From Acidilobaceae archaeon (lineage in GTDB: Archaea; Thermoproteota; Thermoprotei_A; Sulfolobales; Acidilobaceae): a DNA stretch of 64,000 bases. Made by a program: the position numbers and the translations under genes. The stretch is taken from contig JANXEI010000001.1 in assembly GCA_025058835.1 (NCBI GenBank), forward strand, positions 128,561 through 192,560, given 5' to 3'. A model generated the notes under the pieces. That model did no database searches and had not been told where the DNA came from. It worked only from the letters and a program-made list of their open reading frames with translations. Of the stretch, positions 1-64,000 are shown piece after piece. Position 1 is the first letter of the stretch. Every line of letters starts with the position of its first letter.

Positions 1-91
1 CGTTGCCAGGGACTTCAAGCTCATAGGAGTCATGAAGGCCCTCGGCGCAGGCCCCCTGGAGCTGTTCCAGCAGTACTCGCTCCCCTGGCTC
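1..91 (+). repeat. 91-bp perfect direct repeat, copy 1
   Basis: Bases 1-91 are identical to 3073-3163. Both lie in the FtsX domain of the two permease paralogues. Identity stops abruptly at base 92, and the rest of the two genes is clearly diverged, so this looks like a gene-conversion tract. The true left end lies outside the window. Confidence 0.9.
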
Positions 92-1522
92 CTGAGGGGG
101 ATGCTCGGGCTCGTGCTAGGGATCGCGCTAACGCCCTTCGCAGCCAAGGAAGTGTACGTTAGGGCGATAGGGGACGATGAGCTAGGCAACGCTCTCTACG
201 AAGTTTACGGCTTCACTGTCTACCCCGAGGTGATCGCCCTCTACGCCCTCGTCACGGCCCTTCTGCTCTTCCTAGGCTCCCTCGTCCCCTTCTTCCTCGC
301 CCTTCGAGTGCAACCCCTCGAGGCCATAACGTTTTCGGGCCTTTATGCCGGAGGGGGCGCGCGAGTGATCCCGCCCCTCCCAGGAGGCCTCAGGCTCATC
401 TACTTCCTGCGCGACATGGCAGCTAGGTTCTGGAAGATCGCAGCGCTGGTCCTCCTGCTCAGCTCCCTCCTAGGGCTTAGCGCAGCCTCTGCCATGATAG
501 CGAGCGGGGCTGAGGAGATCTCCGAGAGGGCCCGCGACAGGTCTTACAACCCGATGGATCTGTACATCTACGTCAACGACCTGGAGCAGAGCTTGAGGGT
601 AGTTGACACGCTGGAGAGGGAGCTAAAGGCTGGGGCTGAGAGGTACCACATAACCTACCTCAGGACCTTCTCGGGGGCTGTAGAGGGGTTGGGCTTCGTC
701 CCCCTCGTTGCCTCAGCGAGGGGCGACCCCACCCTAGAGTTCCCCTTGATAGAGGGGAGATATCCCTCTACGGGCGAGGCAGTAGTGTCCCAGAGCCTGG
801 CAAGGCTCAAGGGGCTAAAGGTCGGGGACGTGCTGGAGTTCAGGGACGGGCTGGGGAGGGTTCATGAGCTGAAGGTGGTGGGCGTTTCGAGGGCGCTGCA
901 CCTCGGGGGCTCCTACGTCCTCGTCTCTCCCGATCAGTACCTAACCATAGCCCGCGTCTCTGGGCCCTCTGCCTACGGGGGGCTCGCGGCAGCCGCAGCG
1001 CTAGGGGGGGAGGACGGGAGGGAGCTGGTGAGAAGGCTCGAGTCTGCCCTCTCGATCCAGGTGGAGGCTGAGGACAGGGAGGCTCTGGCCCGCTCCGTTA
1101 GATCCACTACCGGCCTTGTCAGGGGCGCGTCCTACTCGATTACCCTCGTGCTCCTCATAGTCTCAGTGATCGTTACAGCCTCTGTAGTGGTGGGCGACGT
1201 GCTGGCAAGGGTGAGGGAGATAGCAGTCATGAAGGCCCTAGGGATGAAGCCTCTGGACTTCTCCCTAATGTCCCTGTTGCAGGCCGTCCTTGCCACCCTC
1301 ATCTCCATTCCCCCCGCCCTCCTCATCGGTTACCTTGTGGCAGAGAGGCTAGCTAGAGGGGTCGCCACCTTCGTGCCTTACGTGGAGCCAAAGGTAGGCA
1401 TAGAGGCCCTCATTAACCCCCTCTCTGTGATGGCGCTCTTCTCCCTTTACCTCTCCCTCTTCCTAGCAACCTGGCTGGTGACGAGAAGGGTAAACGTGGT
1501 GAGGAGCATCTCGGATATATAG
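2..1522 (+). CDS. MacB/FtsX-family ABC transporter permease (5' end outside window)
   Basis: The frame is open from base 2, so this is the 3' part (506 residues) of a larger permease; the interrupted paralogue at 2252-4591 would be about 779 residues. Visible are FtsX-type membrane segments near the start (two hydrophobic stretches after the conserved LIGVMKALGAGPLELF), then a third segment, an extracytoplasmic domain of about 200 residues, and a second FtsX domain with the paired motif REIAVMKALGMKPLDF. It ends in a basic tail, TRRVNVVRSISDI. Proteins of this family couple to LolD/MacB-type ATPases and move lipoproteins, peptides or toxins, or act as mechanotransmitters; the substrate here is unknown. 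The matching ATPase follows 46 bases downstream. Its first 91 bases are identical to bases 3073-3163 in the paralogue. Confidence 0.88.
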   Translation, partial: VARDFKLIGVMKALGAGPLELFQQYSLPWLLRGMLGLVLGIALTPFAAKEVYVRAIGDDELGNALYEVYGFTVYPEVIALYALVTALLLFLGSLVPFFLALRVQPLEAITFSGLYAGGGARVIPPLPGGLRLIYFLRDMAARFWKIAALVLLLSSLLGLSAASAMIASGAEEISERARDRSYNPMDLYIYVNDLEQSLRVVDTLERELKAGAERYHITYLRTFSGAVEGLGFVPLVASARGDPTLEFPLIEGRYPSTGEAVVSQSLARLKGLKVGDVLEFRDGLGRVHELKVVGVSRALHLGGSYVLVSPDQYLTIARVSGPSAYGGLAAAAALGGEDGRELVRRLESALSIQVEAEDREALARSVRSTTGLVRGASYSITLVLLIVSVIVTASVVVGDVLARVREIAVMKALGMKPLDFSLMSLLQAVLATLISIPPALLIGYLVAERLARGVATFVPYVEPKVGIEALINPLSVMALFSLYLSLFLATWLVTRRVNVVRSISDI

Positions 1523-1523
1523 A

Positions 1524-1536
1524 GATATATATATTT
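1524..1536 (+). promoter_or_regulatory. TATA-like element before the ABC ATPase gene
   Basis: The run gatatatatattt lies in the 46-base gap after the permease stop. Its centre is about 39 bases before the ATG at 1569, so transcription would start about 13 bases before the gene. This suggests that the ATPase and the second permease can be transcribed separately from the first permease. Confidence 0.5.
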
Positions 1537-1568
1537 CGCGAAGGATATAGGCCAGTGAGGTTCCTCTC

Positions 1569-2255
1569 ATGTCTGTCCGCGTTCTGGACGTCTGGAAGGA
1601 GTACGTCATGGGCACTACGAGCACCCTAGCGCTGCGGGGGGTGACCCTCGAGGTAAGGGCAGGGGAGTTCGTTGCAATAACTGGTCCCAGCGGATCTGGG
1701 AAGAGCACCCTCACCTACCTCATCTCTGCCCTGGACGTGCCCACGAAGGGGAAGGTGGAGGTGGACGGGACCGTTGTGTCAGAGCTAAACGAGGGCCAGA
1801 GGAGCGCCTGGCGGAGAAGGAACGTAGGGATGATATTCCAGTTCTTCCACCTCCTCCCCACCCTTACTGCCCTAGAGAACGTCATGTTCTCAATGGAGCT
1901 TGCAGGGATAAGAGGAGACTTGAGGAGCAGGGCACTGGAGTTCCTTGACTTCGTGGGGCTGAGGGAGAAGGCGAACAGGTTTCCGTTCGAGCTCTCCGGG
2001 GGCGAGCAGCAGAGGGTTGCCATAGCTAGGGCTATATCCATGGACCCCAAGATCGTAGTGGCAGATGAGCCCACTGCCTTCCTAGACAGGGAGAACAAGC
2101 TGAAGGTGATGGAGCTGCTGAGGAAGGTGAACGAGCGGGGCAAGACAGTGATCTTCACCACCCACGACCTCGAGCTTGCCGCCTTTGCAGAGAGGAGGGT
2201 GAGGCTGGTGGACGGCCAGGTCGCTGGGGAGGAGCGATCGGGGAGGGCAAGATGA
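1569..2255 (+). CDS. ABC transporter ATP-binding protein, LolD/MacB type
   Basis: This 228-residue nucleotide-binding subunit has Walker A GPSGSGKST near residue 40, a Q-loop (MIFQFFHLLPTLTALENV), the signature LSGGEQQRVAIARA, Walker B KIVVADEPTAFLD and the H-loop TTHD. The tight Q-loop/LLPTLTALENV form is typical of the LolD/MacB/FtsE family, which pairs with FtsX-like permeases. It lies between two such permease genes, and its stop overlaps the start of the second (ATGA). It should power an exporter or extracytoplasmic mechanotransducer at the cytoplasmic membrane. The start is ATG 1569, shortly after the TATA-like element. Confidence 0.93.
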   Translation: MSVRVLDVWKEYVMGTTSTLALRGVTLEVRAGEFVAITGPSGSGKSTLTYLISALDVPTKGKVEVDGTVVSELNEGQRSAWRRRNVGMIFQFFHLLPTLTALENVMFSMELAGIRGDLRSRALEFLDFVGLREKANRFPFELSGGEQQRVAIARAISMDPKIVVADEPTAFLDRENKLKVMELLRKVNERGKTVIFTTHDLELAAFAERRVRLVDGQVAGEERSGRAR

Positions 2256-4591
2256 GCTCCCTCCTCAGGTCCTCCCTCAGGATGGTGCTGGGGAGGAGGC
2301 TAGAGACTCTTGCAGTGATCCTGGTAACCCTCGTGGCAGTGGTCGGTTCCACCTCCCTCGCTATGGTGAGCGAGAACTACAGCAGGGTGACCTACGAGCT
2401 CTACAAGGCCTCTGGCGGAGATCTCCTAGTCACCGGCTCCTTCCCTGCTGAGGTGGTCGACTAGCTCAGGGCACAGCCCTTCGTGGAGGAGGTGAGGGCG
2501 TTCCGCTTCACCTTCGCAGCGGCAAGGCAGGGAGAGGAGCTAGTAACCCTGCCTGTGCTGGGCCACGAGAGCTTCCCCCAGGTGTTCAAGCCCCACGTGC
2601 TCCGCGGTTCCCTGCCAAGGAACAAAGGGGAGGCCGTGCTCTACGAGACCCAGTGGGCTCCTGAGGCGCCGCGGTTGAGCTATGCAGGGGAGGTAACGCT
2701 GTTTGCCTACAGCTATGTGAAGGACAGGGTCATGAGGGAGGAGCTGAGGCTCGTGGGTAACGCGTCTGGGCTATACCAGATTGGAGGTCTGCCGCAAGTC
2801 CTCGTGGTCCACGAGAGCCTGCTAGAGGAAATGATGGGAGACGTCTACAGCTACCTTGCAGTAGATGTGAAGGGAGATGTGAGGGGAGGGGCTGAGAGGG
2901 TCCTGAAATGGCTGGAGGGGAGGGGGACAAGGGTGGCCTGGTACTTTGTGAACACTCCAGAGGAGAACGCTGTAGCCAGGATAGTTGCGGGCATCACGAG
3001 CCTCTTCGCCCTCCCTACCCTCGTCCTCCTGCTCTCGGTTCCTCTCATCTCAGCAAGCGTGGGCTCTGCTTTCGTTGCCAGGGACTTCAAGCTCATAGGA
3101 GTCATGAAGGCCCTCGGCGCAGGCCCCCTGGAGCTGTTCCAGCAGTACTCGCTCCCCTGGCTCATCAGAGGAGGCGCGGGGATGCTGCTTGCCCTGCTCC
3201 TCGCACCAGGCTTTGGCGAGAACTTCTACCGCTCCTCCATCCAGGACGAGGAGCTCGGCAGAGCCATATATGAGAGTTTCGGCTTCAGGGCTAGCGCTGA
3301 GACTTTGGTCTCCTATGCCGCGTTGGCCTTCCTCCTCATCCTGTTGGGGGCCCTCGTGCCGTTCCTGCTAGCCATGAGGGTGAAGCCCGTCGAGGCCATA
3401 ACTTTCACGGGGCTCTACGCGGAGAGGTCAGCCGCGTTCGTGCCGCCGACTTTTCGCCCCGTCCTCCTCTACTTCCTCCGGGAGCCTCTCGCCCGCTATT
3501 GGAAGCTGCTGGTCCTCGCGCTCCTCCTCGGGACCCTCATGAGCCTCGCAGCGTCGGCGGCTATGATAGGGAAGGGGGCGGAGGAGCTCGCCGCTAGGGC
3601 AAAGGACAGCGAGTACATGCCAATGGACGCATATGTGATCTTGAACGCCCTCTCGCCAGATGAGAAGCTCCAGCAGAAGGTGGAGGAGATCCTGAGGCCG
3701 CTGGCTCAATACCATCTCACCGTCGCCAGCAGGTTCTCTGGGGCAATAGAGGGCGTAGGCTTTGTCCAGCTGGTGGCCTCTGTAGGCGGCGACCCGAGCC
3801 TGGAGTTCCCCCTGCAGGAGGGCAGGTATCCGGGCAAGGGGGAGGCTGTCATCTCGCTGAACGTGGCGAAGCTGAAGGGGCTGGAGGTAGGGGACACGCT
3901 GAAGTTCCGGGACGGGCTGGGGAGGGAGCATAGCCTGAAGGTGGTGGGAATATCAAAGGCCCTCCACCTGGACGGGTCATATGTGCTTGTCTCACAAGAT
4001 CAGTACCTCGAGATCCGCGGCGCCTCGCGCTCCCTGACCTTCGGGGCCCTCTCTGCTGCCCTCGCCCTTCCCTAGGGGAGGGCTCCAGAGGAGGTGAGGA
4101 GGGCACTAGAGGCCTCCCTCCCCCTCCAGGCGACCTTACAGGACAGGGAGACCATCGCTCAGTCCATTGTCGACTCCATTGGGCTCGTCAGGGGAGCCCT
4201 TTCCGTCGTCTCAGCGCTAGCGATCTTCATCTCACTCGTAGTGGTTGGCACTGTGGTAATAGGAGATCATTTAGCCAGAGCGAAGGAGATAGCAGTGCTT
4301 AAGGCGCTAGGGCTCTCCCCCATAGCCCTCTCCCTCTTCTCCCTTCTCCTCGCCCTACTTGCCACACTCCTCTCCCTCCCCCTCGCTCTGCTCATGGGCT
4401 GGCTCCTTGCAGAGGGGTTTGCCAGAAACCTCGCCTCCTTCATCCCCTACATCTCCCCACAGCTTGCAGCAGAAGCTCTCCTCTCGCCGCTTCTCCTCCT
4501 GTCCTTGCTCGTCTTCTACCTAACAGTTATCGTTAGCGTTTACCTCATAACGAGGCGCATAAACGTAGTGAGGAGCCTCTCCGACCTATGA
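2252..4591 (+). pseudogene. MacB/FtsX-family permease interrupted by two in-frame TAG codons
   Basis: Reading from ATG 2252 in one frame gives a full-length MacB-type permease (about 779 codons) except for TAG at 2462-2464 (codon 71) and TAG at 4073-4075 (codon 608). There is no frameshift. Translation between and after the stops aligns closely with the intact paralogue at 2-1522: the FtsX motif DFKLIGVMKALGAGPLELF, the extracytoplasmic domain, and the end TRRINVVRSLSDL. The first TAG follows EVVD in the extracytoplasmic region after the first membrane segment; the second follows LSAALALP in a poorly conserved linker. GTG codons at 2483 and 4094 could restart translation. Frame and similarity are otherwise preserved, so decay must be recent, or the stops are read through, or the pieces are made separately, or the bases are sequencing errors. 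It overlaps the ATPase stop by 4 bases, as in an operon. Confidence 0.85.
3073..3163 (+). repeat. 91-bp perfect direct repeat, copy 2
   Basis: This is identical to bases 1-91 and lies in the first FtsX domain of the interrupted permease. Sequence upstream of 3073 has no counterpart in the window because copy 1 is cut by the window edge. Confidence 0.9.
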
Positions 4592-5743
4592 GCAGAACCT
4601 AGGCCTCGTGACGCTCTCCGCATAGGCTTTTTGCACTGCCTCCTTCACGCCTAGGGCTCGCGGGTGAACTATGTAGTCAGCAGCCGTCCCACAGGCCTCC
4701 GCGATCCTCATATGGGCAGAGAGCTCGGCAAAGACGCCGCCGAGAACGCCCTCTCCCATAGCAGCGTAGCCGAAGGCCGCCTCCTTCACGTTGCCGGGGA
4801 GGAGGGAGGAGAGGGGGATGACCTCCAGCTCCCTCAGCTTCTCCCTGAGCATGCTGACGATCTCAGCGCTCCGGGAGAACCTCCCGGAGGCTACCACGAG
4901 CCTAGAGCGGGGGGTGGAGAGGAGAGCTCTAGCCACGTCCTTCGCCGCGCCCTCGACGTAAGCATGGAGGAGCTCCTCCGCCCTCCTGTCTCCCTGAGCT
5001 GCCTCCTTGGCTATGAAAGCCATATCCTTCTGGGGCGAGAGCTCGTAGAGGCCTCCGCTCCAGACGTCCCACCTGGTCCAGCTGCCTGCAGCGCCCACTA
5101 CCTCCAGGTCCAAGGCTCCTGCCGTCACAAGGCCTACGCTGGCATAGCTGCCCCCTATGCCGTCCACCACCTTCCCCCCTTCAACGGCTATGCTGCCGAC
5201 GTAGCCATAGCCCAGCTCGAGGGTTACGAGATCGACCTTGTCGTAGTCCACCGATTCCCTCCTTGCCACGAAGTGGGTCGCAGCGAAAGTGGCTGCAAGC
5301 TTGTCCACGGTGCCCATGTCCATCTTGTTCAGCTTCCTGTACCGCGGCACGGTGGGGAGGTGGATCACTGCTGGCAGGAACAGCACCCTCTCTCCCATCT
5401 TGCCCACGAGCTGCTCTGTAACCAAAGCTAACCCTCTGTACACGTTAACCCCTAGCAGTCCCGCCCTCTCCCCTGCCCTGATCTGGTCCTCGGTGCTGAG
5501 GAGCAGTATCTCCAGGGCAAACCTCCTGACGTCCCTTACCTCAGAGCCCCGCGTGAGCGGCACCCCATAGCCAGAGGGGGCGATGACGTGAGTAGGCCTG
5601 GCCCTCTCGATCTCCCTCAGCAACAGCATTGGATCGTGGACGAGGGCAGAGGTCTCCACACTCCCCTCCTGCACTGCTTTCCCGTTCTCTATAGCTATGA
5701 CGTCGAAGCTCTTGGTCCCCGGATCTACGCCCACTACCCTCAC
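4586..5743 (-). CDS. DUF1464 family protein (acetokinase/hsp70-actin fold, predicted small-acid kinase)
   Basis: The 385-residue protein starts with the phosphate-1 motif of the ASKHA fold, MRVVGVDPGTKSFDVIAIENG, and carries LVVASGRFSRS and a late glycine-rich GYAAMGEG segment. This pattern fits DUF1464 (COG2441), an archaeal family annotated as predicted butyrate kinase without firm biochemistry. The GTG start at 5743 overlaps the stop of the upstream aldolase gene (GTGA), so the two genes are translationally coupled. The 3' end overlaps the end of the convergent permease by 6 bases and terminates in TAG. The substrate is unknown; linkage to an aldolase makes an acid or sugar-acid substrate plausible, but that is inference. 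Confidence 0.8.
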   Translation of the reverse strand: MRVVGVDPGTKSFDVIAIENGKAVQEGSVETSALVHDPMLLLREIERARPTHVIAPSGYGVPLTRGSEVRDVRRFALEILLLSTEDQIRAGERAGLLGVNVYRGLALVTEQLVGKMGERVLFLPAVIHLPTVPRYRKLNKMDMGTVDKLAATFAATHFVARRESVDYDKVDLVTLELGYGYVGSIAVEGGKVVDGIGGSYASVGLVTAGALDLEVVGAAGSWTRWDVWSGGLYELSPQKDMAFIAKEAAQGDRRAEELLHAYVEGAAKDVARALLSTPRSRLVVASGRFSRSAEIVSMLREKLRELEVIPLSSLLPGNVKEAAFGYAAMGEGVLGGVFAELSAHMRIAEACGTAADYIVHPRALGVKEAVQKAYAESVTRPRFCS

Positions 5744-6513
5744 GACAGACCCGCCGCCCTCTTGAACTCGTGAAGGAGGCTCTTGTAAGCTTCTACCAAC
5801 ACGAATATGTCAGCGCTAAAGGATATCATGTTATAGCCCATCTTGTACGCCTCGAGGGCCATGTTCAGGGTGGGGGCGAAGAAGGCAACGAGGGGCTTCC
5901 TCCCCCTCGACTTGCTGGCTATCTCCCTCACCGTTTCCACAAACTCAGGCCTGTCGTACATACCGTAGATGCCGAGGGAGGCCGAGAGGTCGTTGGGGCC
6001 CACGAGGATGCCGTTGACGGTCTCCACGGCAAGTATCTCCTCCAGGTTCTGCACAGCCTGCCTCGTCTCCACCTGGACCATGACTATGAGGTCCTCCTCG
6101 TAAGTTTCGAAGTACTTGCGCAGGGGCACATGGCCGTAGAGGGAGGCCCTCCTCGGCCCGAAGCCCCTGATGCCCCGCGGAGGGTAGAGGACAGACCTAG
6201 CCACCTGCCTAGCCTCCTCGCCGCTGTTTACCCAAGGGACTAGGATGCCATGGGCGCCTATGTCCAGAGCCCTCTTGATCTCGACGTGAGAGTTCCAGGG
6301 CACCCTCACTATGCCTGCCGTCTCCCCCTTGAGGGAGATGAGGATGTGCTCTGCCTCCCTGTAGCCGAGAGGGGAGTGCTCCAGGTCTATGACCACGAAG
6401 TCGAGAGGGAGAAGGCTTAGGGCCTCTGCCACCTCAGGGCTGTCCACAGTTATCCAGGTGCCTAGCGCAGGGGAGCCCGAAGAGACCTTCCTCAAGAGAG
6501 GATGCATGCTCAT
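5740..6513 (-). CDS. HpcH/HpaI aldolase / citrate lyase family protein
   Basis: This TIM-barrel class II aldolase has the family motifs VVIDLEHSPLGY, GAHGILVPWVNS, YPPRGIRGFGPRRAS, the metal ligand glutamate in MVQVETRQAV and the metal ligand aspartate in GPNDLSASLG. Family members cleave 2-keto-3-deoxy or 4-hydroxy-2-oxo acids to pyruvate plus an aldehyde. An in-frame ATG exists at 6561, but the extra residues (MRLINVINPKRGGVGG) do not look like family sequence and would run close to the tRNA promoter, so the start at 6513 (MSMHPLLRK, about 257 residues) is preferred. It is coupled to the downstream DUF1464 gene by a 4-base overlap. Confidence 0.85.
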   Translation of the reverse strand: MSMHPLLRKVSSGSPALGTWITVDSPEVAEALSLLPLDFVVIDLEHSPLGYREAEHILISLKGETAGIVRVPWNSHVEIKRALDIGAHGILVPWVNSGEEARQVARSVLYPPRGIRGFGPRRASLYGHVPLRKYFETYEEDLIVMVQVETRQAVQNLEEILAVETVNGILVGPNDLSASLGIYGMYDRPEFVETVREIASKSRGRKPLVAFFAPTLNMALEAYKMGYNMISFSADIFVLVEAYKSLLHEFKRAAGLS

Positions 6514-6577
6514 CCCCCCAACTCCGCCGCGCTTAGGATTAATTACGTTTATTAACCTCAAGCAGGGAGTTCTTGCT

Positions 6578-6654
<77 letters not shown>

Positions 6655-7437
6655 TTATATGGTCATTGCTCCTAGCAAGAGCGTTACAGCTCCCATGGCG
6701 AGCGTGAGCTCCCTCCCTCTCCTCCTCGCAAGCTCTATCAGTGCGCCCATGGTTGCAAGGCCCACCGCTGCAGAGACGAGGAGGGCAGGGAGCAGGGACT
6801 CCACCTCGCCCCAGGCCACTCCCTCGAAGAGGAGCGTCACGAGCAGCGCCCCTAGGTTAGCGGGTATTGAGGCAAGGAAGCTCAGCTTCAGGGCCCTCGC
6901 GGGGGAGAAGCTGAGGTAGAGGAGCAGGGTAACGGTTATGCCCGACCTGCTGATCCCGGGGAGCACCGCTAGCCCCTGTGCTACTCCGAAGAGCAGGGAG
7001 TCCCTGTGCCTCACCTCCTCCCTCTCCCCTCCCTCCCTCCTGAAGATCCCTTGGGCAAGGAGCGCCGCCCCTATCGCTATTGTCGAGATAGACAAGCCGA
7101 GGCCGGAGAGCATCTCCCTCGCCAGGAGGTAGAGGGGAGTTCCCACGGCAGCCGTTACGGTCGTTGATATGAGCAAGAAGCGGATCACCTTGCTATCCGA
7201 GAGGAGCTCGGGGAGCTCTCGCCAGTAATATGCTAGGGCAGAGAGGACCGTGCCTGCCTGGAGGGCAAGGCTGAGGGAGTAAGAGGAGGAGAGGGGATAG
7301 CCCAGGAGGGCAGCCGTTAGCAGGAGCACCGTCTTGCTCGACACGGGGAGCCACTCGAAGACCCCCTGCAGGACCCCTAGCAGTAGCTGCTCCTCCAGCC
7401 TCAACGCAGCCCTCAGCTTAATAGAGCTCGCTCTCAT
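6655..7437 (-). CDS. UppP/BacA-family undecaprenyl- (polyprenyl-) diphosphatase homologue
   Basis: This 260-residue polytopic membrane protein shows both halves of the BacA/UppP signature: QGVFEWLPVSSK near residue 23 and LAVLPGISRSGIT near residue 160. In bacteria the enzyme recycles the lipid carrier by dephosphorylating undecaprenyl diphosphate; in archaea the carrier would be dolichyl-type and serve N-glycosylation. Compared with E. coli, the first motif has Gln for the first Glu and Val where His30 lies, while the second Glu and the SRSG arginine remain. The stop codon TAA begins on the base directly after the tRNA-Ala CCA end, so the genes are convergent with no spacer. Confidence 0.82.
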   Translation of the reverse strand: MRASSIKLRAALRLEEQLLLGVLQGVFEWLPVSSKTVLLLTAALLGYPLSSSYSLSLALQAGTVLSALAYYWRELPELLSDSKVIRFLLISTTVTAAVGTPLYLLAREMLSGLGLSISTIAIGAALLAQGIFRREGGEREEVRHRDSLLFGVAQGLAVLPGISRSGITVTLLLYLSFSPARALKLSFLASIPANLGALLVTLLFEGVAWGEVESLLPALLVSAAVGLATMGALIELARRRGRELTLAMGAVTLLLGAMTI

Positions 7438-7443
7438 ATAAAT
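7436..7443 (+). promoter_or_regulatory. TATA box for the S9 peptidase gene
   Basis: The element atataaat is centred about 36 bases before GTG 7476 and only 15 bases before TTG 7455. The usual 25-base spacing predicts transcription starting near 7466, which would exclude the TTG and favour the GTG start. Confidence 0.5.
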
Positions 7444-7454
7444 GGAGAGCTCCC

Positions 7455-9113
7455 TTGGACCCTGCAGAGGCGCTGGTGAAGGTCAGGTTCGTTAGGAACG
7501 TGAGCGTTAACTCAAGGCTCAAGGCCGTTGCCTTCAACTGGAACAGGGACGGCAAGTGGGACGTCTTCTTGGCTACGGGCGAGAGGGTGGAGAAGCTAAC
7601 GGGCGGGAGGGACTCCTACCTTGAGCCAGAGATCAGCCCCCAGGGCGACGTCATAGCCTACCTGAAGGACAGGGACGGCGATGAGAACTTCCAGGTCATA
7701 CTTAGGGATTTGGCTAGCGGGAGGGAGGAGGACGTGACCAAGAGCTCTCAGCACTATCACTTCTCCCCTACCTTCAGCCCCGACGGCAGCAAGATCGCTT
7801 TCACCTCCAACAGGGGCGGGCTGCCCAGCCAGCTCTTCGTGATCGAGGACGGTAAGCTAAGAGAGCTCACGAGGTGGCGGGAGCCCATTACCAGCTTCAG
7901 CTGGGCCTCCCGGAACGAGATCGTTTACACGAGGGGCATATACAACACTGAGCTCCGCCTCCTCGACCTAGACGGGCGGGACGAGCTCCTCCTGCACTTC
8001 GAGGGCTCCGACACTTACGTGAGCGATGCAAGAGAGGGGAGAGCCCTGTTCATCTCCAACGTCAACGGCTGGAACGACGTAGGGGAGGTAGACCTGAGGA
8101 GCAGGGAAGTCAGCTGGATCTATAGGGACGAGACTGAGAAGGGCCCTGCCCGCTACGCGCAGGAGGGGATCCTCGTCCTACGGTATAGGGCAGGGAGGAA
8201 CGAGCTGGTGAAGGTAGAGGGGGGGAGGGCGGAGGTCGTGGAGGGCAACGTCGAGGAGTTCGACATAGATAAGGACTTGCTGGCCTTGGTCAAGTCCAGC
8301 TCCACCGTGCCCAGCGCCCTCTACTTGAACGGGGAGAAGCTCGTAGACACTACGCCCCAGCTGCCCCTGGTCAGTGCTGAGATCACGCGTTACAGGAGCT
8401 TTGACGGGCTCGAGATAGAGGCTGTCGTGTTTAGGCCCAAGAGCTGGAACGGGGATGCCGTCATCTACATTCACGGCGGGCCAGATGCGCATATGTACGA
8501 CGCCTGGTGCCCCCTCTGCCAGCTCCTGGCCATGGACGGTTTCCTGGTCATAGCGCCTAACTATAGGGGGAGCACCGGCTACGGGAAGCGCTTCCTCCAC
8601 CTCAACGACAAGGACCTGGGGGGCGGCGACATGAGGGACGTGGTCTCCGCTGCAAGGCTTGCAAGGAGCATGGGAGCTAGGCGAGTGTTCGCGGCAGGCG
8701 GGTCTTACGGCGGCTACCTCACGGCACTCGCGATGGTGAAGGAGCCAGCAGAGTGGGACGGGGGGATAGCCATAGTGGGCTTCTATAACTGGTACACCGA
8801 GTACGAGAAGGAGGCGGACTACCTCAAGGCGTACGATGATATGAAGATGGACCCCTCCCTCTTCAGGGACAGGTCGCCTATCTTCCACCTGGAGAAGCTC
8901 TCCGCGCCCATCCTGTTCCTCCACGGCGCCAACGATCCCCGCTGCCCGGTAGAGGAGGTGAAGCAGATGGCGCAGGAGCTGGACAAGATGGGGAAGCGGT
9001 ACGAGCTGAAGATCTACGAGGACGAGGGCCACGGCATAAGGAGGGACGAGAACAGGATAGACATGTACCGGCGCATACTCTCCTTCCTCCGGGCCCTGAG
9101 GGAGCAGGGCTAA
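7455..9113 (+). CDS. S9 family peptidase (acylaminoacyl-peptidase / prolyl oligopeptidase type)
   Basis: The N-terminal half is a TolB-like beta-propeller (repeats such as YLEPEISPQGDVIAYLKDRDGD and FSPTFSPDGSKIAFTSNRGG). The C-terminal half is an alpha/beta hydrolase with nucleophile GGSYGGYL, acid HGANDPRCP and histidine DEGHGIRR. The length of 552 residues is close to archaeal acylaminoacyl-peptidases. It should cleave short peptides or N-acylated amino acids in the cytoplasm, since no signal peptide is present. The longest frame starts at TTG 7455. The TATA box at 7436-7443 would put the RNA start after that codon, so GTG 7476 (MKVRFVRNVS) may be the true start. Confidence 0.93.
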   Translation: MDPAEALVKVRFVRNVSVNSRLKAVAFNWNRDGKWDVFLATGERVEKLTGGRDSYLEPEISPQGDVIAYLKDRDGDENFQVILRDLASGREEDVTKSSQHYHFSPTFSPDGSKIAFTSNRGGLPSQLFVIEDGKLRELTRWREPITSFSWASRNEIVYTRGIYNTELRLLDLDGRDELLLHFEGSDTYVSDAREGRALFISNVNGWNDVGEVDLRSREVSWIYRDETEKGPARYAQEGILVLRYRAGRNELVKVEGGRAEVVEGNVEEFDIDKDLLALVKSSSTVPSALYLNGEKLVDTTPQLPLVSAEITRYRSFDGLEIEAVVFRPKSWNGDAVIYIHGGPDAHMYDAWCPLCQLLAMDGFLVIAPNYRGSTGYGKRFLHLNDKDLGGGDMRDVVSAARLARSMGARRVFAAGGSYGGYLTALAMVKEPAEWDGGIAIVGFYNWYTEYEKEADYLKAYDDMKMDPSLFRDRSPIFHLEKLSAPILFLHGANDPRCPVEEVKQMAQELDKMGKRYELKIYEDEGHGIRRDENRIDMYRRILSFLRALREQG

Positions 9114-9162
9114 GAGCACCATCTTAAGGCTTTTCGCTATATGTATCGCGGAGCTGGGGGCT

Positions 9163-9753
9163 TTGCGCTACAAGCGCGAGAGGGCCATAGCCTTCGTAGG
9201 GAGCCTGATGCTGATATCGGCAACCTTCTTCGCCCTCCTGGGCTACGTGCTCGCCTCCCTCCTCCTCTGGCTCGGCGGCATGCTCACGCTGGCTCTCTTT
9301 GTTCAGAGGGTGGTTTACTACTTCGAGAGGCAGGACATAGCAGAGAGGATGAAGGAGGGGACCGTTCTCTTGGCCTTCTCCCTCCTGCCTGCCTACGTGG
9401 CTGGATACTTTGAGCACATTCGCAGCGAGGCGGAGCTCATCACCTGGCTCCACAACACGCTCTACATCATAGAGACAGCAAGCGTGCCGCGCCTTGCTGC
9501 CCTGATCATGTTCCACATCCTTTCTGTCATCAGCATCATCATGATCTCCTCTGCCCTCCTCGACTTCTCAAGGCTGGCCGGAGAAAGATCATATGTTGCT
9601 GCTGCAGTCTTCCTGTTCCTGGCAGCAGTCCTCCTCTCCCCGCTCTTCGCCTTCCTCGGCGTCGGCGCCGCTTTCCTCAACGCTTCAGTCTATGGACGCA
9701 TAAGGGTCCCCCTCCTGATTTTAGCTCTCCTCTCCTCACTGTTAGCGGGATGA
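9163..9753 (+). CDS. Integral membrane protein of unknown function (possibly DUF996-like)
   Basis: The 196-residue protein begins with a basic MRYKRER and has about six hydrophobic segments, the first at residues 8-30. There is a short charged loop YYFERQDIAERMKEG and no catalytic motif. The repeated soluble phrase ERQDIAERMKEG followed by paired membrane segments resembles archaeal DUF996 proteins, but this is a weak resemblance. The start is TTG 9163. The gene follows the peptidase by 49 bases on the same strand. Confidence 0.65.
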   Translation: MRYKRERAIAFVGSLMLISATFFALLGYVLASLLLWLGGMLTLALFVQRVVYYFERQDIAERMKEGTVLLAFSLLPAYVAGYFEHIRSEAELITWLHNTLYIIETASVPRLAALIMFHILSVISIIMISSALLDFSRLAGERSYVAAAVFLFLAAVLLSPLFAFLGVGAAFLNASVYGRIRVPLLILALLSSLLAG

Positions 9754-9799
9754 GGTGTAAGGGAGTCTTCTGAGGGGTGACGAGAGCCGGAACGACCGA
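9747..9799 (+). ncRNA. Candidate C/D box sRNA
   Basis: A C-like box GGGATGA (9747-9753) is followed by a perfect D' box CTGA (9770-9773), a 3-base spacer, a C'-like box GTGACGA (9777-9783), a 12-base spacer and a D-like CCGA (9796-9799). The 3-base D'-C' gap and 12-base second guide match archaeal C/D RNAs, but the C and D boxes each differ from consensus by one base. The element starts inside the stop of the membrane protein gene. Otherwise the 85-base gap holds nothing recognisable. Confidence 0.3.
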
Positions 9800-9838
9800 C
9801 CTCTGTTTTAAGTTCTGGCCAAGGGGAGGGAGGGGAGA

Positions 9839-10528
9839 GTGATCTCCGTCAAGAGGTATCCCCTTGGCCCGCTGAAGTCCAACTGCTACGTGGTGGAGAG
9901 CGGGGGAGAGGTCATGATCATAGACCCTGGCTGGCCTGAGTGGCTGGACGAGGCATTAAAGGGGCTCAAGAACGTCAAGTACATAATCGCCACCCACGGC
10001 CACTTCGATCATGTGGCTGGAGTTGCAGTTGCTAAGTCCTTGACGGGGGCGCTCTATGCCATCCATGAGAAGGACGTGGAGCTGTCTCGCAGGGCCCGCA
10101 CTGCAGCGCTCAGGTACGTTGGCGTGGAGGTGCCCGAAGTGCCGAACCCAGACTTTACGGTGAGAGAGGGCGACAGGCTGGAGCTGGGAGAGGTGGAGGT
10201 GAGGATAATGGAGACGCCGGGGCACACTATGGGGAGCATTTCGCTAGTCATCCCCTCCGGCATCTTCGTCGGAGACGTCTTCCTTGCCAGCCAGAGGGCC
10301 GTCTCCATGACGTCCTTCGGGGCCGTCTTTACAGGGGACACTCTGTTCAAGGGCACAATAGGGAGGGTGGACTTCGCCCACTCCTCTGCAGAAATGATGA
10401 GGGAGAGCCTCCGGAAGCTGGCGAGCTTGCCGCGCGAGACTATGGTCTACCCCGGCCACGGCTCCCCCACGACCATAGGAGAGGAGGTAGACAACAATCC
10501 CTACCTTAGAGAGGTCTTGAGTTCTTGA
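9839..10528 (+). CDS. MBL-fold metallo-hydrolase (glyoxalase II-like)
   Basis: The 229-residue protein has the binuclear metal motif THGHFDHVAG near residue 60, a further ligand histidine in ETPGHTMGSISL, an aspartate in GD and the late histidine in MVYPGHGSPTTIGEE. This is the glyoxalase II / thioester hydrolase layout. Unusually, the ligand-aspartate region is doubled in appearance: IFVGDVFLAS is followed about 17 residues later by VFTGDTLFKG. Normally only one such GD segment is present. The start is GTG 9839, preceded by a purine-rich gggagggaggggaga stretch. Its 3' end overlaps the convergent MFS gene by 23 bases. Confidence 0.9.
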   Translation: MISVKRYPLGPLKSNCYVVESGGEVMIIDPGWPEWLDEALKGLKNVKYIIATHGHFDHVAGVAVAKSLTGALYAIHEKDVELSRRARTAALRYVGVEVPEVPNPDFTVREGDRLELGEVEVRIMETPGHTMGSISLVIPSGIFVGDVFLASQRAVSMTSFGAVFTGDTLFKGTIGRVDFAHSSAEMMRESLRKLASLPRETMVYPGHGSPTTIGEEVDNNPYLREVLSS

Positions 10529-11690
10529 CCCTCAGCACATAGCTAGGGAAGAAGTAGATCATGAGGCCGAACGCAAAAGCGTAGAGGGCCGCCGTTACCA
10601 GCAGGGGAGCCTCAACGTTGTAAGCCATGAGGGCTCCGCCCGCGAGCCTCCCCACCCCTGCTGGCAGTTGCCAGGCAAGACTGATGAGGGAGGCACCCCT
10701 CCCCCTGTACTCTCTCGGGATCAGGCTCATCTCGAAGGCCTGGTACAAGGGGTTGGCGACGTTCATGAGAACTGTTCGCACAATGTAAATGAGGGAAGAA
10801 ATGGGATAGCTGGAGGTGAGGGTCATAGCTGCCAGCAAGAGAACGCTGGGAGACGCGATGAAGAGGTAGGCCCTCAAAGGCCCGCCGACGGCGGTGCTGA
10901 AGCGGGGGGTGAGCAACATCAGGGCTCCCATGATCAGGCTCTGGATGCCCAGCACCGTGCCCAGCTCGCCGCTCTGGACGTTAAACTTCAGGACGAAATA
11001 ATAATCTATGATGTGGATCGACATGCCGGCCCCAAGGCTTATAATGGCATTAATGAGGACGAGCCTTGCCATGATCCCCCAAGGAACGCCGTTAGAGCCG
11101 TTGCTTACTTCCTGAGAGGGCCCCCTCTCCTCCCTCACAGGCGCTAGGAGAGGTAAGGAGAGGAGGGGGAGCAGGAGGGCTACCGCGAGGAACTGTAGCC
11201 TGTAGCCCTCGAGCAGGCTGAGGCCATAGATAGAGCTCAGAACAATGGGGACCCAGCCGGCGAAGAGCCCTACTCCCATGCCGATGCTGCTCGCCGCGCC
11301 GAGGAAGGGCAGAGATCTCTCGAACTCCTCCCCCCCTCTCAGCCTCGTTGCCAGCACTATCCCTGCTACCGATGAGAGTCCTCCCGCAACGCCTGCCAAC
11401 AGAAACGATGTCAGCACCAACTCCCTGCTGCCGAGGGTCAGGAGGAGAGAGCTCAGGCCCTGCAGGATCAGAGAGATTAATAGCACCAACTTCGCCCCGG
11501 CCCTGTCGCTGGCCCACCCTGCAACGATGGTGAACAAGAGGCTGGCAAAGAGGAGCAGGGCCCCCAGGAACCCGTACTCCATAGGGGAGAAGCCCAGGAG
11601 GCGAAGGTAGGGGGCCATGATGCTGTGTGAGGCGCCGCCGAAGAGGGAGCCTACCGCCGAAACCAGGTAGAGTCTCTGGATGTCCCTCAT
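10506..11690 (-). CDS. MFS-type transporter (second gene of a pair)
   Basis: The roughly 394-residue protein has about twelve hydrophobic segments, an MFS-like loop after segment 2 (GWASDRAGAKLVLLI) and a mirrored central loop. The substrate cannot be told. The longest frame begins at 11711, but ATG 11690 forms an ATGA overlap with the stop of the upstream MFS gene and begins directly before the first membrane helix (MRDIQRLYLVSAVG), so it is chosen. Two consecutive, distantly related MFS proteins in one operon may act together or as exporters of related compounds. Confidence 0.82.
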   Translation of the reverse strand: MRDIQRLYLVSAVGSLFGGASHSIMAPYLRLLGFSPMEYGFLGALLLFASLLFTIVAGWASDRAGAKLVLLISLILQGLSSLLLTLGSRELVLTSFLLAGVAGGLSSVAGIVLATRLRGGEEFERSLPFLGAASSIGMGVGLFAGWVPIVLSSIYGLSLLEGYRLQFLAVALLLPLLSLPLLAPVREERGPSQEVSNGSNGVPWGIMARLVLINAIISLGAGMSIHIIDYYFVLKFNVQSGELGTVLGIQSLIMGALMLLTPRFSTAVGGPLRAYLFIASPSVLLLAAMTLTSSYPISSLIYIVRTVLMNVANPLYQAFEMSLIPREYRGRGASLISLAWQLPAGVGRLAGGALMAYNVEAPLLVTAALYAFAFGLMIYFFPSYVLRVKNSRPL

Positions 11691-12937
11691 CTCTCGAGCT
11701 CCGGCATCCACCGGACAGAGAGCAGAGCCACCGCAGCTCGGAGGAGGGAGGAGATGACAAATGCGCTCGTCACGCCAGAGATCGAGGCGACCAGAACGCC
11801 GAAGCCCGTGCCGATCGTGGCGACGGCGTTAGAGGCTACGTTCTGCGCTGAGACGAAAGAGGGCCTCTTGCTCTCAGGCACTAGATACATGGTGTACAAG
11901 GTGTTGGCTATCTCCCAGGGGGTCCAGGCTATGCTTGCGTAAACGTTAACCCCCACCAGCGCCATGAGGCTGTCAGAGCTTGTGTATAGGACGGGGATTG
12001 GAGCGGTGGAGAACATGGAGGCAAGGACGCTCCGCCTGGCTCCAATTATGTTCAGGTAGGACGACCAGAGCTTCAGGCTCAGGGACTTAAGGGCCATGTT
12101 CGCTATGTTCTTCACGGTGAGCCACGTCTCGTCCCCGCCCATCACCCTCACAACGTAGTAGTCCCAGAAGGCTGAGGGGACGTGGACTGCGAAGGTGAAT
12201 GCGTTGGAAAGAGCTATGAAGCGCCCGGAGCTCACGTCCTTAACCAGGACCTCTGCATAGCCCCTCATCGCCCCCTTGAGGTCTAGCTCTCGAGACTCTT
12301 TGGGGAAGAAGTCCTTGAGGGTCGCGAGACTCCACGTGGAGAGGAGCGCGGTTGCGAGGGCAAGGGAGTAGAGAGATGCATAGGCCCACTCTGGCGAGAG
12401 GAGGCGGAAGGCAAGGAGGGTGAGGAGGAAGGCCAGCAGCGTTGCCAGGTTGTTCAAGGAAGCAACGGCCCCGAAGAACTTGCCTGCCACGCTGGGCCTC
12501 ACGTTGTCTGCCAGGGTGTCCATGGAGGCCACGCCCGCTATAGCGCCAGCAAGCTGGGCAGAGGCAACTACGCCGAGCAAGGTCGCATGGTTCAGGGGCG
12601 GCGGGAGGAGGGGCGCAAGGGCCGTGAGGGCCCAGCCCACCCTGTTGACGGTGCCGAAGAGCAGCCAGACCCTCAGCCTCTCCCTCCTGTACCTCTCCAA
12701 GAGGGGGAGAGCTGCAACGCTGCCCACGCTCACCGCGGCTGTCCTCAGGAGGGTGAGGGCTCCTATCTCCACGATGCCGTAGCCCATGTAGCGCATGGCT
12801 AGGGCGTTCACTAGGTTTGTAGAGATAGCAGTAGAGAGCGTGTAGCTCGTGGTCTCTATTACGTACCTCTTCATGTTCTTTGCTATCCTCTCCTCCTCCC
12901 CCTCGTAGCCTAGAGAGAGGAGGTAGGGCACTCTCAT
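11687..12937 (-). CDS. MFS-type transporter (first gene of a pair)
   Basis: The 416-residue polytopic protein has about twelve predicted membrane segments and a long central loop containing KDFFPKESRELDLKGA. A GGAGGT ribosome-binding sequence lies 8 bases before ATG 12937, which decides this start over the upstream TTG at 12955. A strong TATA element at 12983-12994 precedes it. It heads a two-gene operon with the MFS gene at 10506. The substrate is unknown. Confidence 0.82.
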   Translation of the reverse strand: MRVPYLLSLGYEGEEERIAKNMKRYVIETTSYTLSTAISTNLVNALAMRYMGYGIVEIGALTLLRTAAVSVGSVAALPLLERYRRERLRVWLLFGTVNRVGWALTALAPLLPPPLNHATLLGVVASAQLAGAIAGVASMDTLADNVRPSVAGKFFGAVASLNNLATLLAFLLTLLAFRLLSPEWAYASLYSLALATALLSTWSLATLKDFFPKESRELDLKGAMRGYAEVLVKDVSSGRFIALSNAFTFAVHVPSAFWDYYVVRVMGGDETWLTVKNIANMALKSLSLKLWSSYLNIIGARRSVLASMFSTAPIPVLYTSSDSLMALVGVNVYASIAWTPWEIANTLYTMYLVPESKRPSFVSAQNVASNAVATIGTGFGVLVASISGVTSAFVISSLLRAAVALLSVRWMPELER

Positions 12938-12982
12938 CCTGGTACCTCCGTTCAAGCCTCAGGAGTTAAGTAAAGTAGAGCC

Positions 12983-12994
12983 TTTATTATTAAA
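12983..12994 (-). promoter_or_regulatory. TATA box of the MFS operon
   Basis: On the minus strand the sequence reads tttaataataaa. Its centre predicts an RNA start near 12962, about 25 bases before ATG 12937, leaving room for the GGAGGT site. Confidence 0.55.
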
Positions 12995-13018
12995 CAAGGT
13001 TTTATAAAGAAAAACTAT

Positions 13019-13273
13019 CTATTTTTTGAGTCTATAGACGGCAAGCCACTTGTCCGAGGCCTTCTCCTGAGCATCTACGAGCTCCAGCTCCAGGCCTACC
13101 TCTCGGGCCACGTAAACAAGGTCCTCAAGCCAATCGTAGATCCCGCAGGTCTCGCAGAAAGAGCCCTTCACCTCTACCTTCACGATGTCTCCCTCATGGT
13201 GAACCAGCCGAGCCTGAGCCTCCCTCCTCCTGTACTTGTTGTAGAGGCGAAGAGCCCTCCTCAGCCCCTCCAC
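13019..13273 (-). CDS. Small conserved-looking protein with a CxxC motif, unknown function
   Basis: This 84-residue acidic/basic protein has a charged N-terminal helix (LRRALRLYNKYRRREAQARL), a strand with GDIVKVEVKGSF, and CETCGIYDWLEDLVYVARE, a possible redox or metal CxxC. No membrane segment or signal is present, so it should be cytoplasmic. The GTG start at 13273 lies one base after the stop of the stalked secreted protein (13275), so the two are cotranscribed and probably coupled. I do not recognise the family. Confidence 0.65.
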   Translation of the reverse strand: MEGLRRALRLYNKYRRREAQARLVHHEGDIVKVEVKGSFCETCGIYDWLEDLVYVAREVGLELELVDAQEKASDKWLAVYRLKK

Positions 13274-13274
13274 T

Positions 13275-14513
13275 TCAGCTCCTCCTGCCGAGATAGTACG
13301 CGATGGCTCCTGCCAGAGCCAGCAGGGCTACTCCTCCCAATATGGCAAGAGTGGTGCTGTCAAGTCCCACGAGTCCCCTGCTCTCCGTGGGAGAGGGAGA
13401 TGGGGTTGGCGTGGAGGTCGCCCTCTCCACGCTCTCCACCACTAGCTCTAGGTTATCTGCTATCCTGTTCAGGTTAATCTGAGGCGGAGCAGGCACCTGG
13501 AGCTGTCCTTGAGGTATTGCGAAGCTGTCCGCGCCGACCATTGTGGCAACGCTCGCCAGAGCGGCCAGGTTCTGCCTGGCCCTGTCGAGGTTCTCCTTGG
13601 CTACCTTCAGGTTGCCAGAGACCTCCAGCACCCCCCTCCTGGCCGTAGCGTTGAGGGAGCCCTCCCAGCCGAGCTTGATGGGGCTGGTGAGGGAGTACTT
13701 GTAGTTCCACTCGAGCCTGTTCTGGGAGAACCTCAGCGCCAGATCTGTGCGCGATGTGTACTCGCGGATTCCCGTTAGCTGGAGCTGGAAGTCCCTGCCA
13801 TCATAGGGGAACGAGAGGGAGGCCACAACCCTGACCCTGTTCTGAGTGAAGGTGACGTTATAGCTGAACTTGGCCTTCGGGTTAACGGTCACGACCCACT
13901 GGGAAAAGTTGGCGAGGAGCTCCTCGACAGTTGCGTAGATGAAGGCTATGACTGCCCTGTCTATGACGGCGTTGCCGCTACGCGACTCGAGAAGTGCTAT
14001 GGCGCTGGAGTTAAACCACCTCTCGTCAAGGCTGAGGGAAGCATTGCCAGTGCCGTCAACTGCGAGGGCCCTCAAGTTGATCCTCGCTGCGAGAGCTCCC
14101 TGATCCCTGAGGCTTATGTTGAACCCAGCCCTGCCCTTCACAGGGTCTCCCATGATGAGGTCTGCAGCTCCAGCCAGCCTAAGGGTGATGTTGAGCCTGT
14201 TATCGCTCCTGTTGAAGAGGTTTACGAAGAGGTCCAACGTAGCTCTGCCCGTCTCGTTCCTCCTGTTTATAATGAGGGAAAGCTTTGTGTTCCAGTCGAG
14301 GGGGCTCGTGGTAGGAGCCTTCCCTTGCGACTCTGAAAGGATAACGTTCTGCCTGAAAAGGGAGGTGGATGTCATCTCGTAGTCTTCAGAACGAATGGGT
14401 ACCTTGAAATTGAATCGAAACTCTGCGCTGTTTTGAGCAGAGGCGGGCGCTGCGAGGGAGATCAAGAAGACTGTTAACACTAACAACGCCCCGAAGGACT
14501 TTGAGACCATCAT
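13275..14513 (-). CDS. Secreted, C-terminally anchored surface protein with Ser/Thr/Pro stalk
   Basis: The 412-residue protein has a clear signal peptide ending at PASAQ (residues 1-27), a long beta-rich ectodomain rich in Asn-x-Ser/Thr sequons, a stalk TSTPTPSPSPTES and a C-terminal membrane anchor LAILGGVALLALAGAIAYYL followed by GRRS. This architecture is that of an archaeal cell-surface protein attached to the membrane. No enzymatic motif is visible. It is the first gene of a pair with the small CxxC protein. Confidence 0.75.
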   Translation of the reverse strand: MMVSKSFGALLVLTVFLISLAAPASAQNSAEFRFNFKVPIRSEDYEMTSTSLFRQNVILSESQGKAPTTSPLDWNTKLSLIINRRNETGRATLDLFVNLFNRSDNRLNITLRLAGAADLIMGDPVKGRAGFNISLRDQGALAARINLRALAVDGTGNASLSLDERWFNSSAIALLESRSGNAVIDRAVIAFIYATVEELLANFSQWVVTVNPKAKFSYNVTFTQNRVRVVASLSFPYDGRDFQLQLTGIREYTSRTDLALRFSQNRLEWNYKYSLTSPIKLGWEGSLNATARRGVLEVSGNLKVAKENLDRARQNLAALASVATMVGADSFAIPQGQLQVPAPPQINLNRIADNLELVVESVERATSTPTPSPSPTESRGLVGLDSTTLAILGGVALLALAGAIAYYLGRRS

Positions 14514-14549
14514 GTTCCCTTCACGATGAGGTTTGGCGGGGGTTAATAT

Positions 14550-15215
14550 CTATAGATCTAACTTTACCACTCGCTTTCTCAACGGGAGCGCCACGTTGTA
14601 GACTGGCACGCCGTTGAGGTAGGCGATGGGGCTCCCTTTATGAGCATGTCCGTGAACAGCTACCTTTGGCCTGAGCTCTGCCACGAGGGCCTCAATTGAA
14701 GAGGAGAACATCTCGGGCCATATCCTTTCGTCCTCCCCCCTGAGGTTTTCCCTGGCTATGACGTAATGGGACATGAATATCGCCTCTCCTCCCGCCCTCT
14801 GGAGGAGGGACCTCAGCCTCCTCTCCCTCTCCCTGAACTCTCCCTCCAGCCAGGGCATGTTCTTCCTCTGCCACGGCGTCAGGCGGTCGAGGGAGCCGGG
14901 CGTCCCCAGGATAGTTATCTCGCGTCCCTCGCAGCGGAGGGAGTAGAGCTCGTCCTCTAGCCACTTTATGCTGCTGAACTCAGCCCTCAGCCTCTGCCTG
15001 ACCTCGTGGTACTCCTCGTTGCCGAAGGTAGCCACGAGGGGGCTGCCCACCCTCTCCAGCTCTGCCAGCACGGGCAGCAGGCTCTCGACCTTCCCCCTGT
15101 CCAAGAGGTCTCCCGCTAGGAGGAGCACGCATGGGGTCTCTTTTATCTCAGCCAGAGCTCCCCGGAGCTCGGGCAGAAAGCGCGTCCCGTGCACGTCGCT
15201 AAGGGCATAGATCAT
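14550..15215 (-). CDS. Calcineurin-like metallophosphoesterase
   Basis: The 221-residue protein has the metallophosphoesterase motif series DVHG (residues 7-10), LAGDLLDRG, GNEE in place of the usual GNHE, MSHY and VHGHAHKG. These residues hold the two metal ions. Substrates of this family include phosphodiesters and nucleotides; the exact one here is unknown. The protein is cytoplasmic, with ATG 15215 directly at the first strand. Confidence 0.88.
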   Translation of the reverse strand: MIYALSDVHGTRFLPELRGALAEIKETPCVLLLAGDLLDRGKVESLLPVLAELERVGSPLVATFGNEEYHEVRQRLRAEFSSIKWLEDELYSLRCEGREITILGTPGSLDRLTPWQRKNMPWLEGEFRERERRLRSLLQRAGGEAIFMSHYVIARENLRGEDERIWPEMFSSSIEALVAELRPKVAVHGHAHKGSPIAYLNGVPVYNVALPLRKRVVKLDL

Positions 15216-15272
15216 GGCTCTCCCCCATATAGATGCTGAGCTTAATAGGGCATAAGTTAATGGAGAGGAGCA

Positions 15273-15638
15273 TTGAGGGCAATAGTGCCCGTAATTAGGG
15301 GCAAGGACGGATGGGAGCTAAGCCCTCTTTTCGGCAGGTCTAAGCTCTTTGCGATAGTCGACATAGAGGGGAGCAGCTACAGAGTGGCGGAGGTTGTGGA
15401 GAACCCCTTCGTGCTCGCCCCTCACAACCTCAGAGGACGCGGGCTGGCAGAGCTCATGAGGTCGAAGAACGTGGACGTGATAATAGCAACCCACGTGGGA
15501 CCAGGGGGCTTCTACCTCTTCAAGGAGATGGGGATAAAGATCTACTACGTGGAGGGGAGGCCTAGCCTGGACGAGGCAGTGAAGGCCTTCCTCAACGGCG
15601 AGCTGCCCGAGGCCACAGAGCCCAGGGAGCACCACTAG
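15273..15638 (+). CDS. NifB/NifX/NafY-like dinitrogenase iron-molybdenum cofactor family protein
   Basis: The 121-residue protein has the RNaseH-like fold of this family: MRAIVPVIRGKDGWELSPLFGRSKLFAIVD, ENP, then DVIIATHVGPGGFYLFKEMGIKIYYVEG and an acidic/His-rich tail. In nitrogen fixers relatives carry metal-cofactor precursors. No nitrogenase genes are nearby, so a general Fe-S or metal-cluster carrier role is more likely. The TTG start at 15273 sits about 25 bases after an AT-rich element (gcataagttaa), suggesting a leaderless mRNA. It overlaps the convergent GlmS-like gene by 4 bases. Confidence 0.85.
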   Translation: MRAIVPVIRGKDGWELSPLFGRSKLFAIVDIEGSSYRVAEVVENPFVLAPHNLRGRGLAELMRSKNVDVIIATHVGPGGFYLFKEMGIKIYYVEGRPSLDEAVKAFLNGELPEATEPREHH

Positions 15639-17431
15639 GTCGTGACGGCCTTTGCTAGCCCCGGCGGCGTGTCTATCGGCAGGCCCTTGAGGGCCCCTAT
15701 CTTGTAGGCCAGCAGCTGGAGGGGCACCGCTGCGACGATGGGGACCATGACTTCAGAGAGGCGAGGGATCACTATATGCGACTCCCGCCTGTAGCCTACC
15801 GTGATCGCCCTCCCCCCTCTCCCCCTTATCTCGCCGAGGACCCTCTCGTAGAGCTCTGTCGCTTGCTCCTCCACGGGCTCTATGATGAGAATCGGCATCT
15901 TGCCAGCTACGGCAAGAGGGCCGTGCCTCATCTCCCCCAGCTGTATTCCTTCTGCATGAACTAGGGCGGCCTCCTTGAGCTTCAGCGCCCCCTCTAGCGC
16001 CAAGGGGTAGCTTATCCCGCTGCTCGAAACGTACATCCTCTCCTCCCCTGCTAGCTCCTCCGCTATCCTTGACACCCTCTCCTCCTGCCTCGGGAGCTCC
16101 TCCTTCAGGAGCTGTGAGGCTGCCGTGATCTCGCCGTAGAGCCCATGCAGCTTGCTCTCGCTCGTCCTGCCCGTGTATAGACCTGTGAAGGCAGCGAGGA
16201 GCGAGAGGGCAGTGAGGGTGGAGGCAAAGGTCTTGGTGGCAGGAACAGCTATCTCCGGCCCTCCGCTTATGGGGAGGTAGACGTTGGAGTGCATGGTGAG
16301 CCTGGAGCCGAGGACGTTGGTCACCCCAACTATAACAGCTCCCCTTTGCTTGGCCAGCTTCACGCTCCTGATCACGTCGCTCGTCTCCCCGCTCTGGCTT
16401 ATTGCTAGGATAACGGTGCCAGTGAAGACGTTCTTCAGAGCATAGTAGGGGAACTCTGCCGCGCTCACCACGTTCACGTTAAGGCCGGCTAGCTCGGCAA
16501 AGTAGTATTGAGCTATGAGGCCTGCGTGGAGGCTGGTCCCGTTGCCTATTACTATCACGTTCCTGGCGCTGGATATGATCATGGCAGAGAGCCTCAAGTA
16601 CTTCTCCATGAGGGACGCGGCAGTGCGCGTTATGGCCTCAGGGATCTCGTAGATCTCCTTTAGCATGTAGTGAGGGTAGCCGCCCTTCCCTATGGACTCT
16701 ACCTGGTATTTGACCCTCTTCCTCACAAGCTCCCCCAGGGGAGCGCCGGTGAGGAGGTTGAAGACCTCTACCGAGCCGGGAGTCACTATGGCCCCGGCGC
16801 CCTCCTCCAGCACTATAGCCTCATCTGCAAAGCCTGAGAGGCTCACCAAGTCGCTCGAGACGTAATGACAGTCCTGCTTGAACCCTATGGCGAGGGGCTG
16901 TCCCTTCGAGATCAGGGCCAGCCCTCTGGTGCCCTCGAGGGCCACGGCAGCCGAGTATATGCCGTCCACGATCCTCGCAGCTTCAAGGAGGGCCCCCTTG
17001 AGGTCCTGCCTCTCCAGCAGCTCCTCCAGCACATGCGCCAGGACCTCCGTGTCTGTGGTAGAGACAAACCGGTGACCCCTCCTCCTCAGCTCCTCCCTCA
17101 ACTCCTCGTAGCCGCTCACGAAGCCGTCCATCACCACCGCAACCCTTCCCCTGCAGTCAAGGAGCGGGTGGCTGTTGAAGTCTGCAGGGACCCCCCTGCT
17201 TGCATAGCGCGTGTGCCCCAGCGCCACATCTGAGCTATAGGAGTGGAAGGAGAGCCTCTCCCACCCTTTCTCCAGGTGACCAGCCACCTTCCTCACAACT
17301 AGCTTCCCCTGCTCGTCGAGGAGGCAGAAGCCAGCACCGTCATAGCCTCTGTACGTCAACCTTTTCAATCCCTCTCCAACGATCTCGCAGCTCTGAGGAC
17401 GGCGACACACAAAGCCGAATATGCCGCCCAT
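15635..17431 (-). CDS. GlmS-like protein (glutamine-fructose-6-phosphate aminotransferase family) lacking the catalytic Cys
   Basis: This 598-residue protein has the GlmS layout. The N-terminal Ntn glutaminase-type domain is followed by two SIS domains, with IGNGTSLHAG, AISQSGETSDV, PATKTFAST, EGALKLKEAALVHAEG and GEMRHGPLA, and a C-terminal GLAKAVTT. The sugar-isomerase half looks intact. The glutaminase half is degenerate: the start is MGGIFG rather than MCGIFG, so the nucleophile is Gly, and the oxyanion motif is MDGF instead of HNGI. No alternative start restores a cysteine. It may use free ammonia, act only as an isomerase, or partner with another glutaminase. Confidence 0.9.
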   Translation of the reverse strand: MGGIFGFVCRRPQSCEIVGEGLKRLTYRGYDGAGFCLLDEQGKLVVRKVAGHLEKGWERLSFHSYSSDVALGHTRYASRGVPADFNSHPLLDCRGRVAVVMDGFVSGYEELREELRRRGHRFVSTTDTEVLAHVLEELLERQDLKGALLEAARIVDGIYSAAVALEGTRGLALISKGQPLAIGFKQDCHYVSSDLVSLSGFADEAIVLEEGAGAIVTPGSVEVFNLLTGAPLGELVRKRVKYQVESIGKGGYPHYMLKEIYEIPEAITRTAASLMEKYLRLSAMIISSARNVIVIGNGTSLHAGLIAQYYFAELAGLNVNVVSAAEFPYYALKNVFTGTVILAISQSGETSDVIRSVKLAKQRGAVIVGVTNVLGSRLTMHSNVYLPISGGPEIAVPATKTFASTLTALSLLAAFTGLYTGRTSESKLHGLYGEITAASQLLKEELPRQEERVSRIAEELAGEERMYVSSSGISYPLALEGALKLKEAALVHAEGIQLGEMRHGPLAVAGKMPILIIEPVEEQATELYERVLGEIRGRGGRAITVGYRRESHIVIPRLSEVMVPIVAAVPLQLLAYKIGALKGLPIDTPPGLAKAVTT

Positions 17432-17541
17432 TGGGCCCCTGCAGTATAAGCGATGGGAGGGGCTATTAAGAAGCGTTGGCTACTCTGCCAAGGGGGGAGA
17501 AGGGTAATATTATAGGGAGCCGCTGAAGAGGAGGGGACAGA

Positions 17542-18360
17542 GTGTTAGTCCTACTTGCCCTGGCACTGCTGGCCAGCGGCTCTGCCACAGTAGACCTCTA
17601 TACTGATGGAACCGCGGTCGTCACTTACGAGCTTACTCTGCGCGAGTGGCCTACGCGCGTTTCCCTAAACACGTTGCCTGCTGCGCATGCTGTCTTCACC
17701 TACTCCGATGACACTCCCGTTCCCTTCGAGTACAACTCCTCTACAGGCCTCCTGGAGTTCCCCGTTGCCTCGCAGAAGGCCAGGGCTCGCCTCTATCACG
17801 CGGCCCTCACGGAGAAGAGGGGGCTCATCTGGAGGCTGAGCCTACCCCCTCAGGAGGTTCCGGTCTCCCTCCTGATGCCCCGCGGAGCGCTTATTGTGTC
17901 TGTGGAGCCGAAGGAGTTCGAGGCCTTCAGCGTGGGGGACAGGCTTCTCCTCAAGTTCCCCCCTAGCCGGGAAATAAGGGTGGAGTACCTGCTCCCCCCT
18001 CCCTCGCCCCTCCCCCCAGAGCGGCAGCTCGACCCTTTCCCCCTTGCCGCAATCCTGATTGCAGGCTTGCTTACTGTCTCGCTCGTCTTGGGCTATCTGT
18101 ACTTCAGAAAGGGGCGGGGGCAGAAGGGGGCTAGCCAGGCTGAGACAATCTTGGAGGGGCTCGACGCGAGGGACAGAGCCATAATGCAGAGCTTGGAGAG
18201 GGGCGAGCTCACAGCACAGGACTTGATGAGGGAGACAAATATCCCCAAGACCCCCCTATACCGTAGGCTCGAGAAGCTCGAGAGGATGGGGTTGATAGAA
18301 AAAGTGCAGAGGGGCGCAGTTACTTTCTATAGGCGCCGGCAAGGAGAGAGATCTCAATAG
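17542..18360 (+). CDS. Membrane-anchored winged-helix transcriptional regulator (COG2512-like)
   Basis: The 272-residue protein starts with a signal peptide or anchor (LVLLALALLASGSAT), has an extracytoplasmic beta-rich domain to about residue 165, a membrane segment LAAILIAGLLTVSLVLGYLYF, and a cytoplasmic winged-helix domain (ELTAQDLMRETNIPKTPLYRRLEKLERMGLIEKVQRG). It fits the archaeal one-component regulators that sense outside signals and bind DNA at the membrane. A GGAGGGG site precedes GTG 17542. The neighbours are surface and pilus genes, so it may control them; that is inference. Its 3' end overlaps the convergent secreted gene by 41 bases. Confidence 0.82.
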   Translation: MLVLLALALLASGSATVDLYTDGTAVVTYELTLREWPTRVSLNTLPAAHAVFTYSDDTPVPFEYNSSTGLLEFPVASQKARARLYHAALTEKRGLIWRLSLPPQEVPVSLLMPRGALIVSVEPKEFEAFSVGDRLLLKFPPSREIRVEYLLPPPSPLPPERQLDPFPLAAILIAGLLTVSLVLGYLYFRKGRGQKGASQAETILEGLDARDRAIMQSLERGELTAQDLMRETNIPKTPLYRRLEKLERMGLIEKVQRGAVTFYRRRQGERSQ

Positions 18361-19399
18361 ACCCAGCTGCTCTATCCTCAGCCTGCCAGCCTATCTCGAG
18401 GTCCACAGAGTAGGTGCCCGCCTTTATGGGCATGGGCACGTCGTAACCTGGGATGAGCATCATGATCCTGATACACTTGCCTGTAGCTATGGAGCACGGC
18501 ATGCTCACCTTGTAGGTCTCTCCGTTGTCGCCGCGGAGGTAAACGGTCATCCCTCCGATTATTTCACCTTTGATCTGGTGGCTTACCTTGAATATGATCT
18601 CAGTGTCCTCCACTGTCACTTTGGCCACGTCCTTGAACGAAAGCCTCCCCTCGCTGCCTCCCGTTATCTTCAGCTCTACCGTAGAGGGCTCCATCTTCAC
18701 CCCACCGGCAGCTCTAAGGGCAAGGTGCAGGAACACCTTCTCTCCTATCTTCGGGTCGTCTATCGGGATGGGCTGAGGCTGGATGAGGCAGCTCTTCAGA
18801 TCTTCTATGGCTTTGCTGCTCGCCTCCCTAAACTCTACGATACAGTGCCTGCTCCTTCTCGCCTGCTCGGAAAGCTCGAAGGCCTCAGCTATCCTTCTCT
18901 CCGCCTCCTCAATCCTCTGGAGGGCTTTCTCGGGATCTCCGCCCTCCTCCAGCTTCTGAGCCACCAGCAAGGAGGCGAGCCTGGCGCTCCACGCCTCCCT
19001 TATGTCTGCTACCATCCTCATCCACTTGACTGCGGCGTTTACCTGAAGGGCCTGGACAGATGGCTGAGCCTCCAGGATGCCAAGAGATACGAGCCTCTCT
19101 ATTGCCGCGGAGAGCTCTCTCTCAAGCTCCTCCTCGAAGCCCCTCCCTTCCGGTAAGCTCATTGGCTGGGGAAGGGACTCGAGCTTTGGCCTTAGCTTCG
19201 AGAGCGCCCTCTCTTGAGCTAGGACTGCCTCCCTCAGGTCCCTCGCGCCTGCTATCTCGCCCCATATCCCCTCTCCCACTATGTCCCTGAGGGCCTCCAG
19301 AGAGCTCTTCCATGAGCCATAGAGCTCCTCCTGACCGCTTGCAGGCACTGCTGCGAGCAGCAAAGCAAGTACCAGAGCCCACGCTTTCACTTCCCTCAC
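18320..19399 (-). CDS. Secreted helical protein with C-terminal beta domain, unknown function
   Basis: The 359-residue protein has a signal peptide (ALVLALLLAAVPASGQ), a long alpha-helical, coiled-coil-prone region to about residue 195, and a beta-rich C-terminal domain with four cysteines (two pairs, in RRSRHCIVEF/KSCLIQ and MPCSIATGKCIR). There is no C-terminal anchor, so it is released or held by partners. The start is GTG 19399. The family is not recognised. Location beside pilus and surface genes suggests a cell-envelope role. Confidence 0.7.
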   Translation of the reverse strand: MREVKAWALVLALLLAAVPASGQEELYGSWKSSLEALRDIVGEGIWGEIAGARDLREAVLAQERALSKLRPKLESLPQPMSLPEGRGFEEELERELSAAIERLVSLGILEAQPSVQALQVNAAVKWMRMVADIREAWSARLASLLVAQKLEEGGDPEKALQRIEEAERRIAEAFELSEQARRSRHCIVEFREASSKAIEDLKSCLIQPQPIPIDDPKIGEKVFLHLALRAAGGVKMEPSTVELKITGGSEGRLSFKDVAKVTVEDTEIIFKVSHQIKGEIIGGMTVYLRGDNGETYKVSMPCSIATGKCIRIMMLIPGYDVPMPIKAGTYSVDLEIGWQAEDRAAGSIEISLLAGAYRK

Positions 19400-19474
19400 C
19401 GCCTAAACTATTACAGAGGGGGCAGATTAGGGAGATGGTGGGAAAGCCTAGGGAAAGGGCGGGAAAGCTAAGGT

Positions 19475-19484
19475 CGTTAAAAGA
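19475..19484 (+). promoter_or_regulatory. TATA box of the SRP RNA gene
   Basis: The element cgttaaaaga lies about 27-32 bases before the predicted 5' end of the 7S RNA near 19508-19513. The preceding stretch 19440-19474 is purine-rich and holds no gene. Confidence 0.5.
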
Positions 19485-19512
19485 GATTTAACGGCAGAGC
19501 TCCGCTGTATGC

Positions 19513-19829
19513 TTGGCGTGCAGGCAGGGCCGGGGGGTCGCCGTCCCCGTACCCGAGGGCGCCAGGCGGGGGCCAGTAACCCGGGAGCTCGGGCAACGGC
19601 TGGCGGGGCGCTCCCCTGGAGCAAGGCAGTGAGGCTCGTCCCGCGGGGCCTGCGGTGGCGGGAGGGCCGCTGGAGGGCGGCCCTCACCGCCTTTGCCGGG
19701 GGAAAGCGGCCAGGCCCGGAAGGGAGCAACCTGGCCCCGGGCGCAGGGCGTTCGCGGGGGCGCGGGCTGAGACCCCTCCAGGCGGAGTCCGCCAGGCCGC
19801 CTCGAGCTCTTGGGAGCTGCACGCCGGGG
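19513..19829 (+). ncRNA. 7S signal recognition particle RNA
   Basis: The segment is much more GC-rich than its neighbours and has no credible protein. Its ends pair as helix 1: GGCGTGCAG at 19515-19523 is the exact complement of CTGCACGCC at 19817-19825. The universal domain IV hairpin is at 19709-19736, with the stem CCAGG/CCTGG, the GGAA loop closed by CCC/GGG, and the AGCAA bulge that binds SRP54. The length of about 317 bases matches archaeal 7S RNA. Exact ends are estimated from the pairing. Confidence 0.95.
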
Positions 19830-19840
19830 TGAGAGGCTTG

Positions 19841-20086
19841 GTGAGCTGGGGAGAGCTGGTAGTAATAGGCGTGGCTCTGGTGTTCATAGGCATGCTTCTC
19901 ATTTTTGTTGGCACTTTCTTTGCCGCGACGGAGAAGGGAGGGAAAGTAGAGGGGGGCGGGGTGCTCGTAATAGGGCCAATACCGATAATCTTCGGCACCT
20001 CTCCTTGGATAGCCCTGCTCCTCGCCCTCATAGCCCTCGCGATAATGGTGATCGCGTTCCTCCTGAGCTCCAGGCTCAGCCCCTGA
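19841..20086 (+). CDS. DUF131 / TIGR00304 family small membrane protein
   Basis: This protein of about 81 residues has two membrane segments (ELVVIGVALVFIGMLLIFVG and WIALLLALIALAIMVIAFLL) joined by a loop with the family signature GGGVLVIGPIPIIFGT. The family is widespread in archaea and its function is unknown. In-frame candidate starts are GTG 19829, TTG 19838 and GTG 19841, all immediately after the SRP RNA; GTG 19841 is chosen because it clears the RNA end. It may be expressed by read-through from the SRP RNA promoter. Confidence 0.8.
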   Translation: MSWGELVVIGVALVFIGMLLIFVGTFFAATEKGGKVEGGGVLVIGPIPIIFGTSPWIALLLALIALAIMVIAFLLSSRLSP

Positions 20087-20258
20087 CCCTTTTCACGAAC
20101 TCCTCAATGGCCCTCTCGTAAACATTGCTCAACCTCTTGCTGAACTCCTCATACTTTCCTGATAGCCTCGCCCTCCCCCTCTCCAGGCTCCTCCTTGCAG
20201 CCGCCCTAAACTCCTCAATGGCCCTCTCAGAGGCCTCCTTACCGCTCAAGGCAAGCAC
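20076..20258 (-). CDS. Possible small amphipathic helical protein with internal repeat
   Basis: This 60-codon frame from GTG 20258 encodes a strongly charged helical peptide in which ERAIEEF occurs twice. The two occurrences come from a perfect 20-base direct repeat at 20098-20117 and 20209-20228. The frame lies 27 bases after the stop of the large surface protein gene on the same strand. Upstream of the GTG the frame stays open and looks like a signal peptide (GFSLPLLAVLALSG), but no start codon is available there. It could be a real small protein coupled to the surface gene or a chance frame. Confidence 0.35.
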   Translation of the reverse strand: MLALSGKEASERAIEEFRAAARRSLERGRARLSGKYEEFSKRLSNVYERAIEEFVKRVRG

Positions 20259-20284
20259 CGCGAGGAGGGGGAGAGAGAAACCTT

Positions 20285-23200
20285 TTAGAAGTACTCCTGC
20301 CTCATCCTCTCCTCGACTACCTTTCTCAGCAAGTTCAGTACGTATGCCCCTGCTAAAGTTATTGCCAGCAACAAGCCGTAGGGAGCATACCTGAGGGCGA
20401 GGAGGGGCATTGTCGGCTCTAGAATCACCTCCACCTCTTGCTGATCAGGAACGTTCACCTCCACGCTCGTGCTCCGATAGAAGTTGGCGCTGACGGTTAG
20501 CTCGTACATGCCATGTGGAGCGAGGGCCTCAGCAACGGAGGTGCCGCGGGCGACCACCTCGGTAACGTAGCCGCCTTCGAGCCTCACGAGGGTTACCCTA
20601 GCGTCGGTTACCGGCTCCCCCCAACTGTTCTTTACCCTAATGGTAATGGGGTACTCGCGGGGCAGCACTCTCACCTCGACCCTCGTGGGCTCCTCGACCC
20701 GGAAGGTGATGGGAGAGGTCGTGGGAAGATAGCTGGGGCCCACCGGGACAGCCGTGAGGCGGTAAGTGCCCAGAGGCAGCTGGAGCGTGATGATCCCTCT
20801 CGTTACCGTCACTTCTCGCGGGTAGTGCAACTGACTCGAGCCTATCTCCAGCCTCTCCAGCTGGAGGCGGAAGGACTCAAGCGCTGGAGTGCGGAAGAGC
20901 GCGTCTGTGAGCCTAATGCTGACCTCGACCCTCCTAGGCTGCAGCACGATATTAGATGGATCGGGGCCTTGCATTGTGACCTTTAGGGAGGTGATGAAGG
21001 GCTCGTACTTCGGGCCTGGCTCCTCTACGGTGAGGGTGTAGAGGCCTATGGGAACATCTGGGAACCTGAAAACTCCGTCCTTGCTGATTGAGATGTAGCG
21101 TAACTCTGGCCCGTAGAGTATTGCCCTAAGAGGCTCCAAGACCGGGTTACCGTCTATGTCGTTCATCCTCACCTCGAACGAAACTCGCGGCTTGCTCTGC
21201 TCTATGGTCTGGCGGAGCACAGTGAGGTTATCCGCCCGCTCTGCCACAATAACGCTCGGCCTAGGGATGAGCACGACGGAAAGCTCCCCTTTCCGCGACA
21301 CGCTTATGGGAAGGGGTCTAGAGCGTATCCCCTCCTGCGAGAACACGATGTCGTAATTGCCTGCAGGCAAGTAGAGGATCGCTCTCCCATCCACAACAGC
21401 AGCGCGCGCCACGGGAGCTCCGCGCGACACCACCTCTACGGTGAGGTTGGCTCTCGGAACCGTTATGTTCCAGCTCCCGTCCTCATTGAACTCCACCGCG
21501 CCGACTTTCACTTGTATAGTGTGAAGATCTTGAAGGGGCCTTTTGAACCAGTAGATGTCGCGTTCTGGCGACAGGAGGATTATCTCGTTGATGGCCCTAG
21601 AGACGACCCTTAAGTTAGCGACCCTCGTCTCTAAGCCGAACTGGTCCTCTCCCGACCTCCAGAGGGGCTCCCAAACGTCTACCAGCTTTACCATCTGTAT
21701 TCTGCCTACCTGCGAGGTGACTAGCAAGAGCTCGCCCCCTGCCAGCTCCGCGAGAGAAGTTATCGGAAACGTGTCGACCTTGAGGGAGGAGTCGAGGAAA
21801 TACCTGCGCTCTGACGGCTTGAACAGCGCCACATCGGAAAGCCAGAAGAGGCGATAGACGGTGCCGCTCGCAGTTCCTATGTATATCCTCTTCAGGTCAG
21901 GGGATACGTCCATGGCAGAGATCTCATCGCCCAGGTAGATCATCTGGGGCTGCTGGTATCCTACATCTGCCAGCCTCAGCCCCTGCCCAAAGTAGTATAT
22001 CAGCAGCCACCCCCTAGCGCTCAGGAGGAAGACAGAGTCTATGCCCTCCCAGTCCCTCGGCCTCCCCATGCCTGGCTTAACGAGCATTCCGATCCGGTGC
22101 TCCCCGAGGCTTCCGATGCCCGTGTCCATCATTTCCTTCGTTATTGGCACCAGTATCACTTTCACGTCCCTGTCGAACTCGAACAGCAGAGGGAGTCGGG
22201 TGGCATCGATGAGGAAGAAGGCTTGGACCATGGAGGGGCGGGACAGCTGGTAGAAACGCTTGCCATCGATGCGCAGCTTCTCCAGGCAATCAGCTAAACT
22301 GCTACCCGTGAGGTTGAGCACTGTTTCGCCCAGGTGCGTCACGTCCCCTGACCTTACTCTGAGCGGAGTGATCCCGCTATAGCAGTAGGTCTCCACTATG
22401 CTCCTCTCCCCGCCCAGTTTCCTAACCTCGTAGAGGAGGAGGAGCTTGTACTCCTGCGGGAAAAGGCCAGTGAGGGTTAGGGTGTAGTTCGGCGCCTCGT
22501 AGAGCCCGTTCTGACTGGCTCCGAGGGGGACGACGATGTTGTCGTAGATGAGAGCGTAGTACAGCCTCCTCTCCGTCCTCTCCGTTTGATTTTCTACGAT
22601 CCCAGTAACAGCCTTTTTTCTACGATCCCAGTAACAGCCTTTGCCCTCTGCGCGCCGTAGAGGACATCTATGCTGAAGCCCCCCAAGAACTTGTTAACCC
22701 CCGCGGCGCCAGGGGCAAACAGGTTAGAAATCGCGACTATCTTGTTCCCCTCATAGTGGTAGGAGGTCCAGTTCCGTAGGTATATGGACGGATACACGTG
22801 CGATATGTGGACATCGTAGAGGCCGGTGAGGGCTCCTAGATGCTGAACGGGGCCTAGCTCAAACCAACCGCCCGCCAAGGTTCCCCTGTAGGTGCCCATG
22901 ATGTAGAGGAATCCCTTGTCGTCGAATGCAATCAGCCGAGAACCTCCCTCAACTCTTGCTAGATAGACTCCTCTCACTGCGCCCCTAGAGGCCAGGTAGA
23001 GGTGAGCCCTCTGAGACATGTCGTTGAAGTTGAGTAGGATGACCTCCCCTCTGTTGGTGCCTGCTGCTATCCACTGGGAGGGAACGGCATCTACGGAGAG
23101 GGAGGTCACGTTGCCCACAACGTTGATCACGCCCTCAAGGCGCGAGGACCTGATGTTAGCCCTCGCGACGAAGCCCTCTCCCCCCATGATTACGTGGGGG

Positions 23201-23352
23201 CCGCTGACCACCGCTTGTTGATATGCGATCTGTGGCGGGAGCGTGAGCCTCTCCAGGCTGTGAACGGGAGTGCTCTCCACGGTGAGGGACGTGGAGCTCT
23301 CTACAGGGATGACGAGAAGGGCGAGCATCAAGGCTATAATGAGCCCTCTCAT
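20285..23352 (-). pseudogene. Large membrane-anchored surface protein, frameshifted by a 26-bp tandem duplication
   Basis: Two frames (23352-22594, and 20285-22396 with its open upstream part) form one gene. A perfect 26-bp tandem duplication at 22591-22642 shifts the frame and ends the first part as EKRLLLGS-stop. Removing one copy gives a continuous frame of 1,013 residues that crosses the junction as TGIVENQTERTERRLYYAL and runs into ETYCYSG. The restored protein has a signal peptide (MRGLIIALMLALLVIPVESS), beta-propeller-like repeats to about residue 580, several Ig/carboxypeptidase-regulatory-like domains, a membrane helix (APYGLLLAITLAGAYVL) and a short basic tail. It is a typical archaeal surface protein. 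It is divergent from the pilus ATPase gene, with about 110 bases between the starts. Confidence 0.85.
22591..22642. repeat. 26-bp perfect tandem duplication (frameshifting)
   Basis: The units 22591-22616 and 22617-22642 are identical. Since 26 is not a multiple of three, the second copy shifts the reading frame of the surface protein gene. Excision of one unit restores the gene. T-runs at the unit borders would favour slippage. Confidence 0.95.
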
Positions 23353-23464
23353 TCCAATGCCTATTGAGAGCTCCTGCCCCGCTGGTTTAAGGGTCTATTA
23401 TCCTGGACCAAGGGGACGAAAATGTTGCCTTAATTTATCTCCTTGGGCTGAGGGGAGGGAGCAT

Positions 23465-24964
23465 ATGGAAGAGAGGAAGCTCGGCAACTTCAAGGTCTTG
23501 GAGGAATATCCTCTCATAGAGCCCTGGGCCTATGCGCTGATCGTTGAGGACGAGGTTACGGGAGAGAGGAAGTACATAGTGAAGGAGGCCCAGCTCAACG
23601 AGGAGGAGAGCCAGGTATACAAGATATTGCTGAAGATCCTAGAGTGGGAGATAAAGCCTTACGACTTCAGCAGGGCTGCAACAACTCACGAAGCGGTCAG
23701 GGAGTACTTCGTCGACCAGCTGAAGAGGATAGTGAGCGTATACAGCGAGAGGCTGGGGGCCCGGAAGAAGGGATCCATAGATTGGCAGAAGGTGCTCTAC
23801 CACCTCCTGAAAGACACGGTAGGCTATGGTCCCCTCGAGGCCCTCATGAAGGATCCGTTCGTGGAGGACATAAGCTGCGACGGCGTAGGGAAGCCCCTCT
23901 ACGTCTGGCACCAGCGCTACGAGGGGTTGCCGACATCTATAGTTTTCCAGAGCGAGGAGGAGGTGGACTCCCTTGTGCTCAAGTTGGCTCACATAGCAGG
24001 GAAGCACGTGAGCGTCGCGTTCCCTATAGTCGACGCCATGCTGCCGGGGGGCCATAGGCTGGCGGCGACCTTTAAGAGAGAGGTGAGCGTCAGGGGCTCC
24101 TCTTTCACCATAAGGAAGTTCAAGGAGAAACCGCTCAGCATCGTGGACCTCATTATCCAACGCAGCATAAGCGCTGAGATGGCAGCCTACCTGTGGCTCC
24201 TGATGGAGAACAAGATGCCTGGCATAGTCATGGGCGTGACCGGCTCTGGCAAGACGACGGCGCTGAACGCCATAGCTACCCTCCTGAAGCCCAACGTGAA
24301 GGTTGTGACCATAGAGGACACGCCGGAGCTCAGGCTTACTCTGGAGAACTGGGTGCAGCTAGTCTCTAGGCACAGCTATGCCCTCACCGGCAGCAAGACC
24401 GGTGAGGTGAGCCTTTACGACCTTGTGAGGGTGAGCCTGAGGTACAGGCCTGACGTCATAATAGTGGGGGAGGTGAGGGGAGAGGAGGCCTACGTCCTCT
24501 TCCAGGCCGTCGCGACGGGCCATGGAGGGCTCACCACGATACATGCAGAGAACGTGAACGCCCTGGTCAAGAGGCTCACGAGCCCTCCCATGAACGTCCC
24601 GCCCAGCTATGTGCCCATGATGAGGTGGGGGCTGCTGGTAAGGAGGGTCAACCTGGGTGGGAGCACGGGGAGGAGGATGACGAACCTGTGGGAGATCGGG
24701 GAGGAGGAGCACATCCTCGTGGGCGAGTGGGATCCGGCAAGAGACGCGCATGAAGTTAGGCTTGAGAGGAGCAGGGTTCTGGAGGAAATAGCCTACCTGA
24801 CGGGCAAGAGCAAGGAGGAGCTCATAGAGGAGGTGGGGAGGAGGAGCGAGATATTGAAGGCCTTGGCAGTGAAAGAAATAAGAGACTATAAGCGGGTGGC
24901 AGAGGTCATCTACAGGTACTACAACGATCCGAAGAGGGTCCTGTCAGAGGTGAGAGTTGCGTGA
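23465..24964 (+). CDS. Type IV pilus / archaellum-type secretion ATPase (GspE/FlaI family)
   Basis: The 499-residue ATPase has a conserved N-terminal domain (VGYGPLEALMKDPFVEDISCDG), Walker A GVTGSGKTTALNA, an Asp box (VVTIEDTPELRL), Walker B DVIIVGEVRGEEAYVLFQAVATGHGGLTTIHAE with its His box, and a long C-terminal tail. This is the single-ATPase form of archaeal pili and archaella. It energises pilin insertion at the inner face of the membrane. ATG 23465 follows a ggggaggga site; the longer frame to 23270 runs through non-coding sequence. It overlaps the TadC-like gene by 4 bases. The TATA-like cttaattta is at 23430-23438. Confidence 0.95.
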   Translation: MEERKLGNFKVLEEYPLIEPWAYALIVEDEVTGERKYIVKEAQLNEEESQVYKILLKILEWEIKPYDFSRAATTHEAVREYFVDQLKRIVSVYSERLGARKKGSIDWQKVLYHLLKDTVGYGPLEALMKDPFVEDISCDGVGKPLYVWHQRYEGLPTSIVFQSEEEVDSLVLKLAHIAGKHVSVAFPIVDAMLPGGHRLAATFKREVSVRGSSFTIRKFKEKPLSIVDLIIQRSISAEMAAYLWLLMENKMPGIVMGVTGSGKTTALNAIATLLKPNVKVVTIEDTPELRLTLENWVQLVSRHSYALTGSKTGEVSLYDLVRVSLRYRPDVIIVGEVRGEEAYVLFQAVATGHGGLTTIHAENVNALVKRLTSPPMNVPPSYVPMMRWGLLVRRVNLGGSTGRRMTNLWEIGEEEHILVGEWDPARDAHEVRLERSRVLEEIAYLTGKSKEELIEEVGRRSEILKALAVKEIRDYKRVAEVIYRYYNDPKRVLSEVRVA

Positions 24965-26703
24965 TCTCTGCCCGCCTCATGAACGTGGTAGACTACGTTG
25001 CCCTCACCTACGCAGGCGGGATCGGGGCCTTCCTGGCAAAGACCTTCGAGCTGGAGGACGCCATACGTAAGGCAGGCATGAACATTTACCCCCCTCTGTA
25101 CGCAGCTAGGCTGTTCCTTGTAACGGCAGCGGCTGCCCTTATCTCTCTCTATCTCTCCGCGTTCCTCTGGCTCAGCCAGATGAGCATAGCTGCAAAGCTG
25201 CTCCTGACCCTCACCCTTTTCCTGCTGCCCGTCATCGTCTTCGCCATAGGCCTCTACTACCCGTCTTACAGAGAGGGAGAGAGGAGGAGCTGGGTAGACA
25301 CTGAGCTCCCCCTCTTCGCTGCGTACCTCACGGCAATGGCAATGGCTGGGTTGGACGTTACATCTACCCTGGAGAGGCTCGCGAAGTTGAGGACCTTCAA
25401 GGGGATAAAGGCTGAAGCTGACAAGATACTCAGCGACGTCAAGGTCATGGGGAGGGACCCGCTTGATGCGATAGAGAGGAACGTCTCGTATCATCCAAGC
25501 AAGCAGTTCAGGGACTTCCTACAGGGCTATGTGGCCGTGACCAAAACCGGCGGCAGCGTAGTAGGGTACCTGGAGACCAAGACGGCAGACATGTTCAGGC
25601 AGAAGATAGACGAACTCAAGCTCATTGCTGACAGAGTTGCGCTCTACATGGAGCTCTACATAATCCTTGGCGTCATAGTTTCCATATCGCTCTACCTGCT
25701 CTTCACCGTGAACGCCCTCATGCCCGGCAGCAGCGGCGGCTTTAGCTCAGTTCAACTGCTCATCTACAGCTTCTTCTTCATGCCCCTCACCTCCCTGGCC
25801 CTTATTTACCTCATTGGCAGGGCGAGGCCCAGGAACCCAATAGATGATCTGGCTCCCCTTGCCTTCCTCATAACATATGGGATACCCCTCTTCTTTGCCT
25901 CCCTCATCGTCCTGGGCTCTCTTACGGGGGGTTACAGGGTCCTCTTTGGAGAGGTAACGAAAGAGAGCGTATTAGGGGCTGTGGTCACCTCCACCATCTC
26001 CCTCGTCCTCCTCAGCTTTCCCTCTGTCATAGCGTGGAGGCTCAGGCAGATATCGACGCGAGGGGTGGGCAACTCGATCGCTAACTTCCTGAGAGACCTG
26101 GTGGAGGTCAGGAAAATGGGCCTCAGCCCGGAGAAGAGCATTATCCTGCTCTCCCAGCGCGACTACGGCTCCCTTAACCCAGTCCTCCGAAAGATGGCCA
26201 CGTCCCTCACCCTCGGCTTCGACATAGAGAAGGCAATCACTACGGCCCTCCGCGGCTACAGGAACTGGACTCTCATAGCTACCATGAGGTTCCTCTCCGA
26301 CGTCATTGTCTTCGGGGGAGGGAGCATAGAAACTCTGGACAGCCTGGCGAGGTTCAGCAGGAGCCTGGCCGACTTCGAGGAGGAGCTCTCCAAGAAGTTC
26401 AAGGTCTACCTTCTCATGCCCTACGTGGGCGTTGCCCTAGTAGTCGGCTCCAGCCTCCTCATGATCTCTTACATGGTGCAGACTTTAGCTCTCGATCCTG
26501 TGAGGGCTGAGCTCTTCATGGACGACATCAGGCTCACTGCCCTCTACATAAGTCTCGGGGCGGTGTTCAACGCGTGGCTCATGGGGCTTGTGGCAGGAAA
26601 GATAACGTCAGGCAGCGCCCTCGGGGGCCTCCTGCACTCTGTGATCCTCACCCTCATGGCAGGGCTAGTGGCCTTCTACATCATCAGCAGCATATCTTTT
26701 TAA
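24961..26703 (+). CDS. Type II/IV secretion platform protein, TadC/FlaJ-like
   Basis: The 580-residue membrane protein has two T2SSF domains. Each is a soluble helical block (around residues 100-220, LPLFAAYLTAMAMAGLDVTSTLERLAK, and around 365-480) followed by paired membrane helices. It should anchor the neighbouring ATPase and assemble pilins. The GTG start 24961 overlaps the ATPase stop; ATG 24979 is an alternative. The pilin genes are not in this operon but occur at 29.8-37.4 kb, and these are the only assembly genes seen in the window. Confidence 0.92.
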   Translation: MISARLMNVVDYVALTYAGGIGAFLAKTFELEDAIRKAGMNIYPPLYAARLFLVTAAAALISLYLSAFLWLSQMSIAAKLLLTLTLFLLPVIVFAIGLYYPSYREGERRSWVDTELPLFAAYLTAMAMAGLDVTSTLERLAKLRTFKGIKAEADKILSDVKVMGRDPLDAIERNVSYHPSKQFRDFLQGYVAVTKTGGSVVGYLETKTADMFRQKIDELKLIADRVALYMELYIILGVIVSISLYLLFTVNALMPGSSGGFSSVQLLIYSFFFMPLTSLALIYLIGRARPRNPIDDLAPLAFLITYGIPLFFASLIVLGSLTGGYRVLFGEVTKESVLGAVVTSTISLVLLSFPSVIAWRLRQISTRGVGNSIANFLRDLVEVRKMGLSPEKSIILLSQRDYGSLNPVLRKMATSLTLGFDIEKAITTALRGYRNWTLIATMRFLSDVIVFGGGSIETLDSLARFSRSLADFEEELSKKFKVYLLMPYVGVALVVGSSLLMISYMVQTLALDPVRAELFMDDIRLTALYISLGAVFNAWLMGLVAGKITSGSALGGLLHSVILTLMAGLVAFYIISSISF

Positions 26704-26739
26704 TAGAGCTGGTCGAGCTCCATTCCTCGGCGATCCCCT

Positions 26740-27939
26740 ATGGTCTTTCCGTTCAGGAGCATCGAGGACTTCAGGATCGAGCTCAATCCTGACCACGAGC
26801 TGTTCAGGAAGAGCGTGAGGGAGTTTGTGGAGAACAAGGTGATGCCTCGCTGGAAGGAAATAGAGGAGACAAACTCGGTGCCCCAGGAGATCTACCAGGA
26901 GATGGTGGCCCAGGGCTACACCGGCGTCGGCATACCTGAGGAGTACGGAGGGCAGGGAGGGGGGCTCACCATGGCCGTTATCCTCACAGAGGAGCTCTCC
27001 AGAGCCAGCGTGGCCCTCAGCGTTACTGTGGGCGTGAGAGATCTTTTCGTGGTCCCCGTGCTAAAGCACGGGAGCGAGGAGTTGAAGAAGAAGTACGTCG
27101 TGCCCGTGGCGAGAGGGGAGGCGAGGGCGGCCCATGCAAACACGGAACCAGGAGCAGGGAGCGACGTAGCAGGAATCCAGACTACTGCAAAGAAGGTCAA
27201 CAGCCACTACGTGATCAGCGGGAGGAAAATATTCATAACCGGCGCTGCGGAGGCCGACTACCTGCTCGTCTCTGCAAGGACTGAGCCGCCGAGGCCTGAC
27301 AAGCGCTGGTGGGGTATAACGACCTTCGTTGTAGAGAAGGGATGGGAGGGGCTCAAGATAGGGCAGAGGATCAGGGTCATGGGGCTCAGGGGGGAGCAGC
27401 CCTATGAGGTCATCCTGGACGAGGTGAAAGTGCCAGAGGAGAACGTGGTAGGCCCCCTGAACGAGGGCTTCAAGGTGCTCATGGACACATACGATCATGC
27501 CAGGATAGGCGTGGCAGCGCAGGGGGTGGGCATAGCCCAGGCAGCCTTCGAGAAGGCTCTGAACTATGCGCTCCAGAGGCAGACCTTCGGCCAGCCCCTC
27601 ATAGCCCACGGCATCATAACGGAGAAGATAGCTGACATGTACACCAAGCTCCAGGCCGCCAGGCTCCTCACCTACTGGGCCGCGAGCCTTGCAGACAAGA
27701 ACATGCCCGAGTACCTCATAGCGGCAAGCCTTGCCAAGTCCTACGCTACCGAGGCAGCCGAGTGGATAGCCAGGCAAGCTATACAGATCCACGGGGGCTA
27801 CGGCGCCGACTTCGAGACGGGGGTGGAAAGGTACCTCAGGGACGCGATAATAACTACCATCTACGAGGGGACGAACGAGATCCAGAAGCTCATCATAGCC
27901 CGCCAGCTGGTTAGGCAGGCCTTCGGCCTAAAGATCTAG
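26740..27939 (+). CDS. Acyl-CoA dehydrogenase
   Basis: The 399-residue flavoprotein has the family blocks GIPEEYGGQGGG, AHANTEPGAGSDVAGIQT (FAD contact), the middle beta domain with KIFITGAAEADYLLVSA, and the C-terminal helical domain ending with TIYEGTNEIQKLIIARQLV, which includes the catalytic glutamate. It oxidises acyl-CoA to enoyl-CoA in fatty- or amino-acid breakdown. ATG 26740 is used. A thiolase, SCP2 protein and DUF35 partner occur elsewhere in the window, consistent with acyl-CoA metabolism. Confidence 0.95.
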   Translation: MVFPFRSIEDFRIELNPDHELFRKSVREFVENKVMPRWKEIEETNSVPQEIYQEMVAQGYTGVGIPEEYGGQGGGLTMAVILTEELSRASVALSVTVGVRDLFVVPVLKHGSEELKKKYVVPVARGEARAAHANTEPGAGSDVAGIQTTAKKVNSHYVISGRKIFITGAAEADYLLVSARTEPPRPDKRWWGITTFVVEKGWEGLKIGQRIRVMGLRGEQPYEVILDEVKVPEENVVGPLNEGFKVLMDTYDHARIGVAAQGVGIAQAAFEKALNYALQRQTFGQPLIAHGIITEKIADMYTKLQAARLLTYWAASLADKNMPEYLIAASLAKSYATEAAEWIARQAIQIHGGYGADFETGVERYLRDAIITTIYEGTNEIQKLIIARQLVRQAFGLKI

Positions 27940-27948
27940 GGAAGCCAG

Positions 27949-28317
27949 TTGCCGAAGAGGAAGTTCGGGATAAGCGTGGAGGAGGAGCTGGCAAGGAAGC
28001 TGGACGAGGTATCTGAGAAGCTAAGGGTGGAGAGGAGCCAGCTGGTGGAGAGGGCAATTAGGGACATGCTGAGGGATCACTCCCACTCCCTCTTTGAGCA
28101 CGACTGCAGGGCCCTCATAGTGCTCTCCTGCCCCTCCGAGAGGGAGGTGCCAGCGGTTGGTGCAGATAACCTACGCATAACCCAGCTCCACGAGCACAGG
28201 GAGGGGCAGTGCGTCCAGGTCTTCCTCGTCTCGGGCTCAAGCAGCAAGATATCGACCCTCCTCTCCTCCCTCTCCAGGCACGAGGGGTGTGAGCTCCGCT
28301 ACATAGTCCTCCACTGA
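27949..28317 (+). CDS. NikR-like ribbon-helix-helix metal-responsive regulator
   Basis: The 122-residue protein has an RHH domain (KFGISVEEELARKLDEVSEKLRVERSQLVERAIRDML) and a C-terminal ACT-like metal domain with ITQLHEHREGQC, matching the NikR His-x-His-x5-Cys nickel site. The first of the four usual ligand histidines is not obvious. It probably represses metal-uptake genes in response to Ni or a related ion. The TTG start is 10 bases after the dehydrogenase stop, so the two may be cotranscribed by chance of packing. A metal/cobalamin importer with a palindromic operator is at 44.8 kb. Confidence 0.82.
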   Translation: MPKRKFGISVEEELARKLDEVSEKLRVERSQLVERAIRDMLRDHSHSLFEHDCRALIVLSCPSEREVPAVGADNLRITQLHEHREGQCVQVFLVSGSSSKISTLLSSLSRHEGCELRYIVLH

Positions 28318-28379
28318 CCCCCCTAAAAGCCCCCCCTCCCATAAAGTGGAGAGGGGCGGACATTTACTTAGCAGCTCTC

Positions 28380-29423
28380 GTGGCAGGGCTCTCGGCGCTT
28401 GCAGCAGCATGGGCGTATACTGAGGCCACCCTAGCGCTCAGAATAACGGAAGGCCTCTCCAGCGGCATCTACGCGAGCCTTCTGGGCTTCCTGGGCGTGT
28501 TCTTAGCCTCCCTCTCTCGCCTCCCCCTCCTCAGGCACCTCCAGCACTTCTCCCACAGGAGGCTAGCCCTCCTCCTCTCCTCCCTCCTAGCCCTCCTCTC
28601 ACTCCCAATTGACTCCCCCGTGCTGTCCTACGTCCTCCTCTCTGCTGCCTTCGGCATAGCCTCCGCCGCTGCTTTCTCTGCCATAGTTCACGACGAGAGG
28701 TACGAGAGCTGGAGGAGCTCCCTCTCCGCCCTGAACTCCCTCTCTGCAGGGCTCACAGCCCTCACCCTGTTCACATGGAACTATTTCCACGCCAGCTTTG
28801 CTCCCCTCCTCCTCCTTATTGCTGTATCCACCCTGACCATTGCCAGCTTCCTCATGAGGCCTCCCCTCCTCTCTGGCGTGAGCTTGCGGAGCCTCGAGGT
28901 CTTCTCTGACATCCTCTCCTTCCGTTCCAGCGCCGAAAGCTACCTTCACGCTCGTTGGGAAGCTGCAAGGATCGCGATGTTAATGGGAGGCCTTGGGGCC
29001 CTTAGGGTCACGGTGCTCTCCCAAGCCTTTCCAGAGAGCGGCACGCTAAGCCTAGCCTCTTACGCCGCTGGATCATCGCTGGGGGCTGCGATCGCTTTTC
29101 TCCACAACTCCCCCGGCCTCGTCTTCCTCCTCTCCCTCCCTCCCCTCGCGGGGGCTCCCCTCCTCCCGCCTACGGTTGAGCTGTTCCTGCTAGGGATCTC
29201 GGCCTCTTACGCTCAGACCGCAGCTATAACTTACGTCCTGGAGAGGAGGCCGAGGGACGTGTTCTCCGCCTCGGCCCTCCTCTCCCTCTTCAGCGGAGCC
29301 GGAGCAGCGCTCATAGGTGCCCTCTCCCTTGCTCGGCCAGAGAAGGCCTACCTCCTTGCCTCCCTCCTCGCCCTCCTCCTCCTGCTGCTCTCCCTCCTCT
29401 CGCATAGGAGGAGGTGGGACTAG
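28380..29423 (+). CDS. Polytopic membrane protein, MFS-like
   Basis: The 347-residue, very hydrophobic protein has about ten membrane segments and a central soluble loop (LRSLEVFSDILSFRSSAESYLHARWEAAR). The arrangement resembles a shortened MFS transporter, but the signature loop after segment 2 is absent. The first usable start codon is GTG 28380; upstream codons are open but lack a start. The 3' end overlaps the convergent pilin-like gene by 4 bases. The substrate is unknown. Confidence 0.7.
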   Translation: MAGLSALAAAWAYTEATLALRITEGLSSGIYASLLGFLGVFLASLSRLPLLRHLQHFSHRRLALLLSSLLALLSLPIDSPVLSYVLLSAAFGIASAAAFSAIVHDERYESWRSSLSALNSLSAGLTALTLFTWNYFHASFAPLLLLIAVSTLTIASFLMRPPLLSGVSLRSLEVFSDILSFRSSAESYLHARWEAARIAMLMGGLGALRVTVLSQAFPESGTLSLASYAAGSSLGAAIAFLHNSPGLVFLLSLPPLAGAPLLPPTVELFLLGISASYAQTAAITYVLERRPRDVFSASALLSLFSGAGAALIGALSLARPEKAYLLASLLALLLLLLSLLSHRRRWD

Positions 29424-29815
29424 GGGCTCTCCTCTGCCATCAGGAATGCCCTGAAGTACTTCCCGGAGGAGGTGTACACTCTGACCTCGTACACTCGACC
29501 TACGCTGAGCCTAGAGTTCAGCATACACGATATGAAGGCCGTCTCCCTTCCAGCAAGGGTCAACTCCTCTTTGCAGACCTTGCCACCGACCTCTACCTTC
29601 GTGATGGTGACTTCCTTCCTGCCCACGTTCCTCACGACGAGCGACAGGATGCTCCTGTTTGATGTAATTACGAGGGACGACGTCTGAGATAACTCCAACC
29701 GCTCGCCCTCCGGCGCGGCAGCCAGGGGAAGATTAACGAGCGCGAGGTAGGCTGCGATGCCGATAGCCGTAGCAAGGAGAACTGATATAAAGAACTCCCT
29801 GATCACCTCTCTCAC
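29420..29815 (-). CDS. Pilin-like secreted protein coupled to pilin gene
   Basis: The 131-residue protein has one N-terminal hydrophobic helix (FFISVLLATAIGIAAYLALV) and an extracytoplasmic beta domain whose pattern (LSLVVRNVGRKEVTITKVEV ... YEVRVYTSSGKYFRAF) mirrors the C-terminal domain of the neighbouring pilins. It lacks the canonical RRA-ISPVIA prepilin site. The GTG start at 29815 overlaps the stop of the pilin gene (GTGA), so it is a partner in the same operon, perhaps a minor pilin or pilus-associated subunit. Confidence 0.7.
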   Translation of the reverse strand: MREVIREFFISVLLATAIGIAAYLALVNLPLAAAPEGERLELSQTSSLVITSNRSILSLVVRNVGRKEVTITKVEVGGKVCKEELTLAGRETAFISCMLNSRLSVGRVYEVRVYTSSGKYFRAFLMAEESP

Positions 29816-30327
29816 CAGTTACAGTGATCTAGAGCAGCCCTCGCTGGTACGATGGCTTGGTACACTCCCCCGCTGACCGTGACCACCTTAACGAGATAGT
29901 TGCCAGGGATGGCTCCCCACGCATTATCGTCCTGCCACCTCTTGTCCGGCAGCCTGCAGAACCAGGTGGTCTCCTCTCCAGGCTTGAGCTTCAGCTTGGG
30001 GTTGACTTCAGGGTACTGTTGCCTTAGGGTGCTCCCCATGTAGTCTGCGTAGCAGTAGCCGAGGGTCCCCACTTCGATCCAGAGAAGCTCTAGGTCCTTG
30101 CTGCCCACGTTCTTAACCTTCAGCGTGACGTTGTTACACCCTCCGAAGCCTGGTTTGCTCGTCAGGCTTGACTCAGGATATGGATATATCATGAGAGCCT
30201 CCGTCGCGCCCAGATCTCCCCACAGGCCTAACAACCAGCCTCCAACGGCAGCTCCTATCACTATGGTTATTGCTATGAGGATCACGGTAGCGATGACGGG
30301 ACTTATGGCCCTTCTCATGGCCATCAT
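29812..30327 (-). CDS. Archaeal type IV pilin (class III signal peptide), pilin 1
   Basis: The 171-residue pilin has the class III signal MMAMRRA cleaved before ISPVIATVILIAITIVIGA, followed by GGWLLGLWG, then a beta-rich head with five cysteines. Starts at 30327, 30324 and 30318 are all ATG; the last gives the usual short leader MRRA. The N-terminal half and the upstream region (30224-30369) repeat at 37322-37467. It is divergent from pilin 2. Confidence 0.92.
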   Translation of the reverse strand: MMAMRRAISPVIATVILIAITIVIGAAVGGWLLGLWGDLGATEALMIYPYPESSLTSKPGFGGCNNVTLKVKNVGSKDLELLWIEVGTLGYCYADYMGSTLRQQYPEVNPKLKLKPGEETTWFCRLPDKRWQDDNAWGAIPGNYLVKVVTVSGGVYQAIVPARAALDHCNW

Positions 30328-30369
30328 GATGAGGTAGAACCTGAAGTAGCTTTATGGGCGAATTAATCA
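30224..30369 (-). repeat. 146-bp direct repeat of pilin leader and promoter, copy 1
   Basis: This covers the first part of pilin 1 plus about 42 bases upstream of its start. It aligns without gaps to 37322-37467 with about six mismatches by eye. The upstream part, including a cataaag TATA-like element, is identical, so pilins 1 and 4 share a promoter. Confidence 0.9.
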
Positions 30370-30508
30370 GACTGGCTTCTCCTCTAATACGTAGCCGATC
30401 CCCCTATACATCGAGAGGCAGCTATGAGTCATAGGGAAACATAGTAGAATTAGCTCTGTCTCGATTCTCCTAAATTTAGCTTTATGGGGGAGTGGGTCGT
30501 AACCGTAC

Positions 30509-30669
30509 GTGATGTCTATGAGAAGGGCCATAAGCCCCGTAATCGCAACCGTAATCCTCATAGCAATAACCATAGTGATAGGAGCTGCCGTTGGAGGCTG
30601 GTTGTTAGGCCTTTGGGGAGGCTTTGGGGACGTGGAGGCAATCAGGATATACCCGGATGCAAAGCTACA
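30509..30669 (+). repeat. 161-bp inverted repeat, left copy (5' half of pilin 2)
   Basis: This is the reverse complement of 37265-37425 with one mismatch seen by eye (aac versus tac). The identical block begins exactly at the start codon; the sequences upstream of it differ completely. Confidence 0.95.
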
Positions 30670-30967
30670 GATCAGCGGCAACGCAACCACGTTAAACCTT
30701 ACGCTAAAGCTTACGCTGAAGAACGAGGGTACGAGAGATGCGAGAATAAGGAAGATCATCGTTGAGGGCGTGGGCGAATGTCCCGGAACCAACAGTACCG
30801 TATCGCCAACTCCGTCACCTATCCTCAAGACGGGGGGGATTGAAAACATCACGTGTACTATGAACGGTGCCGGTAACAAAGTGACTGCTGGCGGTTCCTA
30901 CCTAGTGAAGGTGCTAACAGACAGCGGCGGCGTCTATCAGATAACTGTCACTGCAAGGAGCAGCTAG
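30509..30967 (+). CDS. Archaeal type IV pilin, pilin 2
   Basis: The 152-residue pilin has the class III signal MMSMRRA before ISPVIATVILIAITIVIGA, GGWLLGLWGGFGDVEAIRIYPDAKLQ, a variable middle with N-glycosylation sequons, and the conserved end SGGVYQITVTARSS. Candidate starts are GTG 30509, ATG 30512 and ATG 30518. The first 161 bases are a near-perfect inverted copy of pilin 4, while the promoter is different. The 3' end plus the terminator is also shared with pilin 4. Confidence 0.93.
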   Translation: MMSMRRAISPVIATVILIAITIVIGAAVGGWLLGLWGGFGDVEAIRIYPDAKLQISGNATTLNLTLKLTLKNEGTRDARIRKIIVEGVGECPGTNSTVSPTPSPILKTGGIENITCTMNGAGNKVTAGGSYLVKVLTDSGGVYQITVTARSS

Positions 30968-30970
30968 ACC

Positions 30971-30989
30971 TGAGGACTCCCCCTTTTTT
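30971..30989 (+). terminator. T-rich transcription terminator after pilin 2
   Basis: The sequence ends in cccccttttttc just after the stop. The same sequence occurs inverted after pilin 4 (near 36925-36945), so the terminators belong to the conserved 3' cassette. Confidence 0.6.
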
Positions 30990-31085
30990 CTACGCTCTTT
31001 TTGAGCAAGAGGCCCGTATTACCTCGCCCAGGGAGAGGAAAGTCGCACCCTCTGCGCAAGAGGAGCAGGGAGACGTGTCCCGAGG

Positions 31086-33836
31086 GTGAGTTATATAGCA
31101 ATGGTGGGAGGGGAGCCACCGGAGGAAGAGGGCGTGGACGAGCAGGCGCAGCTAAAGGCGCTCATATGCAACGTGCTAGAGGGACTCGCAGAGGAGCTCA
31201 AGAGAGTGCCCCGCGAAAGCCTCCCCTCCCTCCTGGCAGCGGTCGAGGAGTTGAAGAGGGAGTGTAGGGACGCGCAGCCCTCCCTCCTCCGCCAACGCCA
31301 GGTTGGGGAGAGGGCCTATGTGCTCCTTGCCGACAAGATTCTCGTAGTGAATGAGCTAAGGGAGGAAGTGATGGAGCATCTCCGGGGGCTGCCCCGCGTG
31401 TCTTACTTTATCCTCACGAACTTGGACTGCTGGGAGCTATACGAGGCGAGGGGGGAGCCGCCTCGATTGGCCTTGCTGGCGAGGGGGAGGGAAGAGGTGG
31501 GGGAGCAGCTGAAGCTAGTCATGCAGAGGGAGCTGCAGGAGGGGGGGCTCAGGATCTCCCTGACGGCTCGCGAGGCGGTGGAGCTGTACGTGAGGGAGCT
31601 GGAGAGGATGGTGAGCTACATGCAGGAGGCGCTGGAGAGCGCCCTGGGAGAGGGGTCGATCAGGCCCCTTTTCGAGGCCTTTGTAGCCCTCGCGAGGAGG
31701 CTCTACCCTCACGAAGATCAGGAGGGGCTGGAGAGGCTGCTTGTGCAGCACACCCTCCTCCACATGATGGCAGTCTCTAGCCTCGCCGCAGCCCTTGATC
31801 GACTAGGGGATCCTGTGGAGGTAGCCAGCGGGGGCACCCTGCCGCCGGGCCTTGCGGTTGCCGTCCCGTACCTCAACTGGTGGAAGGTCTACCTCGGGAA
31901 GGCCCCGGAGGCGGAGAGGCAAAAAATAGGGGAGGTGGTGAGCAAGATAGCTGCAAGAGCAGCGCTGGTAGACTGGGGAGAGGAGGAGGTCTTTGGAGCC
32001 CTCTACGAGTCCCTGCTGGGGCCGGAAAGCAGGAGGAGGCTGGGGGAGTACTACACTCCTGCCTGGATGGTCGACAGGGTCCTCGCTGAGTTCAGCCTGA
32101 AGGGCAAGGTAGTACTAGATCCCTTCTGTGGTTCCGGCGCTTTCCTCTTGGGAGCCTTCCGCAAGAAGGTAGAGGAGGGGGAGAGCCCTGAAGAGGCCCT
32201 TGAGAGCCTCATAGGCGTTGACGTGAACCCCCTAGCAGTAGCCCTTGCTAGGGTGGCCCTCCTCATGGAATATGTGAGGGTAACAGGAAAGCTGCCGCAG
32301 ACCTCCCCCCGCATCTACCACTTTGATGCCATAGCCGCATGGTTGGGAGAGGAGGCTCAGGGCGACCATCTCCAGGCAGGGGCCTTGGGAGACTATGCTT
32401 GGGCAGGGCTGGCAGAGACGAGGATCGACAGCCTCTATCGCATAGCTAGCCCAGACATCATCGTTACTAACCCTCCCTGGATGCGCCTCTCAGCCGTGAA
32501 AGCCGGCTATGCTGGAAAGCTGAGGCAATATGTCAGGAGAAGTCTCTTGAAGCTGGGGGCCTCTCCGCAGAAAGCGAGCACGATAGCTAACGGCTCCGAC
32601 ATCTCCTTGATAGCTCTAGCGCTGGCCTCCAGAGCGGCGAAAGAGGGCGTGGGCTTCGTGATGCCCGCAGAGCAGGTGTTCTCCAGCAGGGTCTCTGTGA
32701 AGGCTGGGCTTGTGGCAGCATATGCTCTGCTGAAGGACGCTTGCCCCAGCTGCCCGGTCAAGCTTGTCCACGTCAAGTTCGATGCCTTCCATCACAAGAT
32801 CGAGCCAGCCCTTGTCTTCGTGTTCAAGGAGGGGCGCGAGGGTGGCCTCTTCGAGGCCGAATGGAGGGAGGGGTGGAGGGAGAAGAGGCTCCCCCAGAGC
32901 TATGAAGAATACGTTAGACCAGCAGCGGAGTGGGCACGCATGACAAGGGAGGACCTGCAGGCCGAGCTAGAGGTAGCGGAGGTGAAGGTGGGGGGCTACA
33001 TCAGGGGCATATCTGGGGGGGAGAGGAGGGGTGGGGCCGAGCCCTATGCCGGGCTAAGGGTGGAAGAGGTGCAGGAGGAGGGGGGAGCCCTCCGGGTCAG
33101 GCTTACAAACCTAGAGAGGAGCTATCTCATCCCTAGGCGCGTGATGGAGAGGCATGAGGTAAGCATTTACGAGCTCCACTGCGGAGCCCTGCCGTATCGA
33201 GCTGAGAAGGTGAAGGCTATCCTTTCGAGGAGGGGGAGAAAGGGCCTTCGGGGCTTCCTGGGAGAGGCGATCGAGCTCCTAGCTGGGCAAATTTCTGAGG
33301 GGGACAAGAGGAGGCTCCTGAGGCTCCGGGAAGAGGTGAGGGTACAGCTGGAGGAGCTGGCAGAGGGGGAGCCCTACGTTGTTTACAGGCACAGGAGGCT
33401 CTTTGCAACATACGTGACGAGGGGCAAGAGGGGGGAGGCGGCCTCTGACATCGTCGTCCTCGTTAGGTGTAGGAGCGAGGAGCAGGCATACTATTATGCT
33501 GCCGTCCTCCACTACCTTGCCTTCTGCGTGAAGCGCTCCCGCAGGAGCTTCTTGCGAACGCTCTATCATAAACCCCTCGAGGCAATAGCGAGAGCAGGGC
33601 TGTCCTGGAAGAGGGTGCCTGAGGGGCTGAGGAGGGAAACAGCAGCGCTGTCGAGGGAGCTGGAGAGGCGGGCACAGGGCCTTTCGGGCAAGAGGCGAAG
33701 GCTCCTGGAGGAGCTGTGGAGGACGCGGGAGTTCCAGGCCCTGGCGGAAAGGCTAGACGGGTACGTTGAGAGGCACGTGGGCAAAGGGAAGCTGGAGGAG
33801 GTCCTGGACCTGGTGTCCACGAGGCCTCGAGGGTAA
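31086..33836 (+). CDS. N6-adenine DNA methyltransferase, type IIG-like, nuclease motif not seen
   Basis: The protein has up to 916 residues. The methylase core is at about 325-560, with EYYTPAWMVDRVL, SAM motif VVLDPFCGSGAFLLGAF and catalytic NPPW (DIIVTNPPWMRLS). The C-terminal 350 residues probably recognise the target site. The N-terminal 320 residues include FILTNLDCWELYE, which resembles the ILTNG-x-W-x-LY strand after the nuclease core of type IIG enzymes, but no PD...ExK is visible. It is therefore likely an orphan or modification-only enzyme. TATA-like ttatatag at 31091-31098 and GGAGG at 31121 favour a start at GTG 31134. It lies inside the segment flanked by pilin inverted repeats. 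Confidence 0.87.
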   Translation: MSYIAMVGGEPPEEEGVDEQAQLKALICNVLEGLAEELKRVPRESLPSLLAAVEELKRECRDAQPSLLRQRQVGERAYVLLADKILVVNELREEVMEHLRGLPRVSYFILTNLDCWELYEARGEPPRLALLARGREEVGEQLKLVMQRELQEGGLRISLTAREAVELYVRELERMVSYMQEALESALGEGSIRPLFEAFVALARRLYPHEDQEGLERLLVQHTLLHMMAVSSLAAALDRLGDPVEVASGGTLPPGLAVAVPYLNWWKVYLGKAPEAERQKIGEVVSKIAARAALVDWGEEEVFGALYESLLGPESRRRLGEYYTPAWMVDRVLAEFSLKGKVVLDPFCGSGAFLLGAFRKKVEEGESPEEALESLIGVDVNPLAVALARVALLMEYVRVTGKLPQTSPRIYHFDAIAAWLGEEAQGDHLQAGALGDYAWAGLAETRIDSLYRIASPDIIVTNPPWMRLSAVKAGYAGKLRQYVRRSLLKLGASPQKASTIANGSDISLIALALASRAAKEGVGFVMPAEQVFSSRVSVKAGLVAAYALLKDACPSCPVKLVHVKFDAFHHKIEPALVFVFKEGREGGLFEAEWREGWREKRLPQSYEEYVRPAAEWARMTREDLQAELEVAEVKVGGYIRGISGGERRGGAEPYAGLRVEEVQEEGGALRVRLTNLERSYLIPRRVMERHEVSIYELHCGALPYRAEKVKAILSRRGRKGLRGFLGEAIELLAGQISEGDKRRLLRLREEVRVQLEELAEGEPYVVYRHRRLFATYVTRGKRGEAASDIVVLVRCRSEEQAYYYAAVLHYLAFCVKRSRRSFLRTLYHKPLEAIARAGLSWKRVPEGLRRETAALSRELERRAQGLSGKRRRLLEELWRTREFQALAERLDGYVERHVGKGKLEEVLDLVSTRPRG

Positions 33837-33875
33837 AACATAATTCTCTTTCCAGCCATAGTAGGGTGATGCCGC

Positions 33876-36275
33876 ATGTGGCCCTATGCGCCCAAATTTG
33901 CTGCAGCCCTCCTCCTCATCGCGGCAATCCTTGCGCCAACGCTTAACCCGCTCCTCCCCCTCTTCCTCGACCCCTTCCACGGCCTTGCAGGCTCTGGCAG
34001 GATAGACCTGCCCTCAGGAGCGTTGAGGACGCCGGCAGGGGAGAGCAGGATAGAGTGGGACAGCGCTAACGTCCCCACGATCAGGGGTGAATCTGAGGAG
34101 GCAGTCGCATATGCTCTAGGCTACCTCTCTGCCTCCCTTAGGCTTTTCCAGGCAGACCTCCAGCGCCGCCTCCCCCAAGGCAGGCTGGCGGAGCTCGTCG
34201 GCGACATTGCGCTGGAGAGCGACAGGCTCATGAGGACCCTGGGGATGCACCTCTCTATCCAGAGGTCCTGGGAGAGGCTCAAGGCCTCCCAGGAGGGGCA
34301 GAGGGCGGCAAGGCTCATAGAGCTGTACGTGCAGGGCTTTAACGACTACCTCTCGCGCCTCTCCCCCCGCGACCTCCCTCCTGAGTACAGGCTCCTGGGC
34401 CTGAGGCCTGAGCCGTGGAGGCCAGAGGACGTGATGGCCACGCAGAAGCTCTTCACGATCATGCTAGCTCTGGACAACGACGATCTCATCCTAAACGAGC
34501 TGGTCAGGAGGTGGGGGGTAAGAGTGATAGTGGACCTGGACATGATAGAGAGGAAGAGGGCCACTCCCCAGGCCTCCTGCGCCTTTGCCACCCCCTGGTC
34601 CTCTGCAGCGAGAACCGTGGAGGGGAGTTATGGAAACGTGAGCTCAGCGGATGTCCTAAGATACTTCAGAGAATCGATGATCCTCTGGAGGGAGCTCTAC
34701 CCCTACCTGGGCTCAAACAGCTGGGCGGTGAGGGGAGAGCACACCAAGAGCGGCGTCCCCATCGTCGCTAACGATCCGCACCTTGCGCTCACAGCTCCGA
34801 GCCTGTGGTTCGTTGTAAGGCTCCAGGCACCGGGCCTTTCAGTAGCAGGCGTCACCGTCCCCGGCGCCCCATCCATCGTCATAGGCATGAACAGGGACAT
34901 CGCCTGGTCCTTCACCAGCCTCGTGGGGGACTTCGTGGACTTCTACTACTATGTTTGGAGGGGAGATGAGTACTTCTACCTGGACGACTGGCGGAGGGCA
35001 GAGAGGAGGGAGGAGGTCATCAGGGTCTGGGACCCGAGGGGGAGGAGCTATAGAGAGGTCAGGCTGACGGTGCTCGAGACTATCCACGGGCCAGTTCTCG
35101 AGAGGGGGGCTGAGAGGTTTGCCGTAGCCTTTACCGGTAGGGAGCCGAGCCTCGAGGTCCTGTTCCTTTGGGAGCTCTCGAGGGCAAAGAACGTAACAGA
35201 AGCCCTGAGGGCCCAGAGGCACTTCGTGGCGCCCGTTCAGAACTTCCTTGTCGCGGACAGGTACGGCAACATAGCTTACTCCCCCACCGGAGCCTACCCG
35301 CTGAGGAGGAACGTGCCCGTAATCAGGGAAGGGGAGCTTTTCGTTGTTAACAACGGCCTCCTCCCCTTCAACGGGAGCAGGGCAGAGGGGGAGTGGGTGG
35401 GCTACATCGATTACTCCCAACTCCCCGTCCTCCTGAACCCGCCGCTCCCCTTCGTGGTGACTGCTAACACCAAGCCCTGGGACGGCAAGTGCGGTGCCCA
35501 TACGGGCTGGCACTGGGCTGACAGGTTCAGGCAGGACAGGATAACGGAGCTGCTGAGGGGAGCTGTTGAGAGGGGGAAGGTGGGCGTGGAGGAGGTCATG
35601 AGGATCCAGGTGGACGTGAGCAAGGACCTAAGCCTCTCCCGCTACGTTTCCATCCTGCTCAGGCTGAGGCCCGACGCAGAGCTCCTCTCCTGGCTAGAGG
35701 CAGGGGCAAGGACGGAGCCGGAGCTCTACGAGCCCGCCATAGCCCTTTCCTGGATGGCCCTCTTCCACCAGGCCCTCTGGGACAGGCTCGGCAGCCCCGG
35801 CCCCGTCTCTTTCCTGCGAATGGAGTACGCTGAGGAGCTGCTAGAGCTATATCTGGCTGGAGATGAGAGGGCCTACCGCTACCTGCCAAGAGGGGAGGCG
35901 GAGAGGATGGCAGAGGAGACCTTAGTAAGGGCTCGCGAGATAGTGAGCAAGCACTTCCAGGGGAGAGCTGGGAAGTACGGGGAGTTCCTCTACTTCGACC
36001 CCAGGCACCCCGTTCTCAGGGCCTTCGATTTGCCTAGAGCTCAGGCCGGAGGAGGGTTCTACAGTGTGAGCCCTGCCTTCCCGTCAGAGGTCAGCGAGAG
36101 AGGAGCACCGGTGAGGGGCGGGGCTAGTGTAAGGCTCATAGCAGATCTCGCCGAGGGCAAGCTCTACGTGGCGCTCCCTGGCGGCTCTCACGGTAACCCC
36201 CACAGCCCTCTCTACTCAGATCACTATAAGAGGTTCTGGAGCAGGGGACTATATCACGTGCTCTCGATTAGCTAG
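33876..36275 (+). CDS. Penicillin acylase family protein (secreted Ntn hydrolase)
   Basis: The 799-residue protein has an N-terminal signal or anchor (FAAALLLIAAILAPTLNPLLPLF), the alpha-chain part VPTIRGESEEAVAYALGYLSASLRLFQADLQRR, and the autocatalytic site GSNSWAV near residue 282, whose serine becomes the N-terminal nucleophile of the beta chain. The motifs NDPHLAL and GMNRDIAWSFT follow, then NTKPWDGK further on. It should cleave amide bonds of acylated amines outside the cell; relatives act on N-acyl homoserine lactones or aculeacin, but the substrate here is unknown. It starts at ATG 33876, 39 bases after the methyltransferase. Confidence 0.92.
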   Translation: MWPYAPKFAAALLLIAAILAPTLNPLLPLFLDPFHGLAGSGRIDLPSGALRTPAGESRIEWDSANVPTIRGESEEAVAYALGYLSASLRLFQADLQRRLPQGRLAELVGDIALESDRLMRTLGMHLSIQRSWERLKASQEGQRAARLIELYVQGFNDYLSRLSPRDLPPEYRLLGLRPEPWRPEDVMATQKLFTIMLALDNDDLILNELVRRWGVRVIVDLDMIERKRATPQASCAFATPWSSAARTVEGSYGNVSSADVLRYFRESMILWRELYPYLGSNSWAVRGEHTKSGVPIVANDPHLALTAPSLWFVVRLQAPGLSVAGVTVPGAPSIVIGMNRDIAWSFTSLVGDFVDFYYYVWRGDEYFYLDDWRRAERREEVIRVWDPRGRSYREVRLTVLETIHGPVLERGAERFAVAFTGREPSLEVLFLWELSRAKNVTEALRAQRHFVAPVQNFLVADRYGNIAYSPTGAYPLRRNVPVIREGELFVVNNGLLPFNGSRAEGEWVGYIDYSQLPVLLNPPLPFVVTANTKPWDGKCGAHTGWHWADRFRQDRITELLRGAVERGKVGVEEVMRIQVDVSKDLSLSRYVSILLRLRPDAELLSWLEAGARTEPELYEPAIALSWMALFHQALWDRLGSPGPVSFLRMEYAEELLELYLAGDERAYRYLPRGEAERMAEETLVRAREIVSKHFQGRAGKYGEFLYFDPRHPVLRAFDLPRAQAGGGFYSVSPAFPSEVSERGAPVRGGASVRLIADLAEGKLYVALPGGSHGNPHSPLYSDHYKRFWSRGLYHVLSIS

Positions 36276-36350
36276 CTGACCGCCCCTGCTAATACAGTTT
36301 TATTTTCACCTTCTGAGCCTTACTTACGGAACCCCCCTCGGAGATGGGCT

Positions 36351-36764
36351 ATGAGCCGCAGTATTGCCACCGTGCTAATGATCGGGGTGGCAATAATCGT
36401 AGGCGGAGCCTTGGGGGGTTGGGTCCTAGGCCTCTGGGGGAGGGGGGCAGAGGCGGAGCTCCTCAAGATTCTTGATGCGGAGCTCCTGGTAGAGGAGCGG
36501 GGGGCTAGGCTTTTCCTTACGATCAAGAACGAGGGCAACAAGGACGCCCTAGTAATGAAGATCGTGGTGGAAAAGGTAGGGGAGGCAAAGCTAGAGGGCG
36601 TTGTCTTTGTTCCGGCAGGCAGGCTCTGGAGGACGCCGCCGGAGGGGCTAGTAATAGTTCCATACAACGGAGTCCCTATCATGTCGGGAGAGCCGTACAT
36701 GGTGAGGGTCATAACGGACACTGGAAACGTGTATCAGATTATAGTTCGCGCTCAATCTCCCTGA
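36351..36764 (+). CDS. Archaeal type IV pilin, pilin 3 (divergent)
   Basis: The 137-residue pilin has a short leader MSRS followed by IATVLMIGVAIIVGGALGGWVLGLWG, a beta head with LFLTIKNEGNKDALVMKIVVEKVGE, and the same closing pattern as the other pilins (YMVRVITDTGNVYQIIVRAQSP). It is clearly homologous to pilins 1, 2 and 4 but does not share their repeated DNA. The leader lacks the RRA motif, so processing efficiency may differ. It follows the acylase by 75 bases. The 180 bases between it and pilin 4 show nothing coding. Confidence 0.85.
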   Translation: MSRSIATVLMIGVAIIVGGALGGWVLGLWGRGAEAELLKILDAELLVEERGARLFLTIKNEGNKDALVMKIVVEKVGEAKLEGVVFVPAGRLWRTPPEGLVIVPYNGVPIMSGEPYMVRVITDTGNVYQIIVRAQSP

Positions 36765-36945
36765 TTCTGCTAAGAACACTTGATCCGCGAGCCAGCCTTT
36801 TTCCCTCTCATCCCTTGGCAGAGGGTCAAGCGACGACGGTAGTCCCAGGGAGGCTGGGCTATGGCATGTGAGCTCGACGCGGCCTCTCGTGAGATACGTT
36901 CCCTTTACCAGAAAGAGTATAGAGAAAAAGGGGGAGTCCTCAGGT

Positions 36946-37425
36946 CTAGCTCCTTGCAGTGACAGTTATCTGATAGACGCCGCCGCTCTCCGTCATCACC
37001 TTCACTACGTAGGAGCCGCCAGCAGTCACTTTGCTACCATCCATAGTACACCTAATGCTTTTAGTTTGCCCCGCTTCTAGGGAGAAGGGTATAGAAAAGG
37101 GTGTAGAAGTTGGCGTTGGTGTTGGAGGAAGGAGAGTGATGTTACCGGCAAGACATTCGCCCACGCCCTCAACAGTGATCTTCCTTATTATAGCATCTCT
37201 CGTCCCCTCGTTCTTGAGGGTCAAGGTGAGGTTGGCGCGAGTCTTATTATTCTGCTGAAACATTTGTAGCTTTGCATCCGGGTATATCCTGATTGCCTCC
37301 ACGTCCCCAAAGCCTCCCCAAAGGCCTAACAACCAGCCTCCAACGGCAGCTCCTATCACTATGGTTATTGCTATGAGGATTACGGTAGCGATTACGGGGC
37401 TTATGGCCCTTCTCATAGACATCAC
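36946..37425 (-). CDS. Archaeal type IV pilin, pilin 4
   Basis: The 159-residue pilin has the same class III leader and N-terminal helix as pilin 2 (MMSMRRA-ISPVIATVIL), a different middle (LPPTPTPTSTPFSIPFSLEAG, a Pro/Thr-rich spacer) and an almost identical end (SGGVYQITVTARS). It faces pilin 2 across 6 kb. Its promoter and leader are shared with pilin 1 rather than with pilin 2. The 3' cassette carries the same T-run terminator as pilin 2. Confidence 0.92.
   Translation of the reverse strand: MMSMRRAISPVIATVILIAITIVIGAAVGGWLLGLWGGFGDVEAIRIYPDAKLQMFQQNNKTRANLTLTLKNEGTRDAIIRKITVEGVGECLAGNITLLPPTPTPTSTPFSIPFSLEAGQTKSIRCTMDGSKVTAGGSYVVKVMTESGGVYQITVTARS
37265..37425 (-). repeat. 161-bp inverted repeat, right copy (5' half of pilin 4)
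   Basis: This is the partner of 30509-30669 in the opposite orientation. The bases between the two copies (30670-37264) contain both variable pilin bodies, the methyltransferase, the acylase and pilin 3. Confidence 0.95.
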
Positions 37426-37467
37426 GATGAGGTAGAACCTGAAGTAGCTTTATGGGCGAATTAATCA
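37322..37467 (-). repeat. 146-bp direct repeat of pilin leader and promoter, copy 2
   Basis: This is the partner of 30224-30369 in the same orientation. It contains the promoter and first part of pilin 4 and partly overlaps the inverted repeat. Confidence 0.9.
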
Positions 37468-37562
37468 AGCTAGCATCATAAATAATACTTGATTATCGAC
37501 AGAGCCCTCGACAGTGCCGATGCGGTTCCTCCACGATCTTTTTGTCCCACGACCCCGCTAAG

Positions 37563-37572
37563 GATATTTAAC
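37563..37572 (+). promoter_or_regulatory. TATA box for the small membrane protein / glucokinase operon
   Basis: The element gatatttaac is centred about 27 bases before GTG 37595, so the transcript should be leaderless. Confidence 0.55.
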
Positions 37573-37594
37573 TACCTATCCCTCCATAGCAGAG

Positions 37595-37954
37595 GTGAAA
37601 CGGTTGTGGGAGTTCCTGGCTGAGAGGCTCAGGGTGCTCCTCTCTGCCCTTACGATAGCTGCAGCCCTCTACCTCCTCCCGCCCCCCTGGGGGCCTCCTG
37701 CGGCTGTGCTCCTCTCAGGAGGCTTGCTGGGGGTCAGCCGCGCTCCTCCGCGCAGCTCCTTCCTCCTCGGCCTCGAAGCGGGGCTGGCAGGCTACCTCAT
37801 AGCTTACCTGCTCTCTGGCGGGGGGGAGCTCGGGATCAGGGTTCACCTCGAGCTCCTCGGGGCTGCAGGGGTGGCGCTGCCGCTCCTGTACTACTCTCTC
37901 GGCACCGGCGCTGCTGCCTATTTGCTCTCCTCGCTCAGGAGGGGGAGCTCGTGA
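37595..37954 (+). CDS. Small membrane protein, unknown function
   Basis: The 119-residue protein has a short basic N-terminus (MKRLWEFLAERLR) and about four membrane segments. No family motif is recognised. The predicted leaderless GTG start is supported by a TATA box 27 bases upstream. The stop overlaps the glucokinase start (GTGA), so the two are coupled; a sugar-related role is possible only by association. Confidence 0.68.
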   Translation: MKRLWEFLAERLRVLLSALTIAAALYLLPPPWGPPAAVLLSGGLLGVSRAPPRSSFLLGLEAGLAGYLIAYLLSGGGELGIRVHLELLGAAGVALPLLYYSLGTGAAAYLLSSLRRGSS

Positions 37955-38874
37955 GGGTGCTAGCCGTAGACGTGGGCGGCACAAAGGTAAGGGCAGCCCT
38001 CTTCGAGGGCACAGAGATGCTCTACAGGAAGGAGGTCCCCACGCCTAGGGCCGGCGGGCCGTATGCTGTTGCAGAGGCGATAGAGAGGCTTGCAGATGGG
38101 AGCTTTGAGGTAATCAGCGTGGCCTCCATGGGCCCCCTTGACATGGAGTCGGGCTGGGTCATAGCTGCCCCAAACAGCCCCATAGGCAAGTTCGCCATAA
38201 GGGAGCCGTTGGAGAGGGCCTTCGGGGTGCCAGTGCTACTGTACAACGATTGCGTGGCAGCAGCCTGGGGGGAGCACGTGCTGGGGAGGGGAAAGGGCAT
38301 GAGGGACCTCGTTTACGTTACCATAAGCACTGGCATAGGGGTGGGGGCTGTGGTGGATGGGGAGCTCGCGGTGGGGAGGAGGGGCAACGCGCACGAGGGA
38401 GGTCACATAGTAGTAGACCTCCATTCCGACCTTCAGTGCGGCTGCGGCGGATATGGCCACTGGGAGGCCCTCGGAGGGGGCGCGAACCTCTGGAGGGTTG
38501 CCCAGAGGAAGGCAAGGGAGTGGGGGGAGAGCTCGGAGGGAGCAGGGCTGGCCCTTGCCGGAGAGATGAGCCCGGAGCTCCTCTACTCGCTGGCGAGGAG
38601 GGGCGATCCCTTCGCCCTGCGGCTGGTGGACTACTTGAACTCCGTCCACGCTGCAGGGATCGCCAGCCTCATAGCCGTTTACGATCCAGAGGCGATATTC
38701 GTTGGGGGGAGCATATTCCTGAACAACGAGGACCTCATGAAGGAGAAAATAGAGGAGTATGCAAGAAAGTACAGTATCCTAGGCGTGCCGCCAATATATC
38801 GCGCGACTTTTGGGCAAGACGCCGTCCTCTATGGCGCTCTGGCTATAGCCCTCCGGCCGCCTCAGAGGGCGTAG
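37951..38874 (+). CDS. ROK family glucokinase (ATP-dependent, archaeal type)
   Basis: The 307-residue kinase has the ASKHA phosphate-1 motif VDVGGTKVRAAL, the sugar-site LYNDCVAAAWGE with catalytic aspartate, STGIGVGAVVDGEL, the ROK signature NAHEGGHIVVD and CGCGGYGHWEALGGG, where the last Cys of the bacterial zinc motif is His. This matches broad-specificity archaeal hexokinases that phosphorylate glucose and related hexoses at the start of glycolysis. Pyruvate kinase at 56.3 kb is the other glycolytic gene in the window. Confidence 0.93.
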   Translation: MRVLAVDVGGTKVRAALFEGTEMLYRKEVPTPRAGGPYAVAEAIERLADGSFEVISVASMGPLDMESGWVIAAPNSPIGKFAIREPLERAFGVPVLLYNDCVAAAWGEHVLGRGKGMRDLVYVTISTGIGVGAVVDGELAVGRRGNAHEGGHIVVDLHSDLQCGCGGYGHWEALGGGANLWRVAQRKAREWGESSEGAGLALAGEMSPELLYSLARRGDPFALRLVDYLNSVHAAGIASLIAVYDPEAIFVGGSIFLNNEDLMKEKIEEYARKYSILGVPPIYRATFGQDAVLYGALAIALRPPQRA

Positions 38875-39065
38875 ACCTTCATCTCCTTGCTCTGGACGTT
38901 GCCGGAGAGCTCCACTATAACCTTGACCTCCTGTGCCCCCTCCACGGGCTCCAGGTAGACCCTCTTGTAGCCGGCTTTCTTCAGCTCCTCTGCCACCTTT
39001 CTGATCAACGTAGTAGCTGTGGGCATCTTCCTCCTGATCTTGACCTTGACCTCTGAGGGCTTCAT
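38862..39065 (-). CDS. Small conserved-looking protein, unknown function
   Basis: The 67-residue protein (MKPSEVKVKIRRKMPTATTL, then a helix and two strands) has no recognised domain. ATG 39065 is preferred over GTG 39074; a TATA-like ctttaatatc near 39098-39107 on the minus strand fits a very short leader. It overlaps the glucokinase end by 13 bases and is divergent from the nicotinate phosphoribosyltransferase, sharing one AT-rich promoter island. Confidence 0.6.
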   Translation of the reverse strand: MKPSEVKVKIRRKMPTATTLIRKVAEELKKAGYKRVYLEPVEGAQEVKVIVELSGNVQSKEMKVYAL

Positions 39066-39137
39066 GCGCAGCACCAGGTGTGAAGGTCCGAGAGGGATAT
39101 TAAAGTTTTACATTGAGGCTCCCGGGAGGGAGCAGAG

Positions 39138-40334
39138 TTGAGGGAGCCCCGCCTTCACGTAGTGAGCGAGGAGGAGATAATGAGGGGTGAAGCTACGGAC
39201 ATCTACTTCTTCCGCACCAAGCTCCTCGTTGAGAAGTACGGCCTTGCCGATGTAGAGGTGAGGATGCAAGTACACAGCTACTCCCTGCCGAAGGGCTACG
39301 ACTGGGCCGTGTTTGCTGGACTCGAGGAGGCCCTCGCAGTCCTCAAGGGGAAGCCTCTGAACGTTTACGCAATGCCCGAGGGGACGCTCTTCAGGAGGAA
39401 GTACCCCCTCATGCTCATAGAGGGCAAGTTCTCTGAAATGGCCCTCTTTGAAACAGCTTACGTGGGGCTCCTCAGGTTCGCCTCGAGCTTGGCCACGAAG
39501 GCGGCCCGGATAAAGATGAAAGCGGGGGAGAAGCCTGTGCTGTTCTTCGGCCTCAGGGCGCTCCACCCTGCAGTATACGTGTCGGCCGACAGGGCTGCCT
39601 ACCTGGGCGGTGTAGATGCAGTGAGCGGGATGCTCTCGGAGAAGTACCTGGGCCTGAAGCCCCGGGGCACCATGCCCCATGCCCTCATTGTCGTTTTCGG
39701 GGACCAGAGGAGGGCCTGGAGGGCCTTTGCTGAGACCTTCTCGCACGAGACTCCCGTTATAGCCCTAGCAGACACCTTCCTGGACGAGAGGGTGGAGTCC
39801 CTCATGGCTGCAGAGCTGCTGGGGAAGGAGCTCTACGGCGTGAGGCTCGACACGCCGGGGAGTCGGAGGGGGAAGATGAGAGACATAGTCGAGGAGGTGA
39901 GGTGGGCGCTGAGGAGGAGGGGCTACGATCACGTGAAAATCGTCGTGAGCGGCGGGCTGGACGAGCAGGAGGTAGAGGAGCTGAGGGACGTTGCAGATGT
40001 CTTCGGAGTGGGCACGGCAATAGCCAGCGCCCCTAGCGTTGACATAAGCGCAGACATCGTAGAGGTTCGAGGAGCTAACGGGTGGGAGCCGAGGGCCAAG
40101 AGAGGAAAAATACCGCTCGCCCTCCAGGTCTACAGGTGCAGCCTGGAGGAGGAGTACCTCGCGCCCTTTGACAGCAACGAAAGGCCCCTCTGCAGGGACG
40201 GCCGCGAGGCGGAGCCCCTCCTAGTGAAGTTCCTCGAGAAGGGGGAGCTCGTGAGGCCCCTCCCCTCGCTAGAGGAGATCAGGAGCTACGTGCTAAGGCA
40301 GCTCTCTGAGCTCAGTCGAAGTCAACGACCTTGA
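39138..40334 (+). CDS. pncB: Nicotinate phosphoribosyltransferase
   Basis: The 398-residue enzyme shows the archaeal NAPRTase layout: TDIYFFRTKLLVEKYG near the start, VYAMPEGTLFRRKYPLMLIEG, FFGLRALHPAVYVSADRAAYLGG, then a barrel with LADTFLDE, GVRLDTPGSRRG and the PRPP-binding VVSGGLDEQEV and FGVGTAIASAP. It makes nicotinate mononucleotide in NAD salvage. The TTG start at 39138 follows a gggaggga site. Its end overlaps the convergent VWA gene by 23 bases. Confidence 0.93.
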   Translation: MREPRLHVVSEEEIMRGEATDIYFFRTKLLVEKYGLADVEVRMQVHSYSLPKGYDWAVFAGLEEALAVLKGKPLNVYAMPEGTLFRRKYPLMLIEGKFSEMALFETAYVGLLRFASSLATKAARIKMKAGEKPVLFFGLRALHPAVYVSADRAAYLGGVDAVSGMLSEKYLGLKPRGTMPHALIVVFGDQRRAWRAFAETFSHETPVIALADTFLDERVESLMAAELLGKELYGVRLDTPGSRRGKMRDIVEEVRWALRRRGYDHVKIVVSGGLDEQEVEELRDVADVFGVGTAIASAPSVDISADIVEVRGANGWEPRAKRGKIPLALQVYRCSLEEEYLAPFDSNERPLCRDGREAEPLLVKFLEKGELVRPLPSLEEIRSYVLRQLSELSRSQRP

Positions 40335-41580
40335 GGAGCTCGCTGGCCTCCAGCTTCCTTGCTGTCATATATCTGACAGATACCTGACGCAGGTAGTTGT
40401 TCTGCCCCTGGATCATTATAGTGTGGAGCCTTGCATTAGCCTTCTTCAGCGCTTTGCTGAGCAGGTCGGGCATCACCCTGTCCTCCCCGTCTGAGATCAG
40501 GATTATGTCGCTCACCTTCCCCCTCTCTTTCACTATGTCGTCACAGGCTGCTACTATCGCTTTAGCTATGTCAGTGCCCCCTCCTGCCTTTACCCTTGCG
40601 AGGTAGGAGAGTACCTTCACGAACTCTGAGGGCTTAGAGTTAGGCGCAAGGCTCACCGGCGGGTATGCCACGGAGTCGAAGAACCTCGCGTAAAACCCCC
40701 TCCCCTCCGCGCTGGTCCTCTTCAGGAGGGCCAGCGCCACTGCCCTAGCCCAGTCTATCTTGTTCCCCACCATGCTCCCGCTCTTGTCCATGAGAACATA
40801 GATGGGACCCTTGCTGTGGGAGGTGACCTTCCTGTAGAGCACGAGCTGGGAGTCGGCAAAGAGGCTGAGGAAGTAATAGCTCGGGAGTGCTAACTGGGAG
40901 GGATAGACCCTCTCTAGGTCAGAGCCCAGCTCTATTCCCTCTATCCATCCCATGTTAGACCTCTCGTACTTCCCCTTGGGGGAGGGGAGCTTGATGCCCT
41001 CCAGTTTCTCCAGCACCTTCGAGATGTCGGTGTCCCTCGCAAGCTTCACCATCTCCTCTAGCGTGTCCTCAAAGGAGAGGGAGGAGCCCACCCCAGCTCC
41101 TAAGCCTGTGAGGAGCCTCTTCATGTCCTTTGCGGCCTTTACCTCCGTTGCCACCTGTTCCAGGGCACTAGCTATCTGCTCCTCGCTCACGTTTTCCCTC
41201 CCCCTCTCCTGCCTCCCACTGCTACGGGAACTCTGCGGAGTCTGGACGCTCATCAGCCTGGCCAGCTTCTCGAGGAGGGAGGCTGCTGCAACCACGCTGG
41301 TCACGCTGTCTGCTACGGTGTAGGGCTTCACCTTCCATATGTTCTGGCTAGCCAGCAGCTTTATCAGGAGCGTGCGCCTGAAGTTGTCCCCCCTGTCCTT
41401 GACGAAGGGGAGGGGGAACTTGAAGGCATAGAATATGTCCACAGCCAGCTCTGGCGTGAAGCTCTCCGGCAATGGCTGATCAGAGAGCCGCCTGGCGAGC
41501 TCTAGTATCTTCTTCCCCCTGTACTCCTTCACCTCATCTATGTGACCTACGCCCTCTATTATGCTCTCCTTCTCTCCCAT
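40312..41580 (-). CDS. VWA domain protein (CoxE/ViaA-like)
   Basis: The 422-residue protein has an N-terminal helical region, a Ser/Arg/Gln-rich linker near residue 125 and a C-terminal von Willebrand A domain with the MIDAS motif DKSGS, a later threonine in GGGTD and an aspartate in SDGED. Such proteins pair with MoxR ATPases as metal-insertion or protein-maturation chaperones. The MoxR gene is immediately upstream; GTG 41589 abuts its stop and ATG 41580 (MGEKES) is an equally good start. Confidence 0.88.
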   Translation of the reverse strand: MGEKESIIEGVGHIDEVKEYRGKKILELARRLSDQPLPESFTPELAVDIFYAFKFPLPFVKDRGDNFRRTLLIKLLASQNIWKVKPYTVADSVTSVVAAASLLEKLARLMSVQTPQSSRSSGRQERGRENVSEEQIASALEQVATEVKAAKDMKRLLTGLGAGVGSSLSFEDTLEEMVKLARDTDISKVLEKLEGIKLPSPKGKYERSNMGWIEGIELGSDLERVYPSQLALPSYYFLSLFADSQLVLYRKVTSHSKGPIYVLMDKSGSMVGNKIDWARAVALALLKRTSAEGRGFYARFFDSVAYPPVSLAPNSKPSEFVKVLSYLARVKAGGGTDIAKAIVAACDDIVKERGKVSDIILISDGEDRVMPDLLSKALKKANARLHTIMIQGQNNYLRQVSVRYMTARKLEASELLKVVDFD

Positions 41581-41589
41581 CCCGTGCAC

Positions 41590-42732
41590 CTACACGTTAA
41601 GGCGAGCAGTGATCACATGTATTAGATCTTCGATGTCGCTCATGAGGTCATCTGCTAGCCTCCTTATCTCCTCGTCGTTATCGAAGTCCTTCACCAGGTT
41701 CGATATCTTGTTCTTCGCAGCGTTCAAGCTCCTGTAATATTCTGTGAGGCGAGGATCGTAGGGAGCAGTGTTCTGGATCTTCGTGGCCGCCAGCTTCACT
41801 GATGCCTTGAGCTCGTTCAGCTCCCTGATCACCCTCTCCCTCGTCTTGAGCTCCTCCATGAGGATGACGTTGATCTTCTCGAAGTCCTCCAAGGCCTTTG
41901 GCACCGTGTACTTGAGAACTATGAGGTCGTCCTCGGTAGCTACCTTCCTGCCGTTGAGGAGGGCGTGAGCTGCTATAACCTTCAGGATCTTCCCCTTCCT
42001 CCTGTCGCTTACGTGAAGGCCCTTGCCCTCAAGGGTGAGGAGGAGCTTTATGAGCTGCGACTTCACTGCATTAACGTTAACCCTCAGCACCTCCTTGTGG
42101 AGCTCCTCGAGCTCTTTCATGGTGAGCACAGGCGTTGCCTCCCCCACCTCCCCCACCTCGAGCTTCCATGCAGCCGTGAGGAGGCTGTCCCAGTAGTCCT
42201 GGTCCAGAGGCTTCACGTAGGCTCTCAGCAAGAACCTATCGTAAAGGGCCTCGAGCTCCGGCTCATCTGGCACTCTGTTAGAGGAGCCGAAGAGGCTCCA
42301 GAGGGGCGCTCTGATCTCGGTGTACCCGTCGTAAACTACTCTCTCCATCAGTATGCTGAGGAGGGAGTTGAGGACTGCGCTGCTGGCGTTGAATATCTCG
42401 TCCAGGAACGCGATTTCAGCCTCTGAGAGCTTCCCCTTCGTCACCCTCGCGTAGGTGCCTGCCTTCAGCGCCCTGATGTCTAGAGGGCCGAACAGCTCGC
42501 TCGGCTCAGTGTAACGCGTGAGGAGGTACTTGAAGAACCTAGCCTTGAGGAGGGCGGCAGCCCTCCTGACGAGGGCACTCTTAGCGGTGCCGGGCTCCCC
42601 CACCAGAACGGCATGCTCGCCGGAGAGGAGCGCCAGGACGATGACGAGGGCCTCCTCGTGCCTACCTACGAAAGGCGTCTCCAGCTCCTGCAAGAAGTGC
42701 TTTGCCTTCTTAACGGACTCGTTGAAGTCCAT
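41590..42732 (-). CDS. MoxR/RavA-family AAA ATPase
   Basis: The 380-residue ATPase has Walker A GEPGTAKSALV near residue 43, Walker B EIAFLDEIFNASSAVLN, sensor 1 GSSNRVP, sensor 2 region with YDRFLLRAYV, and a C-terminal helical and coiled-coil tail like the RavA subgroup. It probably remodels or activates a target complex with the downstream VWA partner. The client is not evident in the window. The start is ATG 42732. Confidence 0.92.
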   Translation of the reverse strand: MDFNESVKKAKHFLQELETPFVGRHEEALVIVLALLSGEHAVLVGEPGTAKSALVRRAAALLKARFFKYLLTRYTEPSELFGPLDIRALKAGTYARVTKGKLSEAEIAFLDEIFNASSAVLNSLLSILMERVVYDGYTEIRAPLWSLFGSSNRVPDEPELEALYDRFLLRAYVKPLDQDYWDSLLTAAWKLEVGEVGEATPVLTMKELEELHKEVLRVNVNAVKSQLIKLLLTLEGKGLHVSDRRKGKILKVIAAHALLNGRKVATEDDLIVLKYTVPKALEDFEKINVILMEELKTRERVIRELNELKASVKLAATKIQNTAPYDPRLTEYYRSLNAAKNKISNLVKDFDNDEEIRRLADDLMSDIEDLIHVITARLNV

Positions 42733-42824
42733 GAAGCTTCACCTATCTCCCGAGCACACCCTTAGGCGACTTCCTAAACTAATAAAACTTAGATTGAATC
42801 TCCTATAAAAGCTGTATAGAGGGG

Positions 42825-42834
42825 CTTATTTATT
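42825..42834 (+). promoter_or_regulatory. TATA box before the gene at 42862
   Basis: The sequence cttatttatt is centred about 32 bases before ATG 42862, predicting a leader of only a few bases. Confidence 0.5.
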
Positions 42835-42861
42835 ACTTCGGGAATACGCGAAGGGGGAGAG

Positions 42862-43551
42862 ATGCTTTACGAGTTACCTGAGCTGTACAAGGCCCTCGCC
42901 CTTGTGCACGAGAGGGCAAAGGGGGACGAGAGCTGGAAGGTCATCTTCGAGAGAATTAGCTACCTCGTCTCATATTTCGAGTGGCTGAACAGCATGGGGA
43001 AGACAGTCGACATAAACCTCGCTGTTCAGATGAAAGGCGTGGGCGTGAAGGTGCTCCAGCTCGCAGAGGGCGGGAATGCGGCAGGAATGCTAGAGACCTT
43101 CGAGAAAGTCATGGAGGCGTCAAGGGAAATAGAGGGACCACTGAGGGCGTCGCACAATTACGTGACCGTCCTCAGGATTGCCACCTCCCTCCTAGTCCTC
43201 ACCTCCTCAGCCCTCCTCCTCCTCTGGGCCCTCAGCGAGGGCCTTGTGGTGACAGCCACGCTGTTCTCCCTCGCAGCCGGAACTGCCCTCGGCTCCCTTC
43301 TGGCGTTCTCCTTCAGCTACTCCCAGTGGGCACTGGGCCTCTCTGTCCTCCTGCAGGCGCTCTCTTCCCTGACAGCTCTCCAGCGCCTCTCGTGGGCTGA
43401 AGCCTCCCTCATAGTTCTCTCAGCCCTCATCACCGTAGGCCTCATCTGGATCAGCTCCCTGGTCAGGAAGAGGCTGAACGAGTTTGTGAAGCGCTTGGAC
43501 GCGGAGGTTATGAGGAGGATCGGCAGCGTTGGGGAGGGGAGAAGTTTTTAG
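42862..43551 (+). CDS. Membrane protein with N-terminal helical domain, unknown function
   Basis: The 229-residue protein has a soluble helical domain of about 95 residues (LYKALALVHERAKGDESWKVIFERISYLVSYFEWL...), about four membrane segments from residue 103 to 205, and a charged C-terminal helix. It is divergent from the MoxR gene. The family is not recognised. It has its own TATA box and ends 26 bases before tRNA-Asn. Confidence 0.7.
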   Translation: MLYELPELYKALALVHERAKGDESWKVIFERISYLVSYFEWLNSMGKTVDINLAVQMKGVGVKVLQLAEGGNAAGMLETFEKVMEASREIEGPLRASHNYVTVLRIATSLLVLTSSALLLLWALSEGLVVTATLFSLAAGTALGSLLAFSFSYSQWALGLSVLLQALSSLTALQRLSWAEASLIVLSALITVGLIWISSLVRKRLNEFVKRLDAEVMRRIGSVGEGRSF

Positions 43552-43577
43552 GCTTCCCGTTCCTACTGTCAAAATGA

Positions 43578-43654
43578 GCCGGGGTAGCTCAGTTAGGTAG
43601 AGCGCCGGGCTGTTAACCCGGTGGTCGGGGGTTCAAGTCCCTCCCCCGGCGCCA
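43578..43654 (+). tRNA. tRNA-Asn (anticodon GTT)
   Basis: Acceptor strands GCCGGGG and CCCCGGC pair. The anticodon stem CCGGG/CCCGG encloses the loop CTGTTAA with anticodon GTT. The D-arm (TAGCTCAGTTAGGTAGA) and T-arm (GGTTCAAGTCC) are standard. Discriminator G is at 43651 and CCA is encoded at 43652-43654. No intron is seen. Confidence 0.97.
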
Positions 43655-44737
43655 CTAACTCTCCGCGAAATAGCTTGTGACGTATTGTCTAGGCTCCTCC
43701 CCCCAAGCCGCTACGCTCACATACCTATAGCTGCCTCCCCTATCGACCAGCTTGATTAGGTATGCGGGGGCGTATACGGGAAAAATTGTCATGATCTTTG
43801 CACTGAAGAGCCTCTCGAGGAGGAGACTCACGCTGCCAGGCGAGTGGAGGTGCTCTATCGTCCTCCCCTCCGCGTCCCCTTCCCATATGTCCTCTGCCGC
43901 TTCCTCGATCTCTTGCAACCGCGGGAGGACGTCCTTTACTTCTATTGCAGCAGGCCTCTCAGATATCTTCTTCGCCAGGCTTGACTGCATAAGGTAGCGC
44001 ACCATCTTGTTCCATGCGCTCTCCCCGTGCTCCTTTACGAAGTCTGCGCGGCTCACTGTTCCTCCTGCATATTTCTTGTAGAGCTCCAGGACGTCCTCTG
44101 GGAGCGCCGCCAACTCTTCCCCCACTTCCACGAGGGCAGAGCCCCTCCTCGCTATCGGCAGGCCCGTGAGGCCTGAGGCTAGCAGCCTTACGTCCCGCCT
44201 CCTCCCCTTCCCTGCTGGTATCCCGCTCCGCACCAAATAGAGGGGGAGGAGCACCTCCTCCACATCCCCCACTGCCTCCCTCTTTATGAAGAAGAGGAAC
44301 CTCTCTGCTAGCCTCTCCTCTGCCCACCTCACCGCCTCCTCCTTCCCCACCTTTCTCCTCAGCCTCATGAACTCAGCCCCCCTCGTCCTCATCTCCTTCA
44401 CCACCTCCTCTACCGTGAGCAGCTGTACGTTCTCCAGAGTCCTAGCGATCTTGAGGGCCGAGTCCGTGAAGCCCGAGGAGGAGACCACTATGACACGATA
44501 GGCTCCTACAGCTCGAGCAGTGTTCCAGGCTTTCAGTACTATGTCCCTGTCCACCGGCTTGCTCAGGTTCTTCGCCTCCACCACCACCCTTCCTTTCTCA
44601 TCTGTCACAAGGAAGTCTATCTCCACGAGACCTATCGCTGTGTGCACCCGCTTCCTCCTCTCGTACCTCAGCCCTCTATACCTCAGCCAGAGCTCGACGG
44701 TGTCCTCGAAGGTCAAGCCCTTGTCGAAGCTCTCCAT
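43655..44737 (-). CDS. Restriction-endonuclease-fold protein (Mrr/RecB-like, PD-(D/E)xK)
   Basis: The 360-residue protein has an N-terminal nuclease core: FEDTVELWLRYRGLRYERRKRV, then VEIDFLVTDEKGRVVVEAKNLSKPVDRDIVLKAW with the D...ExK catalytic pattern, and VIVVSSSGFTDSALKIA. The remaining 250 residues are unassigned and helical. It could be a DNA repair or defence nuclease. ATG 44737 is favoured by a GGTGGG before it. The TAG stop starts on the base right after the tRNA-Asn CCA. Confidence 0.83.
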   Translation of the reverse strand: MESFDKGLTFEDTVELWLRYRGLRYERRKRVHTAIGLVEIDFLVTDEKGRVVVEAKNLSKPVDRDIVLKAWNTARAVGAYRVIVVSSSGFTDSALKIARTLENVQLLTVEEVVKEMRTRGAEFMRLRRKVGKEEAVRWAEERLAERFLFFIKREAVGDVEEVLLPLYLVRSGIPAGKGRRRDVRLLASGLTGLPIARRGSALVEVGEELAALPEDVLELYKKYAGGTVSRADFVKEHGESAWNKMVRYLMQSSLAKKISERPAAIEVKDVLPRLQEIEEAAEDIWEGDAEGRTIEHLHSPGSVSLLLERLFSAKIMTIFPVYAPAYLIKLVDRGGSYRYVSVAAWGEEPRQYVTSYFAES

Positions 44738-44768
44738 GCCCACCTATCTGCCCCCAACATTATAGTGA

Positions 44769-44779
44769 AAAATTAAAAG
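44769..44779 (+). promoter_or_regulatory. TATA box of the metal/cobalamin transport operon
   Basis: The element aaaattaaaag lies about 25-30 bases before the palindrome at 44795-44811, so the palindrome would cover the transcription start. Confidence 0.5.
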
Positions 44780-44794
44780 TGTTGAAAAAGGGTG

Positions 44795-44811
44795 CTGGAC
44801 ACGGTGTCCAG
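44795..44811. promoter_or_regulatory. Palindromic operator candidate (CTGGACAC-G-GTGTCCAG)
   Basis: Two perfect 8-base arms are separated by one base. The site lies just downstream of a TATA box, where archaeal repressors commonly block polymerase recruitment. The controlled genes would be the binding protein, permease and ATPase of the importer that follows. Confidence 0.55.
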
Positions 44812-44849
44812 GTCTGGCCCAGAGGGCAGCATACATAGCTCTGGTCGGC

Positions 44850-46205
44850 GTGGTGCTCATAGTGCTCATAGCTTTTGGCGCCCTGTATCAATCCCTCCGT
44901 CAGCTGAGCGGCGAGGTAGAGAGCCTAAGGGAGGAGCTCCAGCGCGAGGCAGCAAAGGACGTAGAGAGGTCAAGGGAGCTGAACGCCATCGCGAGCAGCC
45001 TAGAGCAGCTCTCCAAGAGGATAGAGGGGGTAGAGGAGAGCCTCAAGAGGGCAGCCTCTGCAGCGGAGCTCAGGGCTCTGGCAGAGGAGGTAGGGAGGGC
45101 GAGGGCAGAGCTAAGCATCATGAGGGCGAGCATAGCCGCTGTGAACAGGAGCCTCCTCGAGCAGACAGACAAAGCTGTCAAGAGGCTGGACGAGCTCAAG
45201 AAGGAGATAGACTCGCTCGCCGAGAGGCTCCTCTTCCCAGCTAAGGTAGTGGACGGGGCTGGGGACACGATAACCATAATGAAGAGGCCCGCGAGGATAG
45301 TGACGCTAGCCCCCAGCGCCACCGAGACCGTCTTCTTCGTGGGAGCTTTCGACAGAGTAGTGGGCACGGATCAGTTCTCCAACTTCCCCTCCATCATCAG
45401 GCAGAAGGTGGAGAGGAAGGAGATCATAATCGTTGGGGGCTTCGTCAACCCCAGCGTGGAGAAGATACTTGAGGCTAAGCCCGACGTGGTGATAGGGGTA
45501 ACAAACAGGGCCCACATAGCCCTCAAAGACATACTTGCCCAGTACAGGATACCCGTCGTGGTCCTGCCCCAGAGCAACCTCAGCGACGTGCTGCGCGGCA
45601 CTATAATAGTGGGAGAGGTTACGGGGAACCTCGTGGAGGCCTACGAGATGGCAACCAAGATGAAAGTGGCAGCAAGCTTTGCCCTAGCGCTCTCTAACCA
45701 GGTGAAGGAGAGGCCCAAGATAGCCTCGGTGGTCTGGACTCAGCCCATATATGCCGTGGGCGGCGGGAGCTGGCAGCACGACGTGCTGAGCATAGTGGGG
45801 ACTAACGTATATGCAGATCTCAGAGGCTGGCCCGTCGTCTCGCCCGAGAGCTTCCTTGCGAGGAAGCCCGACGTGATCGTGGCCACCGGCAGCCACGGCG
45901 CTGGGAGGGAGGCGGTCATCAACGTCCTCCGCTCTGCCCTGGGAGACAGCGTCGGGGAGATCCCGGCAATAGCGAGGGACAGGGTGTTCGAGACGCAGGG
46001 CAGTTACAACGATGCCTACGTGAGGCCCTCTCCCAGGACCTTCATGTCCCTCTACGTCCTCATGGTAGCTGTGCACCCCTACCTCTTCAACGTCACCGCC
46101 GTTTCCCTCGTCCTCTCCCCTGAGAACCTAGACGTGCAGAGGGCCGTGGAGAAGAAGGTGCCCGAGGAAGCCATGGTGCTCATAAGGATGAGCCTGGAGA
46201 GGTAA
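44850..46205 (+). CDS. Membrane-anchored periplasmic-type binding protein (BtuF/FepB family) with coiled-coil stalk
   Basis: The 451-residue protein has an N-terminal membrane anchor (VLIVLIAFGALYQSL), about 115 residues of heptad-rich coiled coil (QLSGEVESLREELQREAAKD onward), and a class III substrate-binding domain starting near residue 130 (RIVTLAPSATETVFFVGAFDRVVGTDQFSNFP ... EKILEAKPDVVIG ... FLARKPDVIVATGSHG). It should capture cobalamin, heme or ferric chelates. The first in-frame start is GTG 44850; there is no lipobox. The coiled coil probably lifts the domain off the membrane and may trimerise it. It is the first gene of a three-gene operon. Confidence 0.88.
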   Translation: MVLIVLIAFGALYQSLRQLSGEVESLREELQREAAKDVERSRELNAIASSLEQLSKRIEGVEESLKRAASAAELRALAEEVGRARAELSIMRASIAAVNRSLLEQTDKAVKRLDELKKEIDSLAERLLFPAKVVDGAGDTITIMKRPARIVTLAPSATETVFFVGAFDRVVGTDQFSNFPSIIRQKVERKEIIIVGGFVNPSVEKILEAKPDVVIGVTNRAHIALKDILAQYRIPVVVLPQSNLSDVLRGTIIVGEVTGNLVEAYEMATKMKVAASFALALSNQVKERPKIASVVWTQPIYAVGGGSWQHDVLSIVGTNVYADLRGWPVVSPESFLARKPDVIVATGSHGAGREAVINVLRSALGDSVGEIPAIARDRVFETQGSYNDAYVRPSPRTFMSLYVLMVAVHPYLFNVTAVSLVLSPENLDVQRAVEKKVPEEAMVLIRMSLER

Positions 46206-46206
46206 G

Positions 46207-47190
46207 ATGTACCTAGCTGCCCTCCTCCTCTCAGTCCTCCTCTTATTTCTTTTCTCCTATGCTTCCATCGCCTTGGGGCCTTTCGGCTCCTTCTCGCCCG
46301 CGGAGCTCCTCAAGGCCCTGCAGGAGGGAGATAGCCTAGAGGGGGCAGTTCTCCACTACAGGCTCTGGAGGACTGCTGCTGCAATAGCAGTGGGCGCAGG
46401 CCTTGCAATGGCGGGCCTGGCGCTCCAGCGCCTCCTCAACAACCCCCTCGTGGACCCCTACATCCTGGGCATCTCATCTGGCTCGGCTTTGGCTTATGTG
46501 ATAACGCTAGCGCTAGGGATCAATATCCCAGTGCTCTGGTACCTCTCCACCTTCCTGGGCGGCATATCCACGCTGGCCCTGGTCCTCCTCCTTGCTGCAG
46601 CGCTGGGGCTCTCCAACCTCTCGCTCCTGGTCGCCGGCGTCTCCCTCTCCTACATGTTTTCGGGGGTAACCATAGTCCTCATCCAGCTGTTGGGCGACAA
46701 GATACCCATGGCCGTGGCCTGGCTCTTCGGCACGGTAGCATATGCAAGGCCTGACGTGACCGCTTCTGTGGCCTTCCTGTCTCTCCTCGGCATCCTCATC
46801 ATTCTAGCCCTCTCCCCCCAGCTCGAGTCGCTGCTGCTGGGAGAGGAGGTGAGCGCGGCCCACGGCGTGAAAGTGGAGGCCGTCAGGGTTATGGTGGCTG
46901 TGGCTACCTCCCTCATCGTGTCCTCTCTCGTTGCCCTCGCAGGCCCCGTGGGCTTCATAGGCCTGGTCGCCCCGTGGCTTGCCCGCTTCGTGGGCGGCGC
47001 GGGCTTCTACAGGCTCCTCCTGCTAGCGCCAATAATGGGAGCCGTAACGGCGCTAGGGGCTGACGTGACGATAAGGCTCCTGGGCGGGCAGAGCGGAGCG
47101 GAGCTCCCCTTGACGGCCATAACCTCCCTCATGGGCGCCCCTCTGCTCTTCTACCTAACAACAAAGGCCAGGGAGGTGGGGGGCCTTTGA
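46207..47190 (+). CDS. FecCD/BtuC-family ABC transporter permease
   Basis: The 327-residue protein has about nine to ten membrane segments and the family phrases WRTAAAIAVGAGLAMAGLALQRLLNNPLVDPYILGISSGSA and GPVGFIGLVAPWLARFVGG, which includes the ATPase contact loop. It forms the channel for the siderophore, heme or B12 importer. It starts one base after the binding-protein stop and overlaps the ATPase start (TTGA). Confidence 0.95.
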   Translation: MYLAALLLSVLLLFLFSYASIALGPFGSFSPAELLKALQEGDSLEGAVLHYRLWRTAAAIAVGAGLAMAGLALQRLLNNPLVDPYILGISSGSALAYVITLALGINIPVLWYLSTFLGGISTLALVLLLAAALGLSNLSLLVAGVSLSYMFSGVTIVLIQLLGDKIPMAVAWLFGTVAYARPDVTASVAFLSLLGILIILALSPQLESLLLGEEVSAAHGVKVEAVRVMVAVATSLIVSSLVALAGPVGFIGLVAPWLARFVGGAGFYRLLLLAPIMGAVTALGADVTIRLLGGQSGAELPLTAITSLMGAPLLFYLTTKAREVGGL

Positions 47191-47942
47191 GCTGCAAGGT
47201 GGTCCTCTCAGAGCTGTGGGTGGAGAGGGAGGGGAAGGAGATCCTCAGGGGAGTTAGCGCAGAGATGGAGGGGGGGCTAACCATGATCATGGGCCCTAAC
47301 GGGGCAGGCAAGACCAGCCTGCTGAAGGTGATAGGAGGGATATGGAGCCCCACCAGAGGGGAGGTGGAGGTCTGCGGCAGAAGGAGGGCAAGCGACCTGA
47401 TCAGCTTCGTGCCAGCCTACCTCAAGGTGGACCCATATGCTACGGCAGTGGACGTAGTAGAGGCCTTCCTCTTCAACAGGAGGAGCCTTGTGGAGAGCGT
47501 GAGGGGCAAGAGGGGGAAAGAGGTCCTGGACAGCATGGGCCTCTCCTCCCTTGCCCACAGGCGGTTCAACACGCTCAGCGGCGGGGAGCACAAGCTCGTC
47601 ATGATAGCGGGAGCCCTTGCGAGGGAGCCCCGCGTGCTCCTACTGGACGAGCCCTTCTCCCACCTAGACCTAGCTAACCAGCAGAGGATGGCAAAGATCA
47701 TAACCCAGCTGAGGGAGAGGATGACTGTCATCGTGACCATTCACGAGCCCCTGTATGCTAACCTGGCAGACAAGCTCCTAGTGATGGCCAGCGGGAGGGT
47801 CGTTGCAGCAGGGAGGCCGAGGGAGGTGCTGCGGAAGGAGCTCCTAGAAAAAGTGTACGGGGTTAAAATGACAGAGTTGGAACATAACGGAGCGAGGGTG
47901 ATCTTCCCCGACCTAGCTGATCTTGAGGGCCACCCTGTCTAG
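47187..47942 (+). CDS. ABC transporter ATP-binding protein (FepC/BtuD type)
   Basis: The 251-residue ATPase has Walker A GPNGAGKTSLLK, signature LSGGEHKLVMIAGA, Walker B RVLLLDEPFSHLDLAN and switch histidine TIHEP. It completes the importer encoded by the three-gene operon under the 44795 operator. The start is TTG 47187. The 3' end overlaps the convergent protease by 30 bases. Confidence 0.94.
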   Translation: MSCKVVLSELWVEREGKEILRGVSAEMEGGLTMIMGPNGAGKTSLLKVIGGIWSPTRGEVEVCGRRRASDLISFVPAYLKVDPYATAVDVVEAFLFNRRSLVESVRGKRGKEVLDSMGLSSLAHRRFNTLSGGEHKLVMIAGALAREPRVLLLDEPFSHLDLANQQRMAKIITQLRERMTVIVTIHEPLYANLADKLLVMASGRVVAAGRPREVLRKELLEKVYGVKMTELEHNGARVIFPDLADLEGHPV

Positions 47943-48992
47943 GAACCTGAGCCTCTTGGGTATAGGCGGGTGGGAGGCGAAGAGCTCCTCTATAGGGCTG
48001 GTCTTCTCCTTCTTCAACCTCTCCACGTGGTAGTCTATGTTGTAGAAGAAGCCGCCGTGGATCTCTATCAGCGGCGCAACTATGAAGAGCATGGAGGCCG
48101 TGCTGTTCTCTCTAGCCATTTCGCTCACCTCCTCGTTGTTAGAGTAGATGAGGTGGAGCCTCGCTAACGCCCTCTGGAGGGCCCTGGGGTTGCCCGTGAC
48201 GAGCGCAGAGTGGGCATCTGCATAGTACTCCCTCAGCCTGTTGAAGTGGGCAATGAGGAACTGGAAGAGCACTCCCGCAGCAATGAAAACTGCCCCTATG
48301 GCCAACAGATAGATGGGGCTACTCCTCCTCTCCTCGCTCCCTCCGCCGAGCACTCCCGCATATATGAGAGCCCTCCCTAGGAAGAATATCGCTAGGGGAA
48401 TGATGCTCAGAGCTAGGATCCAGGTCACGTCCCTGTGCTTCAGGTGACCGACCTCGTGGCCTATGACAGCTATGATCTCTTCCCTCGTCATGCTCCTGAG
48501 GAGGCCCCTGGTAACGGCAACGTAGTTGCCAGAAATTGGGCTACCATAGGCAAAGGCGTTCGGGAAGTCAACCTCCGCTATCACGAACTTGGGCGGGGAG
48601 ATCCCGCTCAGCTTGGCGAGCCTTGCAGCTTCTGAGGCGTAGAACTGCTCCTCCGCGTTCTCAGGGGGCCTCGTTCTATATGCTAAGTTTATCATGAACG
48701 GGCTCAGAAGCCACTGCACAGCTACGAGGAGGAAGGCTAGCACCGTGGCCGTGATCACAAGGCCCTCGCCGCCAAGTCCTAGGAGCCTGCCAGCAAGTAT
48801 CATGAGGCCAACGTAGGCAGAGATCATGAACACGAGGGTGAGGCCCATGCTGAACCTGAGGGAGAGGAGGCTGCGCGGCGCGTCTCCCACGATCCTGTCG
48901 GCGTTGAGGGCCAGCAGCGCTACTACTCCTGCCAGAACCAGGGCCTCTACTATCAGTATCCACCATTGGGCAAAGAGCAGCTCTAGTATCAT
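47913..48992 (-). CDS. htpX: M48 family metalloprotease (HtpX-like)
   Basis: The 359-residue membrane protease has two N-terminal membrane segments, the zinc motif HEVGHLKHRD near residue 180, two further membrane segments and the third zinc-ligand region EYYADAHSALVTGNP. It degrades misfolded membrane proteins. ATG 48992 is used. Confidence 0.93.
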   Translation of the reverse strand: MILELLFAQWWILIVEALVLAGVVALLALNADRIVGDAPRSLLSLRFSMGLTLVFMISAYVGLMILAGRLLGLGGEGLVITATVLAFLLVAVQWLLSPFMINLAYRTRPPENAEEQFYASEAARLAKLSGISPPKFVIAEVDFPNAFAYGSPISGNYVAVTRGLLRSMTREEIIAVIGHEVGHLKHRDVTWILALSIIPLAIFFLGRALIYAGVLGGGSEERRSSPIYLLAIGAVFIAAGVLFQFLIAHFNRLREYYADAHSALVTGNPRALQRALARLHLIYSNNEEVSEMARENSTASMLFIVAPLIEIHGGFFYNIDYHVERLKKEKTSPIEELFASHPPIPKRLRFLDRVALKIS

Positions 48993-49027
48993 GGCCCTTC
49001 ATTAGTATCCTGAGTGCTCTCCGTAAC

Positions 49028-49342
49028 CTAAAAGTTTAGCCCTATTCTCCTCCCCCTCCACCTCGCCTCTAGCCTGCAGAGCTCCTCCCCCAACTCCCCC
49101 CTGAGGGAGAGCAGCATGTCCTCTATCATAGCCCCCTCTCTGCCCAGCACCTCCCAGAGGGGCCTGTGGTCATACTCTGCAAGGGCGGCCTTGAGCCTCT
49201 TGTAGAGATCCTCTATGTCCACCCTTCTCGACGGCTCTAGGCACCAGCAGGCCTCCACCTCCACGTCGTGGCCGTGAAGCTCATAGGAGAAGGGCTTGAG
49301 AGCTATGCTAACGTGCTCTGAGGCGCAGAGGGAGAGCTTCAC
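49028..49342 (-). CDS. 6-pyruvoyl-tetrahydropterin synthase / QueD-like protein (short form)
   Basis: The 104-residue protein has the family HGH zinc-type motif (ELHGHDVEVEACW), a DIEDLYKRLKAALAEYDHRPLWE segment matching the catalytic DH and a glutamate-rich end. It is shorter than QueD (about 120) and lacks the usual first HxxxH region. It could take part in 7-deazaguanine tRNA modification or pterin synthesis. Its ATG overlaps the stop of the upstream phospholipid synthase. Confidence 0.7.
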   Translation of the reverse strand: MKLSLCASEHVSIALKPFSYELHGHDVEVEACWCLEPSRRVDIEDLYKRLKAALAEYDHRPLWEVLGREGAMIEDMLLSLRGELGEELCRLEARWRGRRIGLNF

Positions 49343-49878
49343 CCTGCAACCCTCGCTAGGGCTGACATCCTCTGAGCAATGGTGACGAGGCTAAGGGCTA
49401 TCATTAAGATAACTCCTGCGGTAGCCCACATTACCTCCCAAAGCGCGAGCGCAGCAACCGCTACGAGGGCAGGCACCCTGTGTTTCCTCTCCAGTATCCC
49501 TATGCCCTTCATCCTGAGCCCCATCCCCTCTGCGAGGGCAGCCTGGTAGGAGATCACGAAGGAGAGGGCGAGGAGGACGTAGCACAGCAAGATGTCCACG
49601 CCCAGCAACGCTACGGTCAAAACGTAGGAAGCATCTGAGATCCTATCGCTCACCGAGTCGAGAACGGCCCCGAACTTGCTCTCCTTCCCGCTAGCCCTCG
49701 CCACCAGCCCGTCTAACGCGTCGAAGAGAGCAGAGAGGACCATAAGCAGAACTGCAGCTATTCCATATCCAAAGTACGCGAGGAGTGGGACGAGCAAAGA
49801 TAGGCCCAGGCCGAGGAGGGTCAGCTGGTTTGGATGAACGCCGAGCTCCCCGATCCTCTTGCCCAAGCTCGTCCACAT
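49339..49878 (-). CDS. CDP-alcohol phosphatidyltransferase family protein (archaetidylinositol-phosphate synthase type)
   Basis: The 179-residue membrane enzyme has the full family signature D-x2-DG-x2-AR-x8-G-x3-D-x3-D, seen as DALDGLVARASGKESKFG followed by AVLDSVSDR, and about five membrane segments. Archaeal members of this size condense CDP-archaeol with inositol-1-phosphate. It is upstream of and coupled to the QueD-like gene. Confidence 0.88.
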   Translation of the reverse strand: MWTSLGKRIGELGVHPNQLTLLGLGLSLLVPLLAYFGYGIAAVLLMVLSALFDALDGLVARASGKESKFGAVLDSVSDRISDASYVLTVALLGVDILLCYVLLALSFVISYQAALAEGMGLRMKGIGILERKHRVPALVAVAALALWEVMWATAGVILMIALSLVTIAQRMSALARVAG

Positions 49879-49903
49879 CGCTAGTCCCGTAGACTATATG
49901 CTC

Positions 49904-49915
49904 ACAAATAAATAT
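49904..49915 (+). promoter_or_regulatory. TATA box of the peroxiredoxin-nitrilase operon
   Basis: The element caaataaatatt lies about 36 bases before ATG 49946, leaving a leader near 10 bases. It also argues against the longer frame beginning at 49859. Confidence 0.55.
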
Positions 49916-49945
49916 TGCCCCTCCCTCTCTCCCGCGGCGATAAAG

Positions 49946-50410
49946 ATGATCAAGAAGGGAGATGTAGCTCCGGACTTCGAGGTCCTCGATCACCTGGGCA
50001 ACAAGTTCAGGCTCAGCTCGGAGAGGGGTAAGATCGTGGTGCTCTACTTCTACCCGAAGGCCATGACCAGCGGGTGCACCCAGGAGGGCCTCCGGTTCAA
50101 CGCCCTGCTCCCCGAGTTCGAGAAGCTCGGGGCCGTTGTTTACGGGATCTCGACAGACAGCGTAGAGGACAACAGGAAGTTCGCTGAGATCCAGGGCTTC
50201 AAGTTCAGGCTCCTATGCGACATAGGCGGAAATGCGGCAAGGGCTTACGGCGTCCTCAAGGAGTCCATGGGAACAGCCATGGCAGAGAGGGTGACCTTCG
50301 TTATCGATGAGAGCGGTAAGATAGTGGAGGTGTTGCGCAACATCAGGCCAGCAGAGAAGCACGCAGATGAGGCTCTGAGAGTGGTAAGGGAGCTCAGGGG
50401 GATGAAGTGA
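49946..50410 (+). CDS. Peroxiredoxin (BCP/PrxQ type)
   Basis: The 154-residue protein from ATG 49946 (MIKKGDVAPDFEVLD) has the thioredoxin-fold peroxiredoxin motif YFYPKAMTSGCTQEG with peroxidatic cysteine. The resolving cysteine five residues later, seen in many PrxQ proteins, is absent; another Cys occurs in FRLLCDIGG. It reduces peroxides using thioredoxin-like donors. It overlaps the nitrilase start (GTGA). Confidence 0.93.
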   Translation: MIKKGDVAPDFEVLDHLGNKFRLSSERGKIVVLYFYPKAMTSGCTQEGLRFNALLPEFEKLGAVVYGISTDSVEDNRKFAEIQGFKFRLLCDIGGNAARAYGVLKESMGTAMAERVTFVIDESGKIVEVLRNIRPAEKHADEALRVVRELRGMK

Positions 50411-51228
50411 GGTTAGCCCTTCTTCAGTACGAGGCCGGGAGGAGCAAGGAGGAGAGCAGGAGAGCGATAGAGAGGCTCCTCGAGAGGTACGAGGGCAAGC
50501 CCGACCTCATCGCCCTTCCCGAGTACTCTCCCCTCGACCCCACCGGCATGAAGGCCCCAGAGCTCTGGGAGCAGGCAGAGGAGCTGAGGGGCGAGTGGGT
50601 CAAGTTCTTGGGCAGCATAGCGCAGAGGATGAGCTCCTGCCTCGTCGGCAGCCTAGTGGAAAAATCTCCCTACCCGCCGAAGGTGTACAACACTGCAGTC
50701 CTCCTCGACAGGCAGGGGGAGGTGATCGGGGTTTATCGTAAGACCCACCTCTTCGATGCCCTGGGCTATAGGGAGAGCTCTATAATGGTGCCTGGGGAGG
50801 AGCTGTTCCAGCCCCAAGAGGCCTGTGGAGCACGCATAGGCCTGGCGATCTGCTTCGAGATAAGGTATCCGGAGATCTTCAGGAGCCAGGCCCTGAGGGG
50901 GGCTCAGCTGGCGGTCGTGCCCACGGCCTGGTACAGGGGGCCTCTGAAGGAGGAGACCCTCACAGTGCTCGCGAGAGCAAGAGCTATAGAGAACGGCATC
51001 TTCCTAGCGCTCCCCGTCCAGTACGGCCATAACTTCACGGGGAGGAGCATGGTAGTGGACCCTAACGGAGTTGTTGTTGCAGAGGGAGGGGTTGGAGAGA
51101 AGGTAGTGGAAACTACCATAGACCTCGGGGAGGTAGAAAGGGTGAGGGAGAGAGCCCCCCTGCTGAAGCTGGGCCGGTGGGAGCTCCTGCTCTCGGGCTA
51201 CTCTGGCTCCAGCTCGTACGTGAGGTAG
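50407..51228 (+). CDS. Carbon-nitrogen hydrolase (nitrilase superfamily)
   Basis: The 273-residue protein has the Glu-Lys-Cys triad of the family: LPEYS (Glu near residue 38), YRKTHLFDA (Lys) and AICFEIRYPE (Cys). It hydrolyses an amide such as an omega-amidase or N-carbamyl substrate; the specific one is unknown. It is coupled to the peroxiredoxin. Its end overlaps the convergent DUF35 gene by 31 bases. Confidence 0.92.
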   Translation: MRLALLQYEAGRSKEESRRAIERLLERYEGKPDLIALPEYSPLDPTGMKAPELWEQAEELRGEWVKFLGSIAQRMSSCLVGSLVEKSPYPPKVYNTAVLLDRQGEVIGVYRKTHLFDALGYRESSIMVPGEELFQPQEACGARIGLAICFEIRYPEIFRSQALRGAQLAVVPTAWYRGPLKEETLTVLARARAIENGIFLALPVQYGHNFTGRSMVVDPNGVVVAEGGVGEKVVETTIDLGEVERVRERAPLLKLGRWELLLSGYSGSSSYVR

Positions 51229-51728
51229 CCCTCTGGCTCCCTCCTCACCACCTTTAGCCTGACCTTCATGCCAGGCCTGAGGCTTGCAGCCTCCCTGCTC
51301 CTGATCCAGGCCAGCACGTTCACGCCGTTGGCCATCCTGGCCACTCCCACAACATAATCGTCATAGTGGCTGAAGGTGTAGGGCTTGACGTTGATGACGG
51401 TCCAAGTGATCAGCTCGCCCTCTGGGGGCATCTCCACCCACTCTGCCTCTCCCCCGCCTGGGCAATCTGCTTGCGGTGGGAACATTATCGTCTCCCCGCA
51501 CCTCGTGGCCAGGACCTTTCCCTCCCCAAGCGCCTCGAAGAACCTCTTCACCCTCTCGATGCTTAGGGTGTAGCGGAGCTTGAGCTCCCTCTGGTCGTAC
51601 CACATGGTCGCGCCCGTCCTGGGATCTATTATGGCAGGAATGCCCACGCTCCTCTTCATCTCCTCAGCGAACTCCTCCATCTTCCTGTACCAGGCCTCTA
51701 TCTCCGCCCTCTGGCTCACGGAGCTCAC
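51198..51728 (-). CDS. DUF35-type OB-fold acyl-CoA-associated protein
   Basis: The 176-residue protein has an N-terminal helical hairpin (RAEIEAWYRKMEEFAEEM) and later VLATRCGETIMFPPQADCPGGG leading into an OB fold (ELITWTVINVKPYTFSHYDDYVVGVARM). In the family the ribbon usually has four Cys (CxxC...CPxC); here only two are seen, so zinc may be lost. Such proteins bridge thiolase and HMG-CoA synthase. It overlaps the thiolase stop by 4 bases, supporting a complex. Confidence 0.85.
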   Translation of the reverse strand: MSSVSQRAEIEAWYRKMEEFAEEMKRSVGIPAIIDPRTGATMWYDQRELKLRYTLSIERVKRFFEALGEGKVLATRCGETIMFPPQADCPGGGEAEWVEMPPEGELITWTVINVKPYTFSHYDDYVVGVARMANGVNVLAWIRSREAASLRPGMKVRLKVVRREPEGYLTYELEPE

Positions 51729-52909
51729 CTCGGCCTGCTCAGGCTATAGATGGTAACGTAAGCATAGTGGCCCGTGCCCCCCACGTTGTGGGCCAAGCCT
51801 CTGCCGTGCCTGACGGTTGCCCTCCTCCCCTCCTCCACCTTGCCGAGGAGCTGCCTCACGATCTCGACAGCCATGGAGACCCCCGTTGCCCCTATGGGGT
51901 GACCCTTTGCCTTAAGGCCGCCGCTCAGGTTCACAGGTATCAGGCCTCCTGCATAGGTTTGCCCCTCTTTCACCAGCTTGTATCCCTCGCCCCTCCTTGC
52001 AAAGCCCAGATCTTCATAAGCTAACACCTCCGCTATGGTGAAGCAGTCGTGCACCTCTGCAAGGTCCAGAGCCTTGGCGGGGGCTGAGGGATCAATGTTA
52101 GCCTTCCTGTAAGCCCGCGCCGAGGCCTCCCGCGCTGCAGGGAGCGAGAGGTAGGTGCTCCTCCTCGAAATGTTGCTCGTGTCGCTTGCTGCCCCGATAG
52201 CCTCTATCCAGACGGGCGAGTCGGTGAGCTTCCTCGCCACCTCCTCGCTGGCCAGCACGACAGCAGCAGCTCCATCGGTTATGGGGCTGGAGTCCAGCAG
52301 CTTTATGGGCCAGGCAACGTACCTGCTCCTCATGCAGTCCTCCACGCTGATCTTACGCGGGAAGTGGGCCTTGGGGTTCATGCTCGCGTAGTAATGGTTC
52401 TTAACGGCTACCTCGCACAGGTCCTCCTCTTTCGCGTTGTAGGTGAACATGTAGGAGGTGGCGTAGAGGGCGTAGTAGCCTGGGAAGGTGAGGCCGAAGT
52501 TCTCGAACTCCCAGAAGTAGTTCCCTGCCCTCCCGATGAACTCCACCACCGTGGGCGTGGGGCTCTCGTTCATCTTCTCCACACCCACCACGAGGGCCAC
52601 ATCAGCCTCCCCCGCAGCTATCGCGTCGTGGGCTGCCTTGATGGCAGCGCTCCCAGTGGCGCAGGCAGCCTCCACCCTGTAGGTGGCCTTCCCGGAGAGG
52701 CCTGAGTACTCGTTGACGACCACCGCGGGCAAGGGCTCGCTGCTCCACCCTCCCGCGTTCCCTACCACGCTCAACTCTATCTCCTTCGCCTCTACCCCAG
52801 CCTCTCTTATGGCTTCCCTCACAGCCTCATGAGCTAGCTCTGCAAGGCTCACCTCATATCTCACGCCAAACCGGGAGTGGCCTGTGCCCACTATCGCGAC
52901 CTTTCTCAA
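51725..52909 (-). CDS. Thiolase (acetyl-CoA acetyltransferase / SCP2-thiolase-like)
   Basis: The 394-residue protein has the nucleophile region EAACATGSAAI, EVHDCFTIAE and the C-terminal GHPIGATG. The longest frame starts at 52957 with a hydrophobic extension, but TTG 52909 (MRKVAIVGTGHSRFG) is at the conserved family start and lies about 30 bases from the TATA island at 52936-52950. It makes acetoacetyl-CoA or cleaves 3-ketoacyl-CoA with its DUF35 partner. Confidence 0.92.
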   Translation of the reverse strand: MRKVAIVGTGHSRFGVRYEVSLAELAHEAVREAIREAGVEAKEIELSVVGNAGGWSSEPLPAVVVNEYSGLSGKATYRVEAACATGSAAIKAAHDAIAAGEADVALVVGVEKMNESPTPTVVEFIGRAGNYFWEFENFGLTFPGYYALYATSYMFTYNAKEEDLCEVAVKNHYYASMNPKAHFPRKISVEDCMRSRYVAWPIKLLDSSPITDGAAAVVLASEEVARKLTDSPVWIEAIGAASDTSNISRRSTYLSLPAAREASARAYRKANIDPSAPAKALDLAEVHDCFTIAEVLAYEDLGFARRGEGYKLVKEGQTYAGGLIPVNLSGGLKAKGHPIGATGVSMAVEIVRQLLGKVEEGRRATVRHGRGLAHNVGGTGHYAYVTIYSLSRPR

Positions 52910-52935
52910 CTGGAGCACCAGGTAGAGGAGCAGGA

Positions 52936-52950
52936 AGATTAATAAAAACT
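52936..52950. promoter_or_regulatory. Shared bidirectional TATA region (thiolase / SCP2)
   Basis: The AT island agattaataaaaact is about 27 bases from GTG 52969 on the plus strand and about 30 bases from TTG 52909 on the minus strand. It could serve both divergent lipid-metabolism genes, giving near-leaderless transcripts. Confidence 0.5.
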
Positions 52951-52968
52951 CCAGCAATACTTTCCTCG

Positions 52969-53307
52969 GTGCAAAGGGTGGAGGAGTTCGAGAGAGCCTT
53001 CATAGACCTCTTCCAGAGGGCCGTCCAGAAGGTGCCAGAGGCGAGGACCTGGAACAAGGTGTACCAGTTCAACGTGGAGGGCCAAATGTTTTACATAGAG
53101 ATCAAAGGGGGGGCAGCGAGCGTTAAGCAGGGCTCTCACCCGAGCCCCATAGCTACTCTCTCCATGTCTAGGGAGACGCTGAGCAAGATATTGAGGGGAG
53201 AGCTCGACGCTATGAAGGCTTTTATGAGCGGCCAGCTGAAGATAACGGGCAACGTGTTCGACACGGTTAACCTCAAGAAGATAATAGACGCAGGCCTAGG
53301 CAAGTGA
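52969..53307 (+). CDS. SCP2 sterol-binding domain protein
   Basis: The 112-residue protein has the SCP2 fold pattern KVYQFNVEGQMFYIEIKGG, then PIATLSMSRETLSKILRGELDAMKAFMSGQLKITGNV. It probably binds lipids or acyl-CoA. It is divergent from the thiolase gene and overlaps the next membrane protein gene (GTGA). Confidence 0.9.
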   Translation: MQRVEEFERAFIDLFQRAVQKVPEARTWNKVYQFNVEGQMFYIEIKGGAASVKQGSHPSPIATLSMSRETLSKILRGELDAMKAFMSGQLKITGNVFDTVNLKKIIDAGLGK

Positions 53308-54113
53308 CGTTATTTCCCAATTTAAGCTCTATACCATCCCTTTTTCCTTGGGTGGAGCAGGTGGCACAATACCTCGAGAACCCCTGGCAAAGGCTCATCC
53401 AGAGCCAGATCTTCGTGATCATTTACGCCGCAATTGCAGCTGTCCTCGGCATAACTTTGCAGACGTTCCTCCTAGCCCTGGTCCTCATACTCATTGCAAC
53501 TTATGTCCAGAACAGGCTCTTCAACAAGAGCCCCTTCGGCAACGCCCGCCCAGAGCAGGTGCTGAGCGCTAAGAAGCTCTACGAGGAGAAGAACACGAGG
53601 GAGATCCAAGCCCAGGACGAGGGCTTCTACATGGACATGCAGCCCCAGCTCCGCTACATGATGTGGCTCAACCTCTCCATCCTGCCCGGACTTGCCTACT
53701 TCTTCCTCGCATGGGGGAGGCTGGGGGAGCTCCAGGCCTTCCTCAGGACATACTTTGAGAGCGAGCTCATAGTTAACTTCCTGGCCTTCCTCATATACAT
53801 GGAGGGGTTCTTCGTCATCAACCAGATAGCGCTCCTCTTGGCAGCCAACAGGGCTGGAAAGGTCTCCTTCATAAACTACCCCTCCGAGTACACGGTTACC
53901 TCGAGCGGCATTGTCTTCAAGTCCCTGATCAGCAGCACAGCCATCCCCTTCCCCCTCCCCTCTATGATCGACGTGAGGGTGGATGAGAGGAGGAGCTTTG
54001 TAGATTTGGTCACAGAGGGTAAGAGGAGCTCAACGATCATAAGGCTCTACGCAAAGAACCCGAAGAGGCTGTACGAGCTCATAAAGAGGCACGGCTTTAC
54101 TGGGGGAGCTTAG
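53304..54113 (+). CDS. DUF2208-like archaeal membrane protein
   Basis: The 269-residue protein has two close membrane segments (VIIYAAIAAVLGITLQTFLLALVLILIATY), a soluble loop, two more segments (LNLSILPGLAYFFLAWG and VNFLAFLIYMEGFFVINQIALLLAA) and a C-terminal beta domain. This resembles DUF2208 proteins of archaea, whose function is unknown. It is cotranscribed with the SCP2 gene. Its end overlaps the convergent THUMP gene by 17 bases. Confidence 0.65.
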   Translation: MTLFPNLSSIPSLFPWVEQVAQYLENPWQRLIQSQIFVIIYAAIAAVLGITLQTFLLALVLILIATYVQNRLFNKSPFGNARPEQVLSAKKLYEEKNTREIQAQDEGFYMDMQPQLRYMMWLNLSILPGLAYFFLAWGRLGELQAFLRTYFESELIVNFLAFLIYMEGFFVINQIALLLAANRAGKVSFINYPSEYTVTSSGIVFKSLISSTAIPFPLPSMIDVRVDERRSFVDLVTEGKRSSTIIRLYAKNPKRLYELIKRHGFTGGA

Positions 54114-54639
54114 CCACAGAGAGTATGTGCTTCGGGCTCCCCACGTATATGGCTGCAACCCATCTCCCCCTGAACCTCACTACCTTCACATATACGATCA
54201 CGTCCGGGTTCTCGAGGTCCACTTTCCTCTCTATGCCCTCTGCCAGCATCACTATGGAGTCCCTCCTGCTCATGAGCCTCCCCTCCTCGTCCTCCAGGTG
54301 ACCGTCCAGCCTGATGGCAAAGCTCCCCTCCCCCTGCTTGCTCAGCAACTCCTCTACCGCCTGCTTCACCTCCCTCAGCCTTGGGCTCCTGACCTCGAGC
54401 ACCGGGATGAAGCGGAGGAAGGGGGAGGAGGGAGTGAGGTTAGAGGCAAGGGCTTCTGCAGCGGCGATGGGATCTTTGACCTTGCCGAGCACGACGTTGG
54501 AGGAGTACTCAGTTATGTAGAAATAGCCCGCCGTCTTCCTCATGAAGCTTGCTATCTTCCACCTTGCATGAGGGCTCGGCAGGTGAGTTATTATGACGTT
54601 GAAGGGCTTGTACGTCACCTCTACCCCTGCACTGAGCAC
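54097..54639 (-). CDS. THUMP domain protein
   Basis: The 180-residue protein has a C-terminal THUMP domain (REVKQAVEELLSKQGEGSFAIRLDGHLEDEEGRLMSR ... KVDLENPDVIVYVKVVRFRGRWVAAIYVG). THUMP binds the tRNA acceptor arm. No methylase or thiouridylase domain is fused, so it resembles Tan1/THUMPD1, which helps a partner to acetylate tRNA C12. The start is uncertain. Confidence 0.82.
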   Translation of the reverse strand: MLSAGVEVTYKPFNVIITHLPSPHARWKIASFMRKTAGYFYITEYSSNVVLGKVKDPIAAAEALASNLTPSSPFLRFIPVLEVRSPRLREVKQAVEELLSKQGEGSFAIRLDGHLEDEEGRLMSRRDSIVMLAEGIERKVDLENPDVIVYVKVVRFRGRWVAAIYVGSPKHILSVAKLPQ

Positions 54640-54679
54640 GGTCGGGGATATTAAAGGGCTCTCTCGAGGGAGCTAATCG

Positions 54680-55906
54680 GTGCATCGGTTGAGGAGGGTG
54701 GGAGTTATAGGCGGGGGCTTCGTAGGGCTAAACGTTGCCGTCCTGGCAGCCCTCAGGGGCTTCGACGTGGTCGTGGTGGATGTGAAGAGGGAGGTGGTGG
54801 AGGCCATCAACAACAACAGGCCCCTCGTGAAAGACAAGTTCGTGGAGGAGAACTGGCCCCACGTCAAAGGGAGGCTGAGGGCGACCACGGACTACGCGGA
54901 GCTCACCGGCATCTCACGCGTCGTGGTAGCAGTTAACACCCCGGTTAAAGTGCAGGGAAGGGAGCTGGTGAAGATGCTGGAGAGCGACGAGGGGAGCATG
55001 GATGACTACATAAACTTCAAGCCCCTGGAGGAGGCTGGAAAGAGGCTGGGCGAGGTAGTGAGGTCTGGCCTCATATCCTCAGAGGTCACAATATACCCCC
55101 TCGGCACCGTGCAGAGGCTCGCAGCCCCTTTCGTGAGCGTGGCAGGCAGCGCCGCTGAGAAGGTGTCCTTCGTCCACTCGCCCGAGCGGATAAACCCCGA
55201 GGACCCCGTCTGGACGGTGGCGACCATAAACAGGGTAGTGGGGGCCATGGACGAGGAGAGCCTGAGGGAGGGGGTGAGGTTCTACAAGGAGGAGCTGGGA
55301 GTACCTGTGGCAAAAGCAACGGGCATGAGGGAGGCAGAGCTCTCAAAGATTATGGAGAACGCCCAGCGGTTCCTGAACATAACGTTCATTTCATCAGTGC
55401 GGGCAGCCGCAGGGCTGACGGACATAGACTTCTACGAGGCCCTCGAGGCCTCCGCCACCAAGCCCTTCGGCTTCTCCCCCTTCCGGCCAGGCTACGTCGG
55501 GGGGCCCTGCCTAGGGAAGGACACGCTGATGCTCTACCTCTGGATGAGGGAGAGCAACGTGAGCAACAGCGTCTCGAGGCTGCTGAGGCAAGCGCTGATA
55601 GCTAACGAGTACTACCTCATTTTCCTCTCCCTAAGGGTCGCGGAGCAGGCCCGGAGGAGGGGCGCGAGGAAGGTTCTCATCAACGGCCTCGGCTACAAGC
55701 CTGGCTCCAGGAACTTCGTGGCAGAGGACGTCAACCCTCCCTGGAGGCTAAGGAGGGAGCTGGAGAGCCTTGGGCTGGAGGTGAAGGTCTTCGACCCCAA
55801 CATGCCAGAGAGGAGCGACTTCGGGAGCGAGGAGGAAGCGAGAGCTTGGGCAGAGCTCGTAGTGGGCTGGGGGAGGGAGGGAGACATAAGGCTAGAAAGG
55901 GTCTAA
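54680..55906 (+). CDS. UDP-glucose/GDP-mannose dehydrogenase family protein
   Basis: The 408-residue enzyme has an N-terminal NAD site GVIGGGFVGLNVAVLAALRGFDVVVVDV, a central linker with KIMENAQRFLNITFISS, the catalytic cysteine in GYVGGPCLGKDT, and a C-terminal domain with LINGLGYKPGSRNFVAEDV. It oxidises a nucleotide-sugar to its uronate or 2-acetamido acid, probably for surface glycans. The GTG at 54680 is used; TTG 54689 is also possible. Confidence 0.92.
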   Translation: MHRLRRVGVIGGGFVGLNVAVLAALRGFDVVVVDVKREVVEAINNNRPLVKDKFVEENWPHVKGRLRATTDYAELTGISRVVVAVNTPVKVQGRELVKMLESDEGSMDDYINFKPLEEAGKRLGEVVRSGLISSEVTIYPLGTVQRLAAPFVSVAGSAAEKVSFVHSPERINPEDPVWTVATINRVVGAMDEESLREGVRFYKEELGVPVAKATGMREAELSKIMENAQRFLNITFISSVRAAAGLTDIDFYEALEASATKPFGFSPFRPGYVGGPCLGKDTLMLYLWMRESNVSNSVSRLLRQALIANEYYLIFLSLRVAEQARRRGARKVLINGLGYKPGSRNFVAEDVNPPWRLRRELESLGLEVKVFDPNMPERSDFGSEEEARAWAELVVGWGREGDIRLERV

Positions 55907-55922
55907 AGATCGGGGGTCAGCC

Positions 55923-56309
55923 TTGAAGGACCTCTACCAGGAGCTGGCAAGGAAGCTCCACGGGAAGCACGATGCCATAAGGCGGCTCGCGGGCTACAGG
56001 CTGGAGGATGTGCCGAGAGATCTGGAGAAAGCGCTAGAGGGGAGGCTTGTGGTGCTCTACTTCACTGCTAGCTGGTGCGCTCCTTGCGTGAGCTTCATGG
56101 AGACCGTCAGGGAGGTGGCAGCCAAGCTAAGGGAGAGGGTTGCCTTCTACAAGGTAGATGTGGACAAGAACATGAGCATAGCCAACCGCTACAACGTGGA
56201 GTACCTCCCTGCCACGCTCCTCTTGAAAGGGGGAGAGCCAGTAGATAGAATATACGGCATCATCACAGCGCGAAGCCTAGAGAGCAGGATAAACCGCCTC
56301 CTAGAGTAG
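55923..56309 (+). CDS. Thioredoxin-family protein
   Basis: The 128-residue protein has a helical N-terminal extension of about 40 residues and then a thioredoxin domain with VVLYFTASWCAPCVSFMETV (active-site WCAPC) and the cis-proline YLPATLLLKGG. It is the likely cytoplasmic disulfide reductant. It starts at TTG 55923, 16 bases after the dehydrogenase. Confidence 0.92.
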   Translation: MKDLYQELARKLHGKHDAIRRLAGYRLEDVPRDLEKALEGRLVVLYFTASWCAPCVSFMETVREVAAKLRERVAFYKVDVDKNMSIANRYNVEYLPATLLLKGGEPVDRIYGIITARSLESRINRLLE

Positions 56310-56347
56310 CTATATAGGGAAGAGCCAGGTCTAAACGGGGAGCAAAG

Positions 56348-57727
56348 TTGAGGAGAAACCTTGCGAAGATCATCGCAACCATAGGTCCTGCCTCGCTTGA
56401 CAGCGAAGTCGTGGCAAACATGATCCGAGCTGGGGCCGAGGCTTTCAGGATCAACATGAGTTACGGAGACTTAGCAATATGGGACAAAATGGTCGAGGTG
56501 GTCATGGAGGCAGAGAGGAAGCTAGGTCAACAGGTAGCTCTCATAGCAGACCTAGAGGGGCCGAGGATCAGGCTCGGGGACTTTCAGCCCGTTCAGCTCA
56601 AGGCGGGCGAAAGCGTCGTGTTCTCCTTCGACCCCTCCGAGGGCATTCCTCTCCCCCACAGGGAGTTCTTCGAGACCATCAGCGAAGGGGACCAGGTGCT
56701 GATAGGAGACGGCAAGATTTCTCTCGTCGTGGAGGAGGCGGCAGGGCTAAGGGCAAAGCTGAAGGTGATCAGGGACGGCGTGCTCGAGGCTAGGAAAGGA
56801 GTCGTCATAAGCGGCAAGGAGATAGATGTCCATGCAGTCACGGCAAAGGACAGGGCAGCCCTCGAGTACGTTGTGACGAGGCCCTTCAGCCACGTCATGG
56901 TCAGCTACACGAGGAGCCCAGAGCAGATAGAGCTGGTGCGCTCCATCCTAGCCGATCACGACAGGAGGGACATAAGGGTCTTTGCAAAGATAGAGACGCC
57001 CACGGGCGTGAGGAGGGCAAAGGAGATAGCGCAGGCAGCTGACGGGCTGGTGGTGGCGAGGGGCGACCTAGGGATGCACTTCAGCCTCGAGGAGATACCC
57101 CTCATCCAGAAGGACCTCGTGTACACCGCAAGGCTCCAGTACAAGCCTGCCGTCCTTGCCACAGAGTTCCTAGCAAGCATGGTGGAGAAGCACTCTCCTA
57201 CGAGGAGCGAGATAGTAGATATATTTGAGGCAGTTAGGCTAGCCGTTGACTCCCTCATGCTGACGGGCGAAACGGCCGTGGGCAAGAACCCCGTAAAGGT
57301 GGTCCAGTGGATGTACAGAGTCATAGTCAAGGCGCAGCAGGACATCAACCCTGAGAGGCCTCCAGCTACCACCCAGATCTACAGGCTGGCGAGAGGGCTG
57401 GTGGAGCTGGTGGAGAACCTCAACACCACTCTGGTGGTGTACTCGAAGAGCGGGAGATTTGCAGAGAGGGCCTCCTCTTTCAGGCCTCTGAAGAGGTACT
57501 ACGTGGGAGTGCCCGACGAGAGGGTGGCGAGGGCAGTGAGGCTCCTCTGGGCCTCGGAACCGGTAGTGGTAGGAGATCACGAATACGAGGAAGGTTTGAG
57601 GAGGACCAGCAACCTGATTGAGGAGGAAGGCCTTGTGACTGCAGGGGAGACGCTGGTGGAGGCGGCCTGGTCGAGCAAGAGGGGCATATACACCATTAGG
57701 GTGAAAAACGTCCTAGGCCCCTCATAG
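56348..57727 (+). CDS. pyk: Pyruvate kinase
   Basis: The 459-residue enzyme has the start LAKIIATIGPASLDSE, AEAFRINMSYGD (the usual NFSHG is here NMSYG), IADLEGPRIRLGDF, catalytic FAKIETPTGVRRAKEIAQAADG, VVARGDLGMHF, SLMLTGETAVGKNPVKVV and a C-terminal domain. It converts phosphoenolpyruvate and ADP to pyruvate and ATP, the last glycolytic step. The start is TTG 56348. It overlaps the convergent nucleotidyltransferase by 6 bases. Confidence 0.94.
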   Translation: MRRNLAKIIATIGPASLDSEVVANMIRAGAEAFRINMSYGDLAIWDKMVEVVMEAERKLGQQVALIADLEGPRIRLGDFQPVQLKAGESVVFSFDPSEGIPLPHREFFETISEGDQVLIGDGKISLVVEEAAGLRAKLKVIRDGVLEARKGVVISGKEIDVHAVTAKDRAALEYVVTRPFSHVMVSYTRSPEQIELVRSILADHDRRDIRVFAKIETPTGVRRAKEIAQAADGLVVARGDLGMHFSLEEIPLIQKDLVYTARLQYKPAVLATEFLASMVEKHSPTRSEIVDIFEAVRLAVDSLMLTGETAVGKNPVKVVQWMYRVIVKAQQDINPERPPATTQIYRLARGLVELVENLNTTLVVYSKSGRFAERASSFRPLKRYYVGVPDERVARAVRLLWASEPVVVGDHEYEEGLRRTSNLIEEEGLVTAGETLVEAAWSSKRGIYTIRVKNVLGPS

Positions 57728-58276
57728 GATGGTAGCCTCCCTAAGCCTTCGCAGGAGCACATCGCCTTCCTCGAAGCTCTGCGCCCCCTCCTCTATTTTC
57801 CTCGCATCCACCGCGAGCTTGCCCCTCCTCACCAGCTTTGCTATCTCTGCCAGCCTATCCATGTCTACCCCCCTTCCAGAGTTAGCCTTGAGGAGGAGGT
57901 AGTGCTCCAGCCTTACCATCTTCACCTTGACCTCGCCTATCTCTACCCTCACGCTGTCCTCCAGCAGCCTCTCTGGCACATAGAAGTCGTAGAGGTTTTC
58001 GTAGAACTCTATGGGCACCTCCTCCCCCACCGCTGCGATCATGCGCGGCGTTCCCAGCCAGGTCTGGCCGTAGGACCACCTGAGCTCCTCAGCAAACCGC
58101 CTGTACTCCCCCTCCTCGAACAGGGGGCTCGGGTGCTCTGCAAAGAGGTCCACGTCATCTCCGAGGTCCTCCTTTCCGAGCATGTACTCAACTACGGTAC
58201 CGCCTATTATGGTGAAGCGGAAGCCCCCCTCGAGGAGAGCCTTGAGGGCCCTCCCCACAGAGCTCCTCAGCACCAT
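57722..58276 (-). CDS. Nucleotidyltransferase-fold protein (MNT-like)
   Basis: The 184-residue protein has IIGGTVVEYMLGKEDLGDDVDLF, the GG...DxD pattern of polymerase-beta-fold nucleotidyltransferases, and EVPIEFYENLYDFYVP with the third acidic residue. The C-terminal part contains VRLEHYLLLKANSGRGVDMDRLAEI as in MNT antitoxin-like proteins. No HEPN partner is beside it. The ATG at 58276 shares one base with the UPF0201 stop. Confidence 0.78.
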   Translation of the reverse strand: MVLRSSVGRALKALLEGGFRFTIIGGTVVEYMLGKEDLGDDVDLFAEHPSPLFEEGEYRRFAEELRWSYGQTWLGTPRMIAAVGEEVPIEFYENLYDFYVPERLLEDSVRVEIGEVKVKMVRLEHYLLLKANSGRGVDMDRLAEIAKLVRRGKLAVDARKIEEGAQSFEEGDVLLRRLREATIL

Positions 58277-58713
58277 TACTCCTCACACTCCTCTATGCTC
58301 CGATCCCAAAGGGGCCTCCCCCTCGAGGTGGGGGGAGCGAGGCAATCTATGACAGCCTGCGGCTTGCTGGACTCTATGGTCAACTTTATGGCGCCGAGGG
58401 GGGACTCGTGGTCGCCCGAAACGAAGCTGACCTTCCCCACAAAAGATGCCTGCTTGTGCAGGTAAACCGTTATGGCCCCCTCGGAGAGCCCTCTCTTCAT
58501 AGCGCTTCTCGCAGCATCGAGTATCCTCTCTGCCCTCAGCAGGTAGTGGAGCCTTGCGAGTCCCCTGAGGTCAGACCTAGCTACCAGGAAGGTCCTCCCT
58601 CCCCTCTCCTCCCTCTCCACAGCGATGGGGCTCATGAAGGTCTCTATTGCCCTCCTCACCTTCTCCTCCTCCTCTGTAGGCCTCACCTCGACCTCAACGG
58701 TGACATGAGCCAC
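58276..58713 (-). CDS. UPF0201 family protein (RNA-binding domain)
   Basis: The 145-residue protein from GTG 58713 (MAHVTVEVEVRPTEEEEKV) has ARSDLRGLARLHYLLRAERILDAARSAMKRGL, then FVGKVSFVSGDHESPLGAI. This is the archaeal UPF0201/COG1931 pattern. The longer frame to 58770 has an Arg-rich, unlikely N-terminus. It overlaps the UPF0200 gene, a linkage kept in many archaea where the two can even be fused. Confidence 0.88.
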   Translation of the reverse strand: MAHVTVEVEVRPTEEEEKVRRAIETFMSPIAVEREERGGRTFLVARSDLRGLARLHYLLRAERILDAARSAMKRGLSEGAITVYLHKQASFVGKVSFVSGDHESPLGAIKLTIESSKPQAVIDCLAPPTSRGRPLWDRSIEECEE

Positions 58714-59236
58714 GGAGTATCTCCTCCGCCACCCGCCTCGCCTGAGCCTCGAGCTCCTGGGGGCCTGCAACGTTAATAATAACGTGATCTGCCAGTGCTA
58801 TGACGCTCCCTATGCCGAGCTGGAGGTTTGAGAGATCTCTAGCCCTGAACTGCTCCTCCGTAAGCGTCTCGCCCGCCCTCCTCCTCTCCAGCACCCTCTT
58901 GAAGCGGAGGCGGGGAGGGGAGTGGACGGCGACTACGCAAACTGGGGCGAAGCGGGAGAAGTATTCGACCTCCTCTAGGCTCCTCAGCCCGTCCACCACG
59001 AGGGGGGGCTTAGATCTCTCCATGATCATCTGAGCCACCGCCGCGCCGCCCCTCTCCCTCCTCAGCTCCCTCGCCAACATCTCAACGTTCTCGCTAGTGA
59101 TCTCCAGCCCCCTCCTCCTCGCCTCCTCCCTCACGACGTCTCCCATTGAAACCATGGGGAAGCCAGTCGCCTCTGATATGATACGGGAAACGATGCTCTT
59201 GCCGCTCCCCGGCATGCCCGTAACTGCAATTATCAC
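58694..59236 (-). CDS. UPF0200 family nucleotide kinase-like protein
   Basis: The 180-residue P-loop protein has VTGMPGSGKSIVSRI near the start, SMGDVVREEARRRG, LVVDGLRSLEEVEYF and RDLSNLQLGIGSVIALAD, the UPF0200 pattern related to dephospho-CoA and adenylate kinases. The substrate is unknown. It overlaps UPF0201 by 20 bases. Confidence 0.9.
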   Translation of the reverse strand: MIIAVTGMPGSGKSIVSRIISEATGFPMVSMGDVVREEARRRGLEITSENVEMLARELRRERGGAAVAQMIMERSKPPLVVDGLRSLEEVEYFSRFAPVCVVAVHSPPRLRFKRVLERRRAGETLTEEQFRARDLSNLQLGIGSVIALADHVIINVAGPQELEAQARRVAEEILRGSCHR

Positions 59237-59315
59237 GCCGCGATCCTGTGCTCACCTAGCAGGAGAGGGGATAAGCTCTTATCCTCCCGAGGGAGCTCAG
59301 GGGCAGGAGAGCAGG

Positions 59316-59987
59316 TTGGTGAAGGTCAAGGTCAAGCTCGTCTCGTGGGAGGAGATAGTTGACTGGAGCATGAGGCTCGCAGAGAACATCCGTGCCTCTG
59401 GCTGGAGGCCTGACGTGGTGGTTGCCGTAGCAAGAGGCGGGTATGTGCCAGCAAGGCTGCTCTGCGACTTCCTAGAGGTCACGGACCTGCTCAGCGTGCA
59501 GAGCCAGCACTGGGTGGAGGCGGCGAAGATGGCAGACAAGGCCATCTTGAGGTATCCCTACAAGCTGGACATGAGCGGTCACAAGGTGCTCCTCGTAGAC
59601 GACATTGTAGACACGGGGGAGAGCCTGATGTTGGCAAGGGAGTACATAATGAGAGAGTGGAGGCCTCAGGAGCTCAGGATAGCCACCTTGCAGTGGATAA
59701 GCCCTGTGGCCAAGATCAAGCCGGACTACTTCCTCATAGAGGTGAAGGATTGGGTATGGTTCCAGTACCCGTGGACCAGGCTGGAGGACGTGACGCAGTT
59801 CCTGTCCAGGATCTTCAAGGAGGTGCGTGAAGTAACAGAGGAGGACCTCAAGAGGCTCTTCGAGGAGTGGTACGGCATCCACCCCCACGAGCTGGGGGCA
59901 TACTGGGAGATGGCTTTGAGAAGGCTGGAGAGCAAGGGGCTGCTGAGAAAGGCTGATGGAAAGTACGTGAGGATAAAAGAGCAGTGA
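59316..59987 (+). CDS. Phosphoribosyltransferase (purine type) with C-terminal extension
   Basis: The 223-residue protein has VVVAVARGGYVPARLLCDFL, the PRPP motif VLLVDDIVDTGESL and the base-binding region PDYFLIEVKDWVWFQYPW. It resembles xanthine-guanine type PRTs and archaeal homologues. About 60 extra residues form a helical C-terminus (LKRLFEEWYGIHPHELGAYWEMALRRL). TTG 59316 or GTG 59319 starts the conserved part; the frame is open to 59097 but the added sequence is antisense to UPF0200. Confidence 0.9.
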   Translation: MVKVKVKLVSWEEIVDWSMRLAENIRASGWRPDVVVAVARGGYVPARLLCDFLEVTDLLSVQSQHWVEAAKMADKAILRYPYKLDMSGHKVLLVDDIVDTGESLMLAREYIMREWRPQELRIATLQWISPVAKIKPDYFLIEVKDWVWFQYPWTRLEDVTQFLSRIFKEVREVTEEDLKRLFEEWYGIHPHELGAYWEMALRRLESKGLLRKADGKYVRIKEQ

Positions 59988-60005
59988 CGCTTATGTGTGA
60001 GGGGC

Positions 60006-60090
60006 GCCGGGGTGGCCGAGCGGTCCAAGGCGGCGGGCTCGAGACCCGTTGCCCCTCGCGGGCGCGTGGGTTCGAATCCCACCCCCGGCG
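60006..60090 (+). tRNA. tRNA-Ser (anticodon CGA)
   Basis: The acceptor strands GCCGGGG and CCCCGGC pair. A long variable arm (GTTGCCCCTCGCGGGCGC region) marks a class II tRNA. The anticodon loop CTCGAGA gives anticodon CGA (Ser). T-arm GGTTCGAATCC is present. Discriminator G is at 60090 and CCA is not encoded. Confidence 0.97.
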
Positions 60091-60107
60091 CTGGAGGGTG
60101 ATGTAGG

Positions 60108-61001
60108 GTGAGGAAGGAGATCGAGTTCTGTAGGGATGAGATGCTCGATCAAGCCATATACAGCGAGCTGGCGAGGAGGGAGAGGAACGCTGAGGTAAGG
60201 GAGCTCCTCAAGCAGTTTGCTGAGCAAGAGCTGAGGCATTACGAGTTCTGGAAGGAGGTGGCGGGAGACTGCGGTGCCCTTGACAGGGCGAAGCTCTCCT
60301 ACTACCTCTGGCTCAGACGCTTCCTGGGCCTCACCTTCACGCTGAAGTTGCTGGAGAGGCATGAGAAGGAGACCATTGAGGAGTACAAGAACTACCTGCC
60401 GCATCTCCCTGAGGAGAAGAGGGCGCAGCTCCTCAAGATGATAGAGGAGGAGGAGTCGCACGAGAGGTCCCTGATACAGAGCCTCGCGGAGAGGGAGAAC
60501 GCTGTGAAGTACCTCGGCTTCGTAGCGCTAGGGCTAGCTGACGCGATAGTAGAGATCACAGGCGTCCACGCCGGCTTCCTCGGGGCAACCGCTACCACTG
60601 TTGTGGCCGGCGTAGCGGGGCTAATAGTCGGGGTTTCAGCTGCCATAGCGATGTCTGGGGCAGCCTACCTCCAGGCAAAGCACGGCGGGATGGAGGAGAG
60701 GCTGAACCCCCTTGTTTCCGCGGGCGTGACGGGCTTTGCATACATATTTGCAGTGCTGCTCTTGGCGCTGCCCTACTTCTTGACACACTCCATGGCTGCT
60801 GCCTTCCTCGCCTCCCTTGCTGCAGCCCTCCTCCTCATCGTCTCCTTCACTTACTACGGCAGCGTGGTGGGGGAGAGAGAGTTCACGCGTGAGCTGCTCG
60901 AGAACGTGGCCATTCTCCTGGTTACGGCAATAATAACGTATATCTTCGGAGTCTTCGTGGGGGAGGTCACGGGGATCAGGGCTGGGGGCCTCCATACTTA
61001 A
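60108..61001 (+). CDS. Ferritin-like / VIT1-CCC1 fusion protein (MbfA-like metal exporter)
   Basis: The 297-residue protein begins with a rubrerythrin/ferritin-like helical bundle. Its metal ligands appear in EMLDQAIYSELARRE, EQELRHYEFW, HEKETIEEY and EEEESHERSL. The remainder is a VIT1 membrane domain with five segments (GLADAIVEITGVHAGFLGATATT ...). Such fusions sense and export iron or manganese, protecting against peroxide. The start is GTG 60108, 17 bases after tRNA-Ser. Confidence 0.9.
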   Translation: MRKEIEFCRDEMLDQAIYSELARRERNAEVRELLKQFAEQELRHYEFWKEVAGDCGALDRAKLSYYLWLRRFLGLTFTLKLLERHEKETIEEYKNYLPHLPEEKRAQLLKMIEEEESHERSLIQSLAERENAVKYLGFVALGLADAIVEITGVHAGFLGATATTVVAGVAGLIVGVSAAIAMSGAAYLQAKHGGMEERLNPLVSAGVTGFAYIFAVLLLALPYFLTHSMAAAFLASLAAALLLIVSFTYYGSVVGEREFTRELLENVAILLVTAIITYIFGVFVGEVTGIRAGGLHT

Positions 61002-61137
61002 ACCTTGCTGACGGTCGCTTTAGCCTCCGAAGCGGTTCTCTGCAAAAGCGAATTGAGCCTCAGTTTCTCCGGTGTTTTCACCTTGAAGTACCTTAAACAA
61101 TATTAACTTGCCTATATATCAAAGATGTATTAACTCT

Positions 61138-61148
61138 GTTAAAAGAAT
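61138..61148 (+). promoter_or_regulatory. TATA box before the gene at 61167
   Basis: The element tgttaaaagaa is centred about 25 bases before ATG 61167, predicting a leaderless mRNA. The rest of the gap 61002-61137 is AT-rich with no gene seen. Confidence 0.55.
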
Positions 61149-61166
61149 TCCTCACGGTGCTCCCTT

Positions 61167-61640
61167 ATGGCCTCGAGCCTAGACAAGAAGACCCTACTGC
61201 TCGGTGCAGCCCTCCTGATATCGATAGTAGCCCTTAGCATCAGCCTGCTGGCAGTGGCTCAGGTATCCGGCTTCCGGGTAGTCCAGAACGTTCCGCTCGC
61301 CGGCTTCTTCGCTGGCTTTGTAACGGAGAACCCACAGGTGCAGATAGTCAACTTCAGAGTCTGCCGCCACAACGTCACAGTGGACCAGAACGGTAACATC
61401 CAAGCCAGGGGCTTCGCCTTCGACATCAAGAACGTAGGAAACGCAAATAGGACAGTGGCGGCTATGGTGAACGTCTACGACGCCCAGGGCAGACTACTTG
61501 CTACCGGCGCCAGGCCCGGTATTGTGGTGCCTGCAAACCAGCAGGTTACGGTCATCGTCAGTCTGAACCAAAATGTAAGCCTCAACCAGATAGCCCGCGT
61601 AGTTGGCATGGTTCAGGTGCCCGCAAGCGCAGGGCCGTAA
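61167..61640 (+). CDS. Secreted or membrane-anchored beta-rich protein, unknown function
   Basis: The 157-residue protein has an N-terminal membrane segment (LLLGAALLISIVALSISLLAVAQV) and an extracytoplasmic domain with a paired-strand pattern, FAFDIKNVGNANRTVAAMVNVYDAQGRLLATG ... VTVIVSLNQNVSLNQIARVVG, resembling FxLYD/CARDB-like folds. It has its own TATA box and appears to be a single-gene unit; leaderless start at ATG 61167. Confidence 0.75.
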   Translation: MASSLDKKTLLLGAALLISIVALSISLLAVAQVSGFRVVQNVPLAGFFAGFVTENPQVQIVNFRVCRHNVTVDQNGNIQARGFAFDIKNVGNANRTVAAMVNVYDAQGRLLATGARPGIVVPANQQVTVIVSLNQNVSLNQIARVVGMVQVPASAGP

Positions 61641-61697
61641 GGCTCCTGCAAAAGCTGAGGCCCCCAAACCCCCTTTTTCCTCGGGCTCCCCCCATTC

Positions 61698-61845
61698 CTG
61701 AGGCTAGAGAACGTTAGAGCAAGAGTTGAGGGGAAGGAAGTCCTGAAGGGCATAAGCCTCTCCCTCAGGGAGGGGGAGGTCCTCTACGTCCTCGGCCCCA
61801 ACGGCTGCGACAAGACCTCGCTGCTCAGAGCCATAGCAGGTCCAA
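61698..61845 (+). pseudogene. ABC transporter ATPase remnant with altered Walker A
   Basis: Reading from CTG 61698 gives LRLENVRARVEGKEVLKGIS, then LSLREGEVLYVLGPNGCDKTSLLRAIAG, the first 50 residues of an ABC ATPase. The last Gly of the P-loop GCGKT is Asp. Similarity stops at AIAG and no further domain follows. No standard start codon precedes it. It is a decayed, truncated gene. Confidence 0.75.
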
Positions 61846-61875
61846 ATAAAAGAGAAGAGAGGGGAAAAAGTGGGG

Positions 61876-63762
61876 TTAGGCGGGCAGAAGGCCCTCTGCC
61901 TCCAGCCTGTCAGCAAGCCACTTGAGGCCCAGCCTCTCCAGCGTTGCCCTCGTCGGCCTCCCCTTCACCCATCCCCTGAGCTTGTAGTACTCGTTCCTCA
62001 TCGGCGCTAGCTCCACCACGTGTCCCTTCGAGGGACCCTCCGGCATGGGCTCCTCCAGCAGCCTCTTGGGCAGAGTGTCGTACTCCTCCCCATCGCCAAA
62101 GGCGAGGACGTTGAAGGCCCTCTCTGCGTTCCATATCCTCTCCCCAATCGTGTTGAACTCCTCCACCCCTATGTCCCATCCTGTTACGGCAGAGAGCTGC
62201 TCTGCCAGCACGTCGTTCCAGTAGGAGAAGGTCACGAACTTGCAGACCACGAGGCTGTCGAGGGTGGCGAAGACCTCCTCTATGTGCTTGTTCATCTCTG
62301 CCTTCCCCTCTATCGAGAGCCTGTCCATGAGCTTGGGCAACCCGATTATCTCGGGCGCTATCATGTATGACCTGAGGTGACATCCGCCCCTGTTGCTCAC
62401 CGCGTAAGCAAGGCCCTGCCCTTTCGCTCCCCTAGGATCGTATGCTGGGAGCTCCTGGTGCCTGACCACCATGGCTACTTCGGGCGCTCCGTACTTTGCC
62501 GCGAGCCTGGATGCGCCCTCTGCCAGCTCGTCTCCAATGCCAGACCTGTAGGCTGTCCTCCAGACTAGCTCCACCAGCGCCTCCGAGCTCCCCCACTTCA
62601 CGTTAAGTCCCCTCAGCTTCTCAGCCGGCACCTTGCCCTTCTCCACCAGCTCAAAGAGGGTGGCTATGGTTGCGCCCATAGAGATGGTGTCCAGGCCGAG
62701 CTCGTTGCAGAGGTAGTTTGCCTTGGTGACTGCCTCCAGATCTCCTACGCCGGTGGAGGCGCCGAGGGCCCACACTGTCTCGTACTCAGGCCCTCCTCCG
62801 TAACCGCTCCACCTGCCGCTGATCTTAGTTCCCCTTGAACAGCCTATGAGGCATCCCCAACATATCTCCTCCTTCTGTATCTCAGGGTCTAGGATGGTCT
62901 CAGCTATCCTCTCCCCGCTGATCTTCTCTGCCTCCGCAAAGACGCCGGTCTGGAAGTTCCTCGTTGGGAGCATGCCGTGGGAGTTGATGATGTTGACCAG
63001 CACCGGCGTGCCGTACTTGGGGAGGCCGTGGGCTGTAACGGGCGCCTCTCTCGCTAGCCTTATGGATTTCTGGGACACCTTCCTGTAGTCCTCCTCCCTA
63101 GCCACCTTGGGCCTCATGTGGCCTCTGACGGCTATGGCCTTCAGCTTCTTGGAGCCCCACACAGCTCCATGCCCTCCCCTCCCCGCTGCCCTGTTCTTGT
63201 CGTTCATTATGTTGGCTATCCTGACCAACCTCTCCCCTGCAGGGCCTATGGCAGCCACTTTGATCCTGTGGGCCTCGTCCTTCCCCACTACAGGGCTCTC
63301 CTCCTCTATTATGGCGTCAGTCGTGGCGTGGACGTCCTTGCCCCAGAGGTGGGCAGCATCCCTCAGCTCTGCCTTCCCGTCGTGTATCCAGAGGTAGACG
63401 GGCTTCTCGGAAGCGCCCTCGATAATGATCGCGTCAAACCCTGCAAACTTGAGCTCAGGCCCGAACTTGCCACCGCTATGTGCATCGTGTATGGTGCCGG
63501 TGAGGGGAGACTTGGTGATGGAGGCCCACCTGCCGGGAGAGACAAGGCCTGGGATGCCAGTGAGAGGTCCTGTGGCCACGATGGCCTTGTTCTCTGGGCT
63601 CAGCGGGTTAACCTTTGGATCAACTTCCTTCAGCATGATGTAAACTCCTAGCCCCCTACCCCCTATCCACGTCCTGAGGACCTCCTCGGGGAGCTCCTCA
63701 TGATAGAGCTTGCCGCTTGTCAGGTCGACCCTGAGAACTCTTCCTGCGTATCCGCCTGGCAT
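61876..63762 (-). CDS. Aldehyde ferredoxin oxidoreductase family protein (tungsten enzyme)
   Basis: The 628-residue protein has the AOR N-terminal domain (GRVLRVDLTSGKLYHEELPEEVLRTWIGGRGLG), the tungstopterin contact region (SPGRWASITKSPLTGTIHDAHSGGKFG), the 4Fe-4S ligands ICWGCLIGCSRGT plus a distal Cys in SLVVCKFVTFS, and YDPRGAKGQGLAYAVSNRGG. It oxidises aldehydes to acids with ferredoxin reduction in peptide or sugar catabolism. The exact substrate class is unclear. ATG 63762 is used. Confidence 0.93.
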   Translation of the reverse strand: MPGGYAGRVLRVDLTSGKLYHEELPEEVLRTWIGGRGLGVYIMLKEVDPKVNPLSPENKAIVATGPLTGIPGLVSPGRWASITKSPLTGTIHDAHSGGKFGPELKFAGFDAIIIEGASEKPVYLWIHDGKAELRDAAHLWGKDVHATTDAIIEEESPVVGKDEAHRIKVAAIGPAGERLVRIANIMNDKNRAAGRGGHGAVWGSKKLKAIAVRGHMRPKVAREEDYRKVSQKSIRLAREAPVTAHGLPKYGTPVLVNIINSHGMLPTRNFQTGVFAEAEKISGERIAETILDPEIQKEEICWGCLIGCSRGTKISGRWSGYGGGPEYETVWALGASTGVGDLEAVTKANYLCNELGLDTISMGATIATLFELVEKGKVPAEKLRGLNVKWGSSEALVELVWRTAYRSGIGDELAEGASRLAAKYGAPEVAMVVRHQELPAYDPRGAKGQGLAYAVSNRGGCHLRSYMIAPEIIGLPKLMDRLSIEGKAEMNKHIEEVFATLDSLVVCKFVTFSYWNDVLAEQLSAVTGWDIGVEEFNTIGERIWNAERAFNVLAFGDGEEYDTLPKRLLEEPMPEGPSKGHVVELAPMRNEYYKLRGWVKGRPTRATLERLGLKWLADRLEAEGLLPA

Positions 63763-63794
63763 GATACAATCACCGCGATATGAGTATTTGAGAA

Positions 63795-63808
63795 AATATA
63801 TAATTTAG
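63795..63808 (-). promoter_or_regulatory. TATA box of the AOR gene
   Basis: On the minus strand the sequence reads taaattatatattt, predicting RNA start near 63775, about 13 bases before ATG 63762. The surrounding 63763-63980 is AT-rich and otherwise shows no gene. Confidence 0.5.
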
Positions 63809-63987
63809 TGCTAAAGTTAGAGTGAACTTTTACATAGGATATAGAAAACCAATATAAGAGAAGGAGAGATTTAAACTATATTTATTACCAGTAAAATTTC
63901 CTCTGAACAGTTGAGCTCTTAGTTTAATGAATACGTAACAAAATATATTAGTTCCCACTATAATCTTAGCACCGACAGGTGAAAGGT

Positions 63988-64000
63988 ATGAATCAGAGAG
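63988..64000 (+). CDS. Possible gene start cut by the window end
   Basis: ATG 63988 follows a gaaaggt site, and a TATA-like atatatta lies about 45 bases earlier. Only four codons (MNQR) are inside the window, so nothing can be said about the product. Confidence 0.25.

Follow-up and report, generated by a model that had tools for sequence, protein, structure and literature searches.

Near-identical 5' ends joined to divergent bodies characterize a small set of pilin genes in a hot-spring archaeon of the Acidilobaceae, and two of these genes, pilin 2 (p2) and pilin 4 (p4), form an inverted repeat on either side of a block of about 6.6 kb. The reading that we favor, as a whole and with some reserve, is that the locus comprises a few related archaeal pilin genes of the adhesion type next to PilB/PilC assembly genes, that their 5' ends are kept alike by homologous recombination while their beta-domains diverge, and that crossover between p2 and p4 inverts the block. 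Homologous recombination would maintain the part encoding the signal peptide and the core-packing helix and leave the surface-exposed beta-domains to diverge; as p2 and p4 lie face to face, a crossover in their common 5' ends would invert the block and swap the beta-domains behind the two promoters, in frame.

Pilin Genes and the Inverted Repeat

The window, by which we mean the whole 64,000-nt stretch of DNA that was analyzed, lies on a 606-kb unbroken contig of a MAG of 1.19 Mb (29 contigs, 92.65% complete), and its gene order was compared with that of five congeners (SKW39, G001, G002, G004, and G005). The features of the locus, in window positions, are as follows.

23270-26703, plus strand: PilB-like ATPase and PilC-like protein of the same pilus locus (T2SSE at 23270, T2SSF at 24961)
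28380-29423, plus strand: left flank gene, collinear in SKW39, G005, and G004
29420-29815, minus strand: pilin-like protein that lacks a clear class III signal peptide and overlaps the end of pilin 1
29812-30327, minus strand: pilin 1 (p1), which diverges from p2 and has its N-terminus and 42-nt upstream region in common with p4
30328-30369, minus strand: upstream region of p1, 42 nt identical to that of p4
30508-30672, plus strand: left arm of the inverted repeat, covering the p2 start codon and first ~52 codons
30509-30967, plus strand: p2, archaeal type IV pilin of 152 aa
30959-30988, plus strand: 3' flank of p2 (stop codon and T-rich tract), a 97% inverted match to 36925-36954
31086-33836, plus strand: DNA adenine methyltransferase of 916 aa, absent from the locus in congeners with a readable locus
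33876-36275, plus strand: penicillin-acylase-family protein, in the orientation opposite to that in all five congeners
36351-36764, plus strand: pilin 3 (p3), more diverged, 3' of the acylase; counterpart of SKW39 pA (48%)
36925-36954, minus strand: 3' flank of p4, the 97% inverted partner of 30959-30988
36946-37425, minus strand: p4, 159 aa, a paralogue of p2 (77-80% at the amino acid level), convergent with p2
37262-37426, minus strand: right arm of the inverted repeat, covering the p4 start codon and first ~52 codons
37426-37467, minus strand: upstream region of p4, 42 nt identical to that of p1
37595-37954, plus strand: right flank gene, a small membrane protein, adjoining a divergent acylase in all five congeners

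The DNA methyltransferase, acylase, and third pilin that a preliminary description of this DNA had assigned to the block all lie between p2 and p4. The methyltransferase matches type IIG enzymes and PglX weakly and has a relative at 40-43% elsewhere in SKW39, and no restriction partner for it was found inside the block; an inversion would carry this gene along. Far from the pilins and unrelated to them, window positions 1-1381 and 3073-4450 repeat each other in direct orientation over 1.4 kb at 66%, apparently as tandem paralogous genes.

Profile searches place p1, p2, and p4 above the cutoff of TIGR02537, whereas only p1 exceeds that of PF07790 (Pilin_N), with p2 and p4 just below it. The UpsA cutoff of 130 (NF046073) was not reached by p2 and p4, which score 52.8-54.2 bits. 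An AlphaFold model of p2, built from an eight-sequence alignment and of moderate confidence (pLDDT 79), has a helix at residues 7-29, which fits a class III signal peptide followed by a hydrophobic helix. The best PDB matches of this moderate-confidence model are archaeal pili, at TM scores of about 0.5-0.6 (Pyrobaculum 6w8u, Sulfolobus acidocaldarius AAP 8q30, Pyrobaculum calidifontis 8fk7, and Sulfolobus solfataricus 6w8x). The predicted signal peptide and helix, the beta-rich domain, and the nearby PilB/PilC genes all point to membership in the archaeal type IV pilins. As modeled, the repeat spans the helix and the next turn, and the part that would be swapped is the beta-domain.

The two arms of the p2/p4 repeat match over 165 nt with only two mismatches, at 30547 and 30670, leaving perfect runs of 39, 122, and 2 nt; the repeat had first been described, correctly, as near-perfect over 161 bases with one mismatch, and is here extended. 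It begins 1 nt ahead of the GTG codons of p2 (30509) and p4 (37425), and no alignment of the DNA upstream of these two genes is possible. None of 10,000 codon-alignment shuffles reached the 122-column run of identity (shuffle maximum, 64). Beyond the arms, the two genes remain homologous across their bodies and into the sequence after the stop codons (30508-31003 versus 36909-37426, 80% over 532 columns), making p2 and p4 full-length paralogues with a hypervariable middle at codons about 51-64 and 89-122. A simulated p2/p4 crossover yields two intact open reading frames of 159 and 152 aa with exactly swapped bodies, bearing out the in-frame exchange that had been proposed.

The genome, at 92.65% completeness, contains no serine recombinase and no match to PF01548, the IS110/Piv-type family, and its one tyrosine recombinase gene (Xer-like) is on another contig; no tRNA or integration site was found at the locus. 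Serine, IS110/Piv-type, and local tyrosine recombinases thus offer no candidate for an inverting enzyme, which leaves general homologous recombination as the likely agent, as the preliminary description had supposed.

Homogenization of the 5' Ends

Silent sites separate recent homogenization from selection on the protein. Between p2 and p4, 2 of 51 synonymous codons differ within the first 51 codons, compared with 14 of 60 in the remaining gene (Fisher P = 0.005). Over the same N-terminal stretch, p2 and SKW39 pC differ at 22 of 43 synonymous codons (P = 1e-7 against the p2/p4 count). Protein selection on the N-terminus alone was ruled out as the cause of the p2/p4 identity, because the synonymous sites are also near-identical. 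The SKW39 pair, pC and pD, differs at 10 of 49 synonymous codons against the 22 of 43 between species (P = 0.002). Since the pair within a species is more alike at silent sites than genes across species, each species has homogenized its own pair, and the silent sites indicate that the 5' ends of p2 and p4 were homogenized recently.

Pilin 1 takes part as well. Its match to p4 is a mosaic, with 42 identical nucleotides upstream, about 48 coding bases with several mismatches, and then a 59-nt identical run, and such a patchwork is the mark of gene conversion. With p2 it makes up another inverted repeat, shorter than the first, whose 145-nt arms match at 86% and lie 183 nt apart. This repeat could flip the small region between the two genes, which would explain how a p1-like promoter came to stand before the p2-like body of p4. 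p1, p2, and p4 are three recombining genes, beyond the p2/p4 pair first proposed. The earlier statement that the promoters outside the repeat differ therefore stands for p2 versus p4 and fails for p4 versus p1, where 42 nt are identical. A promoter common to p4 and p1, together with the near-identical upstream DNA of the SKW39 pair, looks more like general homogenization among related pilins than like a promoter switch built for that purpose.

The 181-nt p1-p2 intergenic region (30328-30508) is bordered by these inverted 5' ends of 145 nt at 86%. The motif TAGCTTTATGGG occurs twice on its plus strand (30347-30358 and 30477-30488), approximately equidistant from each start codon.

Orientation of the Block among Relatives

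A scan of genome contigs with the acylase identified SKW39, an Acidilobaceae MAG, as the only near relative, and the acylase tree joins the window and SKW39 as sisters with support of 100/100. Alignment by blastn places window positions 27904-29423 and 37545-38888 on one strand of SKW39 and 33942-36259 on the other. The order in SKW39 is left flank (+), pD (+), pC (-), pB (-), pA (-), acylase (-), and right flank (+), and the order in the window is left flank (+), pilin-like gene (-), p1 (-), p2 (+), methyltransferase (+), acylase (+), p3 (+), p4 (-), and right flank (+). G005 has the left flank, one pilin (-), the acylase (-), and the right flank; G004 is like it as far as its contigs reach, with a contig break inside the pilin N-terminus. 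In G001 and G002 the acylase is divergent from the right flank gene, and no pilin is present there. The acylase and the right flank gene are thus divergent in all five congeners and flipped in the window only. In outgroup genera these two genes stand in tandem, with no pilins there.

Fixed orientation in all relatives had been named beforehand as an observation that would speak against an invertible block; the window differs in orientation from SKW39 while the flanks are collinear, an outcome in favor of the proposal. The difference lies between close relatives, as would be expected of a locus inverted by homologous recombination, and these are sister species, not strains. From the gene orders, at least one inversion separates the window from SKW39, and its simplest placement is on the window lineage. 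The tandem arrangement of the outgroup makes the polarity uncertain, and the window state could be ancestral given two inversions elsewhere; with either polarity, the window and SKW39 still differ by at least one inversion. Because the window also differs from SKW39 beside the repeats, by extra pilins and the methyltransferase, the inversion breakpoints are not assignable to p2 and p4.

The acylase and small-membrane-protein genes are neighbors throughout the family, in tandem in the outgroup genera, divergent in the genus, and separated by pilins in the window. About 590 nt lie between them in SKW39 (L037, 7145-7734), with what seems to be a small minus-strand membrane-protein reading frame that was not seen in the other species.

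Recombination between such pilin genes has probably flipped the block at least once, and we infer that the inversion between species was a p2-p4 crossover made by the general recombination machinery. A pilin copy and the methyltransferase may have been placed between the acylase and the right flank, after which a pilin-pilin crossover would have inverted the block. Alternatively, the whole pilin-acylase block may have been inverted at intergenic ends, with p1, p2, and the methyltransferase added later. The two scenarios take a similar number of steps, and we prefer the first because its recombination substrate is already at hand.

Pilin Loci across the Sulfolobales

We surveyed 73 pilin loci of Sulfolobales, among which 36 contain at least two pilins and 12 have pilins on both strands. 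High-identity inverted segments were found in the window, in SKW39, and in L127 (411 nt, 97%), and high-identity direct segments in L144 (148 nt, 100%), L128, and L040 (75 nt, 96%). Because the shared segments occur both inverted and direct, homogenized 5' ends are a wider habit that is independent of orientation.

Individual loci vary in form. L144 (G078:C41, 9854-10001 and 10488-10635) is a tandem pilin cluster from another Sulfolobales family whose 148-nt direct segment lies at the 5' ends, possibly a cassette-like pilin array. In L127 (genome G151, 4908-5318 and 14479-14883), transposase-like genes lie between the two opposite-strand pilins, and the pair resembles the published pilA1/pilA2 arrangement of Sulfolobus islandicus. 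L115 (G053:C1, 7480-11604) holds several pilins on both strands with an identical N-terminal protein sequence and a DNA identity of only 71-80%, the same pattern at an older stage. The high-identity inverted repeats of L117 in G059 were set aside as a further case, as they lie on either side of a TnpB-like transposase gene and probably represent the ends of an insertion sequence.

Alternative Explanations

A possible but rather doubtful alternative is static duplication, in which gene conversion without crossovers maintains the 5' ends and the acylase block was inverted separately, at intergenic breakpoints. Copies in direct orientation, in L040, L128, and L144, likewise combine a conserved 5' end with a variable middle, and inverted orientation is therefore not needed for the pattern. 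Since the SKW39 pair (235 nt at 92%, with upstream DNA forming part of the repeat) sits beside the acylase block and not around it, the window order is also reachable from an SKW39-like order through an inversion of the entire pilin-acylase block with intergenic endpoints and the addition of p1, p2, and the methyltransferase. The outgroup genera, with their different acylase arrangement, likewise indicate that orientation relative to the right flank can change without pilins. These last two points count against a p2/p4 crossover as well as for static duplication. However, static duplication needs an inversion without known end repeats although long inverted repeats sit at explanatory sites, and it would part crossover from conversion, which are products of the same repair pathway.

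A reversible phase-variation switch, in which p2/p4 recombination would be frequent, both orientations would occur in one population, and each promoter would drive either body, is in our judgment unlikely. Both recombinants are in frame, the p2 and p4 upstream regions differ, and the block orientation differs between sister species. Variation could also pay, as Sulfolobus pili are virus receptors and pilin loss leads to resistance (PMC7217056). Yet the p4 promoter is that of p1, and the SKW39 pair has its upstream DNA within the repeat, so that a body swap there would change little. The lack of an invertase counts mildly against frequent switching, as does the unbroken 606-kb contig, since it speaks against both orientations being frequent in the sample, and a read-based survey detected no inversion signal in six archaeal data sets (PMC5903667). 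We are similarly skeptical of an invertase-free archaeal pilin phase variation in which the 6.6-kb flip, with its methyltransferase and acylase, would swap surface domains between two promoters while gene conversion from a third pilin gene renews promoters and 5' ends. Under the crossover-and-homogenization reading that we favor, the expectation is instead that the locus rearranges and undergoes gene conversion only rarely, over evolutionary time, and that this diversifies a virus- and surface-facing filament; the earlier interpretation is, overall, partly supported.

An assembly artefact, with short reads unable to phase the 165-nt repeat, the block joined the wrong way, and a true order like that of the congeners, is quite improbable. 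In its favor, the MAG is in 29 contigs, the opposite orientation would leave the same local sequence outside the arms, and a G004 contig breaks in a pilin N-terminus. Against it, the longest perfect stretch of 122 nt can be covered by 150-nt reads or resolved in k=127 graphs and is spanned by paired reads, and the flipped order would still leave the methyltransferase and a pilin between the acylase and the right flank, unlike any congener.

Relation to Known Pilin Systems

Pilin inversion in Moraxella bovis and Moraxella lacunata uses a dedicated enzyme, Piv, an IS110-like DEDD invertase. The p2/p4 sites resemble that system in their predicted effect, as the inverted sites lie where two pilin genes share a conserved 5' portion and inversion there would exchange the bodies. 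The window differs in coming from a genome that, at 92.65% completeness, has no PF01548 match. In Neisseria, homologous recombination between pilE and pilS exchanges pilin segments bordered by conserved sequence and makes use of silent partial copies; the window pilins, by contrast, are all complete reading frames with start codons.

Among archaea, the PilA1-6 pilins of Haloferax volcanii share a nearly identical hydrophobic domain at the N-terminus but differ in their bodies (PMC4371748). That conservation is described at the protein level, whereas in the window silent sites are homogenized too and two of the genes form an inverted repeat. The preliminary description had called archaeal equivalents unfamiliar; no precedent for archaeal pilin inversion or archaeal invertons was found in the open-access literature, but paired pilins are published. 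In S. islandicus, the adhesion pilin genes pilA1 and pilA2 are nearly identical and lie near each other on opposite strands; either one suffices for piliation, and the pair is maintained across genomes (PMC7217056). The window likewise has pilins with near-identical starts, close together on opposite strands. The resemblance ends at the bodies, as pilA1 and pilA2 are described there as near-identical or identical over whole genes, whereas the window pair is so only at the 5' end. That study reports deletions under virus pressure and, within its accessible part, no inversion between the genes; loss of both pilins gave resistance to several SSV and SIRV viruses (PMC7217056), which supplies a plausible selective reason for pilin variation.

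Paired recombining pilins and pilin inversion are thus already known, and a version in an archaeon that exchanges bodies without an invertase would be a new variation on them. Several Sulfolobales viruses enter by way of pili, and there are few records of archaea varying their surface through DNA rearrangement. The locus offers a concrete case that is testable by PCR, with defined junctions and with sister species whose orientations are already different. It suggests how archaea may hold the core of the pilus constant, with recombination uniting the 5' halves of the pilin genes while the surface domains diversify.
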